Made by a program: the position numbers and the translations under genes. Below are positions 1 to 64,000 of a stretch of 64,000 nucleotides of DNA, piece after piece. This DNA comes from Thalassia testudinum (Eukaryota; Streptophyta; Magnoliopsida; Alismatales; Hydrocharitaceae). The notes beneath the pieces are model-generated. The model ran no database searches. It saw nothing but the letters and a program-made list of their open reading frames with translations, and was not told the DNA's origin. The number at the start of each line of letters is the position of its first letter. Position 1 is the stretch's first letter. The stretch covers positions 13,126,001 to 13,190,000 of the forward strand of contig JAZHRO010000063.1 in the NCBI GenBank assembly GCA_037157565.1. The letters are read 5' to 3'.

Positions 1-358
1 AACCTAATTAGAGACCTCCTAAGCCTAGTCCACTATCTATAGCCCTACTTATCCTATCCCTAACCCAATTGAACCATCCCATACCTAATTGGGTGCTTCT
101 GCAGTTGATTAGGTGCACCTGAGCCCAATTGGATCGACCTAGGATCTAATTGACTCATACATATAAGGGTTACCCTAGCCTAATCACATGCACACATCCA
201 ATTAGACTTGACCTAGACCTAATTGGGTTCACTCCTATCCAATTAGACTTTCCTAAGTCTAATTAGGCCCACACCCACTAAATCTAGATTGACCCAACCT
301 ATTTAACACCTAATCCTACCAAAACCCATAAACTAGTCCTACGAAAAATACACACCTG

Positions 359-379
359 CACACACACACACACACACAC
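359..379. repeat. (CA)n microsatellite
   Basis: About ten CA units without interruption, inside the CTAATT-rich flank. Confidence 0.9.
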
Positions 380-588
380 CTTCCCATTCTACCCCTACCA
401 AACCCATGCACACTCTCATGGAAACCCTAAAAACTTGTGTCAAGCCTAGATCCTAAAAATGTGGCATTAGCTAATTTTGGAGCCACCAAAAGTGGCAACC
501 AAATGGAGCCTTCCATAAGGGCAAAGAAAGAGCCACGAAATTGGACCATCTCCCATCCATACTCTCCACTCCAAACTTGCGACCACAC

Positions 589-593
589 CTCCT
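589..593. repeat. Left target-site duplication of element A
   Basis: CTCCT, identical to 8243-8247. Confidence 0.9.
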
Positions 594-2304
594 TGATGTA
601 AACATGTTTATATTACAGAAAATGTCTATTTATGCATATTCTTAAGCATACAATTGCATTGCATACTATAAATATTGCATAGCATGCATCATCTTGCATT
701 TAGATTAGTTTGAATAAAATGGTGGTTAATTGTCTCCTTTTATGTTTAGGGACAGGCCAACATTTTATTGGGGCCTCAGATCAAAGATCCAACCATATAG
801 ATCTGATCAGGGTGACAATTGGAGTTCAACGACTCCATGATCGCCTTAATCAGACATTTATAGCATCAGATAGATATCGAGGACCCTAGAAGATCGAGGG
901 CCAAGATGGTGTGAATTCGCACTTCATACGACAAATTCGACCGCATGAATGGATTCGAATCGATGATCGCAACCTAACAGAGTGAAAATCGACTCAATTC
1001 AACAACCGTGGCACCATCTACATCATCCAGAAGATGGACAGCCTAGATGGCATCACATGGTGCCATCTCAGCCACCCAACCGATCGCATGCACCCGCCGC
1101 ACCTTCTCTTCTTCATCTAATCATCGGTTCTCAGCCATTGGATGCTCATCCAACAGTTGTGGGGCGTGCACGCACAATTCATAAGCCCGACACAAACTCG
1201 TTGATAGCACATTGGTTGAACGAGCTTGCGAGAAGGTGAGGCGTGGGGTCGAGTCGTGAGGAGCAGGCGGGTGAGCACGAGTGAGCAGGTGTGAGGGGTG
1301 CACAATCATGATCGAGCGGTTGTGCACACCCGATAGCACCCACGCACCATCAGATGCGCAGCGAGAACGTTGGATCTCACGAGGAGGCTTGCGTTGAGGA
1401 GGTGCGACAAGGATGCATCTTAGTCGTTCGATCTCACGATCGAACGGTTGAGATTTGAAGATTGTGGGCGTGCATTGCGGGTGAGGAGATGAGCGAGCGC
1501 ACGCGTCGCCCCACTACGCCCACGTTCGGACCTTTAGCGACGGATTTATCCATCACTAAAGGTCCTGAATTAATGATTTTCAATTTTAAAAGACCAAATT
1601 ACCCTCACTCCTTGAAACTATGAAAGGAGTCCCCCTCCATACGAAATTCTCATCCCTTCCTTCTCTTCTCTCACTCTCCAAAGCTCAAGAGAACCTTATC
1701 CCACACTCGGGATGCTTCTCAAGAGATAAAGTCAAATTTTCGTCCCCATTTCGGAAGTGGATCCTGCGACGACGACGATGTGCTGCTTCATTCTCGTTCT
1801 TCCTGCTTCTTCCTCCTTCCCGCTCCATTCCCCTTCTTCCAGGCATCATCCCGTCTGCCTCGTCCTCGAAGCGATCGTCAAGGAGGATATCTCTCTCTAT
1901 TCTTTTTACTACTTTCTAGAGTAGATTTACTGCTTTCTAGTGTAGAATTTTCCTATTTTCTTGTATAATCATTTTTCACTTTCTAGTAGTAATGAGTAGT
2001 GTAAAAAACCTTTTTGATAATGAAATCCATGTTCATTCTACATCCCTTTTTGCTTTTGTTTGTAATATTCTCTCTCTCTCTTCTATTTATTGTAAGTAGA
2101 TAAATAGTTTCCAATCATCTATTCTGCTTCATGACAAATAAAACAAATGTGTATTTCTAATCAAATGTCCTCCTCCCTGAGTTCAACCTGGGATTTCTAT
2201 TCTGGTATAAATTTTATTTGTTGAACACGAGTTCTTTGTTTTCAAACTACAACGATAGGTTTTCAAAACCAAATACGATAACGTAGTAACCCGTAGCTTC
2301 AACA
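594..2304 (+). repeat. 5' LTR of element A
   Basis: 1711 bp, TG...CA ends. The first 100 bases share a block with the LTR starts of F and H (AAAATG, TATTTATG, TTGCATTTAG in order). U3 carries dyads at 1046-1067 and 1135-1156. The TATA region at 1617-1626 reads CTATGAAAGG, whereas the 3' LTR has CTATAAAAGG, so this promoter copy has lost a key base. A polyadenylation-like AATGAAAT lies near 2020. The TG...CA ends and the primer site after base 2304 fix the boundary. Confidence 0.92.
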
Positions 2305-2307
2305 TTT

Positions 2308-2325
2308 TGGCACCATTGCCGGGGA
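2308..2325 (+). promoter_or_regulatory. Primer-binding site, tRNA-Asp type (element A)
   Basis: TGGCACCATTGCCGGGGA, three bases after the 5' LTR. It is complementary to the 3' end of plant tRNA-Asp (expected TGGCGCCGTTGCCGGGGA) with two changes, both G to A. This is the site where minus-strand DNA synthesis starts. Confidence 0.93.
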
Positions 2326-3479
2326 GGCAACACTCTTTGATTTTTTTCATGTTTTCCAACTTACAAATCATTTACCTCACTTCTCTCCTTTCCTATTGTG
2401 ATTGCAGGTACTCTTTTGAGACAAGCAAAAGTGATAAATTGGAGCAAAGTGATGTTGAAGGCTCTATAAGTTATCCCTCACCTCCCACCCATTAGTTTTC
2501 ATTCCACCATGTAATAACAGAAAAATAAATCAACCTATGTGTTCTTATAAACTCTAAGGTTAGTTTTGTTTATTTGTTTGATACCTACACCCACCCCAAC
2601 CTCCACATTTAAAAAGAAAAAAAAAATCTCACAGAGGTACACAACCTCATCTGATTTTCAAACTCAACTGGTAAATCGATCTTTGGAACCGATACACACA
2701 TCCAAGCACATAATTGAGTAGAAATCAGATTAGGTAATCATTTGTGTGCCTAATTAAGTGGTGCAACAGGCCAATTGTTTGAGTTGATTAGGCCATACCA
2801 CTTCAATTAAAATCAACTCATCAAGTAGTTGCCACATAGGTTCAAGTCTTAGGGATTTACCAGGCACTACACATTCTTTTAAGTTTTAAAGGAAAACATC
2901 TTCACCTGTGCTTTCAAAACTTGGTGTGCCAACAAAACTTGTTTGAAAATTCCTAAAGTTGGATTCTAAAAGCTGCTAAGCAAGATTTGAACCCTAAAAT
3001 TCATCTCATCAAAAATAATCTTGCTTGAAAACCACTGGTTGTGCATGCACACATAAATCAATCAATCATTAAGGGCACAACCCAGATAAAGGGCCCATCA
3101 CATTCCAAAGCACATTCAAACCTAGCCCTAAATAAAACAGAGTAGACGTTGGCCTTAAGGATTCAACTCGCTCTTCAGAGCCTAGAACAAGATTATTTTC
3201 GATTAGTTTATTTCTATTGTTCAATCTGATGTCTGGCTAGGGGAGTAGAATCAAATGATCATGGCTGGGGTGTACATTAGGAACCAGAGGTGCAAGCCGA
3301 AGGAAGAACCTTCTCCCCAGTCCCTCCTTCTAACTGGTTGGATTGAACAAACAGAAGCAGATCAAATCATTTCTTTATCTCAAGATGGGTTCTGGGAGTC
3401 CGTAGGTCTTTAGGCTAGCCCACTTAAAGATAGGTTTGATTGCTTGTATTGTAGGGCACCTTTCTTCCTCCCGTCTATC
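2326..3479 (+). other. Untranslated leader of element A
   Basis: No open frame of note. The stretch around 3050-3340 (the phrases AAGGGCACAACCCA, GATGTCTGGCTAGGG, AACCTTCTCCCCAGTCCC) recurs on the minus strand of element H at about 51540-51830, so the two elements share a leader. This is the main evidence that A derives from the H family. Confidence 0.7.
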
Positions 3480-4950
3480 ATGAATCCTTCCACATTTTAT
3501 TTGCATTCCCACTCTTTTCCTCTTGTTATGAGTTACCCTCAACATGATGATTATCCCGACTCGTACTGTAATCAACCATCAGTTAGTTGGGATAACTCAG
3601 ATTGGGGATACAGTTCCTGACCGCCATGTTTAGGGTCTAACCATGAACACCATAATTGTGATTTCTATCCTTCTCAGAGTTACATCGATTATAGATCGCC
3701 ACCCTTTCATGGACAGTCTAATACGATCTACAATCAAGGAGGACACACTGATCCTTACCCAACCTCGGATTACATTGCCTTTAGGTCATCACCACCTTTT
3801 GAACAATCCAAAATGACCTATTATCAGGAAGGATATAACGAATCTCAATTTGTTAACTTCTTTTCTCTGATCCCAAACCCGCCCAACCCTGAACCAAGTC
3901 ATTTGGTTCAGGTTAACCAGGTTCAAGATAAGGTTTTGGATAACTTGAGAAATACCATACAATCTTTAGAAGTTCAACCAATACCTTGCATTGAAAAATT
4001 GGAGCCCCTGATTGAGATGATTGATTATTTGAACAAGTATTTGCTGGATTGGCTCCAGGATGTAAGTATAAGAACTTGGGTGAGTTTTTACTTAGGAAGT
4101 TAGCAAAATTGAGAATGAGATTTGTGGTTGCTTTGGTTCAATTATGGGATGATTCCTAGGATGAACCCCCTTCAAGAGAGCCAAGGTCAGAACCCGCTCA
4201 GGCACTTGTTGGGGGGACATGTGTTATGAGGCTGACCAGATTGAATTAGAGTAACCAATTAAGGATGATCTGATTTCTTCACCTGAAATCCCTCAGTCGA
4301 GGTATGAGGAAACATATGTCTCCATGGACCAGAAAATGACAAATGATTTTGGGACATACATTAATACGGATTTTGATTTCTTTGATTCTGATGGTAAAGA
4401 TTCAATTTGCGAAGTCTCATGTGAGTTTACAGAACACGATTTCTATGAGACGATTGGGCCTAAGGAATCTAATAGATCATTTGATAGCCCAATAACTAAG
4501 GAAATTGATCTTATTGGAGCTCACATTACGGATCCAAAATTGCATTTTCTAGAGAATTCAATCCAATGCCCTGATTGTAAGTTACACCTCATTGAGCTTA
4601 TTGACGATTCTATTTTTGAGATTATTAGACCCAAGTCAATTCTGATTCAGCCACATCTTTTAGACTTGAAAATTTCAGACGGGGTGATTAATATGCAGGA
4701 GGTCCCAGAATTTGACATTCTGAATAAGGAGGATAGGAGCTGTGAAATTTTGATTTGGGAAGTAAACTTCGAAGGAAGTAGAAGACCGAGTCTAAGGGTT
4801 CCAATGCATTTGAAATCATCAAACCAGAACCCTTATGACATTTGTTTTGAGGATGTCCAACCCAAGCACACATTCATTGATTATCCTTTAGAGCTTGATT
4901 TCTCTCTAACCCGACTCTTTGGTCTTGGGTTGCATCCTCATAAATCGTAG
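3480..4950 (+). pseudogene. Unrecognised protein of non-autonomous element A (broken)
   Basis: I do not recognise this protein. The first segment runs from the ATG at 3480 to the stop at 4103, interrupted by one in-frame TGA near 3618. It is rich in Tyr, Ser, Pro, Asn and Asp, then has a short helix-like stretch (LEPLIEMIDYLNKYLLDWLQ). The second segment, in another frame, is open from about 4190 with one in-frame TAA, then from the ATG at 4324 to 4950. It is acidic and ends LTRLFGLGLHPHKS. No gag zinc knuckle, DLGAS, FMDD or integrase motif is visible. Total about 490 codons, in the place where H has gag-pol. It could be a far-diverged gag fragment, since Athila gag also has a Tyr/Asn/Pro-rich stretch before a helical segment. 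Two stops and one frame change show it is no longer expressed intact. Confidence 0.6.
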
Positions 4951-5293
4951 GCTCGACCTCTCTTGCATACTGATTTTAGGTTTTGGGTAATTTTTATCCA
5001 GAATCATAGATATTCTCGATTATGGGGTATGGGTCTACACCACAATCTGGCCCACATTTGTGGACATCTACTGGCAGGTTAGAGGTTTCACCTTTTTATT
5101 CTGATTCTAACCTGCACCTGTGAATTCTTTATTTCTCTTCTTTGTATAGTGTGCCAAGCTGAAGGTACTAAATTCAACACATATACAGTTTTTCTTTATC
5201 TCAGAGCAGACCTGTCATTCACGTAATTCAGGTGCTTTCTACTCTATTCCACTCAGTTTTGTCTTTTTAATACAATGAGGACATTGCATTAGA

Positions 5294-5311
5294 TAGGCAT
5301 GGGGGGTGGAT
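5294..5311 (+). promoter_or_regulatory. Internal polypurine tract (element A)
   Basis: AGGCATGGGGGGTGGATA, preceded by GAGGACATTGCATTAG. It lies 1.2 kb before the true polypurine tract. Comparable motifs stand just after pol in F, H, C, E and B. Confidence 0.6.
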
Positions 5312-5572
5312 ATTCATCTCTAAATTAATTCGTCAGTTCTGTAGCTTCATTTTATTTTCTTTTATTTATATATTAAAAAAAATTATGGAATTAGGAAAAA
5401 GAACTTGGGCTTAGAAAATTTTCAATCTTAGGAAATATTACATTAGGATTTGAACACAAAGATCCTTCAGGTCTTTGGACTTAATCGGCTTGTGTATCCA
5501 CTAATATGTGGATTTGTTCTTCGAGTCCTCGCCAACTTGAATTCTATTTTAATTTGAGTAAATGAGTTTGGG

Positions 5573-5593
5573 TGATAAGTACACGACTTATCA
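5573..5593 (+). other. Hairpin, arms GATAAGT/ACTTATC (element A)
   Basis: Seven-base inverted arms with a short loop. The same hairpin is found in F (29852-29873) and H (45293-45316). Confidence 0.55.
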
Positions 5594-5712
5594 ACCCACC
5601 CTCTAATTTGAGGGAACCTTAAGTCTAAAGCATCTACACACTATCTTATCACTGATTCATTAATCGGTGGTTCTAACGGAAATTAGGTAGCTAATGAACC
5701 TTCTAGGGTGAT

Positions 5713-5771
5713 ATGGCTGGCAAGTTATCGTGGGTAACAGCTTATAGGTAGGTTGTCTAGAGCTCAGTCAC
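5713..5771 (+). other. Stem-loop 1 of 3' region (element A)
   Basis: TGGCTGG-CAAGTT at the left arm and CTCAGTCA at the right arm can pair, with one G-U. In F the equivalent arms pair perfectly over ten bases. Confidence 0.5.
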
Positions 5772-5829
5772 TGGACCATTCTCTTCTTGCTGCCTTGAGG
5801 TAAATCTTAGACTAGGGAAGCCACCTACT

Positions 5830-5900
5830 TAAAAAAGAAAAGAAAAGAAAATGAAAGTCAAAAAGAAAAGAAAAAGAAAAGGAGAAAAGAAAAAGAAATA
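5830..5900 (+). repeat. Purine tract between paired stem-loops (element A)
   Basis: About 70 bases of AAAAG/AAAAAG units, almost all purine. It sits between stem-loops 1 and 2, as in F (30104-30150) and H (44995-45062, where it reads as pyrimidine on the plus strand). Confidence 0.8.
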
Positions 5901-5933
5901 AGCCACACATCACCGCACGAGTACTGCTGGCAA

Positions 5934-5981
5934 GTTGTCGGTGGTAATAGCTCATTGACCGGTTATCCAGAACCCAGCTCA
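5934..5981 (+). other. Stem-loop 2 of 3' region (element A)
   Basis: Arms GCTGG and CCAGC enclose CAAGTTGTCGGTGGTAATAG and following bases, repeating the core of stem-loop 1. Confidence 0.5.
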
Positions 5982-6503
5982 AGAAATGCACTAAAAATTC
6001 CCAAAACACTTAGGAAGAAGCGGAGAAGTAGAATAAATCGGGGAGATATACACTAGATTCACCTTTGTGTTGACTCCATAAAAATAAAAGTAGGGAGAAT
6101 CTACCAGTTGTAAAGATACACCTTTAGGCAGAGCTCGATTTTTAAGGTCACTAAGAGGCATAGAAACCTGAAGTATGTTCTAATTATCGATCAATGAGTC
6201 TCACTTTCAAAATAAGATGCTTAGAACTTAGGGTTCTCATCAAATCTTGGGTGAGTTGAATGGTCGTAGAAAGCCACTCTTAAACCCTAAACTCAAAAAT
6301 CAAAAAAATTAGAAAAAAAGGAAAAGATTTAAAGAAATTTTTCTTTGAATAAGGTGAGGGCATGAGGCAGTCTGCATTTTGGCAGATACCCAGGCAATGT
6401 TGTGTCTTTGAAAGTTCAGATCCTAAGTAAACATTTTCTTAATGATTGAAAATAACTCATGTGCAAATAATCCAATCTAATTCTTTTATAAATAGCATAT
6501 AGT

Positions 6504-6540
6504 TTTTGCTAGGGACTAGCAAAAGATAGGCAAGGAGGTG
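6504..6540 (+). promoter_or_regulatory. PPT hairpin plus polypurine tract (element A)
   Basis: Arms TTTTGCTAG (6504-6512) and CTAGCAAAA (6516-6524) with loop GGA form a perfect hairpin. It is followed directly by the purine tract GATAGGCAAGGAGGTG, which ends at the first base of the 3' LTR. The tract primes plus-strand DNA synthesis; the role of the hairpin is unknown to me. Confidence 0.85.
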
Positions 6541-8242
6541 TGATGTAAACTTGTTTATATTTTATAAAATGTCTATTTATGCATGTTCTTAAGCATAGAA
6601 TTGCGTTACATACTATAAATATTACATAGCATGCATCATCTTGCATTTAGATTAGTTTGAATAAAATGGAGGTTAATTATCTACTTTTATGTTCAGGGAC
6701 AGGGCAACTTTTTATCGGGTTCTCGAATCGAAGATCCAACCATACAGATCTGATCAGGGATACGATTGGAGTTCAATGATTCCAAGATCGCCCTAATCAA
6801 ACATCTGTAGCATTAGATAGAGATTGAGGAACTCTAGAAGATCAAGGGCCAAGATGGTGTGAATCTACACCTCAGACAACAAATCCAACCACCCAGATGG
6901 ATTTGGATCGATGATCACAACCTAACGACGTAAAAATCGACTCAATTCGACAACTGTGGCACCATCTACATCATTCAGAAGATGGACGACCAAGATAGAG
7001 TCATGTGGCACCATCTCAGCTCCCAACCGGCCGCATGCACCCGCCACACCTTCTCTTCTTCATCTGATCATCGCTTCTCAGCCATTGGATGCTAATCCAA
7101 CCGCTATGGGGCACACACGCACAATTCATAAGCACGACACAAACGCGTTGATAGCACGTTGGTCGAATGCACTTGCGAGAAGGCGAGGCTCGGGGTCGAG
7201 TCACGGGGAGCAGGCGAGTGAGCATGGGTGAGCAAGCATGAGGGGAGCACGATCGCAATTGAGCAGCTGTGCGTGCCCGATAGCGCCCATGTGCCATCAG
7301 ACGTGCAACGAGAATGCTGGATTTCACGTAGAGGTGCGCATTGAGGAGGCGCGGTGAGGATGCATCTCAGCTGTTCAATCGTGAGATTTGAAGATCGTGG
7401 GCGTGCATTGCACCTTGAGGAGATGAGTGGGTGCACGTGCCACCCCACTACGCCTACGTTTGAACCTTTAGGGACAGATTTATCCGTCACTAAAGGTCCT
7501 GAATTAATGATTTTCAATTTTAAATGACCAAATTGCCCTCACTCCTTGCAACTATAAAAGGCGACCCCCTCCATATGAAATTCTCATCCCTTCCTTCTCT
7601 TTTCTCCCTCTTTAAAGCTCAAGAGAAGCTTGTCCCACACCTGGTATGCTTCTTAAGAGATAAAGTCAAATTTTTGCCCCCATTTCAGAAGCGGATCCCG
7701 CGACGACGACGACGTGCTACTTCGTTCCCATTCTTCCCACTTCGTCCTCCTTCTTCCCACTCCATTCCCCTTTTTCCAGGCATCTTCCTATCCGGCTCAT
7801 CCTCCAAGCGATCATCGTGGAGGATATCTCTCTCTCCATTCTTTTTACTGCTTTCTAGAGTAGATTTACTACTTTCTAGAGTAGAATTTTCCTACTTTCT
7901 AGTGTAATCATTTTCCATTTTATAGTCGTAATGAGTAGTGTAATGAACAACCTCTTTGATAATGAAATCCATGTTCATTCTACATTCCTTTTTGCTTTTG
8001 TTTGTAATATTCTCTCTCTTCTATTTATTGTAAATAGATAGATAGTGTCCAATCATCTATTCTACTTCGTGACAAATAAGACAAACACGTATTTCTAATC
8101 AAACGTCCGCCTCCCTGAGTTCGACCCAGGATTTCTATTCCAGTAAAAATTTTATTTATTGAACATGAGTTCTTCACTTTCAAACTATAACGACAGGTTT
8201 TCAAAACCAAATACGATAGCGTAGTAACCCATAGTTTCAACA
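6541..8242 (+). repeat. 3' LTR of element A
   Basis: 1702 bp, matching 594-2304 throughout by eye with scattered changes. The TATA box CTATAAAAGG (7552-7561) is intact here. U3 dyads are at 6994-7015 and 7082-7103. It ends TTTCAACA at 8242 and is followed by the target duplication CTCCT (8243-8247). Confidence 0.92.
7552..7561 (+). promoter_or_regulatory. TATA box, 3' LTR of element A
   Basis: CTATAAAAGG; the equivalent in the 5' LTR at 1617-1626 is CTATGAAAGG. Confidence 0.75.
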
Positions 8243-8247
8243 CTCCT
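8243..8247. repeat. Right target-site duplication of element A
   Basis: CTCCT, identical to 589-593. Confidence 0.9.
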
Positions 8248-8950
8248 CCTATCCCTCTAAAGGTCGTCCTCCTCCGCCAAGGCTCCCTCCATGGATGGCT
8301 AGGAAGAAGCTCTCCTCCAAGCTTCTTCAAGGGTGGCAAGAAGAAGAGCATGAGGATGCAACACCATGTGGGCGTGCCTTCTTCCTCGACCATAGAGGGT
8401 CCATGCCCCATTTATTTTCCTCTTAGATGGCCATAGAGAAGACCCCCCTCAAGGTCTTCTCAAGGATGGCCATTGGTAGAGAAAGGGTGCAACACCCTCC
8501 TCTCTCCAGTTGGGTGCAACACCCATCCTCCTCTCTTTAGTGGATGGCCAAGAAGGCTTCTCCTTAGCCTCTCTTGGTTGATCCCTTTCTTTAGCTTAGC
8601 TTTATTTCCATGTATCCAGATTTTATAGTGACTTAATTTTTAATGAATGATACTCTTGTCTAATGGTTTTATATGCATGCTATTATCTTCACGGCTTACA
8701 ACTTTGATGCATGCTTTCATTTCGTGTTTCAAAATAAAGATCAAAAGCACAAAAAGACAAAGATATTAGGTTAGATTAGATTTAGGTTAGATTTAGCCGA
8801 TCAAAATCTTGACTTGTTTTCACACCTCCCAGTGACGAACGACTGGGACTCAAGTTCTAAAAAGAAAAGAAATCTATGCAAGTTTCGTTATTACAAATAT
8901 CTTTGATGAGTGGTTTTCGCAACTATACTACGACGTTTTCCACAAACTCA
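8248..8950 (+). repeat. Probable U3-R-U5 remnant upstream of element B gag
   Basis: Non-coding, continuous with 1-593 before A inserted. The left part has G/A-rich repeats of AAGAAG and GCAACACC. The right part (8600-8950) has the A-rich block and the phrase CAACTATACTACGACG typical of Athila U5 ends in this window (compare 17207-17222). It stops next to gag without a primer site, so the leader has been deleted. It does not visibly match the 3' LTR at 12787-14206, so it may belong to a different copy. Confidence 0.4.
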
Positions 8951-8976
8951 CGATTTCCACTCTTGTCAACGAGACC

Positions 8977-10433
8977 TTACATGATGCTTGGGAGTGATTC
9001 TAGGATCTTTTAAGATGTTTCCCACACCACTAGGTTCCATTATGGCTGCTTGTGTAGATCTTCTACCATTTATTAGAAGATCAACTTCAACGTTTCACTG
9101 ATGCTTTATGTGGTGGCAACTTACTGAATAAAGATGCTGAGAGTGCCTATGATCTTTGTGTAGAAATGAGTGAAAGCTCATTTAACCATGTGTCCATGAA
9201 CACCTTCAGCAGAACTACCAACTTGCAATTTGGTGTTCATGAGATAGGCACTTAATTAATCCCCTCTACCCATGATGATCTTCAAATGATTTCCCACAAA
9301 CTTGACCAGATGCAATTAAATCAGAAGAAAATCAAGGAAAGACTTACTACACCCACCCAAGTTCCACATCTGACCCCACTTAACATTCTAAAGAGAGAAC
9401 TTGCACAATCTCAATAATGTTCTTGCTGAGTATAACCAATTTTCTTAGGCGTTATATGGTTCCCCAGGGACTTGCAATTATCCAAATCCTAACCCCATTG
9501 AGAATATCTTCACCCTCTAGGAGCAATTAGAACTCCCTTCAACAACAATTGGATGAATTACTCGACTCGCTCCTGGCCCAATCAGGTGCCCTCTCAGAAA
9601 CAAAACTAATTTGGAGGGTATGGGCAGAACCAGACTTTCTATTATCCTAGGCATCCCAGGAAGACATCAATGCCTAGGTTATGAAAGCCCTGCAGAGGAT
9701 GCAAAATCAGATGTTGGAAGTAACCTGTGTTGTTACAAATCTCCATAATCAGATTGGAGTTACTTCGACCTAAAGACCTACAAGACATCTACCTTCCCTG
9801 CCCATACCCAACCCTATCAATCAGTGGAAGCACTACTAGGGTAGGCACTCAAATCAGAACCGTACTAATGTACCTCCAATCAACCTAGCATCATAGCACT
9901 CACTAGGTTTCCCGCAACATCAGGTCCCCCAACCCCATCCCAAGAATAACCAAACTGCTAATGCAGTTACTTTGAGGAATGGGAAAACAATCATCAATCT
10001 TGGGCCTTCACACCAACTTGATGAAACCCATACTACCTTAGCGCAAGTCCACTCTCCTAACGCCATCAGTTAGGGAGAAAAAGAAATTGATTATCTTGAC
10101 ACAACTCCTGTCCCTTTACCCCAAGCTCACCACTCGACCACCAATAGAAGGAAAAAATCTGAGGCCACAAATGAGGAACTCATGGAATTATTTGGGCAAG
10201 TTCAGATCAACATCCCTATCATAGACGCAATCAAATATATCCCTATCTACGCTAGCTTTTTGAAGGATATTTGTACTCCAAAAAGGAAAAATAAAAACCT
10301 AGGAAGAGTGCATCTTTCGAAGACTGTAAGCTCTGTCATACAAAGCAAGCTGCCTCCTAAGATGAAAGACCTGGGTGCGCCTTTGATTTCTATAATTATT
10401 GATGATACTACATTATTGAACTCGATGCCTTAG
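8977..10433 (+). pseudogene. gag remnant of element B (Athila)
   Basis: The structural protein of the retrotransposon particle. Starting near 8977 the translation gives HDAWE, then a block around HH near 9040, then DALCGGNLLNKDAESAYDL, which corresponds to the gag block in H (DASCGGNFLNGDVDSAYDL). The C-terminal part is best kept from 10182 to 10433, with QVQINIPIIDAIKYIP and YASFLKDICT matching H (SVAINIPLLDAIKHIP, YAKFLKELST). There are many stops and frame changes, the N-terminal half is missing, and the sequence joins an LTR-like end directly. The first stretch has mostly stop codons at old CpG or Trp positions, as expected from age. Confidence 0.75.
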
Positions 10434-10790
10434 TCAATATCATCCACAGAGTTCTATTTAAGGAATTTAAGATCAGTGATCTCATAGCTATTGATGTTAC
10501 CTTACAATTAGTTGACCGATCTGTGATCAAACCTGAAAGAATTGTCGAGTATGTCCTTGCCAAGGTTTAGAATTGTGTCTTCCCCATAGATTTTCTGCTC
10601 CTTGACATTGAGGTACTCGAATCTCTTATCAATGCCCCTATCATTCTTGAGCGACCCTTTTTGGCCACCGTGAAAGCAAATACAAGTTGTCATATGGGTA
10701 AAATGGATATCACTTGCAGGGGCCAAACAATTACTCTAGATATTTTCAAATCCTCCAGTAAATTCCTTGATGATGATTTCTTCTAGGACT
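10434..10790 (+). pseudogene. Protease remnant of element B
   Basis: Follows gag in the same order as in H. The stretch translating to VTLQLVDRSVIKPERIVEYVLAKV matches the region after the protease active site in H (MLQLVDRSVITLRGIIEDV). It continues to ILERPFLATVKA, the usual end of the Athila protease domain. The catalytic DLGAS motif itself is not readable here. After about 10790 the frame breaks and no RT, RNase H or integrase follows, so pol was deleted. Confidence 0.65.
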
Positions 10791-10819
10791 CAAATATTGA
10801 AACATCTAATTTGGTGGAG

Positions 10820-10977
10820 GAAACAATGCCGATAGACTATCTTCTCGACCATAATTTTTTCAAGGATTCCAACTCTAAATCGGTGGTCCGTGACAAAGGA
10901 AACAATGCTGGTAAATTGTCTTCCCGACCATAATTTTTTCGAGGATTCCAACTCTAAATTAGTGGTCGGTGGCATCA
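10820..10977 (+). repeat. 79-bp tandem duplication
   Basis: Two head-to-tail copies, 10820-10898 and 10899-10977, both starting GAAACAATGC and sharing CGACCATAATTTTTTC and GGATTCCAACTCTAAAT. They lie just downstream of the protease remnant, where pol is missing. Confidence 0.85.
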
Positions 10978-12749
10978 AAGACTTGGAGCCTTGTATTCAC
11001 CCAAAATCTCTTCCTAACTATTCACCAGACCAGCCTACTCTAATTTCACCTCACCCATCCACTCTAACTTCAATTCAACCTCCCACCCTAACTTCACCCA
11101 CCCTCCATCTCGTTAACTTTTCCCTCAGTCCCTTTCCCCCAGACCTACCATCTGATCCCCCTGAGCATGGCCTTCTTCTTGAGCTGAATCCTTGGTCAAA
11201 CTTGGGTATTTCTTCCATTTTTCAGTCATTTTAGTCACCCTACTTTCACCATTTTCCCTTCTGGTGACCAAAAGGAAGATTGCATTTTATAGGGCATTTG
11301 CGTGTCTAACTATCTTCACAATTGACCATCTACCGTGCATCACTTTACGCTCGACTAAATGACATTAAAGACATCACTGGTTGGGAGGTAACCTAGCAAC
11401 ATTTTCCTTTTCACTTTCATTTTCTTTTTCAAGTTCTGCAAAACTTTGCCTCTATCCTGATTTCCTCTCTCAAGTGATATCTTCTCCAACTCCATTCCTT
11501 TTGTAAGGGACTTGCAAACCTTAAGCATGGGGGTACTTTCAATTTGTTAAGCATTTCATTATTTTTCAAAACCTAAAAACATTAAAATATTTTGCATTCG
11601 CATCATCTGCATCTGTGTATGCACTCTATTTGTATAACTTCTAAAAAATTATTTTGAGAATTTTTAGTGAAAGAAAGGACCAATGGTTGAACTTTAATTC
11701 AAATTAGGTACACCTGGGGTTTAATCATTAACAAACTAAGGATGAAGCTGCTGATTTATTTTTAGATGTTTCAGGTCAAGAAACCTGGACTAGATCAGGT
11801 ATTCTGCAAAGAATTCCAATTGAACACTTGATGATTCATGTAACCCGACTTTCTTTAGCAACTTGGATCGTACCTGACTTAGCTCTCGATCCAAAATTTG
11901 CTTTTCTTTTGAAAACCTAGTGTCAAACATTTCACACACAAAGCCAACACTACCCAAGCCCAAAAACATCTAAATAATTAAAAAACTCTTGCAAAATATT
12001 CATAAAAGATCAAGATAGATGATTGGTTTAAGTTCCCACTGTTGAGAAGGAAAAATACTTCCATTGAGGATGCGATTTCAACATGTTACCGCCACGGTGC
12101 TACTCTATATCTATATTTCATATCTTTAGATAGAGCATTAAGGTGGAATTTATAGCTCAGGTGTCTTGGACAGTGCTCTACCCACAACGTCGGAGCAAGA
12201 GCCTAAGTTTTCTTGGAGCACCCCTTTACACCACACAATGTTTTAGGGTTGTGATCTCCTACGGTGTGTCTTGGATGGTGCTATCTTGAAGTGCTGGTGC
12301 CAGAGCCCCCTTGAGGATTGGTAATGGGAATGATGATCTTGACAAATCTGTAGTAGGACTAATCTAAGGCTAAGCATGGGGGAAATAATTAAAAAAGAAA
12401 AAGTTTCAATAACATGACCTCATCTCAATAATGTTAGCATATCACAAAACACTGAATTAAAAAGTTTCATCAACTTGCTAATTGCAAATACAGTTCACGA
12501 GCCAGGGAAATCCTAACGGCAAAAATAGTTTTGAGATATTTGAATTAAAAGGAGTTAAGTAGTGATTTCTCACAGGATACAGTGATCCTAATTTGAAATT
12601 TCTTTGAATCCAAAGCTAAGTCGAGATGTTTTATCCTTAATAAACCTCATACCTACCTTAACCAAAAATCAACCAAGGTCCTATCTTGAACTTTTTCCTC
12701 AAAACACAAAAAGATGATTTCTTAAGAAATAATGTGGTGTAATCACAAT
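10978..12749 (+). other. Degraded 3' part and untranslated region of element B
   Basis: Up to about 11360 only a C/T-rich stretch with an open but meaningless frame is seen. Near 11385 TGGGAGGTAACCTAGC matches the conserved pol-end phrase of the other elements (GGGAGGCAACC at 24001 on the minus strand). An internal purine tract, TAAGCATGGGGG, lies at 11523-11534. A 43-bp motif starting GTGTCTTGGA is present twice (12161-12202 and 12266-12310), ending AAGAGCC and CAGAGCC. No gene is seen. Confidence 0.55.
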
Positions 12750-12786
12750 TTTTGCTAAGGGACTAGCAAAAGGATGAGCATGGGGG
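12750..12786 (+). promoter_or_regulatory. PPT hairpin plus polypurine tract (element B)
   Basis: Arms TTTTGCTAA and CTAGCAAAA around a short loop, followed by AGGATGAGCATGGGGG, which ends at the TG of the 3' LTR. Confidence 0.8.
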
Positions 12787-13147
12787 TGTAATAAATGCCA
12801 GATTATCATCATCCTTAGCATCCATTCACATCTAGTTCCTAAAATTTTGTTAATTGCATTGCATTATATCGTTGCATTTAGCATGCATGTTTAGGGCTTA
12901 GAGCATACATTAGCATTCGTTTCACATTATCTCATGTAGTTTCCATTTGATTTCAAGGGATGAGTGCATTGGAAATCAAGGAAACCCTAGCAGTATGGAA
13001 GGCACTTGGAACATTTGTGAAGATAGAAGGTCCAGTAGTTGGACCCTAGCTCAACTCAGTTGGATCCAACACAAATCCAGCTCGTACCTTACTCCCTCTC
13101 CACCTTAATGGCCATCCACCAACAATAAAACCACCAACCACTGATGC

Positions 13148-13370
13148 CTAACCATCCTCTTTGGCACCCTTTCACATGGCACCAAGGAAGCTTCCTAACC
13201 ACCATCCAAGCCACCCTCCTTGGCACCCTTTAACATGGCACCAAGGAAGCTTCCTAAGAAACCTTTTTAGCACCCTTTCACATGGTACCAGGGAAGCCTC
13301 CTAACCACCATCCAAGCCACCCTCCTTGGCACCCTTTCACATGGAACCAAGGAAGCTTCCTAAACACCAT
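13148..13370 (+). repeat. Four-unit tandem repeat in U3 of element B
   Basis: Four imperfect units of 50-65 bases, each with GGCACCCTTT or AGCACCCTTT, then ACATGG, then CAAGGAAGCTTCCTAA or a close variant. The array ends about ten bases before the TATA box. Each unit contains the palindrome GGAAGCTTCC. Confidence 0.8.
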
Positions 13371-13378
13371 CCATACTA

Positions 13379-13392
13379 GCCTATATAAAGAC
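13379..13392 (+). promoter_or_regulatory. TATA box, LTR of element B
   Basis: CCTATATAAAGACC, followed by a C-rich stretch. Confidence 0.75.
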
Positions 13393-14206
13393 CCCCCATC
13401 CAACCATTCAAACCATCCTTGGCTAGTACAAAAATACTTCCTATGTTCTACCCATATCCAATGTCCAAGGAAGAAGAAAAAAGAGGTGATCAAAGGGATC
13501 AGCTACCTTGTCCCTTTGGTGTTAACCTTCTCCTATCTTCTTCCTTGGCTCCACACCAAGGAGCACATCCACTCAAGGAGGATGGCCAAACAGGAGGAAA
13601 GAAGGGTGGAGGACATCCACTCTTGAGACGAGCAACTCAAGGAGCAAGAAGGAAGTCTTCTTCAAGTCTGGGAGCTACCATTTTGGAGCGAAGGCTACGA
13701 CAACTACTCGAAAGAATTTTTTGCCCTTTATTTTATTGCATTTTAATTTCTGTTAAGCATTCATCTACCTAGGGATTAACTAAGTGGAGCCTTTGCTTAG
13801 TTGAGCTTCCTAGGCACTTTGTAAACATTTCTTCTTAATAGCAAAGTGCCTTTCTTCATTCTTGAATTTTCAATTTCAAGTAGCAACTTTATTTATTTTA
13901 GTGCATCATTTCTCTCTTCTAATTACCTTAAGCACACTTGCCTAGGGTGAGCTTAGAAGAGAGGACTTCTCTTGTCACTTAGGTTGTAGTTGTTAGGCAT
14001 AGCTTCTTTAGCGTAGTTCTATCTTTGCAATCATTTCCTGCTTATTTCAAAACATAAAAATTTGCAAAAATCAAAATACAAAAAGAAAATTGTTGATTTG
14101 AGAGGAGAGAGAGAATCACTTATTTGACTAAAAAATTGGCCTCCTTGGATGACTCTAGATACCACCATTATCTAGGTATATAAATTAAATGCTGATCGAT
14201 TTTACA

Positions 14207-14895
14207 CTTTGTAACGACATTAAAACCCCCATTTATAGATCATGTAAAATCCAAATCACTGTGCTATAACTTCTTTCATGCAACAAAATGGCGAACAGTT
14301 TCATGAGGCCTGCGAGAAGTATAATGACATTCTCAGGAAATGTCCACACCATGGTCTGCCTAAGTGGCATGTAGCCCAGATTTACTACTATGGGCTAAAT
14401 GAAACTATGAGGCTAATTGTAGATGCTTCCTACGAAGGTAATTTCTTGCATAAAGATGAGGATGGGGCATTGTACTGTTTAAGAACATGAGTGAAAATTC
14501 TATGAAGAACGCTTTCATCGCCACCATTAATCGAACTAGCGCACCTCGTAGCAGAGCACATGAGGTTGACATGGGACCCTCCCATTCCTCCACTGACATG
14601 AACTTAATTGCACAAAAATTGGATGAAGTCTCCCCCATTCACAAGAAGCTGGACAAACTCTTGGCCAACCCCACCTAATCCGTGGCTCACACATCGACTC
14701 CATCACATAACAAACCTAATCCTTTCCAATTCAGGCATAATTCTAGGAATCCTGCACAACCTACACCATCTTTACTAAGTATTGTGTCGAGCGACATAAT
14801 AAGTAATTTAGACCTGGTTTCTGCTAGCCAGTATTTTGACATGGAGGAACAAGCCTCCATGTACTCGAACACATTACCTTATGCGGACTCATTGA
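14207..14895 (+). pseudogene. gag of element C, first piece
   Basis: Open from 14278 for 70 codons, then continuing in another frame to 14678 and beyond. It shows QFHEACEKYNDILRKCPHHGLP (split here as QFHEACEKY and CPHHGLPKW), followed by DASYEGNFLHKDEDGALY and then MSENSMKNAF. These are the gag blocks seen in H (CPLHEVPKW, DASCGGNFLNGDVDSAYDL, MSENLINHRY). It is cut at 14895 by the 5' LTR of element D. The Tyr-rich continuation (EVYALGNNLY, YNPGWCNHPNF) lies at 25690 onward. The N-terminal half of gag is missing because element B lies upstream. Confidence 0.8.
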
Positions 14896-17258
14896 TGGTA
14901 ACGCCATCATTCATCATAACTAACTTGAATTAGTCAGACTCAAGAGATAAATTCTCCCAAATGATTGCTTAAGGACCATAATCCCATCTGATCTATTTTG
15001 AGAGGATAAGAAAATAGGGTTAATTCTGCTATTTTAATAGAACATCACAAATATAGATTAATCGTGGGGTTACTTAGGGGTTTTTTGAAAGTTAAATGAT
15101 CATAAAAGATGAAGAATTGGGCTCATACTAATAGAATCAGGGTTTCACGCACATCCTAAATACCCTAATTATTTGCCACACTTGAATTGAGAGGGTTATG
15201 CTTATAATAAAATCAATATAACTTTCCTAAAATTCATGGAAAAATATTCTAAGAGGTTTGGTACCTTTGGTTTGGCCATCTGAGCCTATTTTGACCTAGA
15301 ATAGAGACTCAGAAGGGAATTTGCCCTAATTTGGGTTTCTATGCAATTTACTAAGCCAAACGTGGTCAAAACTCAAATACAAGCTCACCATTAGATTCCT
15401 TGAGTATAAATTAGGTTAACACAAAAATTTAGGCCTAATCGAAGTTCAAATACAAACTCACATTTCTAGTGCAAGCTCCTTGCAATTTTTGTGAGGAAAT
15501 TGCACTGATTTCATGTAATTTAAGGTCATAAAACACTCTATTTAAGTCCTAGCCAGTTCTTAGGTCCATTTTGAGTCTGGTTCCAGGCCAAATCTACCCC
15601 TTCCTCGTCTTCTCTGGCCACCTCTATTGCGGATTCGGCGACCCTCTTCAATCCCCTTCTTTCGACCACTTGATGGTCAAATCAAGTGGCCTAATATCTT
15701 CCTCAATGTCTTCTGCTTCTCACCGACCAACGTAGAAGCCACTTCCCCTTCGTCGTCGCCCCTCTTCATAGCTGGAGGCTTTGTCTCTTCCATGTCCTGC
15801 AAGGCATGCTGGTGTGGCATCCTATTCCCCATCATCAATTAATTAGGTCTTTCTTCATCCTCTCTTTCTAGATCAAAACTAGCCCCTTATCAACCCAATC
15901 CGACCAACATATCATGTCCTCCCCCTTCGTCTTCGCCAGCGTCGGCCACGCCTCTAGCAAGGTCACGTGGCCGCCACACACACCTAAACGACCCGCGACC
16001 ACCACCAAAAGCCTCCCCTCTTCACGTAGAACAAAAGCCCTCTCCTTATTGAAACCTCCACCCACTCAAACACTGCACCAGATGAACCTATCTTCTGCCT
16101 GCTCCGACTTCGTTCAACCACACCTGACCACAAAATACCTCACCATCACCACTGTCACACTCCTTGCATCTCGATGAGTGCTTCTGAACTGCCTAACCTC
16201 GCATCTCAACGAGTGCTTCTGAACTACCTAATTGGGGCGATAAGCCTATTCTTTATGTTTCAGGTATCGATTGCCGTTGACGCATCCACTGTCGCCAATC
16301 ATCGCTGTCCGTCGATCATCCACAGGGCCACCACTCTGTTCGAATGTGGATTATTCTCATGACATCTACTGCACTTCCTATTTGGGAAGAACACCCAGTA
16401 GCAGCTTGAATTGGAACTTTAATCCTCAACATGAGCACGAAGGAAGTAAAGGAGAAGGTGGCACCCTTTAGTGCCATATCGTATGAGTGAAACTCAGATA
16501 ACCAATTAAAGGAATTCATACAGTAGCTTAGGTACGTCGACACTGGGGTTGAGGCCCCCACTCACCTCATGCATGCACTCCTCACCCGCCTACATGCTGA
16601 TGGGTCTATTCCCTATGCCCAAGTACTCGACTATCCTATAACCAGTCCGGATTTGAGGAGAGAGAAGGAAAGAAAGATTTCTGAGGATGGAGGGGGGAGG
16701 ATTTTGCACTGTTGCTCCTTGAAATGCATGCCAACACTTAGTGAAATTTCAATGACTTGAGAGGCTGTTGTGCTTGATGAGTTAAGTCATCTGCCCATGT
16801 GCCCAACGACTAACACTGATATTTGTTGAGGTTACTGTGGAATTATTTGGCACTAATCTGAAGTGGTTAAGTGGTTTGAAATTACTATTGAAACATTGGA
16901 ACTACTATTGGTATTGGGAATTGTGCTTAATTGTAGGATTTAATTAGTGGTTCAAACCACCATTTTTAGCTTTCAATTATTCTTTTTCTCCTATTGATTT
17001 CTAAGATACAATTTGCTACTAATTGAATATCTTTTTGAGTTGATTATTTCTCCATCGTATATCTTTATTGTGTTTCATTTTTGTGCTCATTTATTTCTAA
17101 TATTTTGACTAGTGATTGAATTCCATATTTGCTCCCTATGAATGACCTCGAAACTCACAATTTTTTGAGCACTTATAAATTTAAATTTTTTTGTTACGCT
17201 TTTTTCAACTATACTACGACATAATACTTTTCTAAAACATGGTACAAACTTATCAACA
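14896..17258 (+). repeat. 5' LTR of element D
   Basis: Begins TGGTAACGCC and ends CTTATCAACA. It aligns by eye with 18309 onward along its length. A block of about 290 bases present in the 3' LTR (18880-19167) is absent here, at about 15449. A weak TATA-like CTATTTAAG lies at 15538-15546. U5 contains CAACTATACTACGACAT, also seen at the ends of other LTRs here. Confidence 0.85.
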
Positions 17259-17260
17259 CT

Positions 17261-17279
17261 TAGGTGTCGTTGTCTAGGA
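17261..17279 (+). promoter_or_regulatory. Decayed tRNA-Asp primer-binding site (element D)
   Basis: TAGGTGTCGTTGTCTAGGA, two bases after the 5' LTR. It keeps the GTCGTTG core of the tRNA-Asp site, with C to T and G to A changes and one inserted A. Confidence 0.65.
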
Positions 17280-18268
17280 GCATCATGTAATTCACCACTA
17301 GCCATATCTTTCTTGATTAATTGAGCAGATTTCTAACTTGCCTAATCTATTTTGTTTTGTTGTTGCGAGGTACATCAAGAGGAGATCTTTCACACAATCA
17401 ACCTCTCCAGGCGCAAGTAAAATTTTTCTTCTTCCCTAATCACCTCCTAATCTTGGGAAGAGAAAAAGCAAACAAATCAATTAGGATCCACTTGCCTTAT
17501 TTTCTTAGAAATATCATTTAAAGGCAAAGGAGTGACCTGAGTTGTGAGATTTATTGCAACTGAATGAAGCTGATAAGATTTGATTAAAGATTCCCCATCG
17601 TGACTTCCTGTACCTATTAGGGATTCAAACTAAAATTCTCAAACATCTTGGACTACTTACTTTCTTGTTTGAGTCCAAGGTGTCATAGCTGGAATCAAAT
17701 TGGACTTGAAATAGAGCCAACTTAGGGTTTTGAAGTGTTAGTACACATTTTCCTGCAATTAAGGAAATCAAACTTTTTGCATTTGTGTTCTATCGAAGCC
17801 CTTGTTTGAACTAATCTAATCAAGTGAACCCTAAAATTAAGGCTCTAAATTCACTGGAACTCTAAAATTTGCGACCTAATAACTTAAGAACCAATTCAGG
17901 GTGGTTTAAGGCCAATCCGATGTTGGATTTATGGGAATATAAATTAAAATGAGAGAAAACTCTCAAAATAAATACCTTTCTCAATCTCTCTTACAAAAAA
18001 ATTGCACTAGCAAACTAAACCAAGACTTGCTACAAATACACATGGGTGCTTTAACTACTGGGGTTAAAGAACCTCTGGATAGTTTTATGGACCTTAGAAA
18101 CCTTTACGGCAAACCCAAGGCTGAGGTTGGTTAGGTCTGGATCTTGGCTGGTACTTGAGTACCTCTAGGATTATTATTGGTATTCTATTCTGATTTCTAG
18201 AGAAGAGGCACAAACTAGCATTTGAACATCATAAACATGGTCTAGTGATCTACTTCTTTTCATAGAAT
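17280..18268 (+). other. Interior of element D, non-coding
   Basis: About 1 kb. I see no gag or pol motif and no open frame above 66 codons. A leader-like phrase, GTTGCGAGGTACATC (17362-17376), resembles the leader of A near 2401 (GATTGCAGGTACTC), so this may be residual leader. Confidence 0.6.
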
Positions 18269-18308
18269 TTTTGCTAGGGACTAGTAAAAGTTAGGCATGG
18301 TGGTATTA
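18269..18308 (+). promoter_or_regulatory. PPT hairpin plus polypurine tract (element D)
   Basis: Arms TTTTGCTAG and CTAGTAAAA around GGA, then GTTAGGCATGGTGGTATTA up to the TG of the 3' LTR. Confidence 0.8.
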
Positions 18309-20494
18309 TGGTAAAAACATTATTCGTCATAGATAACTTGAATTAGTTAGAATCAAGAGATAAATGTTCCTAAAAGATCGCCTAAGGACCATATCCCACT
18401 CTAATATGTTTTAAGAAGAGGACAAGAAAACAGGGTTAATTTTGTTGTTTTAGCAGCACATCACAAATGCAAAATAACCACAGGGTTACTTAGGAGATAA
18501 TTGAAGGTCAAATGAACATAAAAGATCAAGCGGTGGGCTTAGATTGATAGAAGCAAGGTTTCACACACTTCGAGGATCGAAATAAGACTAAAAACCCTAA
18601 TTATTAGCCACACTTGAATTAAAAGGGTTTTAGTCAGGATAAATTAATCTAAACCACATAAAATTCATGGAAAAATATTCTAAGAGGTTTAGTACCTTTT
18701 GTTTGACTATCTAAGCCTATTTTAACCTAGAATAGAGATTAAAATAAGAATTTGCACTAATTTGGGCTTTCATACAATTTTCCCAGTGAAACATGGTCTA
18801 AATTCAAATCCAAGTTCACCATTAGATTTATTGGGTATAAATTACCTTCACATCAAAATTTGGGCCCAATCAAAGTTCATCTTGACCATGTTTACATTTT
18901 AGCCCCTATAATCTTTGCCCTTCACATTTAAACCCATAGGTTTAAAGTTTCTTGCAAAAAGGCCCCTACTCTTCTCATCATGTTTGCGAATAGGTCCCTG
19001 TCACCATTTGAGGTTTGAATAGGATCAAACCCAAACCCACCGACCTTCAAACTGGAAATCTCACATAATTAACCACCAAATCACTCTAAATTTGGAGGGA
19101 TTGGTCGTCAAGAGATCCTTTATCAAATGCACAAGCCACGAGGCCTACTATGATCCCTACACCGTCAGCAAACTTGCTTTTTCAATGTAAGTTCCTTGCA
19201 ATTTTCGCAAGGAATTTGTATTGATTTCATGCAAATTAAGGTCCTAGAACCCACTATTTAAGTCTTAGGTAGTTCCTAGGTCCATTTTGGACCCAGTTCT
19301 AGGCCAAATCCACCTCTTCTTCGTCTTCTCCTGCCACCTCCACCGTGACTCTAGTGAACCTCTTCAATCCCCTTCCTCCGGCTACTTGACGGTAAAATGT
19401 AGTGGCCTAATATCTTCCTCAACCTCCTTCGCTTCTTGCCAACCAACATAGAAGCCACTTTCCCCTTCATCGTCGCTCCTCTTTATTGCCGGAGGCTTCG
19501 TCTATTCCACATCTGACAAGGCACGCCGGTGTGGGATCCTCTTCCTCTTCGTCCATTAATTAGGTCTTTCTTCACCCTCTCTCTCTAGAATAAAACTAGC
19601 CCCTTATCACCTCAATTCGACCAACGTATCATGTCCTCCCCCTCTGTCTTCCCCAGCATCAGCCATGCCTTCAGCGAGGTCGAGCAGTCGTCACACACCC
19701 CTAAACAACCTGCGACCACCACCAAAAGCCTCCCCTCTTCATGTAGACCAAAAGCCTTCTCCTTGTTGACACCTCCACCCACTTAAACACCCCACCAATA
19801 GAACCTATCTTCCACCTGCTCCTCCAACTTCGTACGACCACACTCGACCATGAAACACCTCGCCATCACCACCATCACACTCCTTACATCACGACGGTGC
19901 ATCTGAACTGCCTAATTGGGGTGATAAGCCCATTCTTTGTGTTTCAGGTATTGGCTGCTATCGACACATGCATTGTTGCCAAACACCGCTGTTTGTCGAT
20001 CATCCACAGGGCCACCACTCTCTTCAAACACTGAATCATCTCACGACATCTACTGTACTTCCAATTTGGGAAGAACACCCAATAGTAGCTTGAATTGGAA
20101 CTCCAATCCTTAGCACGCGTGCAAAGGAAGCAAAGGAGGATATGGCACCCTTCAGTGCCATATCATATGCATAAAACTCAGATAATTAATAAAAGGAATG
20201 AAAGATTTTTGAGGATTTGAGGAGAGAGAAGGAAAGAAAGTTTTTTGAGGATGGAGGGGAGAGGTTTTTGCACTGTTCTCCATGAAATAAGTGACAACAT
20301 TTTGTGAAATTTAAAAGACTTGTGGGGATACTATGCTCGATGAGTTAAGTCGTTTGCCCCACGTACCTGATGTCTGACTCTAATATTAGTTGGGGTTACT
20401 GTGGAATTATTTAGCTCTAATCTGACGTGGTTAATTGATTTTGAATTACTATTGAAACATTGAAACTAATGTTGGTATTGGGAATTGTGCTTAA
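18309..20494 (+). repeat. 3' LTR of element D, first piece
   Basis: Begins TGGTAAAAAC. It matches 14896 onward and breaks off after GTGCTTAA, where element E begins; the 5' LTR continues there with TTGTAGGATT. It includes the block 18880-19167 that is missing from the 5' LTR. Confidence 0.85.
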
Positions 20495-22292
20495 TGTTCG
20501 ATGAGTAAATCATGTTTGAAAAGATTATTCAGTTGTAGTATAGCACGAAAACATGTCAACAAATAATATTTATAAATTCCAGTGAGTACTAGGTCATTTG
20601 CAGGGAGGCAATCTCGATTTTAACAAAAGCTTTTCAATAAAACTAGTTCTAATAGGTATTTATATATGTATATATGTATAAAGAGGCAACAAATATTCAT
20701 GAGATCAAATTTCATTACAATGATAAAGAGTTTTTCACAGTCAAAATTGCTATGCTAAATAGAAACAGATAGATAGAGAGTTAGAGAAAGAGATATAGAA
20801 GGTGACAGAGAGACGATGCCACTTGTAGGATGCTTGTGCAAGATGCGGCAACACCTCAAATCTAGAGCGTCGGGTTGAAGGTCGGAGCAAAGATGTAGAG
20901 GGAGAGTTTTGGTCTGGAGGAAGGTAGAAGAGTTGTACCTAGAGATGCCTTCAACTAGGGGGCTTTGGCCTTCTTTTATAGCTTTTATGGAGGGCAAAAA
21001 GGGTTTTTAACCCTTAAATTGTGCAACCGTAGGACAATCAAATCTGTCGATTGGAAGATCAACAAATCAGATTTGGCCTCAAAATAGCCTCCAACGTGCC
21101 CTCTATGCTCAGGTGCATTTTGGTGGCGACACATGCTGCACTCTGGGGCCTTGGATCAAGATCTCACGCTCCAGCTGCTCCTGCACCCCTGCTTCAACGG
21201 TTCTCTCTCTACGCGTGCTCCTGCAAGCCTCATTCGAGTGCTTTATCCTCGGTCGTTTGATCTTACGATCAGACGACCCAGATTCGCTTTCCTCGCATGC
21301 TCAATTTCCCCTCTTCACACTCGCCTACGCGAATTCGAATCGCGTCCAGCGATCTCAGCCATCCGATCTCAGCCGTCCGATCTGACGATCATACCGCTTA
21401 CGTGCTTGCATGCCTCGCCTTCATTTTGTAAAACACATGGGATCCCATGATCAACCGCAGTGCACTCTGATCATGCGACATGGTCGCATCTCTGCCCTTC
21501 GATTGCCATCTGATGGTGAAATTACACCCGTGCCGATGCCTTCCTAATTTCCTGCGTAGCACCACTCGAATGTGCATCTTGCAATTGCGGTTGAGCGTGC
21601 TCACTACTATGCTAAGCATCCAAATTGTTATGTTTTTGTTTCAAGGAAACTTATTCTCATCCGTTGGATGAAGATCCAACTATCAGGATTTTCTTTCCTT
21701 TGATGAAGCGTGGCTAGATGGGCGATGTGGCATGCTCTTGGCCACTGGATGAAGATCCAATGGCCCACAGCGTGTGAGGGCGGCCTTCCTAGATGGGGAG
21801 GTGGTGAGGGGGCATCTGTGATGGTGCCACATGGCACCATCATAGCCGTCCATCTTCTTTTCCTTGTATCTGGTGATGTACAGCTCCAATCAGGTTGCAT
21901 TTTGAGCCATTGGACTACGATCGTTGATTTGGATCCATCCATGTGGTTGGATTTTTCATCTGAGGCTTGGATATTTATCCTCTGGCTCCATGGTCTCTAT
22001 TCTTCTATGGACTACACAAGATGCCTTGGTTGTTTGATCGAGATGATTTCGAAAGCATTGGACTCCCGACGTCATTCTGATCGGATCTATCCAGTCTAAT
22101 CTGACATCTACGGCTTCAAATCATCTACAATTAAAATCATCACTCATTAGTACATAAAATGACGATATTATCTATATGACTAATAAACTAGCTATTGTGC
22201 AAATTACGAAGCCTATGAATGCATTATTCCTAAGTTATGCTAGAATCTAGCTTAATTCAAGTGATTTAGGTTGCATGATTGCTGTGCAATCA
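20495..22292 (-). repeat. 3' LTR of element E
   Basis: 1798 bp. On the minus strand it starts TGATTGCACAGC and ends CATCGAACA. U3 has a perfect dyad with arms GATGGTGCC/GGCACCATC (21820-21841) and two dyads of the TTGGAT type (21661-21681, 21742-21763). A TATA box reading CTATAAAAG on the minus strand lies at 20973-20981. The LTR start resembles that of element C (TGATTGCACAAT at 54999), so E and C may be related. Confidence 0.82.
21820..21841. promoter_or_regulatory. U3 dyad, GATGGTGCC/GGCACCATC type (element E)
   Basis: Perfect nine-base arms around ACAT-type centre. The same 22-base dyad stands in U3 of A (1046-1067, 6994-7015), F (26511-26532, 31093-31114) and H (44020-44041, 54048-54069) with changes. 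Confidence 0.7.
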
Positions 22293-22329
22293 CACCCCCA
22301 TGACTAAATCTTGCTAGTCCTTAGCAAAT
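22293..22329 (-). promoter_or_regulatory. PPT hairpin plus polypurine tract (element E)
   Basis: On the minus strand, TTTGCTAA and CTAGCAA arms around GGA, then ATGGGGGTG directly before the LTR. Confidence 0.78.
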
Positions 22330-24040
22330 GCAAGACTAAATGCAAAATGGTCCTATATGACTAATTTTTATCAAGACTTTGACCAGAGGTTTATGTCTTT
22401 TGTTTTCATCCGAAGCTTTAGTAATCCAGATAATCGTTATTATGTTTTGTTGTAGCCTATGCAACGGATCCACGTGAAAAATCAATCCACATCTAAAGCT
22501 CATACTTGACCCTTAGTAAAAATCTATTGGGATAGGCAAACTTCTTCCGTTGGGGTTATAAGGTAATCTGAAATTCAACCTTGGTTTTTGGCTTAGGTAG
22601 AAGATTTCTGAGTCAAGTAGATTTGTATTTGGTAGCTCATACTCATCTAGTGCTACATAAAGATTTGTACTTCAGAACCTAGATTTCTAGATTATTAAAT
22701 AATTCAACTCAAAGAGAGGCAGAGAAACTGTGCTCTCTTCAGTGCCTTTGTCTCATTCTCTCTCTTTCTTTCTCTTTCTCTTTCTTTTTCTTTATCTTAT
22801 CTTATCTTTTCTTTTCTTTTCTTTTGAGCTCACAATCTCACCAAAATTGCCAGTATATTTGGTGGTCTCTCCTGGCATTAACACTTTGATTAGGTTCTGA
22901 TAACTCTAAGATTAAGTCAGAATTCCTTAACCTGTATTCAGGAGGCTAGAAATATTGAAAAGTAGGTCAAGGCTATATTTCGTGGATCATGAGGGTGGTA
23001 GGTGTTGTTGCCTCATTACACTTAAAATAAACTCAAACTCATAAACTCATTTTTTTCTTCTCTTTTCTTTTTCCAAATTTTTCTCTATGTATATATATTT
23101 CTTTTCTTTTCTTTTCTTTTTCCTCTATTTTCTTTATATATATATATATCTTTTTTTTTCAAATATCTACTAATGCAACGTAATATAGCAAACGAATTTT
23201 AATTTACGAGGCATTATTCAGGATTAAGGGTGTTCAAGAGAATATTGGGTGACTTATTTGGTGGAAGTGCCTATTCTCAGCACTGGGAAGGGAATGGATA
23301 GGATAGCGTATTTCCGACCTTGACATTAATACCCTCCTTTAGCCTAGGATTCCGTAAAAGATGATCGTGGCCATCCACCTTAGTCCTAGTCTTATCAGAA
23401 CCCGCTCGCTACGTATTTGCCTTATTTGGTGGCTCTCGAAATATTCGCACTAATAACTTGTACACAGAAATCGAGAGCAAAAACTTACGCCTAACTCTGA
23501 GTATCATTATCTCATTATCCAGAGTTTAAGATTCCTCATACTAGCCTTAGAGTACCAGTAGACTTTCTACTCTCACCTCACATTTGTTTAGTGGATCTGT
23601 TAGAAGATTGTTTGCCTGACTCCCTAATTACTGTCCAAGGGCTTAGGAGAAGCATTTCTTCTTCTCAACAAACTAAAGATGTTTATGGGTCTTCATAGAG
23701 GATCCATTACAAATTCTACTTGTAAGTGTGAACTTGTACTAGATTCTAAACTCAGGAATCAACTTAAGAATAAATCCTTAATAAAACCATAATAAAAATT
23801 CTTTATGCCTAAATGCTTTTTTTTTTACATAAAGATAAGACATGCAATGTCCATTCCCCCATGCCTATTCATTACAATGTCCTCATTAAAATGTATGAAT
23901 GAAAATCAAAATATAATAAGCAAGAGGAGGGGATATCACCTGACTATTCTTGTTAATCCAAGTTAGTATGGATGCAGAGCTACCTATACAGAGTACTGGG
24001 TTGCCTCCCAGCAGGCGCTAAGTTTAACGTCATTTGCCAG
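22330..24040 (-). other. 3' untranslated region of element E
   Basis: Non-coding. It has two long pyrimidine tracts (22737-22826 and 23038-23155; purine on the element's sense strand), with a short TA run at 23138-23148. An internal purine tract (23852-23868, CCCCCATGCC on the plus strand) follows an ACAATGTCCTCAT block. The paired stem-loops of A, F and H are not recognisable. Confidence 0.6.
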
Positions 24041-25358
24041 ACTTAGTTCAACTTTAAGAAGATTCAAGAAGGTTGATGTGACCATCGAGAATGGGATCAT
24101 AGTTCCGCGTGATATAAGGCTTCAATCTCTTACCATTCACCTTTGTCGCATGGCCAGTCTTAGAATCTAGGATAAGAACAGCTCCATGAGGGTAGACTTT
24201 TCTTACAATGAAGAGACCTACCTACTTTGATCTTAATTTTCCTAGAAAGAGCTTCAAGCATGCATTAAATAACCAAACCTTTTGATTAGGGACAAAGATT
24301 TTTCTAGAGATGTATTTATCATGTAAAGCTTTTGTCCTATTCTTATAGATTCTCATGCTCTCATAAGCATCATTCTGGATTTCATCTAATTCAGTTAATT
24401 GGAGTTTTCTTTGTCATCCAGATCGATCGAGATCCAAGTTAAATGTTTTGATTTCCCAATAAGCTTTATGTTCAAGCTAAATGGGCAGATGGCAAGATTT
24501 TTCGTAGACCAGACGAAATGGAGACATTCCAATTGTAGTTTTATATGCAGTCCAGTAGGCCCAGAGAGCGTCATCTAAATTGGTAGACCAATCCTTCCGA
24601 TCCGAGCGGACTGTCTTTTGAAGGATCTTTTTAATTTCTCAATTGGTGATTTCAGCTTGTCCGTTGGTCTGTGGATGGTATGGAGTAGAGATTCTATGAC
24701 TCCACACTTGGCTAGTAAGGTCTTGAATTGGTTGTGAGTGAAATGGGACCCGCCATCACTAATTAGGGCTTTGGGTACATCGAACCGACTAAAGATTTTC
24801 TTCTTTACAAAATCCATGACCACTTTATGATCATTGGTTCGGGTAGGGATGGCCTCAATCCATTTGGATACATAATCAACTACCACCAGAATGTACAAGT
24901 ATCCAAATGAATTGGTAAAATGTCCCATAAAATCAATGGCCCAAACATCAAAGATTTCAACTTCAAGGACTAGATTTAGGGGCATCATGTCCTTCCTGGT
25001 CATGTTTCCTAGAGTTTGGCAATTGATACATGACTTACAGAAGTTATACGAGTCATGGAATAAAGACAACCAATACAATCCACTCTGTAGTACCTTGGCT
25101 ACCCTCCTTTTTCCTGAGAAGTGACCTCCACAAGCAAAAGTGTGGCAAAATTCTAGTACACTTATGATCTCCTCATTTTGAATACAACAGCGGATAACCT
25201 TATCCGCGCAAACTTTGAATAGCTCTGGGTCTTCCCAAAAGTAGTATTTGGCATTGGAAATCAACCTATATCTCGTGTGCTTAGTCCAATCCATGGATAG
25301 TTTTCCGATGGCCAAATAGTTGACAATATCTACAAATCAAGGTAGTTTCCAAATCAAG
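24041..25358 (-). pseudogene. Integrase of element E (broken)
   Basis: Integrase inserts the DNA copy into the host genome. The frame at 24575-25315 (minus) starts in the RNase H/IN linker (YYFWEDPELFKVC), has the zinc-binding HHCC region (CHTFACGGHFSG, CINCQTLGNM) and then the catalytic core: VWAIDFMGHFTNSFG with the first Asp, and ISDGGSHFTHNQF with the second. The third acidic residue falls in a frameshifted region near 24640 ([12 protein letters not shown] replaces the expected sequence). Beyond 24575 the C-terminal part continues in another frame down to the pol-end phrase GGGAGGCAACCC near 24001. It is adjacent to the 3' region of the same element. Confidence 0.85.
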
Positions 25359-25687
25359 AATTGTGGGATTTATTAGTGGTTCAAACCACCATTTTTAGAT
25401 TTCAATTATTCTTTTTGTCCTATTGATTTCTGAGATACAATTTGCTACTAATTGAATATCTTTTTGAGTAGATTATTTCTTCATCATTTATCTTTATTGT
25501 GTTTGATTACTGTGCTCATTTATTCCTTATATTTTGACTAGTGATTGAATTCCATATTTGCACCTTAAGAATGACCTCAGAACTCATGGTTTTTCGAGCA
25601 CTTATAAATTTAAATGTTGTCGTTATGCCTTTATCGACTATACTGCAACGCAATACTTTTCTAAAACATGGTAGAAGCTTATCAACA
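25359..25687 (+). repeat. 3' LTR of element D, second piece
   Basis: Resumes with AATTGTGGGATTTATTAGTGG, the continuation expected from 16925 in the 5' LTR, and ends CTTATCAACA at 25687. Confidence 0.85.
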
Positions 25688-26205
25688 CCCATCTTCAGAA
25701 TTAAAAGAAGTGTATGCCCTGGGGAACAATCTGTATTCTACTACTTACAACCCTGGGTGGTGCAACCATCCAAACTTTGCATGGTCCAACAACCCTCAAC
25801 TCCAAAACCCCACTGGTAGACCAGTGCGACAGTCAGCTCCCAGCATCCTAAGGGCCCAATATTGTCCACCAGTAAATCCACTGCCAAGCCCTTGCGAACC
25901 TCAAATTGATCACACATCAAACCCTCTTGATAAGTTGATACGAATGATGACGAAAATGTCAAAGCTCCATGAAGAGAACATGATTTGCCTTCAACACCAA
26001 TTATCGTAGCAAAATGCTTAGATCAGTCAGCTATGCATGATGACTTGATCTTAGGGCACTCTTCTCACTCAACCTATCCCAAACCTGCAAAAATTCTTAC
26101 CTCGTGGTCCACAACCTCAGGTGCAACCTTCTCAGGGGTAGGTTCACTAGGTTTTGCATCCTTCAAGTACTCCATCGGGATTTTAGGCTAATCCCACACC
26201 AACAC
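25688..26205 (+). pseudogene. gag of element C, second piece
   Basis: The Tyr/Asn/Pro-rich part of Athila gag: SELKEVYALGNNLYST, YNPGWCNHPNFAW, then PLDKLIRMMTKMSKL, a helical segment of the type that precedes the gag C-terminus. The frame is open to 26009 and then broken. It continues gag from 14895 and, across element F, resumes at 32273. The last bases, AACAC (26201-26205), are the left target duplication of F. Confidence 0.75.
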
Positions 26206-27683
26206 TAATAAACACGCATGTATTCATGATGAAATTCCCACTTATGATAGTCCGTAAGCTTAGCATTGCATTACATAGTATAAATACTACATAACATTCA
26301 TCATATTGCATTTAGTGCAATATGTATAAATTGTACAGTAATTCAAGCATTATTGTGGCTAGGGAATAGGGTGCAACATTTTGAAGCTTCGAATGTAAAA
26401 TCTGATCGTACAGATGAATTCAGAGCGACAGTCGCTGTCTAGTGACGTGAAAATCATCTCGATCCAAGCACTGTATCATCCTCTGCAAGCAAGGAAAGGT
26501 GGAAGGTACAGATGGTGCCATGTAGCACCATCCATATCACCCAAGGTTTCCTAGCATCCCAGCATGCGATCTCAATCGTTGGATGAAAATCCAACGGCTG
26601 AGAAGCCTCCTCCACTACATGCCCATAGCATTTCTTCTCAACACATGCGCTAGCATGTCACATTGGTTGAGTCGTTCACTGCCAAATGAGGGGTGCGAGT
26701 TAGTGACCAACAAATCCCCCCCCAATTTATCAATTGGCCCCAAGGCAATGGCAGTGCATCGTGCATGCAAAGGCTAACCACCCGCCAGCATAGCACAGTG
26801 GCAGCAGTAGTGCAACGCACAACCAGCGCATGTGGGCACGACATGGCAATGCATAGCATGTGTTGACAGTGTTGCGTGGATCTTCAATGATAACTAGGGC
26901 AGATCTATAGCGATAATTGTGAATGTCACTAATTGTCCATGCACGGAAAGCTCCTTCTCCACCACTATATAAACCCACCTACACCTCCCCGTTTGCCATC
27001 ATCTCTACCTATGCTACTCCCACCTACTCCAAAGCTCCAAGAAGCCTACTAAGCTCCCAAGAGCTCTATTCCCAATTTCCAAAGGCTCCCTATTAGTGTA
27101 GAGTCCCATCCATCCACCAAATATTCAACCATCCTCTCACCACCTTCATAGGGAACCCTAGGGCCATCCCCTCACCTCCATTCAGGTAGACGATCACCTC
27201 CACCTCCTCATCCCCATTCCCAACTTCGTGAAGCTTTCCTCTACCTAGGTTTGTCTTGCACCTCATCCCCGATGTCCATCATCTCTCCTCCTCAATCCAA
27301 GCTGCCGCCAAAGCGTTGTCATCTCGCCAAACATCTACTTTGGGAGATTTCCTCTCACCCTCATCTCTTTCAGTTTGTTTAGCTTATTGTTACTGTAATA
27401 AACATTATTTTGCTTCAAGCAATCAAATTGTGGTTCATCTCTCTATTCTTTTTATTGCAAGTGATTTTACCATTCTCCTAAAATACCAAAAAAATAACAC
27501 AACCGTAAAATATCAAAAAAAAAAAATTGAAATGCGGATTTCAAGAAACAAATGTAGCCTTCCCATGTTCGACCTGAGATTCCCTTTCGAGTGTCGATAA
27601 ATTTTTTTCGATAGCAAGTTTTGCTACTACGATGATGGGGTTCCTCAAAACCTTGCCTTTTCCATGTGAAAACCCACTAATCA
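26206..27683 (+). repeat. 5' LTR of element F
   Basis: 1478 bp, starting TAATAAACACGC (TG has become TA) and ending CCACTAATCA. U3 dyads at 26511-26532 and 26576-26598; TATA box CACTATATAAACCC at 26964-26977. By eye the first 150 bases differ from the 3' LTR at roughly one base in ten, so the insertion is not recent. Confidence 0.9.
26964..26977 (+). promoter_or_regulatory. TATA box, 5' LTR of element F
   Basis: CACTATATAAACCC, the same in the 3' LTR near 31555. Confidence 0.8.
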
Positions 27684-27686
27684 TTT

Positions 27687-27693
27687 TGGCACC
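27687..27693 (+). promoter_or_regulatory. Truncated primer-binding site of element F
   Basis: TGGCACC, three bases after the 5' LTR. This is the first part of the tRNA-Asp site; the rest (ATTGCCGGGGA in element A) is replaced by the tRNA copy. Confidence 0.7.
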
Positions 27694-27768
27694 AATGTTG
27701 TAGTATAGTGGTGAGTATTCCCGCCTATCATGTAGGCGACCCGAGTTCGGTTCCCAGCAACGATGCCA
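27694..27768 (+). tRNA. tRNA-Asp-like sequence with encoded CCA, non-functional retro-copy
   Basis: Seventy-five bases, exactly the length of plant tRNA-Asp plus CCA. The D-arm region TAGTATAGTGGTGAGTATTC, the anticodon stem-loop with CCCGCC, the T-arm with GAGTTCGGTTC and the acceptor end CAACGATGCCA are all in order. Compared with the usual plant tRNA-Asp(GTC) the differences are mostly C to T or G to A, including anticodon GTC to ATC, a mismatched anticodon stem and acceptor stem, and an altered B box. CCA is present in the DNA, which nuclear plant tRNA genes lack. On the minus strand its 3' end is the primer site of the inverted LTR fragment (27781 onward). I therefore read it as a reverse-transcribed primer tRNA and not as a working gene. 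Confidence 0.85.
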
Positions 27769-27780
27769 AAACAGTCAGCA

Positions 27781-28380
27781 TGATTTCGTATGCAAAAAGA
27801 TTTGAGTTAGAAAACCTGTTGTCACAGTGCGTAGAAATCGCTACCAAATAAAATTTATATCGAAACTTGAAGTGGGTCCTGGGTAGAACACAGGGAGGCA
27901 AATATTTTGGTTGAAATTTGCACTTAGATTTTATTCATTTTTTTGAATTTTTATACGGCAGGGGATCAGGTTGAAATAATTTTTATCTAATCTATTTACA
28001 AAGAGAGAGAGAGAGAAACAATCACACATATGTCTAAACAAGTATTTGCTACAGATAAGAAAGCAGAAAACTACACTACAAAAGCGATAACGATAGAGAA
28101 AGGTGAGAGGAGTCCCCCTCGACAGTCGCTTGGAGGATGGCTCGCTCTGGCGTCGCTTGGAAGAAGGTGGTAGAAAGCTAGAGGAAGGAGAATGGTAGCG
28201 GAGTAAAGAGGACGGGGTTGGATGGTGTTGCGGCGAGGATCTTCATCTGAAAGGTGGTGAGGGGATGGCCATGGGATGCTCCACGAATAGGGGTGAGAAG
28301 TGGTAACAAATATTGGTTTCTACTCTATAGGAGCATCCCGAGCTTGGGACAAAGCTGTCTGTAAAGCCATGGAGGTGGTG
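27781..28380 (-). repeat. Inverted LTR fragment inside element F
   Basis: On the minus strand this reads as the R-U5 end of an Athila LTR: an A-rich block, GCCTCCCTGTGTTCTACCC, then a TAGCGATTTCTACG region and the end CGAAATCA at 27781. Twelve bases later comes TGGCATCGTTGCTGGGAA, its tRNA-Asp primer site, which is part of the tRNA copy. It resembles the U5 of F in layout but differs in sequence, so it comes from a related element. The right edge joins integrase sequence near 28380; its U3 is missing. A GA microsatellite lies at 28002-28016. Confidence 0.75.
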
Positions 28381-29425
28381 AGGGAGAGAAAGATAGTGTC
28401 AAAAATTATGAAATCTGGATTCTATTGGTTGTCATTTTTTAAGGATGCCTAGGAATTCTCAAGGTCGTGCACCCAATCTAGACACTCAGGAACATGGCCA
28501 AGAGAGACATGATGCCCCTAAACTCGATAATTCTCGTCAAAATTTTTGACATTTGGGGTATCGATTTTATGGGTCCCTTTCCTTCTTCATTTGGACACGA
28601 GTATATTCCAGTTGCTGTGGATTACATGTCCAAATGGATTGAGGCAATTTCCACCTAGACCAATGACCACAAGGTTGTCATCGATTTTGTGAATAAAAAT
28701 ATCTTCAGTCGGTTCGGGATTCCTCGGTCCATTCTCAGTGATGGTAGCACGTATTTCACTCATGCCCAGTTCAGGAATATACTGGAAAAATACAGGGTGA
28801 ATCATCAGATTTCCATACCTTACCACCCTTAGACCAATGGACAGGCCAAGGTCTCTAATCGAGTGATTAAGAACATTTTATAGAAAACGGTTAGGCCTAA
28901 TAGGAAGGATTGAACCCAAAAGCTGGATGATGCTCTTTGGGCTTACCAGACAGTGTACAAAATGCCTATCGGTAGTGTTTGGTAAGGCATGTCACTTACC
29001 CGTAGAATTAGAACACCGGGCATTTTGGGCCACTAAGAAATGCAATCTTGACCCAGCGTTAGCTGGGAAGACTAGGAAACTCCAACTATCTGAGTTGGAG
29101 GAGCTTAGAAATGATGCCTATGAGAATGCTAGAATCTATATGGCAAGGACCAAGGCTCTTCATGACCAGATGATTTCTTGTAAGAGCTTTGAGTCAAATT
29201 AGAGGTCTGGCTTTTTGATTCTCGACCTAAGCTCCTCCTCGGCAAGCTTAGGCCTAAGTGGAATGACCCATTCATTATTGAGCAGATTTTTCCTAATGAG
29301 GCCATCAAAATATCTGACCCAAAGATGGGTAATTCCTTCAAGGTCAACGGGCAACGTCTCAAACCCTTTGTTGACGATGTGCTCCCTGAACTCGTTTTGG
29401 ACAAGGTTGCTCTCACCTTGCCCTA
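28381..29425 (+). pseudogene. Integrase of element F (broken)
   Basis: Starts in the zinc-binding region (SGFYW, then FKDA) and covers the core: [15 protein letters not shown] with the first Asp at about 28560, ILSDGSTYFTHAQF with the second at about 28740, and NGQAKVSNRVIKN, where the catalytic Glu is expected but Val is read (VSNRVIK in place of SNREIK). It then continues to PVELEHRAFWATKKCN and LQLSELEELRNDAYENARIYM. Several stops and frame changes, for example near 28654 and 28975. Everything upstream of integrase (gag, PR, RT, RNase H) is missing. Followed by the 3' region. Confidence 0.85.
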
Positions 29426-29583
29426 ACCTCTGTTGGCTGGACATCACCTAGCTGAAGGCATTGAACTCAACACGTGTATAGACTATTTTGGAGTTGACCG
29501 GAGTTTCACATAATTTAGGTGATATTCTTCCTATTCTGCCCTCCTATATGCTTTTATTTTACAATGGGGACATTACATTAGCT

Positions 29584-29600
29584 AGGCATGGGGGGGTGGA
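29584..29600 (+). promoter_or_regulatory. Internal polypurine tract (element F)
   Basis: AGGCATGGGGGGGTGGA, preceded by GGGGACATTACATTAG, just after the end of integrase. Confidence 0.6.
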
Positions 29601-29985
29601 TACTTTTTGATGTAATCATTTTGTCAGCCTATACCAGTAATATCCTATTATTTATAAAATAAAAAACCAGAATTAAGAGAAGAAAACATAGGCATTAGGA
29701 GTTGCGAACTTTATGAAATGATACTTTAGGACCTGAACACGAAAACTCTTCAGGTCTTTGGGCTTAATCAGCCTGGGTGTCCACTCGAATGTGGACTTAG
29801 TCTCGAATCCTCTTCAAGTAATTTTATTCTAACTTGGTTAATAAATTAGGTGATAAGTGCACGACTTATCAACTAGCCCTCAGATTTGTGGGGACTATAA
29901 GTCTAAGCATCTATACATAATTTACACTGACTCATTTTTGAGCGATTTTTATGAAAATTGGGTAGCTAATGAACTTTCTAGGGTG

Positions 29986-30048
29986 GTATGGCTGGCAAGT
30001 TGTCGATAGTAATAGCTCATCGGTCGATTTTCTAGAGCCCAGCCATAC
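29986..30048 (+). other. Stem-loop 1 of 3' region (element F)
   Basis: Arms GTATGGCTGG (29986-29995) and CCAGCCATAC (30039-30048) pair over ten bases without a mismatch. Inside is GTCGATAGTAATAGCTCATC, which can form a smaller stem through CGAT/ATCG. Confidence 0.7.
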
Positions 30049-30169
30049 GACCATTCTCTTTTTGCTGCCTTTAGGTAAATCCTAGATCAAGGAAGCCACC
30101 TACTTAAAAAAAAAAAGAAAGAGAAAAAATACAAGAATAAAAAAAAATAAGCCACACTTCACCGCACAA

Positions 30170-30230
30170 GTACGGCTGGCAAGTGGTCGATGGTAACAGC
30201 TCATCAACTGATTTTCCAGACCCTAGCTCA
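30170..30230 (+). other. Stem-loop 2 of 3' region (element F)
   Basis: Repeats the core of stem-loop 1 (GGCTGGCAAG, GTCGATGGTAACAGCTCATC). The outer arm on the right, CCTAGCTCA, pairs less well. Confidence 0.5.
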
Positions 30231-30750
30231 CAAAACATACACAAATAATTCACAAATACTTAAGGAAGAAGTGGGAAGTAGAATAAATTGGGGAGATATA
30301 AACTGGGTTTGCCCTTGTGTTGACCCCATAAAAGTAAAAAGTAGGGAGAAAGTTACCGGTCGGATAGATACACCTTTAGGTAGAATGTCTTTTAAGGTCA
30401 CCTAGGGGTGTACAAACCTAAGGTCCGTTTTAATTTCCATTGAGTGAGCCTATCATAACTATCACAACAAAATGCTTAGCACTTAGAGTCCTTTTCGAGT
30501 CTTGTGCAGGTCGGATAGCCGTAAAAAGTTATCCTGAAACTCTCAACTCCAAAAATTCTAAAAAATTAAAAATGAAAAAAAAAATAAAAAAATGTATCTT
30601 CCCTTCTCAAAATAAGGTGAGGACTTCGGCGGTTTGCATTTTGGCAGATACCCGAGCATTGTTGCTTACTGAAATTTTCTAAAGTGATCAACAAATCTTG
30701 CCTAAGTGATCAAATGTTGATTCTATTCTTATACATAACATTTTGGTTAA

Positions 30751-30787
30751 TTTTGCTAGGGATTAGCAAAAGATATGCATGGGGATA
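30751..30787 (+). promoter_or_regulatory. PPT hairpin plus polypurine tract (element F)
   Basis: Arms TTTTGCTAG and TTAGCAAAA (one G-U if transcribed) around GGA, then GATATGCATGGGGATA ending at the LTR. Confidence 0.83.
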
Positions 30788-32272
30788 TGATAAACATGCA
30801 TGTATTCATGATAAAATGCTTACTTATGATAGTCTCTAAGCTTAGCATTGCATTAGATAGTATAAATACTGCATAACATTCATCATATTGCATTTAGTGT
30901 GATGTGTATAAATTGTACAGTAATTCATGCATTGTTGTGGCCAAAGAACAAGGCGCAACATTTCAAAGCTACAAATGGAAAATTCAACTATATGGATGAA
31001 TTTGGAATGACAATCGCAGTCCGACAACATGAAAATCATCTTGATCTGAGCACTGTGGCTTCCTTTGCATGCAAAGAAAGGTGGACCATTCAGATGGTGC
31101 CACATGGCACCATTTAGATCGCCCAAGGTCACCCGACATCCCTCCAAAGGCCTTCCAACATGCGATCTCAACCATTGGATGAAAATCCAATGGCTGAGAG
31201 GCTTCCTTCACCGCATGCCCATAGCATTTCTTCTCGACACATGCTCTAGCATGGCACATTGGTTGAGGCACTCACTCTCAAAAGAGGGCCATGGGTTTGA
31301 GACCCATGGACCCCCCAATTCTTCAATTAGCCATGAGGCAGCAACAGCGCAACACACTGCGCATGCGAAGCACGCACTAGTGCAGCACAGTGGCAGTAGT
31401 AGCGCAACGAACAGCTGGTGCACGTGCGCATGACAAGGCAGTGCATAGTGCACCCTAGCATCATCGTGGAGATCTTTAGTGACAGCTAGGGTGGATCTTT
31501 AGCATTGATTGGGGATGTCACTAATTGTCCAGGTGCAGAAAGCTCCTTCACTACCACTATATAAACCCTCCTACACCTCCCCATTTGTCATCATCTTTAC
31601 CTATGCTACTCCCACCTACTCCAAAGCTCCAAGAAGCCTACCAAGCTCCCAAGAGCTCTATTCCCAAGCTCTAAAGGCTCTATATTAGTGTAGAGCCCTA
31701 TCCCTCCACCAAATATTCAACCATCATCTCACAACCTTCATAGGGAACCCTAGAGCAGTCCCCTCACCTCCATTCTGGTAGACGATCACCTCCACCTCCT
31801 CATCCCCATTCCCAACTTCGTGAAGCTTTCCTCTACCCAGGTTTGTCCTGTGCCTTAGCCCTGACGCCCAACATCTCTCCTCATTCCGAGCTGCTGCCAA
31901 AGCATCGTCGTCTCGCCAAACATCTGCTTTGGGAGATTTCCTCTCACCCTCATCTCTTTTAGTTTGTTTAGATTATTGTTATTGTAATAAACATTATTTC
32001 TCTTCAAGCAATCAAATTGTGGTTCATCTCTCTATTCTTTTTATTGCAAGTGATTTTACAGTTCTTCTAAAATACCAAAAATCAATAAAACCTAAAAGCT
32101 CTAAAAGGAAACAAATTGAAATGCAGATTTCAAGAAACAAACATCACCTCCCTGTGTTCGACTTAGGAATCCCTTTCGAGTTTCAATAAATTCAATTTGA
32201 TAGTGACTTTTGTGACTACAATGACGGGGTTTCTCAAAACCCTAATTTTTCTACGTGAAAACCCGTTAATCA
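30788..32272 (+). repeat. 3' LTR of element F
   Basis: 1485 bp, TGATAAACATGC to CCGTTAATCA. TATA box CACTATATAAACCC at about 31555-31568. U3 dyads at 31093-31114 and 31172-31193. The second has arms with CATTGGAT/ATCCAATG where the 5' LTR has CGTTGGAT/ATCCAACG, that is, both arms changed together. Confidence 0.9.
31172..31193. promoter_or_regulatory. U3 dyad, TTGGAT/ATCCAA type (element F)
   Basis: Arms CCATTGGAT and ATCCAATGG around GAAA. In the 5' LTR (26576-26598) the arms are CGTTGGAT and ATCCAACG. Related dyads lie in A, E and H. Confidence 0.7.
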
Positions 32273-32738
32273 AGCACATCAACCCTACAACCCTATTGTG
32301 AACCCTCCTCCACCATACGATCCCATTGGACCTATGACATTCAATGCGATTACTACGAGGAGTGGAAAACAAACCGTCAATCTACCCCAACCTAATGCTG
32401 GCCCATCTTCTACGTCATCCTCTCGTTCTAACTGTGCACTGCATTCTCATGCGGACGACATAGCCAAACTAGTGCCAGAATCGCTACCATTCCCTGAGGC
32501 TCTACTAAGGGAGACAAAAGGCAACAAGAAGAACACACAGACCTTTGATAATCTGCGTAATTTATTCAAGGATGTTGAAATCAAGATTCCCTTGCTGGAG
32601 TCGGTCGACCATATCATGACTGTCACCTATTTCTTTAAGGACTACACTATCCCTAAACAACAACAAAAGAAAACCAACCTGGTGGTTCTCTTGCCTCATG
32701 GGAGTTGTGCTATACTATCAAAATTACCACCGAAGTAG
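32273..32738 (+). pseudogene. gag C-terminus of element C, third piece
   Basis: Open frame from 32298 to 32738. It starts with AITTRSGKQTVNLPQ-like sequence (typical AITxRSGK of Athila gag), has LPFPEALL and FDNLRNLFKDVEIKIPLLES, and ends with KLPPK before a stop. H has the same blocks (IPFPEALLKAK, LFQSVAINIPLLDAI). It lies directly after F's right target duplication and before protease. Confidence 0.82.
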
Positions 32739-33330
32739 AAAAACCTAGGCACCCTTCTCATTTCATGCAACATCAAAGACTGCAATTTTGATCGTGCCTT
32801 GCTGGATTTAGGATCTTCCATTAACCTCGTACCAACCATCATGTTTCAAAAATTTGCATTGGGAAATCTGAAACCCACCCCCATTACTTTACAGTTGGCA
32901 GATCGCTCTATCAAAATCTCATGGGGTGTGGTGGAAGATGTGGTGGTTAGGATCAATAGTCTCTATTTCCTGTTGAATTTCTTGTATTAGATATGGAAGT
33001 TACTGATTCACTTTCTGATTACCCGATCATCCTCCGTAGACCATTCCTGGCCATAGCCTGCACCCATATTGATTGTGAATCGGCCTACATCGAGATTGTA
33101 GTAGGCTCTGGAAAGCTCAAACTTAACATTTTTAACGCCACCAATAATTTTGACTGCAATCTTATTATGGATGACACGCCTAACAATGAGATGGCCATCA
33201 ATGCATGTATCAGGTTGGTTAGGACCTATTCAAATTGTTGTCGCATACCCTTAGAAAATCACCAAGATTTAATTGACTTATACTATGACATTTCCCCATA
33301 CCACCCCTTGTCCCTTCTTGACTAGACCCC
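32739..33330 (+). pseudogene. Protease domain of element C
   Basis: The aspartic protease that would process the polyprotein. The active site reads LLDLGSSINLVPT (about 32797-32835), the plant Athila form D-L-G-(A/S)-S. Then come LKPTPITLQLADRSIK and VVEDVVVRI, and after a frame break YPIILRRPFLAIACTHIDC at about 33020, the end of the domain. One in-frame stop near 32990 separates two frames. Active-site Asp is kept. Confidence 0.85.
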
Positions 33331-33469
33331 TGGCGAGGCCCACTCCACTTCTTACGTGTCGTGGTCTGAGTCATTTCCGGGTTGCTCACATCCGGTCTAC
33401 CCCCTTGAAGATTAGAGTGCCCACTCTTTCTCGCCAAATCAAGTAGAAGCAACATTCCACATTGGGACC

Positions 33470-34560
33470 TTGTTCCTAAATGCTAATCCCTGGGGCTTTC
33501 CTTTCATCGATCCATCAATCCAAGATGCCCCTATTCTTGGCCAACCTGAGGGCCAATTTCCTTCTCCCATTAGTTTTTCTTCTAATCCTTTTAGGACACT
33601 CTCGTCCAAAGATTTGCTAGATCTTTCCCCATCCACTCTCTATCTTAAGGCATTGCTTGACATGCTAAAATATGCTTTCTTAGGACCAAATGAAATGCTT
33701 CCTGCAATCATTAGTTCAAAATTGTCCAGCAAGCAAGAGTGTGAACTAATGAAGGTCCTAATTGAACATAAGGTAGCTGTTGGGTGGTCTCTTTTTTATC
33801 TAACTTGCATTGGCCCCTTCTATTGTACTCACCTTATATATATGTATATATGGAGGAGTCTTGATCTTCCCGTGAGATGTAGCGACATCTCAATCCTAAT
33901 ATGCGGGAGGTCATTAAAATAGAAATAATTAACTGGTTTGATGTGGGCATCATTTACCCAATCAGCCCAAAAGGGTGAGTCTCACCATCCGTGTTAATGA
34001 CAGGGGCGAATTTATCCCTATACGTACTCCTACATCTTGGAGAGTTTGTGTAGATTATAGGAAACTCAATGTTTCCACTAAGAAAGACCATTTCTTGCTA
34101 CCTTTCATCGACAAAATCTTGGAGTGATTAGTGAGAAATTAGTTCTTTTGTTTCCTAGATGAATTTTCATGCTATAATCAGGTGGCTATCAACCCCCATG
34201 AGCAATAGAAGACCACATTCACCTCCCCTTTTGCACCTTCGCCTTCCGGAGGATGCCATTCAAACTTTCTAACGTGCTTGCTACCTTCCTATGATGCATA
34301 TTGGCGATATTCCATGATATGGTGGGTGATTTTTTTGGGGTTTTTATGGATGAATTTTCAATCTTTGGACCTACCTTTGATGATTGTCTAGCCAACCTGA
34401 ACTGCATCCTTCAGAGATGTATTGATGTAAACCTCGTACTTTCCACGAAGAAATGTCACTTATGGTGTATGAAGGCATTATTCTGGGACATGTCATCTAC
34501 GAAAGGGGTATTGAGGTGGGCAGAGCTAAGTTTGATGTGATAGATGATTTACTCGTTCCT
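33470..34560 (+). pseudogene. Reverse transcriptase of element C
   Basis: The linker before RT is open at 33470-33922 (LKYAFLGPNEMLPAIISSKL). RT blocks follow in several frames: TPTSWRVCVDYRKLNVSTKKDHF (WRVCVDYRKLN near 34040), FLDEFSCYNQVAINPHEQ, and the active site FMDEFSIFG (34343-34369). The usual motif is FMDD; here the second Asp is Glu, GAA at 34352-34354. Then YERGIEVGRAKFDVI, the start of the thumb. Together with many stops this shows a dead enzyme. Confidence 0.85.
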
Positions 34561-35130
34561 AGCTCTATCCTGCAAACCCACTCTTGTCTGGGTCATGTTG
34601 ATTTATATATGAGGTTTATCAAGGATTTGTCTAAGATTTCTAGACCTTTGACGCATCTCCTATTGATTGATGTGCCCTTCGACATGGGCCCCGACTGTAT
34701 TCAAGAATTTACGCAGTTGTGTGATGCTGTCACTAAGGCCCCTGTTCTCCAGTCACTTGATTGGTCCCTCGACTTTGACCTGATGTGTGATGCTTCTAAA
34801 CTTGCTATTGGAGCCATCTTGGGACAAAGATACAATAAACACCTCTTTGTGGTGTATTACACTTGTAAGACGATGGATGAGGTCCAACGTAATTACATGA
34901 CCATTGAAAAGGAGTCGCTGGTAGTTGTCTTTGGGCTGAGAAATTATGATCATATCTTCTGGGCTCTCTTGTTACTATCTTTACTAACAACGTGGCCATT
35001 CGTCATCTCATGCATAAGAAGGATGCTAAACCTCAATTGATTCGTTGGACCCTTCTTCTACAAGAGTTTCATCGTGAGGTAAGAGATAAGGTCAGAGTCC
35101 AGAATGTGGTCATAGACCACCTGTCCTGAC
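34561..35130 (+). pseudogene. RNase H region of element C
   Basis: Open from 34453 to 35040. It has GHVDLYMRFIKDLSKISRPL (the RT thumb), then FDLMCDASKLAIGAILGQR, the first part of RNase H with the catalytic Asp, then YTIEKE-like NYMTIEKESLVVVFGLRNYD with the catalytic Glu. After a frame break the segment near 35000-35130 shows the HLMHKKDAKPQL and VIDHLS blocks, the end of the domain. This is an unusually long open stretch for such an old copy. Confidence 0.82.
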
Positions 35131-36325
35131 TCAACCTAGACCATATTGGACTTTCCCTATCGATGAATGAATCTTTTCCTGTTGAGCACCTTCTAAAGAT
35201 ATATGTGGCAAGTGGACCTTGGTATGCCGATATCACTAATTATGTTGCTTCTGGCTCTCTTCCCCAATGCTAGCCTAAAAAACAAGGCGAGCGTCTCATT
35301 GTAGAAGCAAAGTATTATTTCTGGTATATTCCACTTCTTTTTAGAGTAGTTGCTAATTAGATTAGTCATCACTGTGTCCCTGACAATGAATTCCTTAGTG
35401 TTTTATCCTTTTGCCATGATCAAGCCTACGGAGGCCTTTTTTCTGGGAGGATGACTGCAGCCAAGTTGTTGCAATGTAGATTCCTTTGACCTTCACTTCA
35501 TCAAGATGCACACAAGTATGTGAAGCATTGCAGTAGGTGCCAGTCACTCAGGTCAATGTCACATTACGACATGATGCCCTTGCAACCCATCTTAACTGCT
35601 GAATTTTTGATATTTGGTGAATTGATTTTATGGGCCCCTTTCCTCCAACCAGCGATTTTGAGTACATCTTTGTTGCTATTGATTATGTCTCAAAATGGAT
35701 TAAGGTTATTCTCACACGCTGTGTTGACCATGCCATCCCCACCAAATTTGTCAAGGACTATATCTTTGTGCGCTTTGGGATCCCTTGAGCTATCATTTGA
35801 GATGGAGGAAGAAATTTCACTCACTCGTCTTTCCGAGCACTTTTGAGGAAGTACAGAGTCCACCACCATATTGCTTCTACATACCAACCCTAAACAAATA
35901 GCTAGGCTAAGGTGTCGAGCAAGTAGATCAAGCAAATCGTCCAGAAAATGGTTTGGCTTGATCGTAAGGATTGGTCTGACAAGCTGATTGGTGCTTTATG
36001 GGCGTATCGGACCGCCTTCAAGGCTTCCCTTGGTATGTCACCGTATAGGATTATTTTTGGGAAACCTTGTCACTTGCCCATGGAGTTGGAGCATCATGTT
36101 TAATGGGCAGTTTGCCAGTGTAACCATGATCCAGACCAATGTGGTCGAGAAGGGAAACTACAACTCCAAGAGTTAGAAGAGCTGTGTCATGAGGTCTATG
36201 ACTCTACCATTACCTTTAAACAATGAACCAAGGCCTTTCATGACAGCTGCATTCAGTGGAAGGAGGTTAATCCATCACAGCAAGTTTGGCTTTATAATGC
36301 CCAACTAAAATTCTTTCCTGGTAAG
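35131..36325 (+). pseudogene. Integrase of element C, first piece
   Basis: Badly broken but recognisable: the zinc-binding region (HHCC, around 35390-35560, with KHCSRCQSL), IWGIDFMGP near 35620, VRFGIP and II.DGG near 35770-35810, and LWAYRTAFKASLGMSPYRIIFGKP near 35995-36065. It breaks at 36325 in the codons for FFPGK, exactly where LINE G is inserted, and resumes at 41475. Confidence 0.8.
36313..36325. repeat. Target-site duplication of LINE G, left copy
   Basis: CTTTCCTGGTAAG, identical to 41462-41474. It encodes part of FFPGK in C's pol. Confidence 0.93.
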
Positions 36326-36446
36326 TTTTTTTTTTGAAGTGAAAGGGAATGCTATCGAATCACCGATAGCAATCCAGGAGAGCTTTTATTGATAAAAAAT
36401 AATGAAGATGTTACATGATTGAACCCCATTGGTGTATGAGATTCCA

Positions 36447-39400
36447 TCAACTATTGACAATCTTATCCACATTCACTGGACTCTCCTGAAAGAAGCACTC
36501 ATTTCTAGCTCTCCAAATAGACCATAAAACAGCCACCATAGAAAAGTATGGCTTATTCACCATCAAAAAATAGCTCCAGAGATTCTCCCACATGGGAAGA
36601 GGTTCCCTACACACCTTCCTCCAGACATAATCTATAATTACACAAGTAGAAAATACATGAATGCTGGAATCGTTATGCATCCCACACAAGTGGCAGAAGT
36701 GGGTAAGGGTTGCCATTCTCCTGTGCCTCAGATCTCCAGTAATCAGGCCATCTCTTCTGCATAACCACAAAAAAATTTGTATCTTCAGTGGTACCTTCAA
36801 TTTCCATAACTTTTTCCCCATCTCATCTACTTCTACCATCTTGGAAGAGTTGACAAGCTTGTCATAGGCAGCCGCTGAGAGAACGTACCCTCCCATTTGT
36901 ATGTGTCGTATTCCTCAGGTGTGGGCTTGAAAGCAACAAGTTCCTGCATAAGACACTCATTTTCTGCTCGTGTTCTTGTTTCATGACAATTCCACATTAC
37001 ATTGTTCAAAGACCAATTTTCAGAGGCCGTGTCCCAGTAATTACATACCACAACATTTTTATCAGAAGCAGCTGAGAAAGCAAGGGGTACCTATCTTTTA
37101 TCACCCCACCAGGCAACCAATTTTCCAGCCAGAATTTGAAGCTTTTCCCATCACCTAAGAAATATTTGAATAAGCTCCAATTATCCGCCAAGGCACACAC
37201 CACTAATGACCAAAATGAAGAAGGTTTGTGTGGATTTAGGCGGTTCTTCTAGTAATTGGTAGCCCCATAGCTATCATGAATAATCTCTGTCCACATTTTT
37301 TTCCCCTTATAGTAATCGAATAGCCCACTTCAAAACTAGGGCATCATTAAATTCTTTGAGGGACCAAATACCCATGCCCCCAATCTTCTTTGGCAAACAA
37401 ACTAAATCCCATTTTACAGGTTGAAGGAAATGCCCATGATGAGAAGCCCCTTTCCAGAAGAATCTCCTACGCATCACGTCGAGTTTTTTCCAAATTGATT
37501 TTGGGGCTCTAAGAACAGAGAAGAAAAAAATTGAAATGGATGTAATGATAGAATTCAGTAAAATATACCTCCCACCTTTTGATAAGTAATGACTACTCCA
37601 ACCCTCTAATTTCGTAGCCACCTTTCCATATAGGAAGGACCAATCTGCCTTCCTCAGTTTAGTGCACTTCAAAGGAAACCCTAAGTATTTGATAGGTAGT
37701 GAGACCACAGGTGTGCCCAAGATGGTGGAGATGTCATTCTGGATCAATCCATTCATACCAAAACAAACCATGGAGGACTTACTTTCATTCAGTCTTAGAG
37801 CAGAAATCTCACCAAAAATCTTTAACATATAATATAGCACTTGCGCTTCCCTCTTCCCCCCTTCCACAAAAAAAACAGTGTCATCCGCATATTTGAGAAT
37901 GGGAGCCAAGGCCTTGTTGTTGGACATAGAATACCCCCTTATCAACCCATCAACTGCTAGTTTGCATGCATATCTTGCCAATGTATCCACCACAAGATTG
38001 AAGATCAGCGGGGCAAGTGGGCACCCTTGCCTTACCCCTCACTGGGGCTGAATCCAAACTCGACATGGTTTCCCATTTATCAGAGGGGAATATGAGGCAG
38101 TCGTGATACATCTCTTCACCCATTGTATCATAAGGGGGGAGTTTTCTTCTTTTAAGAATTTCCCATAGGTATAGCCAGGAGATTGAGTGATAAGCTTTGA
38201 AGAAATCAACTTTCCATAGAAAGGCCTTGGACTTTTGCCTGTGCCATCCCATCACCATCTCTTGTGCCATGATGAAGGATTCATGTAAAGACCTCCCAAG
38301 AAGAAAGGCAGACTGGACATGCATTATCAAATCATTTAGAACATCACACAATCTACTGGCTAAAATCTTGCTGATGATAAGGTAAATAGAGTTTGACAAG
38401 GCAATGGGTTTATAGTCTGAAAAGTTCTCCGCACTCGACTTCTTTGGTACCAAGAACAAGTAAGACTTATTCAATCTCTCAAACCCAAAGTTTCCCAATT
38501 CAAATTCATGTATAACATTCATCACATCCTTTTTGATGACATTCCACATTTCTCTGTAAAAGAAAACCTGAACCCCATCCGATCCAGGAGCCCCCTCATT
38601 ATTCAAATCTTTAATTACTTTCAACATTTCTTGTTTAGAAATAGGAGCAATTAGAATGGCCATCTGATCACTACTGACACTTGGGAAGTCTGCCGATGCC
38701 ATCCTCCAAGAACCCCTTGGTGTAGCCTTGGCAAGCTTTTTGAAATACCTGCCAGCTTCACATCTGATTTCATTGATAGAGGTGATAGTTCCCTCACCCA
38801 TTTTAATTGATGAAATGAGATTGAACCTCCTCCTAGCGCTGACCGCAAGATGAAAGAACTTCATGTTGGCATCACCTTCCTTGAGCCATAGTTGTCTAGA
38901 TCTTTCACGCCAGTCCATTTCTTTTTTCAAATCTTCCTCCCCAACAACCTGCTGCATCTACTGCCTTTGTTGTTGTTCCTGAGAACTCAGTGGCTGCCTA
39001 CATTCTTTCAAATCCAGATCTTTGATCACTACCAGTATCTCCACCCTCCTTTGCTCCCTGATCAATGCCACTATTTGCCCATACTCTTTCAGCATGGATC
39101 GCATACCTGCCAGCTTAGAAGCCAATTGTTGTGTAGCAGATCCCTGCAAATCCTTGTTCTGCCACCAGCAGGACAACATCTCAACAAATCCCTCCTCCTT
39201 AAACCAAGATTTCTTGAGTTTGAAATATGACCCAATGTCAGAATTCACCTCACTGTCCCACACAAGTGGAGTGTGGTCAGAAAAGGTCCTATCAAGGCTC
39301 ATACAGATGACAGTTAGTGTCTCTCCAGCAAGGTTGGGTTACTAAAGAACCTATCCAACTTAGAGGTCTGTCCACTGCCATTTCTCCATGTGAACTCAAC

Positions 39401-39940
39401 CCCAATGATAGGGTACTCAGTGATACCCAAATTCTGCATAGCCATCTGGAAACCATCCATAGCACTATCATTCCTTCCCCCAGGTTTGTCATCACTTGAG
39501 AGATGATAATTGAAGTCGCCTCCTATGAGCCAAGGTACCTCCTACACTCTTTGATGCATTGCAGACAATTCATCCCACAAGTCTGCCATATCTGTAGCAG
39601 CACATGGACCTTAAATACAAGAGTCATACCACTCCAAATTTCCTTGGAGATTTTGGCATTTGCAGGTAAGCACATGCCTATCACGAAGGACTTCTGTTAC
39701 ATTGATACAAGACTTTCTCCACCAAATAGCCATTCCACTAGACCTTCCAGCTGCTCCCTTCACCACATAGTCTGCACATCCTGACTGTCTAAAGAAGTCC
39801 CATACCTGACCATTCTCCTCCTCCAGGTGTGTCTCTTGGATGAGAGCACAATCAATTTCCCACTCAGAGAGATATCTACTCAAAGATGCCCTTCTTAGCT
39901 TATTGTGCAACCCACACACATTCCATGTTAACACTCTCAT
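36447..39940 (-). pseudogene. LINE G ORF2: endonuclease and reverse transcriptase
   Basis: Nicks the target and copies the element's RNA into the break. Order on the minus strand: endonuclease from the ATG at 39940 (MRVLTWNVCGLHN, LIQETHLEEENG), IGGDFNYHL near 39510, NGSGQTSKLDRFF near 39370, SDHTPLVWDS near 39275. RT follows, with WLKEGDANMKFFH near 38890, GAPGSDGVQVFF near 38580, KYADDTVFF near 37880 (the YADD active site, intact), and FPLKCTKLRKADW. The C-terminal reverse-transcriptase zinc region has LWLCRRDGLIT and CHLCGMHNDSSIHVF (36640-36790). About four stops or frame changes break an otherwise well kept reading frame, so the insertion is younger than its host element C. Confidence 0.92.
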
Positions 39941-41280
39941 TCCTTGCCTGATTGATCCCCTTGAGCCAAATAGCCCACATACTCAACCATGATGGAGTTT
40001 GCAATAGTTTCCTCCACTATAGTGGTTAGGTTCTCCTTCCTTCTCCTTCTGAGCATGTAAAGGGAGTGACCCAGCTCCCTTTTTTGGTTTAACCCACTTC
40101 CAAACTTTAGATCTCCAGGGATATTGAACTGCACTTGATTCACCTCCTTGAGGGCCCTACTATCACTGCTAAGCACTATTTCCATACCTGACTTCCCCTC
40201 CTTATGTCTACTAGGATTATCTGAATCCCTCTCTAAAACATCTGCATCATCAATAGAACCATTGCCTTTGGCCACAAGGACTTGGCTACTACATCCCAAG
40301 ATAGTAACATCTTCCATAGGCATCAAGTCCCTCTCTGTAGAGTCCAGGTGATAGTCCTTCCTCTTCTTTGATTCAGGGGCCTCATCTGATGAAATACGAC
40401 CCATCAATTTAGTCTGTTGCACCTCCTCAAATCTAGCCACAGACGTCTTAGCATAACCCTGATCTGGTAGCACAAAGACTTGCCCAACCACTGCTAGGCG
40501 AATGAGCCACAAAGAGCCCCCACATCTGATAGTAATCCTGTTAGGAATTGACCCAGTTTTAAGGACATCAGCCTTAATTCTAAGTGATCAAATATCACCT
40601 TCTCCAATCATGACTTCAGAACCTTCATAGATAGATGCAAAGCCTACAACCATCTTGACAACAACTCCCTTAGATCTTAAATGCAATGGCAATCCCTTGA
40701 TCTCAAGAAGCACCCTCCTAGATCCCATCCTTTAGGGGGTCGATCAGGGAGAGCCCCATCAAAGGAGGAAACCATTCTCCAAAGCACATTGATATCATCA
40801 AAAGAACTTGATCAAAATCGCAACCTTTCCACATCCATCATCCCCAGACCAAATACAAGAAAATGAGACTGGGAAAGCATTGCCACCTTCCAGCCCACTG
40901 ACATAGGTTGCAGGGAACTTACCAATTGTTGGAATTTCTCAATCGAAGGTTTGCCTATCATGATTTCACTAATCAAAGCACCCCTCAACATGATCTCCAC
41001 AGAAAAGATCTCCTCAGATAGTGGAATCCCAACTTCAATTGAATGAGTGCCAAGCATCGGCGGTGCTGGTAGTCGGGGCTCCTTCACCGCTACCCAACCT
41101 GGATGCTGAGGGGTTGTCTTTGTGTGTGGTGGCTTCACCCTAGGGCAAGAATCGTGCTTGTGCCCTTCACCCCCACAAGCCAGGCAGACGAGAGGGTTTC
41201 TACAGATCACAGCCATGTGACCCCTTCATCTGCATATGAAGCATAAGATCTCACCATTAGTTCTCCTCTAGGGCCTTCAT
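39937..41280 (-). pseudogene. LINE G ORF1: RNA-binding protein with zinc knuckles
   Basis: Binds LINE RNA. Two CCHC knuckles lie near the start: CFICR-RGHMAVIC (one residue is now a stop, near 41222) and CLACGGEGHKHDSC (about 41150-41190). A domain with EIFSVEIMLRGALISEIM and WKVAMLSQSHFLVFG follows, then, after a broken stretch at 40513-40812, a frame open to 39937 with the basic segment MLRRRRKENL near its end. Its TGA stop (39939-39937) overlaps the ORF2 start codon (39940-39938) as ATGA. An N-terminal part before the knuckles is absent. Confidence 0.8.
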
Positions 41281-41461
41281 GGGTTGAGATTGGCTACCCT
41301 ACCATCACACACTTGCCATCCCCTCTCCCTTCTCCTCCAGTTCCTTGACCTCCATGTCTTCCACTCACCCCTGTCCTCAGCCCTAGCCGCTTCCACGCCA
41401 CCACCCCCTGTTGCCCAACGGCAAACACCCTCTCTCCCTCTCTCTCTCATTTTTTCCTACC

Positions 41462-41474
41462 CTTTCCTGGTAAG
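41462..41474. repeat. Target-site duplication of LINE G, right copy
   Basis: CTTTCCTGGTAAG, identical to 36313-36325. Confidence 0.93.
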
Positions 41475-42552
41475 TTGAAGACCAATAGACTGGTCCTTTT
41501 CTAGTCTCGAGACCTTTTCCCAACAGTGCCATTGAAATTGAAGATCGCAAAACTGGGCAAAAATTTACAATAAATGGGAAGTGGTTGAAACTGTATCTCA
41601 CTGATGAGCCTGTCCCCATTGGTGAAACAGTTGCCTTGCTGGAGGGTTGCCTCATTCTGAGTCCAGCTTGGGACGTTAAATTCAATTCTCAATGGGAGGC
41701 ACCCCAACACTCTTTCACTTTCACTCCACATTCCATTTCATTTTACTACACTTCACTTCACACTTCACCACCCACCATCCACCCACCCATCAACCTTGTT
41801 GTATGCCTCGTACTCACCCTTACACCAAGAAGTTGTAACCCTACCTAAGCCTTTTGATGCATATGAGGACAAAACTTGATTTGGCATGGGGGGTGGATAG
41901 TCATCCACAGGATCTGGTATATTATTTGGGTATTATGTAGGATTTCTGTCCATTTTAAACATATTCATCTATAGTATATATAGATAGCCTCATTAAAAAA
42001 TCCATAAAAATTAGAAAATCTTGAAAAGTTTAGGAAAAACTATAAAACATGAAAATCCAAAAAAATTGAAAATAAAAAAAAAGAACTCCAAAAATGTTTT
42101 GAAAAAGTGTTTAGCTATGATCTGAAAGTAGAAGCAAAAATAAAATAAGTGTTTATGGACATTCAACCCTTCCTGGTTAGAATTTTCAAACCACAAAAGC
42201 TTGATTCACTTAGGCTTTGGCTAAATACACTCAAGCATTGATAAGATAGATCAGGATCTCTGGTAACTACGGATGTATTCTTATACTAGAGTCACCAGCA
42301 CAATATTCGTTGGTTTGCTTCTACTTAGGAGTCTAAGTAACAGTGGTTTACACTACACAGAATCAGGGAAGACTATAAAAACTTAAGATTCAACCTTAGT
42401 GTTCATTAGGGAAAATGGAGTCTTACCTATGTGTGCAGGTAGACTTTTGATCGCAGTCTTCAATCTTGTGTTTAGGAGAAATTCTTTCCACCAAAATACT
42501 CATCCACCAAATAAGTGTGCTCTACCAAATAAAGTTGTAGGAGACATACTGA
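41475..42552 (+). pseudogene. pol end and 3' region of element C
   Basis: The last part of integrase (41475-41730) resumes after the LINE and reaches the pol-end phrase GGGAGGCACCCC (41695-41706). An internal purine tract, GGCATGGGGGGTGGATAG, lies at 41883-41900. The rest is non-coding and A/T-rich, with none of the paired stem-loops of A, F and H. It is cut at 42552-42557 by element H, with CATTT as target. Confidence 0.7.
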
Positions 42553-42557
42553 CATTT
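42553..42557. repeat. Target-site duplication of element H, left copy
   Basis: CATTT, identical to 54373-54377. Confidence 0.9.
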
Positions 42558-44343
42558 TGATCGCATGGGTTTCGTGTGTTTGAAATCGAGATTAAGAATT
42601 ACCTGTCATCGTAGTTGCAAAACTCATAATCAAATATAATTTATACCAAAACTCTAAGGGAGTCTCGGGTCGAACACAGGGAGGCAACATTTACTTTATA
42701 TGAAAAACATGCTTCAATTTATTTCCTTTCGGTGCTTTGTGGTTTCTTTTTTTTTGTTTTTGAAATAAAATGACAAGCAATTACAAGCGAGAGATGGAAT
42801 CAAATATGATATATTTCATGAATGTCAATATAATAAAATATGAAAGCGTAAAAGAGAAAAGGGGTGAGAAGAAATCTCCTGAAGCGACTATTCGGTGAGA
42901 TGACGACCCTTGGCGGAAGCTCGGATGAAGGAGTTGGGAAGTAGGACGATGGAGGTGAGAAGCGAGAAGACATTGGGTAGAGGAAAGCTTCAGTGTGGCT
43001 CCGGAATGGAGGTGAGAAGTTGGAATGGAGGAAAGAATGCGGAGATGATCTGCTACCAGAGTGGAGGTGGGAGGACGGCTCCAAGGTGACCTATGAATGG
43101 GGGTGGGAAGATGGAGTAATATTTGGTGAGGCAGAGGTACGCTACACTAATAGGAGCCTTAGAAGCTTGAGAATAAGCTCTAACGGAGCGTTGGTAGGCT
43201 TGCTAGAGCTTAGGAGTAGGTGGGAGTAGAGTAGGTAGAGATGGTTTGGTAAGGAGGGTGTGTAGGCCTTTATATAGTGGATTAGAAGAGCATCCCATGC
43301 ACAGGCATTCAACAACAGCCACAAGTGTCACTAAACGCCACTCAAGCTGTATCCAAAAGATCAGTGCCTCTTCATTGCCTTGGCTAGCACACGCACTGCG
43401 CAGGGCATTTAGTGATAGCTGCAAGTGTCACTAAAGGCCTGCTCTTCTGTCATTGCAAATCTCATGTCCACTGGTCACGCCTACAGCTTTCATCGTGCAT
43501 GCTAGCGAGGATGAATCCTGACCGTCGGATGAAGGATTGCACGATCGAGGGAAGATCTAGCCACTTCGCGAGATTTGAACTGCACACTTAGATCTCACGC
43601 TCGATCTGCGTCAGATCGGGTGTCAACCGGCATGTGATCGTTCGCGTGTAGATCCTCCCACTACCGCTACATCGCATGGTGAGATCTGTGTCGCTCGATG
43701 AAGATCGAGCGGCCCAATTTGGTGCTCACTCTCACACTGTTGATTGCACATGCCTGCGGGGATTCGACTGTGCATTCGTGGCTTGAGAGTGCCTGTTGCA
43801 ACCACTACACCATGGCATTCGATTGTCGAGAAAAGGGAGTGGTGTAGTCATGCATCTCAATCTTTGGATGAAGATCCAACGGCCGAGATGAGGCCATCCT
43901 TGAGCTGGGTAAGGAGTTCAGCCATGGAGCGCACATCTCAGCCATTGGATTGCGATCAAACGGCTAAGATCTCATCTTGAGGTGGGCTTGGAACACCTAT
44001 GCTCAGGTGGGGTGGCCTAGATGCTGCCACGTGGTGCCATCTAGGTCGTCTGACTTATTCTTGCGGAGGGTGCTACAGAGCTCTGATTGGGGTGATTCTA
44101 GCATTGATGGACTATGATCGTCGCATTGAATCCATCCATACGGTTGGATTCTTCATCTGAAGCCCATAAAGATGTCACACTGCTTCCTGGCCATGTAAAA
44201 TGACAGAATTAATGTACATAATATACAATTATCCTAAATGCAATGAAATGGATGTTTATGCAATATTTATATCGTGATATGCAATGCTAGGCCTAAGAAC
44301 TATCATAAATAAGCATTTTACGATGAATTTATATGTGTTTACA
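42558..44343 (-). repeat. 3' LTR of element H
   Basis: 1786 bp, on the minus strand TGTAAACACATA to CCATGCGATCA. TATA box CACTATATAAAGG on the minus strand (43267-43279). U3 dyads at 44020-44041, 43861-43882 and 43942-43962. About 55 bases near 43015-43070 are extra relative to the 5' LTR. Confidence 0.92.
43267..43279 (-). promoter_or_regulatory. TATA box, 3' LTR of element H
   Basis: CACTATATAAAGG on the minus strand. The 5' LTR copy has TATATGAAGG. Confidence 0.8.
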
Positions 44344-44380
44344 TAACTCGAAGCTTACTTTTTGCTAGTCCATAACAAAA
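44344..44380 (-). promoter_or_regulatory. PPT hairpin plus polypurine tract (element H)
   Basis: On the minus strand, arms TTTTGTTAT and CTAGCAAAA around GGA, followed by a decayed tract AAGTAAGCTTCGAGTTA next to the LTR. The tract has lost its run of G. Confidence 0.7.
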
Positions 44381-44909
44381 TTAATCAAACTGCTATGTAT
44401 AAAAGTAGAGTCAGGATTTGATTACTTAGGCAAAATTCGTTGATTGCTTTAGAAAATCTCAACCCCAAGACCTAATTACAAAAACTCAATAGTGCCGAGT
44501 GTCTACCAGAATGCAGACCATCCAAGCCCTCACCTTATTTGAAAAGGGAAGATATAATTTTTTTATTTTTTTCTTCTTTTCTTTTTTTTTTTGGACTTTT
44601 TGGTGTTTGAGATTGTCAGGATAAGTTTTTACGGCTACCTAACTCGCCCAAGACTCGAAAAGGACTCTAAGTGCTAAGCATCTTATGAAAATCGTGAAAG
44701 ACTCACTAGGCGATCGTTGAAACGAACTTCAGGTTTCTACGGTCTTAAATGACCTTGCCTAAAGGTTTATCTTTATGATTTGCAGCTTTCTCCCTACTTC
44801 TTTTATTTATGGGGTCAACACAAGGGCGAACCCATTGTATATCTCCCCGATTTATTCTACTTCCCCACTTCTTCCCTAAATGTTTTGGGAATTATTATGC
44901 ATTTTAGTG

Positions 44910-44968
44910 AGCTAGGCTCTAGACAACTAGCCAATGGGCTGTTACGCATAGCAACTTGCCAGCCCTAC
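44910..44968 (-). other. Stem-loop 2 of 3' region (element H)
   Basis: Minus-strand core GGGCTGGCAAGTTGC and, at the other arm, CCTAGCTC, as in F stem-loop 2. Confidence 0.5.
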
Positions 44969-45120
44969 TCATGCGATGAAGTGTGGTTTTGTACATTTTT
45001 TTATTTTCTCCTTTTTCTATTTCTTTTTCTTTTTTTTTCCTTTTTCTCTCTTTTTTTTTTAAGTAGGTGGCTTCTCTGATCTAAGATTTACATTAAAGCA
45101 TTACGACAAAAATGGTCTTG

Positions 45121-45178
45121 TGGCTAGGCTGTGGACAACTGGCCGATGAGCTGTTACCGCCGACAACTTGCCAGCCAT
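45121..45178 (-). other. Stem-loop 1 of 3' region (element H)
   Basis: Arms TGGCTGG and CCTAGCCA pair with one bulged base; loop core GTCGGCGGTAACAGCTCATC. Confidence 0.55.
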
Positions 45179-45738
45179 ACCACCTTAGATAGTTCATTAG
45201 CTACCCAATTTACAAGAAAACTGCCGAAAAGTGAGTCAGAGCAAAAAATGTGTAGATGCTCAGACTTAAAATACCCTCAAATCCGAGGGCAGGGTGATAA
45301 GTCGCATACTTATCATCCCAAATTTTTTACCGATTTAAGATAAGATTATTTGGCGAGGACTCAAGACTAAGTCCACATTCGAGTGGACACCTAGGCTAAT
45401 TAAGCTTGACGACCTGAAGAGTTTAAGTATTCAGGTCCCAAAGTATCAATTCCTAATGTTTGCAACTCCTAATGCCTAAGTTCTCGTCTCCTAATTCTCT
45501 TTCTTTTTTAAGAAGAAAAATAGCAAATTACTATTACGGCTGACAAAAAGATTCATAAGAAATATCTACCCCCCATGTTTAGCTAATGCAATGTCCTCAT
45601 TGTCAAAAATGAAAGCATGAAGGAGAGTAGAAGTGGAAGAATAGCACCTGATTTTTGTGAGATTTTGGTTAGCTTGGAATAGCCTTTACACATGCTGAGT
45701 TTAGTGCCTTCAGCTAGGCGATGATCAGCTCGCAGTGA

Positions 45739-46900
45739 TTAAGGCAAGGTAAGAGCAACCTTGTCCGAGATGAGTTCAGGGAGCATATGGTCAATAAAGG
45801 GTTTGAGACACTGTCCGTTGACCTTGAAGATATTACCCATCTTTGGGTCGAACATTTCGATGGCCTCATTAGGGAAAATCCGCTCAATAACTAACGGGCT
45901 GTCCCACTTAGACTTTAGTTTGCCAGGGAAAAGCTTTAATTGAGAATCAAAAAGCCAGACTTTCTGGTTCGGCTCAAAGCTCTTACATGAAATCATCTGG
46001 ACATGGAGAGCTTTTGTCCTTGCCTTATAGATTTCAGCATTTTCATAAGCATCATTTCATAGCTCCTCCAACTCAGATAGTTGGAGTTTCCAGGTTTTCA
46101 CGGCCAACTCTATGTCAAAATTACAATTCCTGATGGCCCAAAATGCCCGGTATTCAAGTTCTACGAGTAAGTGACATGCCTTACCAAATACCAGACGGAA
46201 CAGATACATACCAATAGGCGTTTTGCATGTTGTATGGTAGGCCCAAAGAACATTATCCAGCTTTTGGGTCCAATCCTTCCTATCAGGGCTAATATTTTTC
46301 TGCAAAATGTTTTTGATCTCCTGATTGGAGACCTCGGCTTGTCCATTCGTCAGAGGGTGGTAAGGTGTGGAAATCAGATGATTCACCCCATATTTCTCTA
46401 ATAAATTTTGAAACTAGGCATGAGTGAAATGTGTGCCACCATCACTCATAATTGCCCATGAAACCCCGAACCAACTGAAGATATTTTTCTTCACAAAATT
46501 GATGACCACCTTCTGGTCATTGGTCCAGGTGGGAATTGCCTCAATCCATGTGCGCACATAATCAACAGCGACCAGAATATACTAGTGTCTAAATGAAGGA
46601 GGGAAGGGTCCCATAAAGTCGATGCCCCAAATGTCCAAAATTTCGACGGAAAGTATAGCGTTCAGGGGCATCATATATCTCTTAGCCATGTTCCTGAGTG
46701 TCTGGCATTAGGTGAATGACTTTGAGAATTCCTAGGCATCCTTAAATAACAATGGCCAATAGAATCTGGATTGCAAGATTTTTGTGGCCATCTTTTTCCC
46801 GGAAAAGTGTCCACCACACGCAGATGTGTGGCAGAACTCAAGTGGAACTCAATTTTTGGGATGCATCGACGAATAATCTATTCTACACCGATGAGGTACA
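45739..46900 (-). pseudogene. Integrase of element H
   Basis: Zinc-binding region near 46830-46690 (CHTSACGGHFSGKK, then [10 protein letters not shown]). Core: [14 protein letters not shown] near 46600 (first Asp), IMSDGGTHFTHA near 46440 (second Asp) and EVSNQEIKNIL near 46320 (Glu). The catalytic D,D,E set is complete. It then has DKLDNVLWAYHT-like sequence, KACHLLVELEYRAFWA and the C-terminal domain at 45996-45739 (QKVWLFDSQLKLFPGKLKSKW, split as QKVWLFDSQLKL and FPGKLKSKW). Stops near 46730, 46585 and 46420 and a frame change near 46030 break it. Followed by the 3' region. Confidence 0.9.
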
Positions 46901-47777
46901 GTTCAGGATCATCCCAAAAATAATATTTGGCCCCAGACACAAGTCTATCCCATTGTTGTTTGGTCCAAACCTGTGGCATTTGACCAACGGCCAAATAATT
47001 GATAATATCCTCAAACGAGGGGGTTCGGATACCCGAGACTATAGGGATAGTTTCATTTGGAAAAGTATTAGAGATCGGGACATCTGGATGAGGAGAATCA
47101 ATTAGGATTCTCGAGAGGTGATCTGCTATGACATTTTGTGCCCCTGCTTTATCACTGGTTTCAAGATCAAATTCTTGAAGCAATAGAATCCAGCAAATAA
47201 GCTGAGGTTTGGCATCCTTTTTGGCCAAGAGATGTTTCAAGATAGAGTGGTCGATAAAGATGATGACACGAGAACCTAACAAATAAGCCCTGAATTTTTC
47301 TGAAGTGAAAACTACGGGTAGCAATTCTTTTTCAGTAATGGTGTAGTTCCTTTAGGCCTCGTCTAGAGTCTTACTAGCGTAGTAAATCATTGAGGGCTTT
47401 TTCTCAATCTTCTGACCCAAGACAGCCCCGATGACATAATTAGATGTGTCAGCCATAATCTCAAATGGGGCTGTCCTGATCGATGGTTGCAACACTGGGG
47501 CACAGGTGATTGTCATTTTTAATAAATCAAATGCCTTACCGCATGATTCACCAAACTCGAATGGCGTGTCTTTGGCCAGAAGGTTACTCAAGGGCCGAGC
47601 AACCTTCGAGAAATCCTTAATGAATCTTTTGTAAAAATCGACATGCCTAAGGAAAGAATAGATCTGTTTTATGGATGTGGGTGGAGGACCTCTAGAGATA
47701 GCATCTACCTTAGCTTTATCAACCTCAATACCCTGACTTGAGACCACATGACCCAGGACAATGCCTTCTTGAGTCAT
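46901..47777 (-). pseudogene. RNase H region of element H
   Basis: Thumb: GIEVDKAKVDAISRGPPP and SFLRHVDFYKRFIKDFSKVA (47700-47590). RNase H: FEIMADTSNYVIGAVLGQK (first Asp, about 47450) and YYASKTLDEA. After a stop the frame 47324-46878 continues with FRAYLLGSRVIIFIDHSILK, KHLLAKKDAKPQLICW, FDLETSDKAGAQNVIADHLS. The last Asp, in IADHLSR, is present. Degrades the RNA template during reverse transcription. One stop and a frame change near 47350-47325. Confidence 0.9.
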
Positions 47778-48430
47778 ACAGTGGCTCTTTTCCTAGCTAA
47801 GGACTATCTGTGTTTTGATGCATCTCTGGAGGATCAATTCCAAGTTAGATAGGCAAGACTCAAAAGAATCTCCAAAAATGGAGAAATCATCCATGAACAC
47901 CTCAAGACAATCTCCCACCATATCAGAAAAGATGGCCAACATGCACCTCTGACAAGTCACAGGTGCATTGCAAAGCCAGAATGGCATTCTACGGAATGCA
48001 AAGGTTCTGTAGGGACATGTGAAGGTTGTCTTTTCCTGGCCTTCGGGATGGATAGGAACTTGGTTATATCTCGAATAACCGTCCAAGAAGCAAAAGTATT
48101 TTTACCTAGCAACCTTTCAAGGATTTGATCGATGAATGGAAAAGGAAAGTGCTCCCTTTTAGTTGCTATGTTCAACTTCCTATAGTCAATACAGACTCTC
48201 CAAGTAGAAGCTGAATGAGTGGTGAAGGTTTCCCCTTTCTCATTAGTCGAAATGGTTTTTCCCATCTTCTTGGGTACAATCTGAACAGGGCCAACCCATG
48301 GACTATCTAAGATTGGGTATATAATCCTAGCATCGAGCCACTTAATTATCTCCTTCTTGGCCACTTCTCGCATATTTGGGTTTAGTCTCCTTTGCATCTC
48401 GTGAGAAGGGCGGGATCCATCTTCCATGAA
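47778..48430 (-). pseudogene. Reverse transcriptase of element H
   Basis: Blocks on the minus strand: KEIIKWLDARIIYPILDSPW (48345-48285), VGPVQIVPKKMG, STWRVCIDYRKLNIATKREHF (WRVCIDYRKLN near 48190), DGYSRYNQVPIHPEGQEKTT (48083), TFAFRRMPFWLCNAP, and the active site FMDDFSIFG (47905-47879). FMDD is intact. One frame change near 48090 separates two frames, and Gly to Trp in RRMPFGLCNAP is a further change. Confidence 0.92.
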
Positions 48431-49001
48431 AATACGATGATTACAATAAGATGGCTCGATCCCCTAAGGTCGTGGATGGTCCAACCAATTGCCTCCTTGT
48501 TGTTCTTAAGGACCTTAATTAACCTCGATTCTTTCTCCTTAGTCAAATCAGTACTAATAATCACCGGGAGCATGTTTTCAAGTCCTAAGAACTCATATTT
48601 CAAATTTTTGGGCAATGGTTTCAATTCAAGCTGAGGTAGGTTTAGAATAGAAGGTAGGGAGGATGTTGACAAAGATTCATCACGACAATCCCGTGGAAGA
48701 GGCTGGGAATGAATAAAATCAATAGCCTCTTCGGGATGTGGTAGGTCTGCCACAGAGGGTTGTGGGTTGGGTTCGCTAAAGCTGGTGGAGTCCTTGAGTG
48801 CATTAATCATCATACAAGTCTCAAAATCCTAATCCTCAAGCTCCTCAATGAATCCACAATCCTCAAATCATCTTATCGCCTTAAAAATATCCAGAGCTAG
48901 CTTCTTATGCCCAAAGGTGATCTCCATACTACCACTTTCACAACTTATGTTGGCCTTGGGGGTAGCTAGGAACGGACACCCCAGAATGATGGGTGTGTTC
49001 C
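48431..49001 (-). pseudogene. Linker between protease and RT of element H
   Basis: Open from 48813 to 48382. It has LPQLELKPLPKNLKYEFLGL, LPVIISTDLTKEKESRLIKV and LKNNKEAIGWTIHDLRGSS (LGxxxxLPVIIS is typical of the Athila connector). Same block as C (33650-33790). Confidence 0.82.
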
Positions 49002-49784
49002 TCAAATCGTTAGGTACATCCATTCAAGGACGAGGAAATGTACAAGAAAATAGAAATCCTTGACCTTGACAATTACATCCTCAATAATGCCTCTCAGTGT
49101 GATGACCGATCGGTCCACTAATTGTAGCATTATTGAGGTTGGCCTAAGTTCACCTAACCCAAACCTCTCGTAAAGAGAAGTTAGGAATAGGTTGATGGAT
49201 GCACCTAGATCCAATAGTGCCCTATCAAAAGTGTATTCCCTAATAATGCATGAGGTCAAGGGGCCACCTGGATCTTTCTTCCTTTGACGAAGGTGATGCA
49301 AGATCATAGAACTTGCCTGCTTAGAGAGAATCACCTTCCTCGGAGTAGGTTCTCTTAGCTTATGCTTTTGGGTAGATAGTTCTTTCAAAAATTTAGCGTA
49401 AGTCGGGATGTGCTTAATAGCATCGAGGAGCGGAATATTGATTGCTACGCTCTGGAATAAATCCAGGAGCTCCTCGTTGCTACCTAGGGTTTTCTTCTTC
49501 TTGGCTTTCAATAGGGCTTCAGGGAACGGGATATGGGTGGTATCTTCAATTTTCGGTCCCTGGGCCATATTGTCTTCTTCAATCTCCTCCTCTTCTCTCT
49601 CAAGCTCCCTAGGGTTTTGGCATCTAGAAGGTAATTTAGGGTCCTGGGTTTGTTTTTCAATTCTCAAGGTGATAGATTTTGCAGAGGCATAAGGGTTTGG
49701 ATCGTGAGGTGGGTTAGTGAAGATTGGAGGGCCTTGGTTGGTCATGTAACTAGAAGAAGAAGATGAGGGACACAGCTCAACCAC
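49002..49784 (-). pseudogene. gag C-terminus and protease of element H
   Basis: A 260-codon open frame. Gag part: SITLRIEKQTQDPKLPSR, an acidic run (EREEEEIEED), IPFPEALLKAKKKKTLGSN, INIPLLDAIKHIPTYAKFLK. Protease: FDRALLDLGASINLFLTSLY (active site near 49190-49220), ELRPTSIMLQLVDRSV, IIEDVIVKVKDFYFLVHF. The active-site motif DLGASIN is intact. The end of the domain is lost at a stop near 49002. Confidence 0.9.
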
Positions 49785-51292
49785 TTAAGCATGTGCATGT
49801 GGGTCCCTTTGATTCTCGTACCCTTGGGCTCTATTGCCTTGATTTTGCACATTGCGTGGGTTAGGTATGGGTTTGGATGGTAGAGATCCAGGTTGTCATG
49901 TTAGCAATTAACCTGGATTGCAAGTTATCCAATGATGTCTTCATTTGCTGGATAAGCTGAAGCATGGACCCTTGCATTTCCACCATCTGTTGGTTTAAAT
50001 CAGCCTGCCTTGCAGATTGTTGGGCATTCCAAGATGGCTGAGTAAGTGGTCTCGGGGGCAACTGGGTGTATAATTGACCCTGACCCATAGGTCTTTGAAA
50101 TGCATAGTTGCTGGGTCAAGTTTGGGTCTATTGCCCCTGACTTTTCTAAGAGAAGTTAGGGTGGTACCTCTAACCCAAGTTATAAGTGTTGGAATACGGG
50201 TTGGACCTAACATTCTCCTGCATTGCATACGCATCCTCATATGATGAGGATGGAGAGAAGGAAGGATCAAAAAAGCTGGGATCAAAGGCCCCAGTTTGTA
50301 ACCCATAAGGTTCCAAGAAATCCTTGCTCATAGGTTGAGTTGAATCAAGTTGGTTCACAAACTCTCGCCTCGTGGGAGCTTGTGAGGTATGGAATCCCAA
50401 ATTCTGGGATTGAGTAGGTGTAGAAGTGTTTCCCAAATTCCCAGACATCCATTCTTCCATTCTCTTAGCAACCAAGTCCATTTTATCCAGTTTATTACAA
50501 ATCAATTCCATGTTAAATGAATGAGAATGCTGGATCTCATTAGCACTTGACCTAGGATGTTGGGACCGATTGAATGCATCCATGTACCTATGATTAATTA
50601 GGTTCTCACTCATTTCCTCAAATAGGTCGTATGCACTATCTACATCCCCGTTGAGGAAATTGCCTCCACAGGAGGCGTCCACGTGATTACAGAGTTGTTC
50701 AACCAACCCATGATAGAAAATCTGCATGAGTTGCCATTTTGGGACCTCGTGGAGTGGACACTTCCTCAAAAGTTCCTGGAATCACTCCCAGGCACCATGA
50801 AACGGTTCCATCGGCCGCTGGGCAAAAGTGGTAATTGCCCGTCGCAAGGCATTAGTCCTTTTGATAGGGAAGAATTTCTTCAAGAAAGCCATCTTAAGAG
50901 CAACCCAAGTTTTAATCGGCCATCCTATGGTCTGGTACCAATGTGCGGCCTTATCCTTGAGAGAGTGGCGGAAAGCCTCATGATCATTTGCTCTTCGTTC
51001 ACATTCCTTGCTCTGGTGGTCTGAACCAAAGTGGTCAGATCCTCTAAGTGTAGCCCATGAAAATGCTTAATCAAACTTAAGACTTAGGGCTTGATTTCTA
51101 TGTCTCCGGTAGGAAACATGATGCCGGGACTTTCCCCATAATTTGAAGGATCATAAAAATCCTTCAAGGGCTGGGCGCCCTGCCCATGCATACATTGGAA
51201 CCATTACTGCATCTGCTGCAATTCTTCCAACTGCCTTTGAATCAGCTCCTGCTGGTTCAGGGGCGGAGGAGGTGGTTGTTGATCAGCCATGG
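49785..51292 (-). pseudogene. gag of element H
   Basis: A start codon is likely at 51292 (MADQQPPPPPLNQQELI), but a stop follows after about 30 codons (near 51204). Further down in changing frames: NYGESPGIMFPTGDIEIKP, then the best part, 50769-50170 (MRKCPLHEVPKWQLMQIFYHG, split as CPLHEVPKW and QLMQIFYHG; DASCGGNFLNGDVDSAYDLF; ELICNKLDKMDLVAKRMEEW). Then a frame with QMVEMQGSMLQLIQQMKTSL (50000-49930). No zinc knuckle is visible, as usual for Athila gag. Confidence 0.85.
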
Positions 51293-52616
51293 GATCTGCT
51301 TGGCTATAGCTCAACCTCCGCCTCGTAGAATGATCTAAAGGTCCTTCCAATCTAGGGTTCAATGACCTCCTTCCAAGCATACACTTGAAGGAAGTCGGAA
51401 GGACGGGGAAGAGAAGGAGCCCTACAGCACAAAAATACAAGCTTGCCCTTAGGTTGGGAACCCTAAAGGTCTACAGACTCTCAGAATCCATCCTAAGATT
51501 ATGGATGATTTACTCTACTTATGTCTAGGCAATCCGACCAGTTAGAAGGAGGGACTGGGGAGAAGGTTCTTCCTTTGGCTTGCGCCTCTGATTCCTAGTG
51601 TAACCCCTAGCCGCGGTCATTTGACACTACTACCCTAGCTAGACATCAGATTGACTAGTATAAGCAGGTTATTCATGAATGATCTCAATCTGGATCCTGA
51701 CGAGCGAATGAATCCTTAGGGCCAATGTCTAATTGATTTTAGTTAGGCTTGGGAAATTGGTGCTTCTGGAATGTGATGGGCCCTCAATGGGTTGTGCCCT
51801 TAATGATTTGTTTGAGAATGTGTGAATGTGCACAACCAAGAGATTTTCAAGAAAGACTATTAATGTTGAGGTGAGTTTTAGGGTTCGAATCTTGCTTAAT
51901 AGCTTTTAGGATTCAAATATTAGGTGTTTTCAACAAAGTTTTGTGAGGCAAACCAAGTTTGTTTTTTTAAAAGCACGTGTTCAAGTATTTTCCTTTAGAA
52001 ATCAAGAAAAATATTGAGTTCTTGGCTTGATCTAGTTATTGAATCCCATGGGGTAGCTACAAAATGAACCTCTTTTGGATTAGGTGGTGCTGCCCAAACA
52101 ATTCAATCAATCGACTCAAATGCACCACTGATTAAGGCAAACAAAAAGGTAATTAACCTAATATGATTTCTACTCTTTTATGTGTTGAATTAGTGTACCA
52201 GGTCCATAGGTTGGAATCTCAATTGAGTAGATGAAAATCAAGTTAGGTTATGTGCCTCTGATGTGGGTGTATAAAGTGTGTAAATTGATTCATCCCACAG
52301 AAAGTATCTTTTTGTTTTTTCTTTATAAAATGTGGGTGAGATGGGTGAAGGTGGCAAACAAGACAAACAAAGTCTATCCTAGGAATTATGCAAACACCTA
52401 AGTAGATTAGATCTTGGTTATGATTGTGGCGAAATGAACTAGTTGAGGGGGAATGAGGGGGACACTTACAAAACACTCTACCCGCACTTTACCATGGTCT
52501 ACCACACTTGGATCTCCATGTTAGGGTACCTGCAAGACAATAGATCAGAGATAAGCAGGGTTAGTGCTATGTAAATGCAAAGAAGTGTAGAAAACAATAA
52601 AGTAAATTCCGTTGCC
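51293..52616 (-). other. Untranslated leader of element H
   Basis: About 1.3 kb without a long frame. Shared with element A's leader (for instance the blocks near 51555-51640 and 51775-51810). A near-poly(T) and A/T-rich part at 52300-52330. Confidence 0.65.
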
Positions 52617-52634
52617 TCCCCGGCAACAGTGAGA
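52617..52634 (-). promoter_or_regulatory. Primer-binding site, tRNA-Asp type (element H)
   Basis: On the minus strand TCTCACTGTTGCCGGGGA: the second half GTTGCCGGGGA matches the tRNA-Asp site exactly and the first half has decayed. Four bases from the LTR end. Confidence 0.85.
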
Positions 52635-52638
52635 AAAT

Positions 52639-54372
52639 GATCGCATGGGTTTCGTGTGTTTGAAATCGGGGTTAAGAATAACTTGTCACCGTATTTGCAA
52701 AACTTGTAATCAAATATAATCTATACCAAAACTCCAAGGGAGTCCTGGGTCGAACACAGGGAGGAGACGTTTACTTTGTATGAAAAGCATGCTTCGATGT
52801 GTTTCTTTTTGGTGTTTTGTGGTTTTCTTATTTTTTTTGTTTTTGAAATAAAATGACAAGCAATCACAAGAGAGAGATGGAATCAAATATGATATATTTC
52901 ATGAATGTCAATTACAATAAATTATGAAAGCGTAAAAGGGAAAAGGGATGAGAAGAAATCTCCCAAAGAGACAGTTTGGTGAGACGACAGCACTTGGCGA
53001 AAGCTCGGATGGAGTTGGGAAGCAGGACGATGAAGGTGAGAAGTGGGAAGACGTCGAGTAGAGGAAAGCTTTAGCGTGGCCCCGGAATGGAGGTGGGAGG
53101 ACGGCTCCAAGGCAACCTATGAATGGGGATGGGAAGATAAAGGAATATTTGGTAAGGTAGGGGTTCGCTACACTAACAAGAGCCCTGGGAGAATGAGAGT
53201 AAGCTCTAACGGAGCGTTGGTAGGCTTGCTAGAGCTTAAGAGTAGGTGGGAGTAGAGTAGGTAGAGATGGTTTAGTAAGGGAGGTGTGTAGGCCTTCATA
53301 TAGTGGATGGGAAGAAGAGCATCCCACACACAGGCATTCAGCAATAGCTACAGGCATCACGAAAGGTCGCTCAAGCTGTCGCCAAAAGATTCGCACCTCT
53401 TCATTGCCTTGGCTGGCGCATGCACTACATAGACCATTTACTAACAGCAGCAAGTGTCACTAAAGGCCCTCTCTTCTATCACTACAAATCCTGCGCCTAC
53501 CACTCACCCCCGCAGCTGTCATCACGCACGTAGGCGAGGATGAATCCTGACCATCAAATGAAGGATTGCACGGTCGAGGGAAGATCGCACCCCTTCGCAA
53601 GATTTGAACTGCGCACTCAGATTGCACACTCGATCTACATCAGATCGAGCATCGGTCGACACGTGATCATCCTCGTGCGGATCTTCTCGCTGTCACCATG
53701 TCACATGGCAAGATCTATGCCACTCGTTGAAGATCACGTTGCCCAATTTGGTGCTCACCCTTACACTGTTCATAGCATGCGCCCGTAGGGATTTGACCTT
53801 GCATTCGTGGCTTGAGAGCACCTGTCGTGACTGCTGTGCCATCGCGTTGGATTGTCAAGTAGAGGGAGCAGTGCAGTCATGCATCTCAACCATTGGATGA
53901 AGATCCAATGGCCGAGATGAGGCCATCCTTGAGCTAGGTGAGGAGTTCAGCCGTGGAGCACACATCTCACCCGTTGGATCTCAATCCAATGGCTGGGATT
54001 CCATTTGCGACAGGCTTAGAACGCCTTGGCTCAGGTGGGGCGGCCTAGATGGTGCCATGTGGCACCATCTGGGTCGTCTGTCTTCTTCTTGCAGAGGGTG
54101 CTATAGAGCTTTGATCAGGGTGATTCTCGCGTTGACAGACTGTGATCGTCACTTTGAATCCATCTGTACAGTCGGATTCTTCATCCGAAGCCCACAAAGA
54201 TTTTGCATTGCCTCTTGGCCATGTAAAATGATAGAATTAATGTACATAATATACAACTATCCTAAATGCAATGCAATGGATGTTTGTGCAATATTTATAT
54301 CATGATATGCAATGCTAGGCCTAGGAACTATCATAAATAAGCATTTTATGATGAATTTATATGTGCTTAACA
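52639..54372 (-). repeat. 5' LTR of element H
   Basis: 1734 bp; on the minus strand TGTTAAGCACAT to CCATGCGATCA. U3 dyads at 54048-54069, 53890-53912 and 53970-53992. The TATA box is damaged: CACTATATGAAGG (53293-53305) against CACTATATAAAGG in the 3' LTR. Confidence 0.92.
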
Positions 54373-54377
54373 CATTT
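54373..54377. repeat. Target-site duplication of element H, right copy
   Basis: CATTT, identical to 42553-42557. Confidence 0.9.
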
Positions 54378-54961
54378 GCTTTTAGAAAAAGAAGAAAATC
54401 AAGAAGAAAAATGAAAAGAAAGAAAAAGTAAAAAAGAATAAAAAAAAGACATTCTTCTGAATAAGTCGGTATGTTCTCCAGATTCCTTTAAATTCTTCTA
54501 CTAAAGAGATTTTTCAGGGTGCATTATAAATACCCTATTTCTACCAAATATTCTTTCAGCCACAATGCAATAAGAGTTGGGTTGAGTCTTCACTCATTTT
54601 TGAGAGTCAATCCAAAGACATGAGCTGAAGCTGGGACCAACCTGGACTTAAAAAGACATAAAACCCTAGGCTTGAGTCTTAGTATTCATCTGGTTAGTAT
54701 TGATTAATCACAAAGCCAAACCATAACCTTTTAGCTTTTGAACTTGGTAAAACACACTGAGTCCTGGAAATTGCACTTAAGGTCTAAATATCAAGAGTCC
54801 TTGTTGGTTGAGAGATGGTCTATATTATGTAAGTCTTGAGTTCTGGTAAGTCTTCCATAGCAGCTGGTTCTCACAATGTCCAATAGATAAACACATTAAT
54901 ATTGCTTCAGAAAACTCTTTAGCTTAAGAACATTTCTAAACACCTTACTATTAAAAAAGTG
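54378..54961 (+). other. 3' untranslated region of element C, last piece
   Basis: Starts with a purine-rich tract (54378-54450), then A/T-rich non-coding sequence. It continues 42552 across element H. Confidence 0.65.
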
Positions 54962-54998
54962 TTTTGCTTGGGGCTAGCAAAAGATAGGCATGAGGGTG
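54962..54998 (+). promoter_or_regulatory. PPT hairpin plus polypurine tract (element C)
   Basis: Arms TTTTGCTTG and CTAGCAAAA around GGG, then GATAGGCATGAGGGTG up to the LTR. Confidence 0.82.
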
Positions 54999-55320
54999 TG
55001 ATTGCACAATAATTCATGCCGTTAAATAACTCATCTTATGTTATTTCCTTACTTTACACATTTAGTATTAGATAAATATTATGCATTTTGTAAATATATG
55101 CATTCATGCATTTTAAGAGAGGAAGATAGAGAGGGAGATAGATCCCCCATTTCTACTTCATTTCTACCACCTAACACCATACCACCTAGTCACCTACAAT
55201 AATTCCCTAACAACCTAAGTGCTTAACCACAAAAAACCCAAAATATCCTATTCTATTCCCTAATAGCACTACTTGTTTGCTCCCTACCCCATACTCACCT
55301 ATTTAACCCCCTAATGATAA
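54999..55320 (+). repeat. 3' LTR of element C, first 322 bases
   Basis: Starts TGATTGCACAATAATTCATG directly after the purine tract; element E's LTR starts alike. Breaks off at 55320 where element I begins. Confidence 0.72.
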
Positions 55321-58026
55321 TGTTATCATCAGCCATATTTAGCTTTAATTAGTCATAATTATGGAATGAATGCTCCTACATAACCGCTAAAGGGCCATAA
55401 TTCACTAGAAATCCATTCTAAGGGAAAGATAGTAAAATAGGGGTAAAACTGCAGTTTAACAGAGTAGCTCAATTGCAGAACAATCATGGGATTTCTAAGG
55501 GGTTAATTAAAGGTTAAATGGTCTTAAATATCTAACAAGTCGGCTCGTGCAGACAGAAAAAGGTTCTCACGCATTATAAGAATTAAATGACATCTAAAAT
55601 CCTAAAAATAGACCAACTTAATCTACTGAGGTTCTGGTCAGGATATAATTCACATAAAACCTCTAAAAATTATAGAAAAATATTTTCTAGAGTTTGGTAT
55701 GATTGATTTGACCATTGGAACCAAATTTGACCAAAAATAATCCTAGATAGACAGTTGCCCTAATTTTGGTTTTTGGATAAATTACCTAGCCAAACAAGGT
55801 CAAAACCTAAATCTAACTTCACCATTGGATTTTTTTGGTCTAAATTAGGTTTGTACCAAAATTTGGACCCAATATGAGATTGTCTTAACCAATTTTGTAT
55901 TTTGGTCCTGACCCTTTTCTCTCACATGAATGCCCTTAACTTTGGAATTCCTTATAAATAGGCCCCTTTCTTTATCGTCACTCTTTACAAATAGGTCCCC
56001 TTGCCATTATAGCAGAGGAATCCAACTTCGACACCTTTGATTGAAGAGAACTCCTCTTATCAATGAATCCCTTCCAAAATTGGAAGGTAGATTCCTTAAG
56101 AAGTTCTCTTTCCAACGAATCTGATCTTGAGCCCAACAACCTTCCCAATCTCTCATGCAAATGCATTAGAGATTCGGGTATCTCATGGGTTTCTAACTCC
56201 GCCGACCTTCCAAGGTTGAAAGCTTGGATTCCAAGCTTCAACCGCCCTCTACTGCCTATATAAAGGAACACCAGGGCTTGCCTGTTCTCCTCAACTAGGT
56301 TCAAGGCCAAAAATCTCTTCTTTTCTCTATCATGAGCGACCTCCAACCTAAGCTCTGGTGGACCATCTCGATCTCTCTCCTTTGCACCTCCAACAGCCAA
56401 ATTGGAAGCGCAACAACCTTCCCCATCTTCCTTTGCGTCTCACCGGTCACAAGGCCATCTTCCCCTCTCCTCGCTATCGTCCCCATCATGGAGGATTCAT
56501 CTTCACCGACACCAGCCGATCAAAGACGGTGGCATTCTCCCCCTTTCGTCCATTAGATTAGGGTTATTTTAGTTAGTTTATCATCTTAGCTTAGTTTTAC
56601 ACGACAAAAAACCAAAAACAAACCCTCAGCACCACCATTCACCTTCATCCCCTCCATCTCCGACGACCACTCTGGCGAGGATTCCCGTTCGCCACACACA
56701 GCCATCCCCCTCGCCACTGACTCCACAAGCTCCGCCATCACACGGAGGGCAAAAGTCCTCTATTTATTTCATTGATTTGCCTCTCCACGAGTCCTCCAAG
56801 CTCCACCATCACCATACTAACTCACTGAGGTCATACGACCTCCACACACACACTCATGCCATGCTGCACCCACTGGCATATTCGCCATCCTCATATGATC
56901 TTCCTAAGTTGTTTCAACAAGGTCAAAAGGCCGTATCTTGGATTTCAGGTGTTCATGGTTAGCCACCATTACCGTGAAGCTTTGAGTAAGCTTTGAAGCT
57001 CGCTTCTCAGCCAATAGCTTTAGGCGAAAGCATCAGGTGGTGTAGAATCATCAGGCGTACGTCTCCAAGTGGTCAATTGGGACATTAAATAAACATTGAA
57101 CGTGGATTGAATGAAGGAGTGTTGCGGCCTCTTATGCAAAGAAGACGGAGACTTTAGTCCAACATCGTTAACCACTAAGCGGCCGCGGTGACATAAATTG
57201 ATTTTGTGTCAGCAGTTGTTTGGCTCAACACAGAGGGGGGTGAGGTCCCCCGCCACCATCACACGCCTCACCCATGACACTACCATGCAAGCTTGGTCTA
57301 ACCTGTATACCTACCTAAACCTGTACACACACCTTGGCTGCTACCCCACGTCGGCAGCCCTTATCCCGGGTGCACTCTAGACCGATTACTCGACTACCTG
57401 GTACTGTGCATGACCTAGGTGGGTGGGAATGAGATGGAAACCCAAAGAGACAAATGAGAGAGAGAGAGCGTGGAGTTAATGGGGGGTTTTGCTCTATTGT
57501 GTAATGACTAACACTTAGCCACATTGAAGAAGAGTTCCCCCCTGTGCATAAAGGAAAAGAGAAGAAGAGGAAGGAGAGCTGAAGGGAGAAGAAGAGACAT
57601 AACCAAAGAAGAGAAGGTAAGGAAGAAGAACAATAGAAGAAAAATAGGAGTACTATAGCAATGCCTTTTAAGATGTCTGATTGAAAAATCAAACGTCTAA
57701 TCATCAGTTCCTTCATTTAATTATATTTGAGTATTTGTTATATATGTTAGACTAATAATTGGTGATCCAAATCACCATTATTTTGTCTAGATTTCCTTTT
57801 AACTCATCTTATGCTCATGTGCTACATTGTCTATTAGATTTTGAGTAATATATTATGCTCATTTACCTTGAGATTAGCGTCTGAATTCCTATTTTCTCCC
57901 AGCGAACAACCACGAACTTCATTTCTGACATTTGAGTTATAAATTTTATCTGTTCTTCAAGCTATTTTTGAGGAATTATTACTACAACGAACGCATCTTT
58001 TAAATCGCTCAATTCAGCCCGACTAA
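55321..58026 (+). repeat. 5' LTR of element I
   Basis: 2.7 kb, starting TGTTATCATCAG and ending CCCGACTAACA. TATA box CCTATATAAAGG at 56255-56266. U5 near 57760-58000 matches D's U5 in layout (GATCCAAATCACCATT against GGTTCAAACCACCATT; TACTACAACGAACG near the end). Confidence 0.72.
56255..56266 (+). promoter_or_regulatory. TATA box, LTR of element I
   Basis: CCTATATAAAGG. Confidence 0.75.
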
Positions 58027-58676
58027 CACCCCCTCCCCCTTCATGCGAGAAGGTCGGCATCCACCTCTACCACACTCCATAGATGCATACACTCTCACTC
58101 TCACAGCCAAACACTCTCATCTTGCCGACCACATCACTTTCCCTTCTCGTCTCTCCCACTCCTCCTCTCGCATATGTAGCTCTCTCTCACTAGTTATGAG
58201 AGAATGCTATAGGCAGGGAGAAGCTCCTCGTGGTTATAACCACTGCAATAAGATCCACCCCCGCCCAGCACCCTTCAAAGCAAGTGGGTGTGGTGGGTTC
58301 CCTTTTATTTTTACTTTTCTTTAGCTTATTTTAATAGCCAGTGGTGTTATTTGGAGCTCCTGGAGCTTCTACTCTATTTTGTACTGTTGAAGCTTAATCG
58401 CACTTCATTTTTAGTTCTAGCCACAAGCCCACTTCTCACTTTGTCGATGGCTATCACTCATGTACGCACACCCTTTCACCTTCAACTGATCGCAAGCCCA
58501 CCACCGCACCCTTTCTCTCTCCTCAATCCACAGGCTAGGTGAGAAACCCAACCAGTGGATTGTCACACCTTCCTGTACCGCCACACTCGTACGTGCCTTC
58601 TCCCATCCGTTGCAACGATTTGGTGATCAACAAGCTTCCCAGTTAGCTAGTCACCTATCTGAGGGGAACACCATCA
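58027..58676 (+). other. Interior of element I, non-coding
   Basis: About 650 bases, C-rich on the left and with no primer-binding site that I can recognise. A short tract, CTGAGGGGAACACCATCA, stands before the next LTR and could be a weak polypurine tract. No gag or pol. Confidence 0.45.
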
Positions 58677-60062
58677 TGGGCCCAAACTAACCACATTTCG
58701 TTAGATATGAATGATAAAAGCTCCTACATAATCATCTGAGCGTCATAACTCTACATTATTCTAATTGGAGAGAATTGAGAATCAAGGTTAATTCTATAAT
58801 TGTAATAGCACATCACAAAATTACATTAACCACCGAGTCAATCAAGGGATAAATAAAGGTCAAATAAGCTTAAAAGTCCAAAAAGTGGGTTAACACTAAC
58901 AAAAATGGGGTTTAACACATTTTGAGGACCACAATAGTACGTAAAACCCTAATTATCAACCTACTTAAAATAAAGAGCTTTTGGTCAATATAAAATTCAT
59001 CTAAATCTCCTAAAACTCATAGAAAAATATTCTAAGAGGTTTGGTACCTTTGGTTTGACCATTTGAACCTATTTTGACCTACAACAGAGCCTTAGATGAG
59101 ATTTTGTCCAGATTTGGATTTTTGTGCAAATTACTCCATCATATGTGGTAATAACTCAAATCCAACTTCACCATTAGCTTCCTTGAGTCCAAATTAGGTT
59201 GTTACGAAAATTTGGGCCCAATCAGAGTCCATCTTGACCTAGTTTGCAATTTAGTCCTTAAAATCTATGTTCTTCACATTGAAGCCCCTAACTTTCCTAA
59301 CTTTCTTATCATTTTCTTCATACTAGTCCCTGCCACCATTGTTGTGAAACCAAGATCAGTAGTAAGATTCGAGGGAGGATTCCTCCTTCAAATCAAAGCC
59401 AAATCTCTCCAAAATTGGAGAGATTGGTCCTCAAGCAATTCCCAATCATTCGAGCCCAATGAAAGACTCCATGGAGATCTTTAGAGCCCAGGTAAGCTTG
59501 AGATTTTAGGGGATCTTTTTCCCTAAAATCTCAAGAAATCTAAGCCTCTTTCCTTGATTTTAAGCTCATGTTGGAGCTCTAGAAGAAGCCCTCAACCCCA
59601 GATCATGCTCCGTAGTCAATTTCTAACTGGAAACTCCTCTCCCTATCCTCCTTCGGCTAGCCCCATAATCGTCTTCGATGACCTCCTCGATTTGCCTCCT
59701 TCGACTGTCCAACCATCAAATTGGATGCCCCTACAGTCTTCTCACTTCATCGCGTGTCTCTCCAGCCAAAGAGGGACTGCTCTTCACCTCTTCTATGTCT
59801 CCAACACCACATCGAACTCCATCGCCTTCTCCAACGCCAGCCAATCAAAGACAGCGTCTCCTCCTCCATCTCAACTCCTAACCTTCATCAATCTCTTCCT
59901 CTCCCTCTCATCTTCATTTCTATCTAGTTAGACTCTAGGATTGACCGTTGCTTCACCCTCAACACCGTCATCTTCCCTATGGCTGACACGAGCTTTGGCG
60001 AGCTTGCGCCGGCGCTACACTGCATGAAACCGCAGGCCACAACATCCATGAGCATCGCCACA
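58677..60062 (+). repeat. 3' LTR of element I, first piece
   Basis: Starts TGGGCCCAAACTAACC. It matches 55321 onward and D's LTR in blocks (GTACCTTTGGTTTGACCATT at 59043 against the same phrase in D at 15261). Cut at 60062 by element J. Confidence 0.65.
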
Positions 60063-61878
60063 TGATGATGAAAGCGTCGGTTCGTGACCGGTTTGTGTTA
60101 TATCGTTGTAGTAAAGCCGGTTGTCACCAACGTTTCATATAAAATTTTTATTACTCGGAAAACTGAAAGAGTTCCCGAGGTCGAACTCAGGGAGCAAGTT
60201 GTATTCTAGAGATATACAAGTTCTATTACAAAAATAAAGAGAGAGAGAGAGAGATGAAAAATTGGCTTCTTCTTCTTTTCTTCTTTCTTCCTCTTTGTCT
60301 TTGGTTCTTCCTGTTCTTCTTCTTCTTCTTCTGCTTTCTTCAGATTTTCCCCTCGTGCTCTTCTTCTTGTTTCCTTTCTTTCTTTTTCGTCAGATCATCT
60401 TCTTCTTTTCTTGCTTCTTGCTTCTCTTCATTCCTTCTTCTTCTTTGTCTTCACCTGCCTTGACTTCTCTTTTTCTTCTCTCGCGATGGCCGTTGCTCTT
60501 CCTTCTTCTTCAGCGGGTCTTCTTCTTCTTTGGCTGCTGACCTTCCGTCGTCTGCCCCGGTGCTGAGACGACTTAACAATGCCTTCGCTACAGTGCAGCA
60601 GCTCCTTCTTCTTCAGCGGGTCTGCTTCTTCTTCTTTGGCCTGCACACTTCAGAGTTTATTCGTCAAGACAAAAACCTACTCTACCCCCCTTCCCCGCGT
60701 ATCTCTCTCTCTGAAATCACTCCTCGGAAGCTCTCCCAGAGCGCTATCGGGTAATCGGGTTCGGGTCAGGCCCGGGTCCAGGCCCACCGGCGTGCATGGT
60801 GGGCGAGGAGTGCAGGTCAGTCTAATCGGGTCGGGCCAGGTCCGCGGAGCGTGGTCACGGACGAGGCCGAGTCGGGTCGGGTCGGGTGAGAGGGACCTCA
60901 CCCCGTGGTAACTGAGGCAAACAGCGTATGGCAGTTTTTCAATTTATGTGTCCGCGCGCCTTTGAGAGATTCCGAGGTGGGACTAAATGTCCCACCCCAA
61001 TTCTCTTACGCCTGCAGCAGGGATGGTGCTCCCAATTGCATCGGCTGTTGAGGCGTACAGCTCCAATCGAGGGCCAGGGTGTGTGCGTGAGACTCTTCCG
61101 CGCTGGCCGTGGCTATTCAATCTGGGATATCTCGGCTTGGAGCAACCTCGAGCAGGCTTCGAGCTTCCTCGCCAATGGCGGTCAAGGCCTGGAACCTGAA
61201 ACCAATGGCACGGCCTCTCGGCCAAATCAGACAGGCGGAGGACCTTCGCCGTGGCACGGCGAAGGTGGTCAGGGGGTCTGCAGGGGGCGAGATGGAGCTG
61301 TTAGGTCGTCCTAGGTCAGACTGTGAGCGAGGGAGTGGGTGTGTTCGGTGGGTCTGCAGAGGGTGTTTGGTGGGAAGTGGAGGGGCGGAAGAGGATCAGG
61401 GTGAGGAGGCGGAAGTTCTGCGGTGGTCGGCGAGCCGTGTGGGTCGCTGAGGTGATGGGAGCGGCTCGCCGGAGGGTGGTCGGAGGCGGAGAGGATGAGG
61501 GTGAACAGGGTCGGTAGAGGGCTTAATTGACTAAATCGAAAGCGGGGAAAGAAAGAGGAGGAGAAGGGGAGTAAGTCTAACTTAACTGCAGGGACGAAGG
61601 GGGAGGAACAGGGCGACAGTCGTATCGACTGTCGCCGGAGAAGATGATGCTCAGGGAGAGGGGCGGCGGCGAGCAGAAGGCTGGAGAGGCGCCAGCTGGG
61701 TGCGGCGTGGCGCGGGAAGAGCAGGGGAGGAGGTCTCTGCTGCTGGTAGTGCGGCAGAGCGAAGAGGTGGAGGGAGAGGAAGTCGCCGGAGCTGGTGAGC
61801 GTCTGCCGGAGAAAGAAGAGACGAAAGCTGGGGGTTTTCTCCGTCAGATCCAGGCTGCCTTGGTCGGTGGAGCGGCGG

Positions 61879-61893
61879 GGGGTATTTATAGGG
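61879..61893 (-). promoter_or_regulatory. TATA box, LTR of element J
   Basis: CCCTATAAATACCCC on the minus strand, with the hairpin 61962-61995 upstream. Confidence 0.75.
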
Positions 61894-61961
61894 TTGAAGC
61901 AGGGAGGAAGGCGGAGGGAGACGACGTGTCTCCCTCGCCGGAGCATGGTCGGAATTCGAAC

Positions 61962-61995
61962 CCATACCGTCCGTGCGTTCGCACGGCCGGTATGG
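61962..61995. other. 16-bp-arm hairpin in LTR of element J
   Basis: Arms CCATACCGTCCGTGCG and CGCACGGCCGGTATGG around TT; fifteen of sixteen positions pair. It lies just upstream of the TATA box on the minus strand. Confidence 0.8.
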
Positions 61996-62816
61996 GGGGC
62001 TGCAAGGACCATGGGGGTGCTCCTGCGACGGCTGACGACGCAGGGCACCCCCCGGTACACATGCCAGGTCCTCCACCTTACCCTGCGCGGCGCCATGCTC
62101 CGCGCAAGGTCGCCGGAGCATGGTGCTGGCAGGGTTTTGCAGGAGGGACCTGTTTGCAAAGAACGAAGGAGAGTTAGGGGCCTAAATGCGAGGGTTCAAA
62201 AGTTGAGGGCCAAAGAGTAAATATATGAGGACCAAAGTGTAAAGTCGGTCAAGGAGGTTTCTTCTTAGGCTCAAGTTTTTATACATGACTAATTAGGACC
62301 TAAGGAATCTGATGGTGAATTTTATTTTCATATTAAACCTTGTTTGACCGGTCAATTTGCGCAAAAACCCAAATTAAGTTATTAATTGGGCATGGTTCTC
62401 AATGTAGGTCAAAATGGGTTCTAAAGGCCAAATTGAAGGTTCTAAACCCTAGAGATTATTTTTCTATGAATTTTAGAGGGTTTATTCTATTTTTACTTTG
62501 CCTCGAACCTTGTGAATTGGAGTGGGTTGTTTTAGGGTTACAGATTATCATTTGGTTCCTTGAAAGTGCTGTAGCCCTTGCTAGATCATCTCGTCCCACT
62601 TTTATTCTTATTAAGCTGTTCTGACCTGTGTTTGGGCCCTGAATTACCCTGTATGCAGATTATACTGGTAAAATTGCACTTTTACCCCTTATGACTGGTT
62701 TTCTTCTCAAACTCAGAATTCTCTGAGTTAAGCCTTTCCTTGAGATATGTAGGAGCTTTTATCCTTTGTATTGGGTCAAAATGAGCTAGTTATGGCTCAT
62801 GATGAGGTTCTCATCA

Positions 62817-62854
62817 TACCCCCATGCCTAGCTTTTGCTAGTCCCTTAGCAAAA
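62817..62854 (-). promoter_or_regulatory. PPT hairpin plus polypurine tract (element J)
   Basis: On the minus strand, arms TTTTGCTAA and CTAGCAAAA around GGGA or GGA, then GCTAGGCATGGGGGTA directly before the LTR. Confidence 0.85.
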
Positions 62855-64000
62855 AACTTAAGGTTTCAACCCTTGTTCTAGACCATGAAGTTTTCAATGG
62901 TTTTAGATAAGTGCCTTTTTATTTAAGCATAGATTAGGTTAGAATGCTGACCATAGGCCTAAAAGATACTCTAGTACCAATCAAGATCCAAATCTGTCTA
63001 GCCTTAGCCTCAGTCTTTTAGCAAAGGTTTTTAAGGCACGCAAGAACTAACCTAAGGTTTATTGGACTTCGTGGTTAAAGCACCCGTGCTTGAAATGATT
63101 TTAGCCCTGGCCCAGTTCGCAGTGCGTTTTGTAAGAGAGATAGAAAGTTTTTTCTGTTTGGAGAGTTTTCTCTCTCTTTTTCTTTTTAGTTCTAGTCTAG
63201 GGTTGGCTTTTCAACACGGTCTGTATCAGATTCCTTGCTCCCATCATCAATCCTCAAGGGTTCCTGGCGATCGATGCTTCGAGATAGCACCGCCCATGGC
63301 AACCCCCGGAACCCTGGCTATTGAGATTTCGAGATAATCCCATCCATGGTATTCCGTGGCCGAATCCAGACCCTGGCAATTGACACTTCGAGATAATGCC
63401 ATCCATGGAATCTGAACCAGCAGAGTGCTTACATGCCCCCCGTAGGATATGTAAATATCCTAAGAGACAAGCACCGAGGAGATGATATTTTGTTACGCAT
63501 CTTCGAGGGGATTTCCCGCCTCTCCGCGCTGGGAACTCGTCCAAATCAACTTGTGTTGATCGGCCATTCCTATTCTAGGTGTTCTTTTCAGATTTTTGCG
63601 ACGCTTCTGCGTGATTCTGATTTTTACGCTTACTGAACCAGGCTGTGTGTGAGATTAGGGTGCTTAGGTTACTGAGTCCCGTAAACCAAAAATTAGTTAA
63701 CGAGGTCGAATACTCCCTAAGCCTTAGACCTAATACTTCAGCTTTTCATTTTCCTCAACCTCTTGAGGAGTGTCCAGATCTTAATGAGTACTAAGAGTCT
63801 ATTCAAGAATGCCTAAGGTTTGCATTCTTACTAATCTTATTGTGCACTTTTCAGTTATTTTCTTGAATGAGGTCTAGAACTTAGGTTAATTCCTTAGTTC
63901 CTTACTAATGACTATCAACTTTTCTTATAATTTTGTGCTCCTTTTTCATTTTGTTTCTTCTCTCCTTCACAAAATTTTCCTTCTCCTCTTTTCCTCTTAT
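62855..64000 (-). other. 3' region of element J
   Basis: Non-coding as far as seen. It contains three imperfect repeats at 63265-63420 and a pyrimidine tract at 63940-64000 (purine on the sense strand). Confidence 0.6.
63265..63420. repeat. Three imperfect tandem units in element J 3' region
   Basis: Units of 45-60 bases, each with a variant of ATTGAGATTTCGAGATAA and CCATCCATGG (GATCGATGCTTCGAGATAGC, GCTATTGAGATTTCGAGATAA in two parts, CAATTGACACTTCGAGATAA in two parts). Confidence 0.75.

Follow-up and report, generated by a model that had tools for sequence, protein, structure and literature searches.

How did a copy of tRNA-Asp and an inverted piece of another element's LTR come to lie between the primer site and the integrase of a plant LTR retrotransposon? 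The question is raised by an element, here called F, in a window of 64,000 nucleotides of Thalassia testudinum DNA (the whole stretch that was analysed), which holds nested LTR retrotransposons. F looks like an old element that carries, just inside its left end, a tRNA copy and a strong-stop piece of a relative. Its parts, together with two related elements (A and G) used for comparison, are as follows.

594 to 8242: element A, with an LTR pair 84.8% alike and a primer site, TGGCACCATTGCCGGGGA, at 2308-2325
26206 to 32272, plus strand: element F, delimited by an LTR pair of its own and by a target duplication around it
26201 to 26205: left copy of the target duplication, AACAC, read from the sequence
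26206 to 27683, plus strand: 5′ LTR of F (blastn pair; profile match at 26207-27683, model positions 2-2021, this LTR being one of the six from which the profile was built)
27684 to 27693, plus strand: TTT spacer and the initial 7 bases of the F primer site (TGGCACC)
27694 to 27768, plus strand: degenerate tRNA-Asp copy including the 3′ CCA, nucleotides 1-2 insecure (ARAGORN, Rfam RF00005 and comparison with plant tRNA-Asp)
27751 to 27768, minus strand: 18 bases in place of the second element's primer site, TGGCATCGTTGCTGGGAA (0 mismatches to a degenerate pattern that was written to include them)
27769 to 27771, minus strand: TTT spacer of the second element, from alignment with F and A (alternatively a 12-base spacer, 27769-27780)
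27772 to 28382, minus strand: inverted U5-R segment, without U3, from the LTR of a second, related element (six-LTR profile; inner end at 27772 or at 27781, outer end known to about 10-20 bases)
28383 to 30787, plus strand: rest of the F internal region, beginning inside the N-terminal part of integrase (aligned to element G)
30788 to 32272, plus strand: 3′ LTR of F (blastn pair; six-LTR profile)
32273 to 32277: right copy of the target duplication, AGCAC, differing from the left copy at 1 of 5 bases
42558 to 54369, minus strand: element G, whose LTRs are homologous to the inverted LTR piece

The two LTRs of F are 81.2% alike (26208-27683 against 30790-32272, blastn), with a K2P distance of 0.214 over 1471 sites. 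The 5′ LTR ends at 27683 and is followed by TTT and TGGCACC, as the initial annotation had stated, and the same ten bases are found in element A at 2305-2314. The integrase core of F is recognized by Pfam (rve, PF00665, within 28659-28832, E = 5.1e-8) in a scan of 5 of the 37 listed reading-frame pieces of its internal region, one of them trimmed. Element G encodes gag (PF03732) and RNase H (PF17917 and PF17919) between primer site and integrase. When aligned to G, F is evidently missing everything from gag to RNase H, a point absent from the initial annotation, and the interval between its 5′ LTR and integrase contains only the primer-site remnant, the tRNA copy and the LTR piece. The Pfam scan of A and G covered 8 of 17 listed reading-frame pieces; A, with three listed pieces, gave no match in the longest two and may be non-autonomous. 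Its primer site fits tRNA-Asp at 16 of 18 bases, and G has a primer-site-like match with 3 mismatches at 52617, directly after an LTR. As for classification, F has the two LTRs and the flanking 5-bp duplication (four of five bases) of a Ty3/gypsy element, and the order of RNase H upstream of integrase is seen in G only, F having no RNase H. F may thus belong to Ty3/gypsy, in the Athila/Tat (OTA) superclade, the clade name being tentative. The primers of non-chromoviruses include tRNA-Asp, according to passages of PMC6317226.

Several other repeats were observed in the window. A long repeat is present in two copies (14895-17259 and 18308-25688), the second of which is interrupted at about 20496-25358 by a minus-strand element, as judged from the matches on its two sides, which adjoin each other at 16929-16931 of the first copy. 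The interrupting element (20496-22200 and 24221-25157) has integrase-like sequence and a recognizable U3; a self-comparison of the window found no second LTR for it, and it may be truncated. At 13147-13373 a sequence is duplicated in tandem, the period being about 106 bases.

The next step is to establish what lies at 27694-27768. ARAGORN calls a tRNA-Asp with anticodon ATC on the plus strand at exactly these positions, and in a 261-base search Rfam RF00005 matches 27694-27765, up to the CCA, along its full model (positions 1-71 of 71) with E = 0.0031, the 25 bits falling short of the gathering score of 29. A search of the whole window with the same model at the gathering threshold gave no match. 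The check by tRNA models that the initial annotation had proposed thus came out in its favor, if at a sub-threshold score. Compared without gaps to a plant tRNA-Asp(GTC) reference plus CCA, 60 of the 75 bases are identical, and all but one of the 15 differences are transitions. It had been claimed that the 75 bases equal tRNA-Asp; the match over the whole length stands, but "equal" was too strong. The local alignment scores 96; none of 1000 letter shuffles exceeded 30, and nothing elsewhere in the window exceeded 31 (segments overlapping 27650-27800 left out); here and in the primer-site and LTR-profile comparisons, the shuffles keep letter composition only. Within the primer site, 4 of 18 bases deviate from the reference tRNA, and F's own primer site, reduced to 7 bases, matches it at 6. 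Nucleotides 1 and 2 of the tRNA read AA instead of GT; the length nevertheless fits a start at nucleotide 1. The enzyme would accordingly have reached the 5′ end of the tRNA or stopped within two or three bases of it, a slightly weaker statement than the original one of copying to the very end.

The resemblance extends well beyond a primer site. Past the 18 primer-site nucleotides, 46 of 57 are identical to the reference tRNA-Asp, and the 57 bases that follow three other primer-site-like matches in the window are identical at 13, 19 and 17 positions, the third match (59331, 3 mismatches) perhaps not being a real site. A family with a naturally long primer site was rejected, as these three matches have no downstream tRNA sequence; a pattern scan of viral contigs for an extended primer site gave no match. 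The third match, 59331-59348, lies just after a repeat (58760-59307) that recurs near 14992, 18428 and 55500 and, inverted, near 62228.

The K2P distance between the tRNA copy and the reference tRNA is 0.251, whereas half the LTR distance of F is 0.214/2. The copy has thus changed roughly twice as much as would be expected from F's LTRs, an excess that calls for CpG decay, errors in copying or another variant of the tRNA, and it therefore bears no mark of late arrival. In mature tRNA, A58 is methylated. The corresponding base, 27750, reads G, which could be a misreading by reverse transcriptase or ordinary decay; as proof of misreading it was rejected, being one of 15 changes.

Downstream of the tRNA, the CCA runs straight into TTT and then into LTR-like sequence, that is, in primer register with a U5. 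Read on the minus strand, this segment is homologous to the F, A and G LTRs in their 3′ portion. A profile built from six LTRs, all from these three elements, matches the minus strand from 28382 to 27793 over model positions 1306-1998 of 2021 (87.4 bits, E = 1.4e-27), and 100 letter shuffles gave a single match, at −7.6 bits. The alignment is loose, with a mean accuracy of 0.65 and a bias term of 30.2 bits. The proposal that the inverted piece would align with LTRs is thereby borne out. The initial annotation had further described two LTRs joined head to head through the tRNA copy; the order and the opposite orientation are as it said, but the second LTR is only a piece, in which the six-LTR profile found no U3, although the same profile detects the distant U3 of the minus-strand element mentioned above (22170-21554, 157 bits). 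Since the piece agrees with the 5′ LTR of F at only 61% identity over the aligned part, its donor is not F but a second element, hereafter E2.

Where the piece begins and ends is of consequence. At its inner end, the alignment reveals a GAAA shared by F and the LTR piece, followed in both by 12 bases before TTT. This alignment with F and A favors a TTT spacer and an end at 27772, which reads TG rather than the usual CA. The initial annotation had placed the end at 27781, after a 12-base spacer; this position does read CA, and the profile match stops at 27793. On balance the alignment makes 27772 the more likely end. As for the outer end, the model position of the TATA box is about 1242 for F and G and about 1275 for A (columns hand-counted and approximate), so that the piece starts between 31 (by A's TATA) and 64 (by F's and G's) positions downstream of it. 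The expected transcript start lies some 32 bases beyond a TATA box. The piece is therefore taken to be R plus U5, probably to within some 30 bases. The E2 transcript start would be placed by analogy with relatives whose TATA-to-block distances themselves vary, from 74 to 97 bases (G5, where the block matched at a non-homologous place, left out).

Read on the plus strand, the insert thus has the order tRNA-CCA, complement of U5, complement of R. Because the piece goes no further than about the R start and contains no recognizable U3, the insert appears to extend just as far as a minus-strand strong-stop DNA would. The idea of the initial annotation, a junction with the strong-stop DNA of a related element, is sharpened by this to a minus-strand tRNA-U5′-R′ molecule that ends near the R start. 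We identify the insert with strong-stop DNA since its two limits lie at or close to those that such a molecule naturally has, namely the 5′ end of the tRNA and the R start. That both should do so by chance seems unlikely, and we give no formal probability for it.

The junctions are informative about how the insert was joined to F. The left join lies inside F's primer site: from TTT through GTTGTAG there are 20 bases, as seven primer-site bases abutting tRNA nucleotide 1 require. A jump through CGTTG pairing, as originally suggested, predicts 17 bases over the same interval and was dropped. The second jump instead looks end to end, with an overlap of at most two bases, GT; even this overlap is presumed, both bases now reading A. 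At the right join, the homologies to F and to the LTR piece meet or overlap at about 28380-28390 with no extra bases, and F sequence is recognizable again, by alignment to G, from about 28381-28390 in the N-terminal part of integrase. A purine-rich stretch at this join, GGGAGAGAAAGA, can be assigned to F or to the LTR piece; a short shared sequence is likely here, inseparable from E2's own.

Taken together, we propose, with a probability of roughly 0.72, that the insert, from 27694 to about 28382, represents E2 minus-strand strong-stop DNA still covalently joined to its primer tRNA-Asp, copied into DNA through displaced template switches, with normal integration thereafter. E2 would have been a related element co-packaged with F. 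Synthesis of the F minus strand would have proceeded from the 3′ LTR as far as integrase; the strand would then have come off the F RNA and paired, through a short match, with the 3′ end of the E2 strong-stop DNA. Equivalently, the 3′ end of the E2 strong-stop DNA could have primed on the F minus strand at the integrase point. The enzyme would then have copied R, U5 and the whole tRNA of E2, proceeding beyond the modified A at which copying usually stops. After running off at the tRNA 5′ end, synthesis would have continued on the plus-strand strong-stop DNA of F, which comprises its LTR and primer site, re-entering at about primer-site base 7-9 with an overlap of at most two bases, and the left LTR of F would have been completed. 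Finally, integrase would have inserted the linear product with its intact F ends. We infer each of these steps, as well as the co-packaging and the identity of the strand that jumped, from the anatomy of the locus. The left join falls at the single place where a primer tRNA belongs, the primer site of F, and this favors the strong-stop origin. Counting against it are the loose LTR alignment, the variable TATA spacing of the relatives by which the E2 transcript start is placed, the TG at the inner end, the mismatched tRNA nucleotides 1 and 2, the four deviating primer-site bases, the excess divergence of the tRNA copy, and the need to pass A58.

The same inserted molecule could have arrived by a different route, and this is the chief rival. 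F would have integrated normally, and a later double-strand break between primer site and integrase would have been repaired by end joining, capturing tRNA-primed strong-stop DNA of E2 as filler and losing gag to RNase H. Retrotransposon cDNA intermediates are inserted at breaks in yeast (passages of PMC10802722), and the molecule inserted would be identical to that of the preferred explanation. Nevertheless, the left break would have had to fall by chance in the initial 7-9 primer-site bases, beside the matching tRNA 5′ end, out of several kilobases by a rough estimate, and a late capture would leave a tRNA copy less diverged than the age of F predicts, which is not observed. We therefore prefer a single cycle of reverse transcription, in view of the position of the left join in F's primer site and the divergence of the tRNA copy, and consider break repair unlikely. 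Less probable still is that the F family as a whole inherited the structure from a single early event, the recombinant product having since multiplied by transposition. F, lacking gag to RNase H, would presumably be mobile only with help, and the three other primer-site-like matches in the window lack the tRNA structure; the origin of the event itself would in any case stay the same.

Two further explanations carry less weight again. The degenerate tRNA match, which is under the Rfam gathering score, could suggest a tRNA pseudogene or a tRNA-derived SINE that came by chance or nested insertion to neighbor an unrelated inverted LTR fragment. A reading of 27684-27790 together with the alignment reveals neither the body nor the tail of a SINE ahead of the LTR, however, and the CCA meets TTT and the U5 end in primer register; on this last ground, both the pseudogene and the SINE were set aside as very improbable. 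An assembly error joining two elements deserves the least credence of all, as a misjoin would hardly be expected to place a decayed tRNA with 15 changes in primer register between two LTRs while leaving the LTR pair of F and its flanking duplication in place.

The preferred reading, a strong-stop DNA taken up during reverse transcription, can be compared with known systems. In HIV plus-strand synthesis, a methylated base blocks copying at the 18th tRNA nucleotide (passages of PMC11241228). Copied tRNAs adjoining retroviral LTRs have nevertheless been described, as summarized in parts of PMC12220202. According to these parts, Colicelli and Goff (1986) found a tRNA-Gly, 4 bases short at its 5′ end, between the LTRs of a circular Moloney MLV DNA. 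The case resembles F in that the tRNA was thought to be a primer, was copied nearly to its 5′ end and was kept beside an LTR. It concerns a spurious tRNA in a circle, whereas in F the type of tRNA fits the primer sites of the elements, an inverted U5-R from another element comes after the CCA, and the entire structure has been integrated. The same source includes the finding of Gurgo and Franchini (2025) of a tRNA-Gly lacking five 5′ bases beside an HIV provirus. There, too, a tRNA copy with CCA abuts viral DNA in a chromosome, but the tRNA is non-cognate and outside the provirus, while that of F lies inside, between primer site and integrase. Finally, in the hairpin-induced tRNA-mediated recombination of HIV-1 (Konstantinova et al. 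2006, also as cited in PMC12220202), 63 nucleotides of tRNA-Asp or 65 of tRNA-Glu were gained; tRNA was likewise taken into retroviral sequence by recombination, here at an experimental hairpin in nef, and the portion of PMC12220202 describing it mentions no strong-stop DNA or inverted LTR.

Fusion of elements by template switching is known in grasses, where Sabot and Schulman (2007) attributed fusion LTR elements to it (passages of PMC1950507). In these complex elements, two elements are fused in one reverse-transcription cycle, and the outer LTRs are alike and flanked by a 5-bp duplication. Both features, the similar outer LTRs and a duplication around the whole, are present in F and, following those authors' criteria as given in these passages, lead us to attribute the insert to a single integration together with F. 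The grass elements have an internal LTR between two complete cores; F, by contrast, has a third LTR that is incomplete and inverted, with a tRNA as the link, and most of its core is missing. F is therefore not filed as a template-switch complex element, even though it would appear to work like one. The words "tRNA" and "inverted" do not occur in the main text of PMC1950507. Among the matches listed from the open-licence literature, no title or abstract opening reported an integrated element that carries the inverted strong-stop DNA of another element together with its primer, and for this reason we see the captured strong-stop DNA and primer as a new variation on the known copied tRNAs.

In its fullest form, the proposal is that the locus is a fossil of a complete tRNA-primed minus-strand strong-stop intermediate, inverted within a different, co-packaged element, with a cognate tRNA copied end to end through A58 by a plant reverse transcriptase and both obligatory strand transfers displaced in one cycle. 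We would give this whole combination even odds. If it is true, further fossils could be found by their tRNA-U5′-R′ ends, a pattern sharp enough for searching plant assemblies. The strong-stop intermediate with its primer is usually studied in particles or in vitro. Captured genomic copies, if they exist, would record which tRNA primed synthesis, where the transcript started and which elements shared a particle, and also that the reverse transcriptase passed a modified A that normally stops it.
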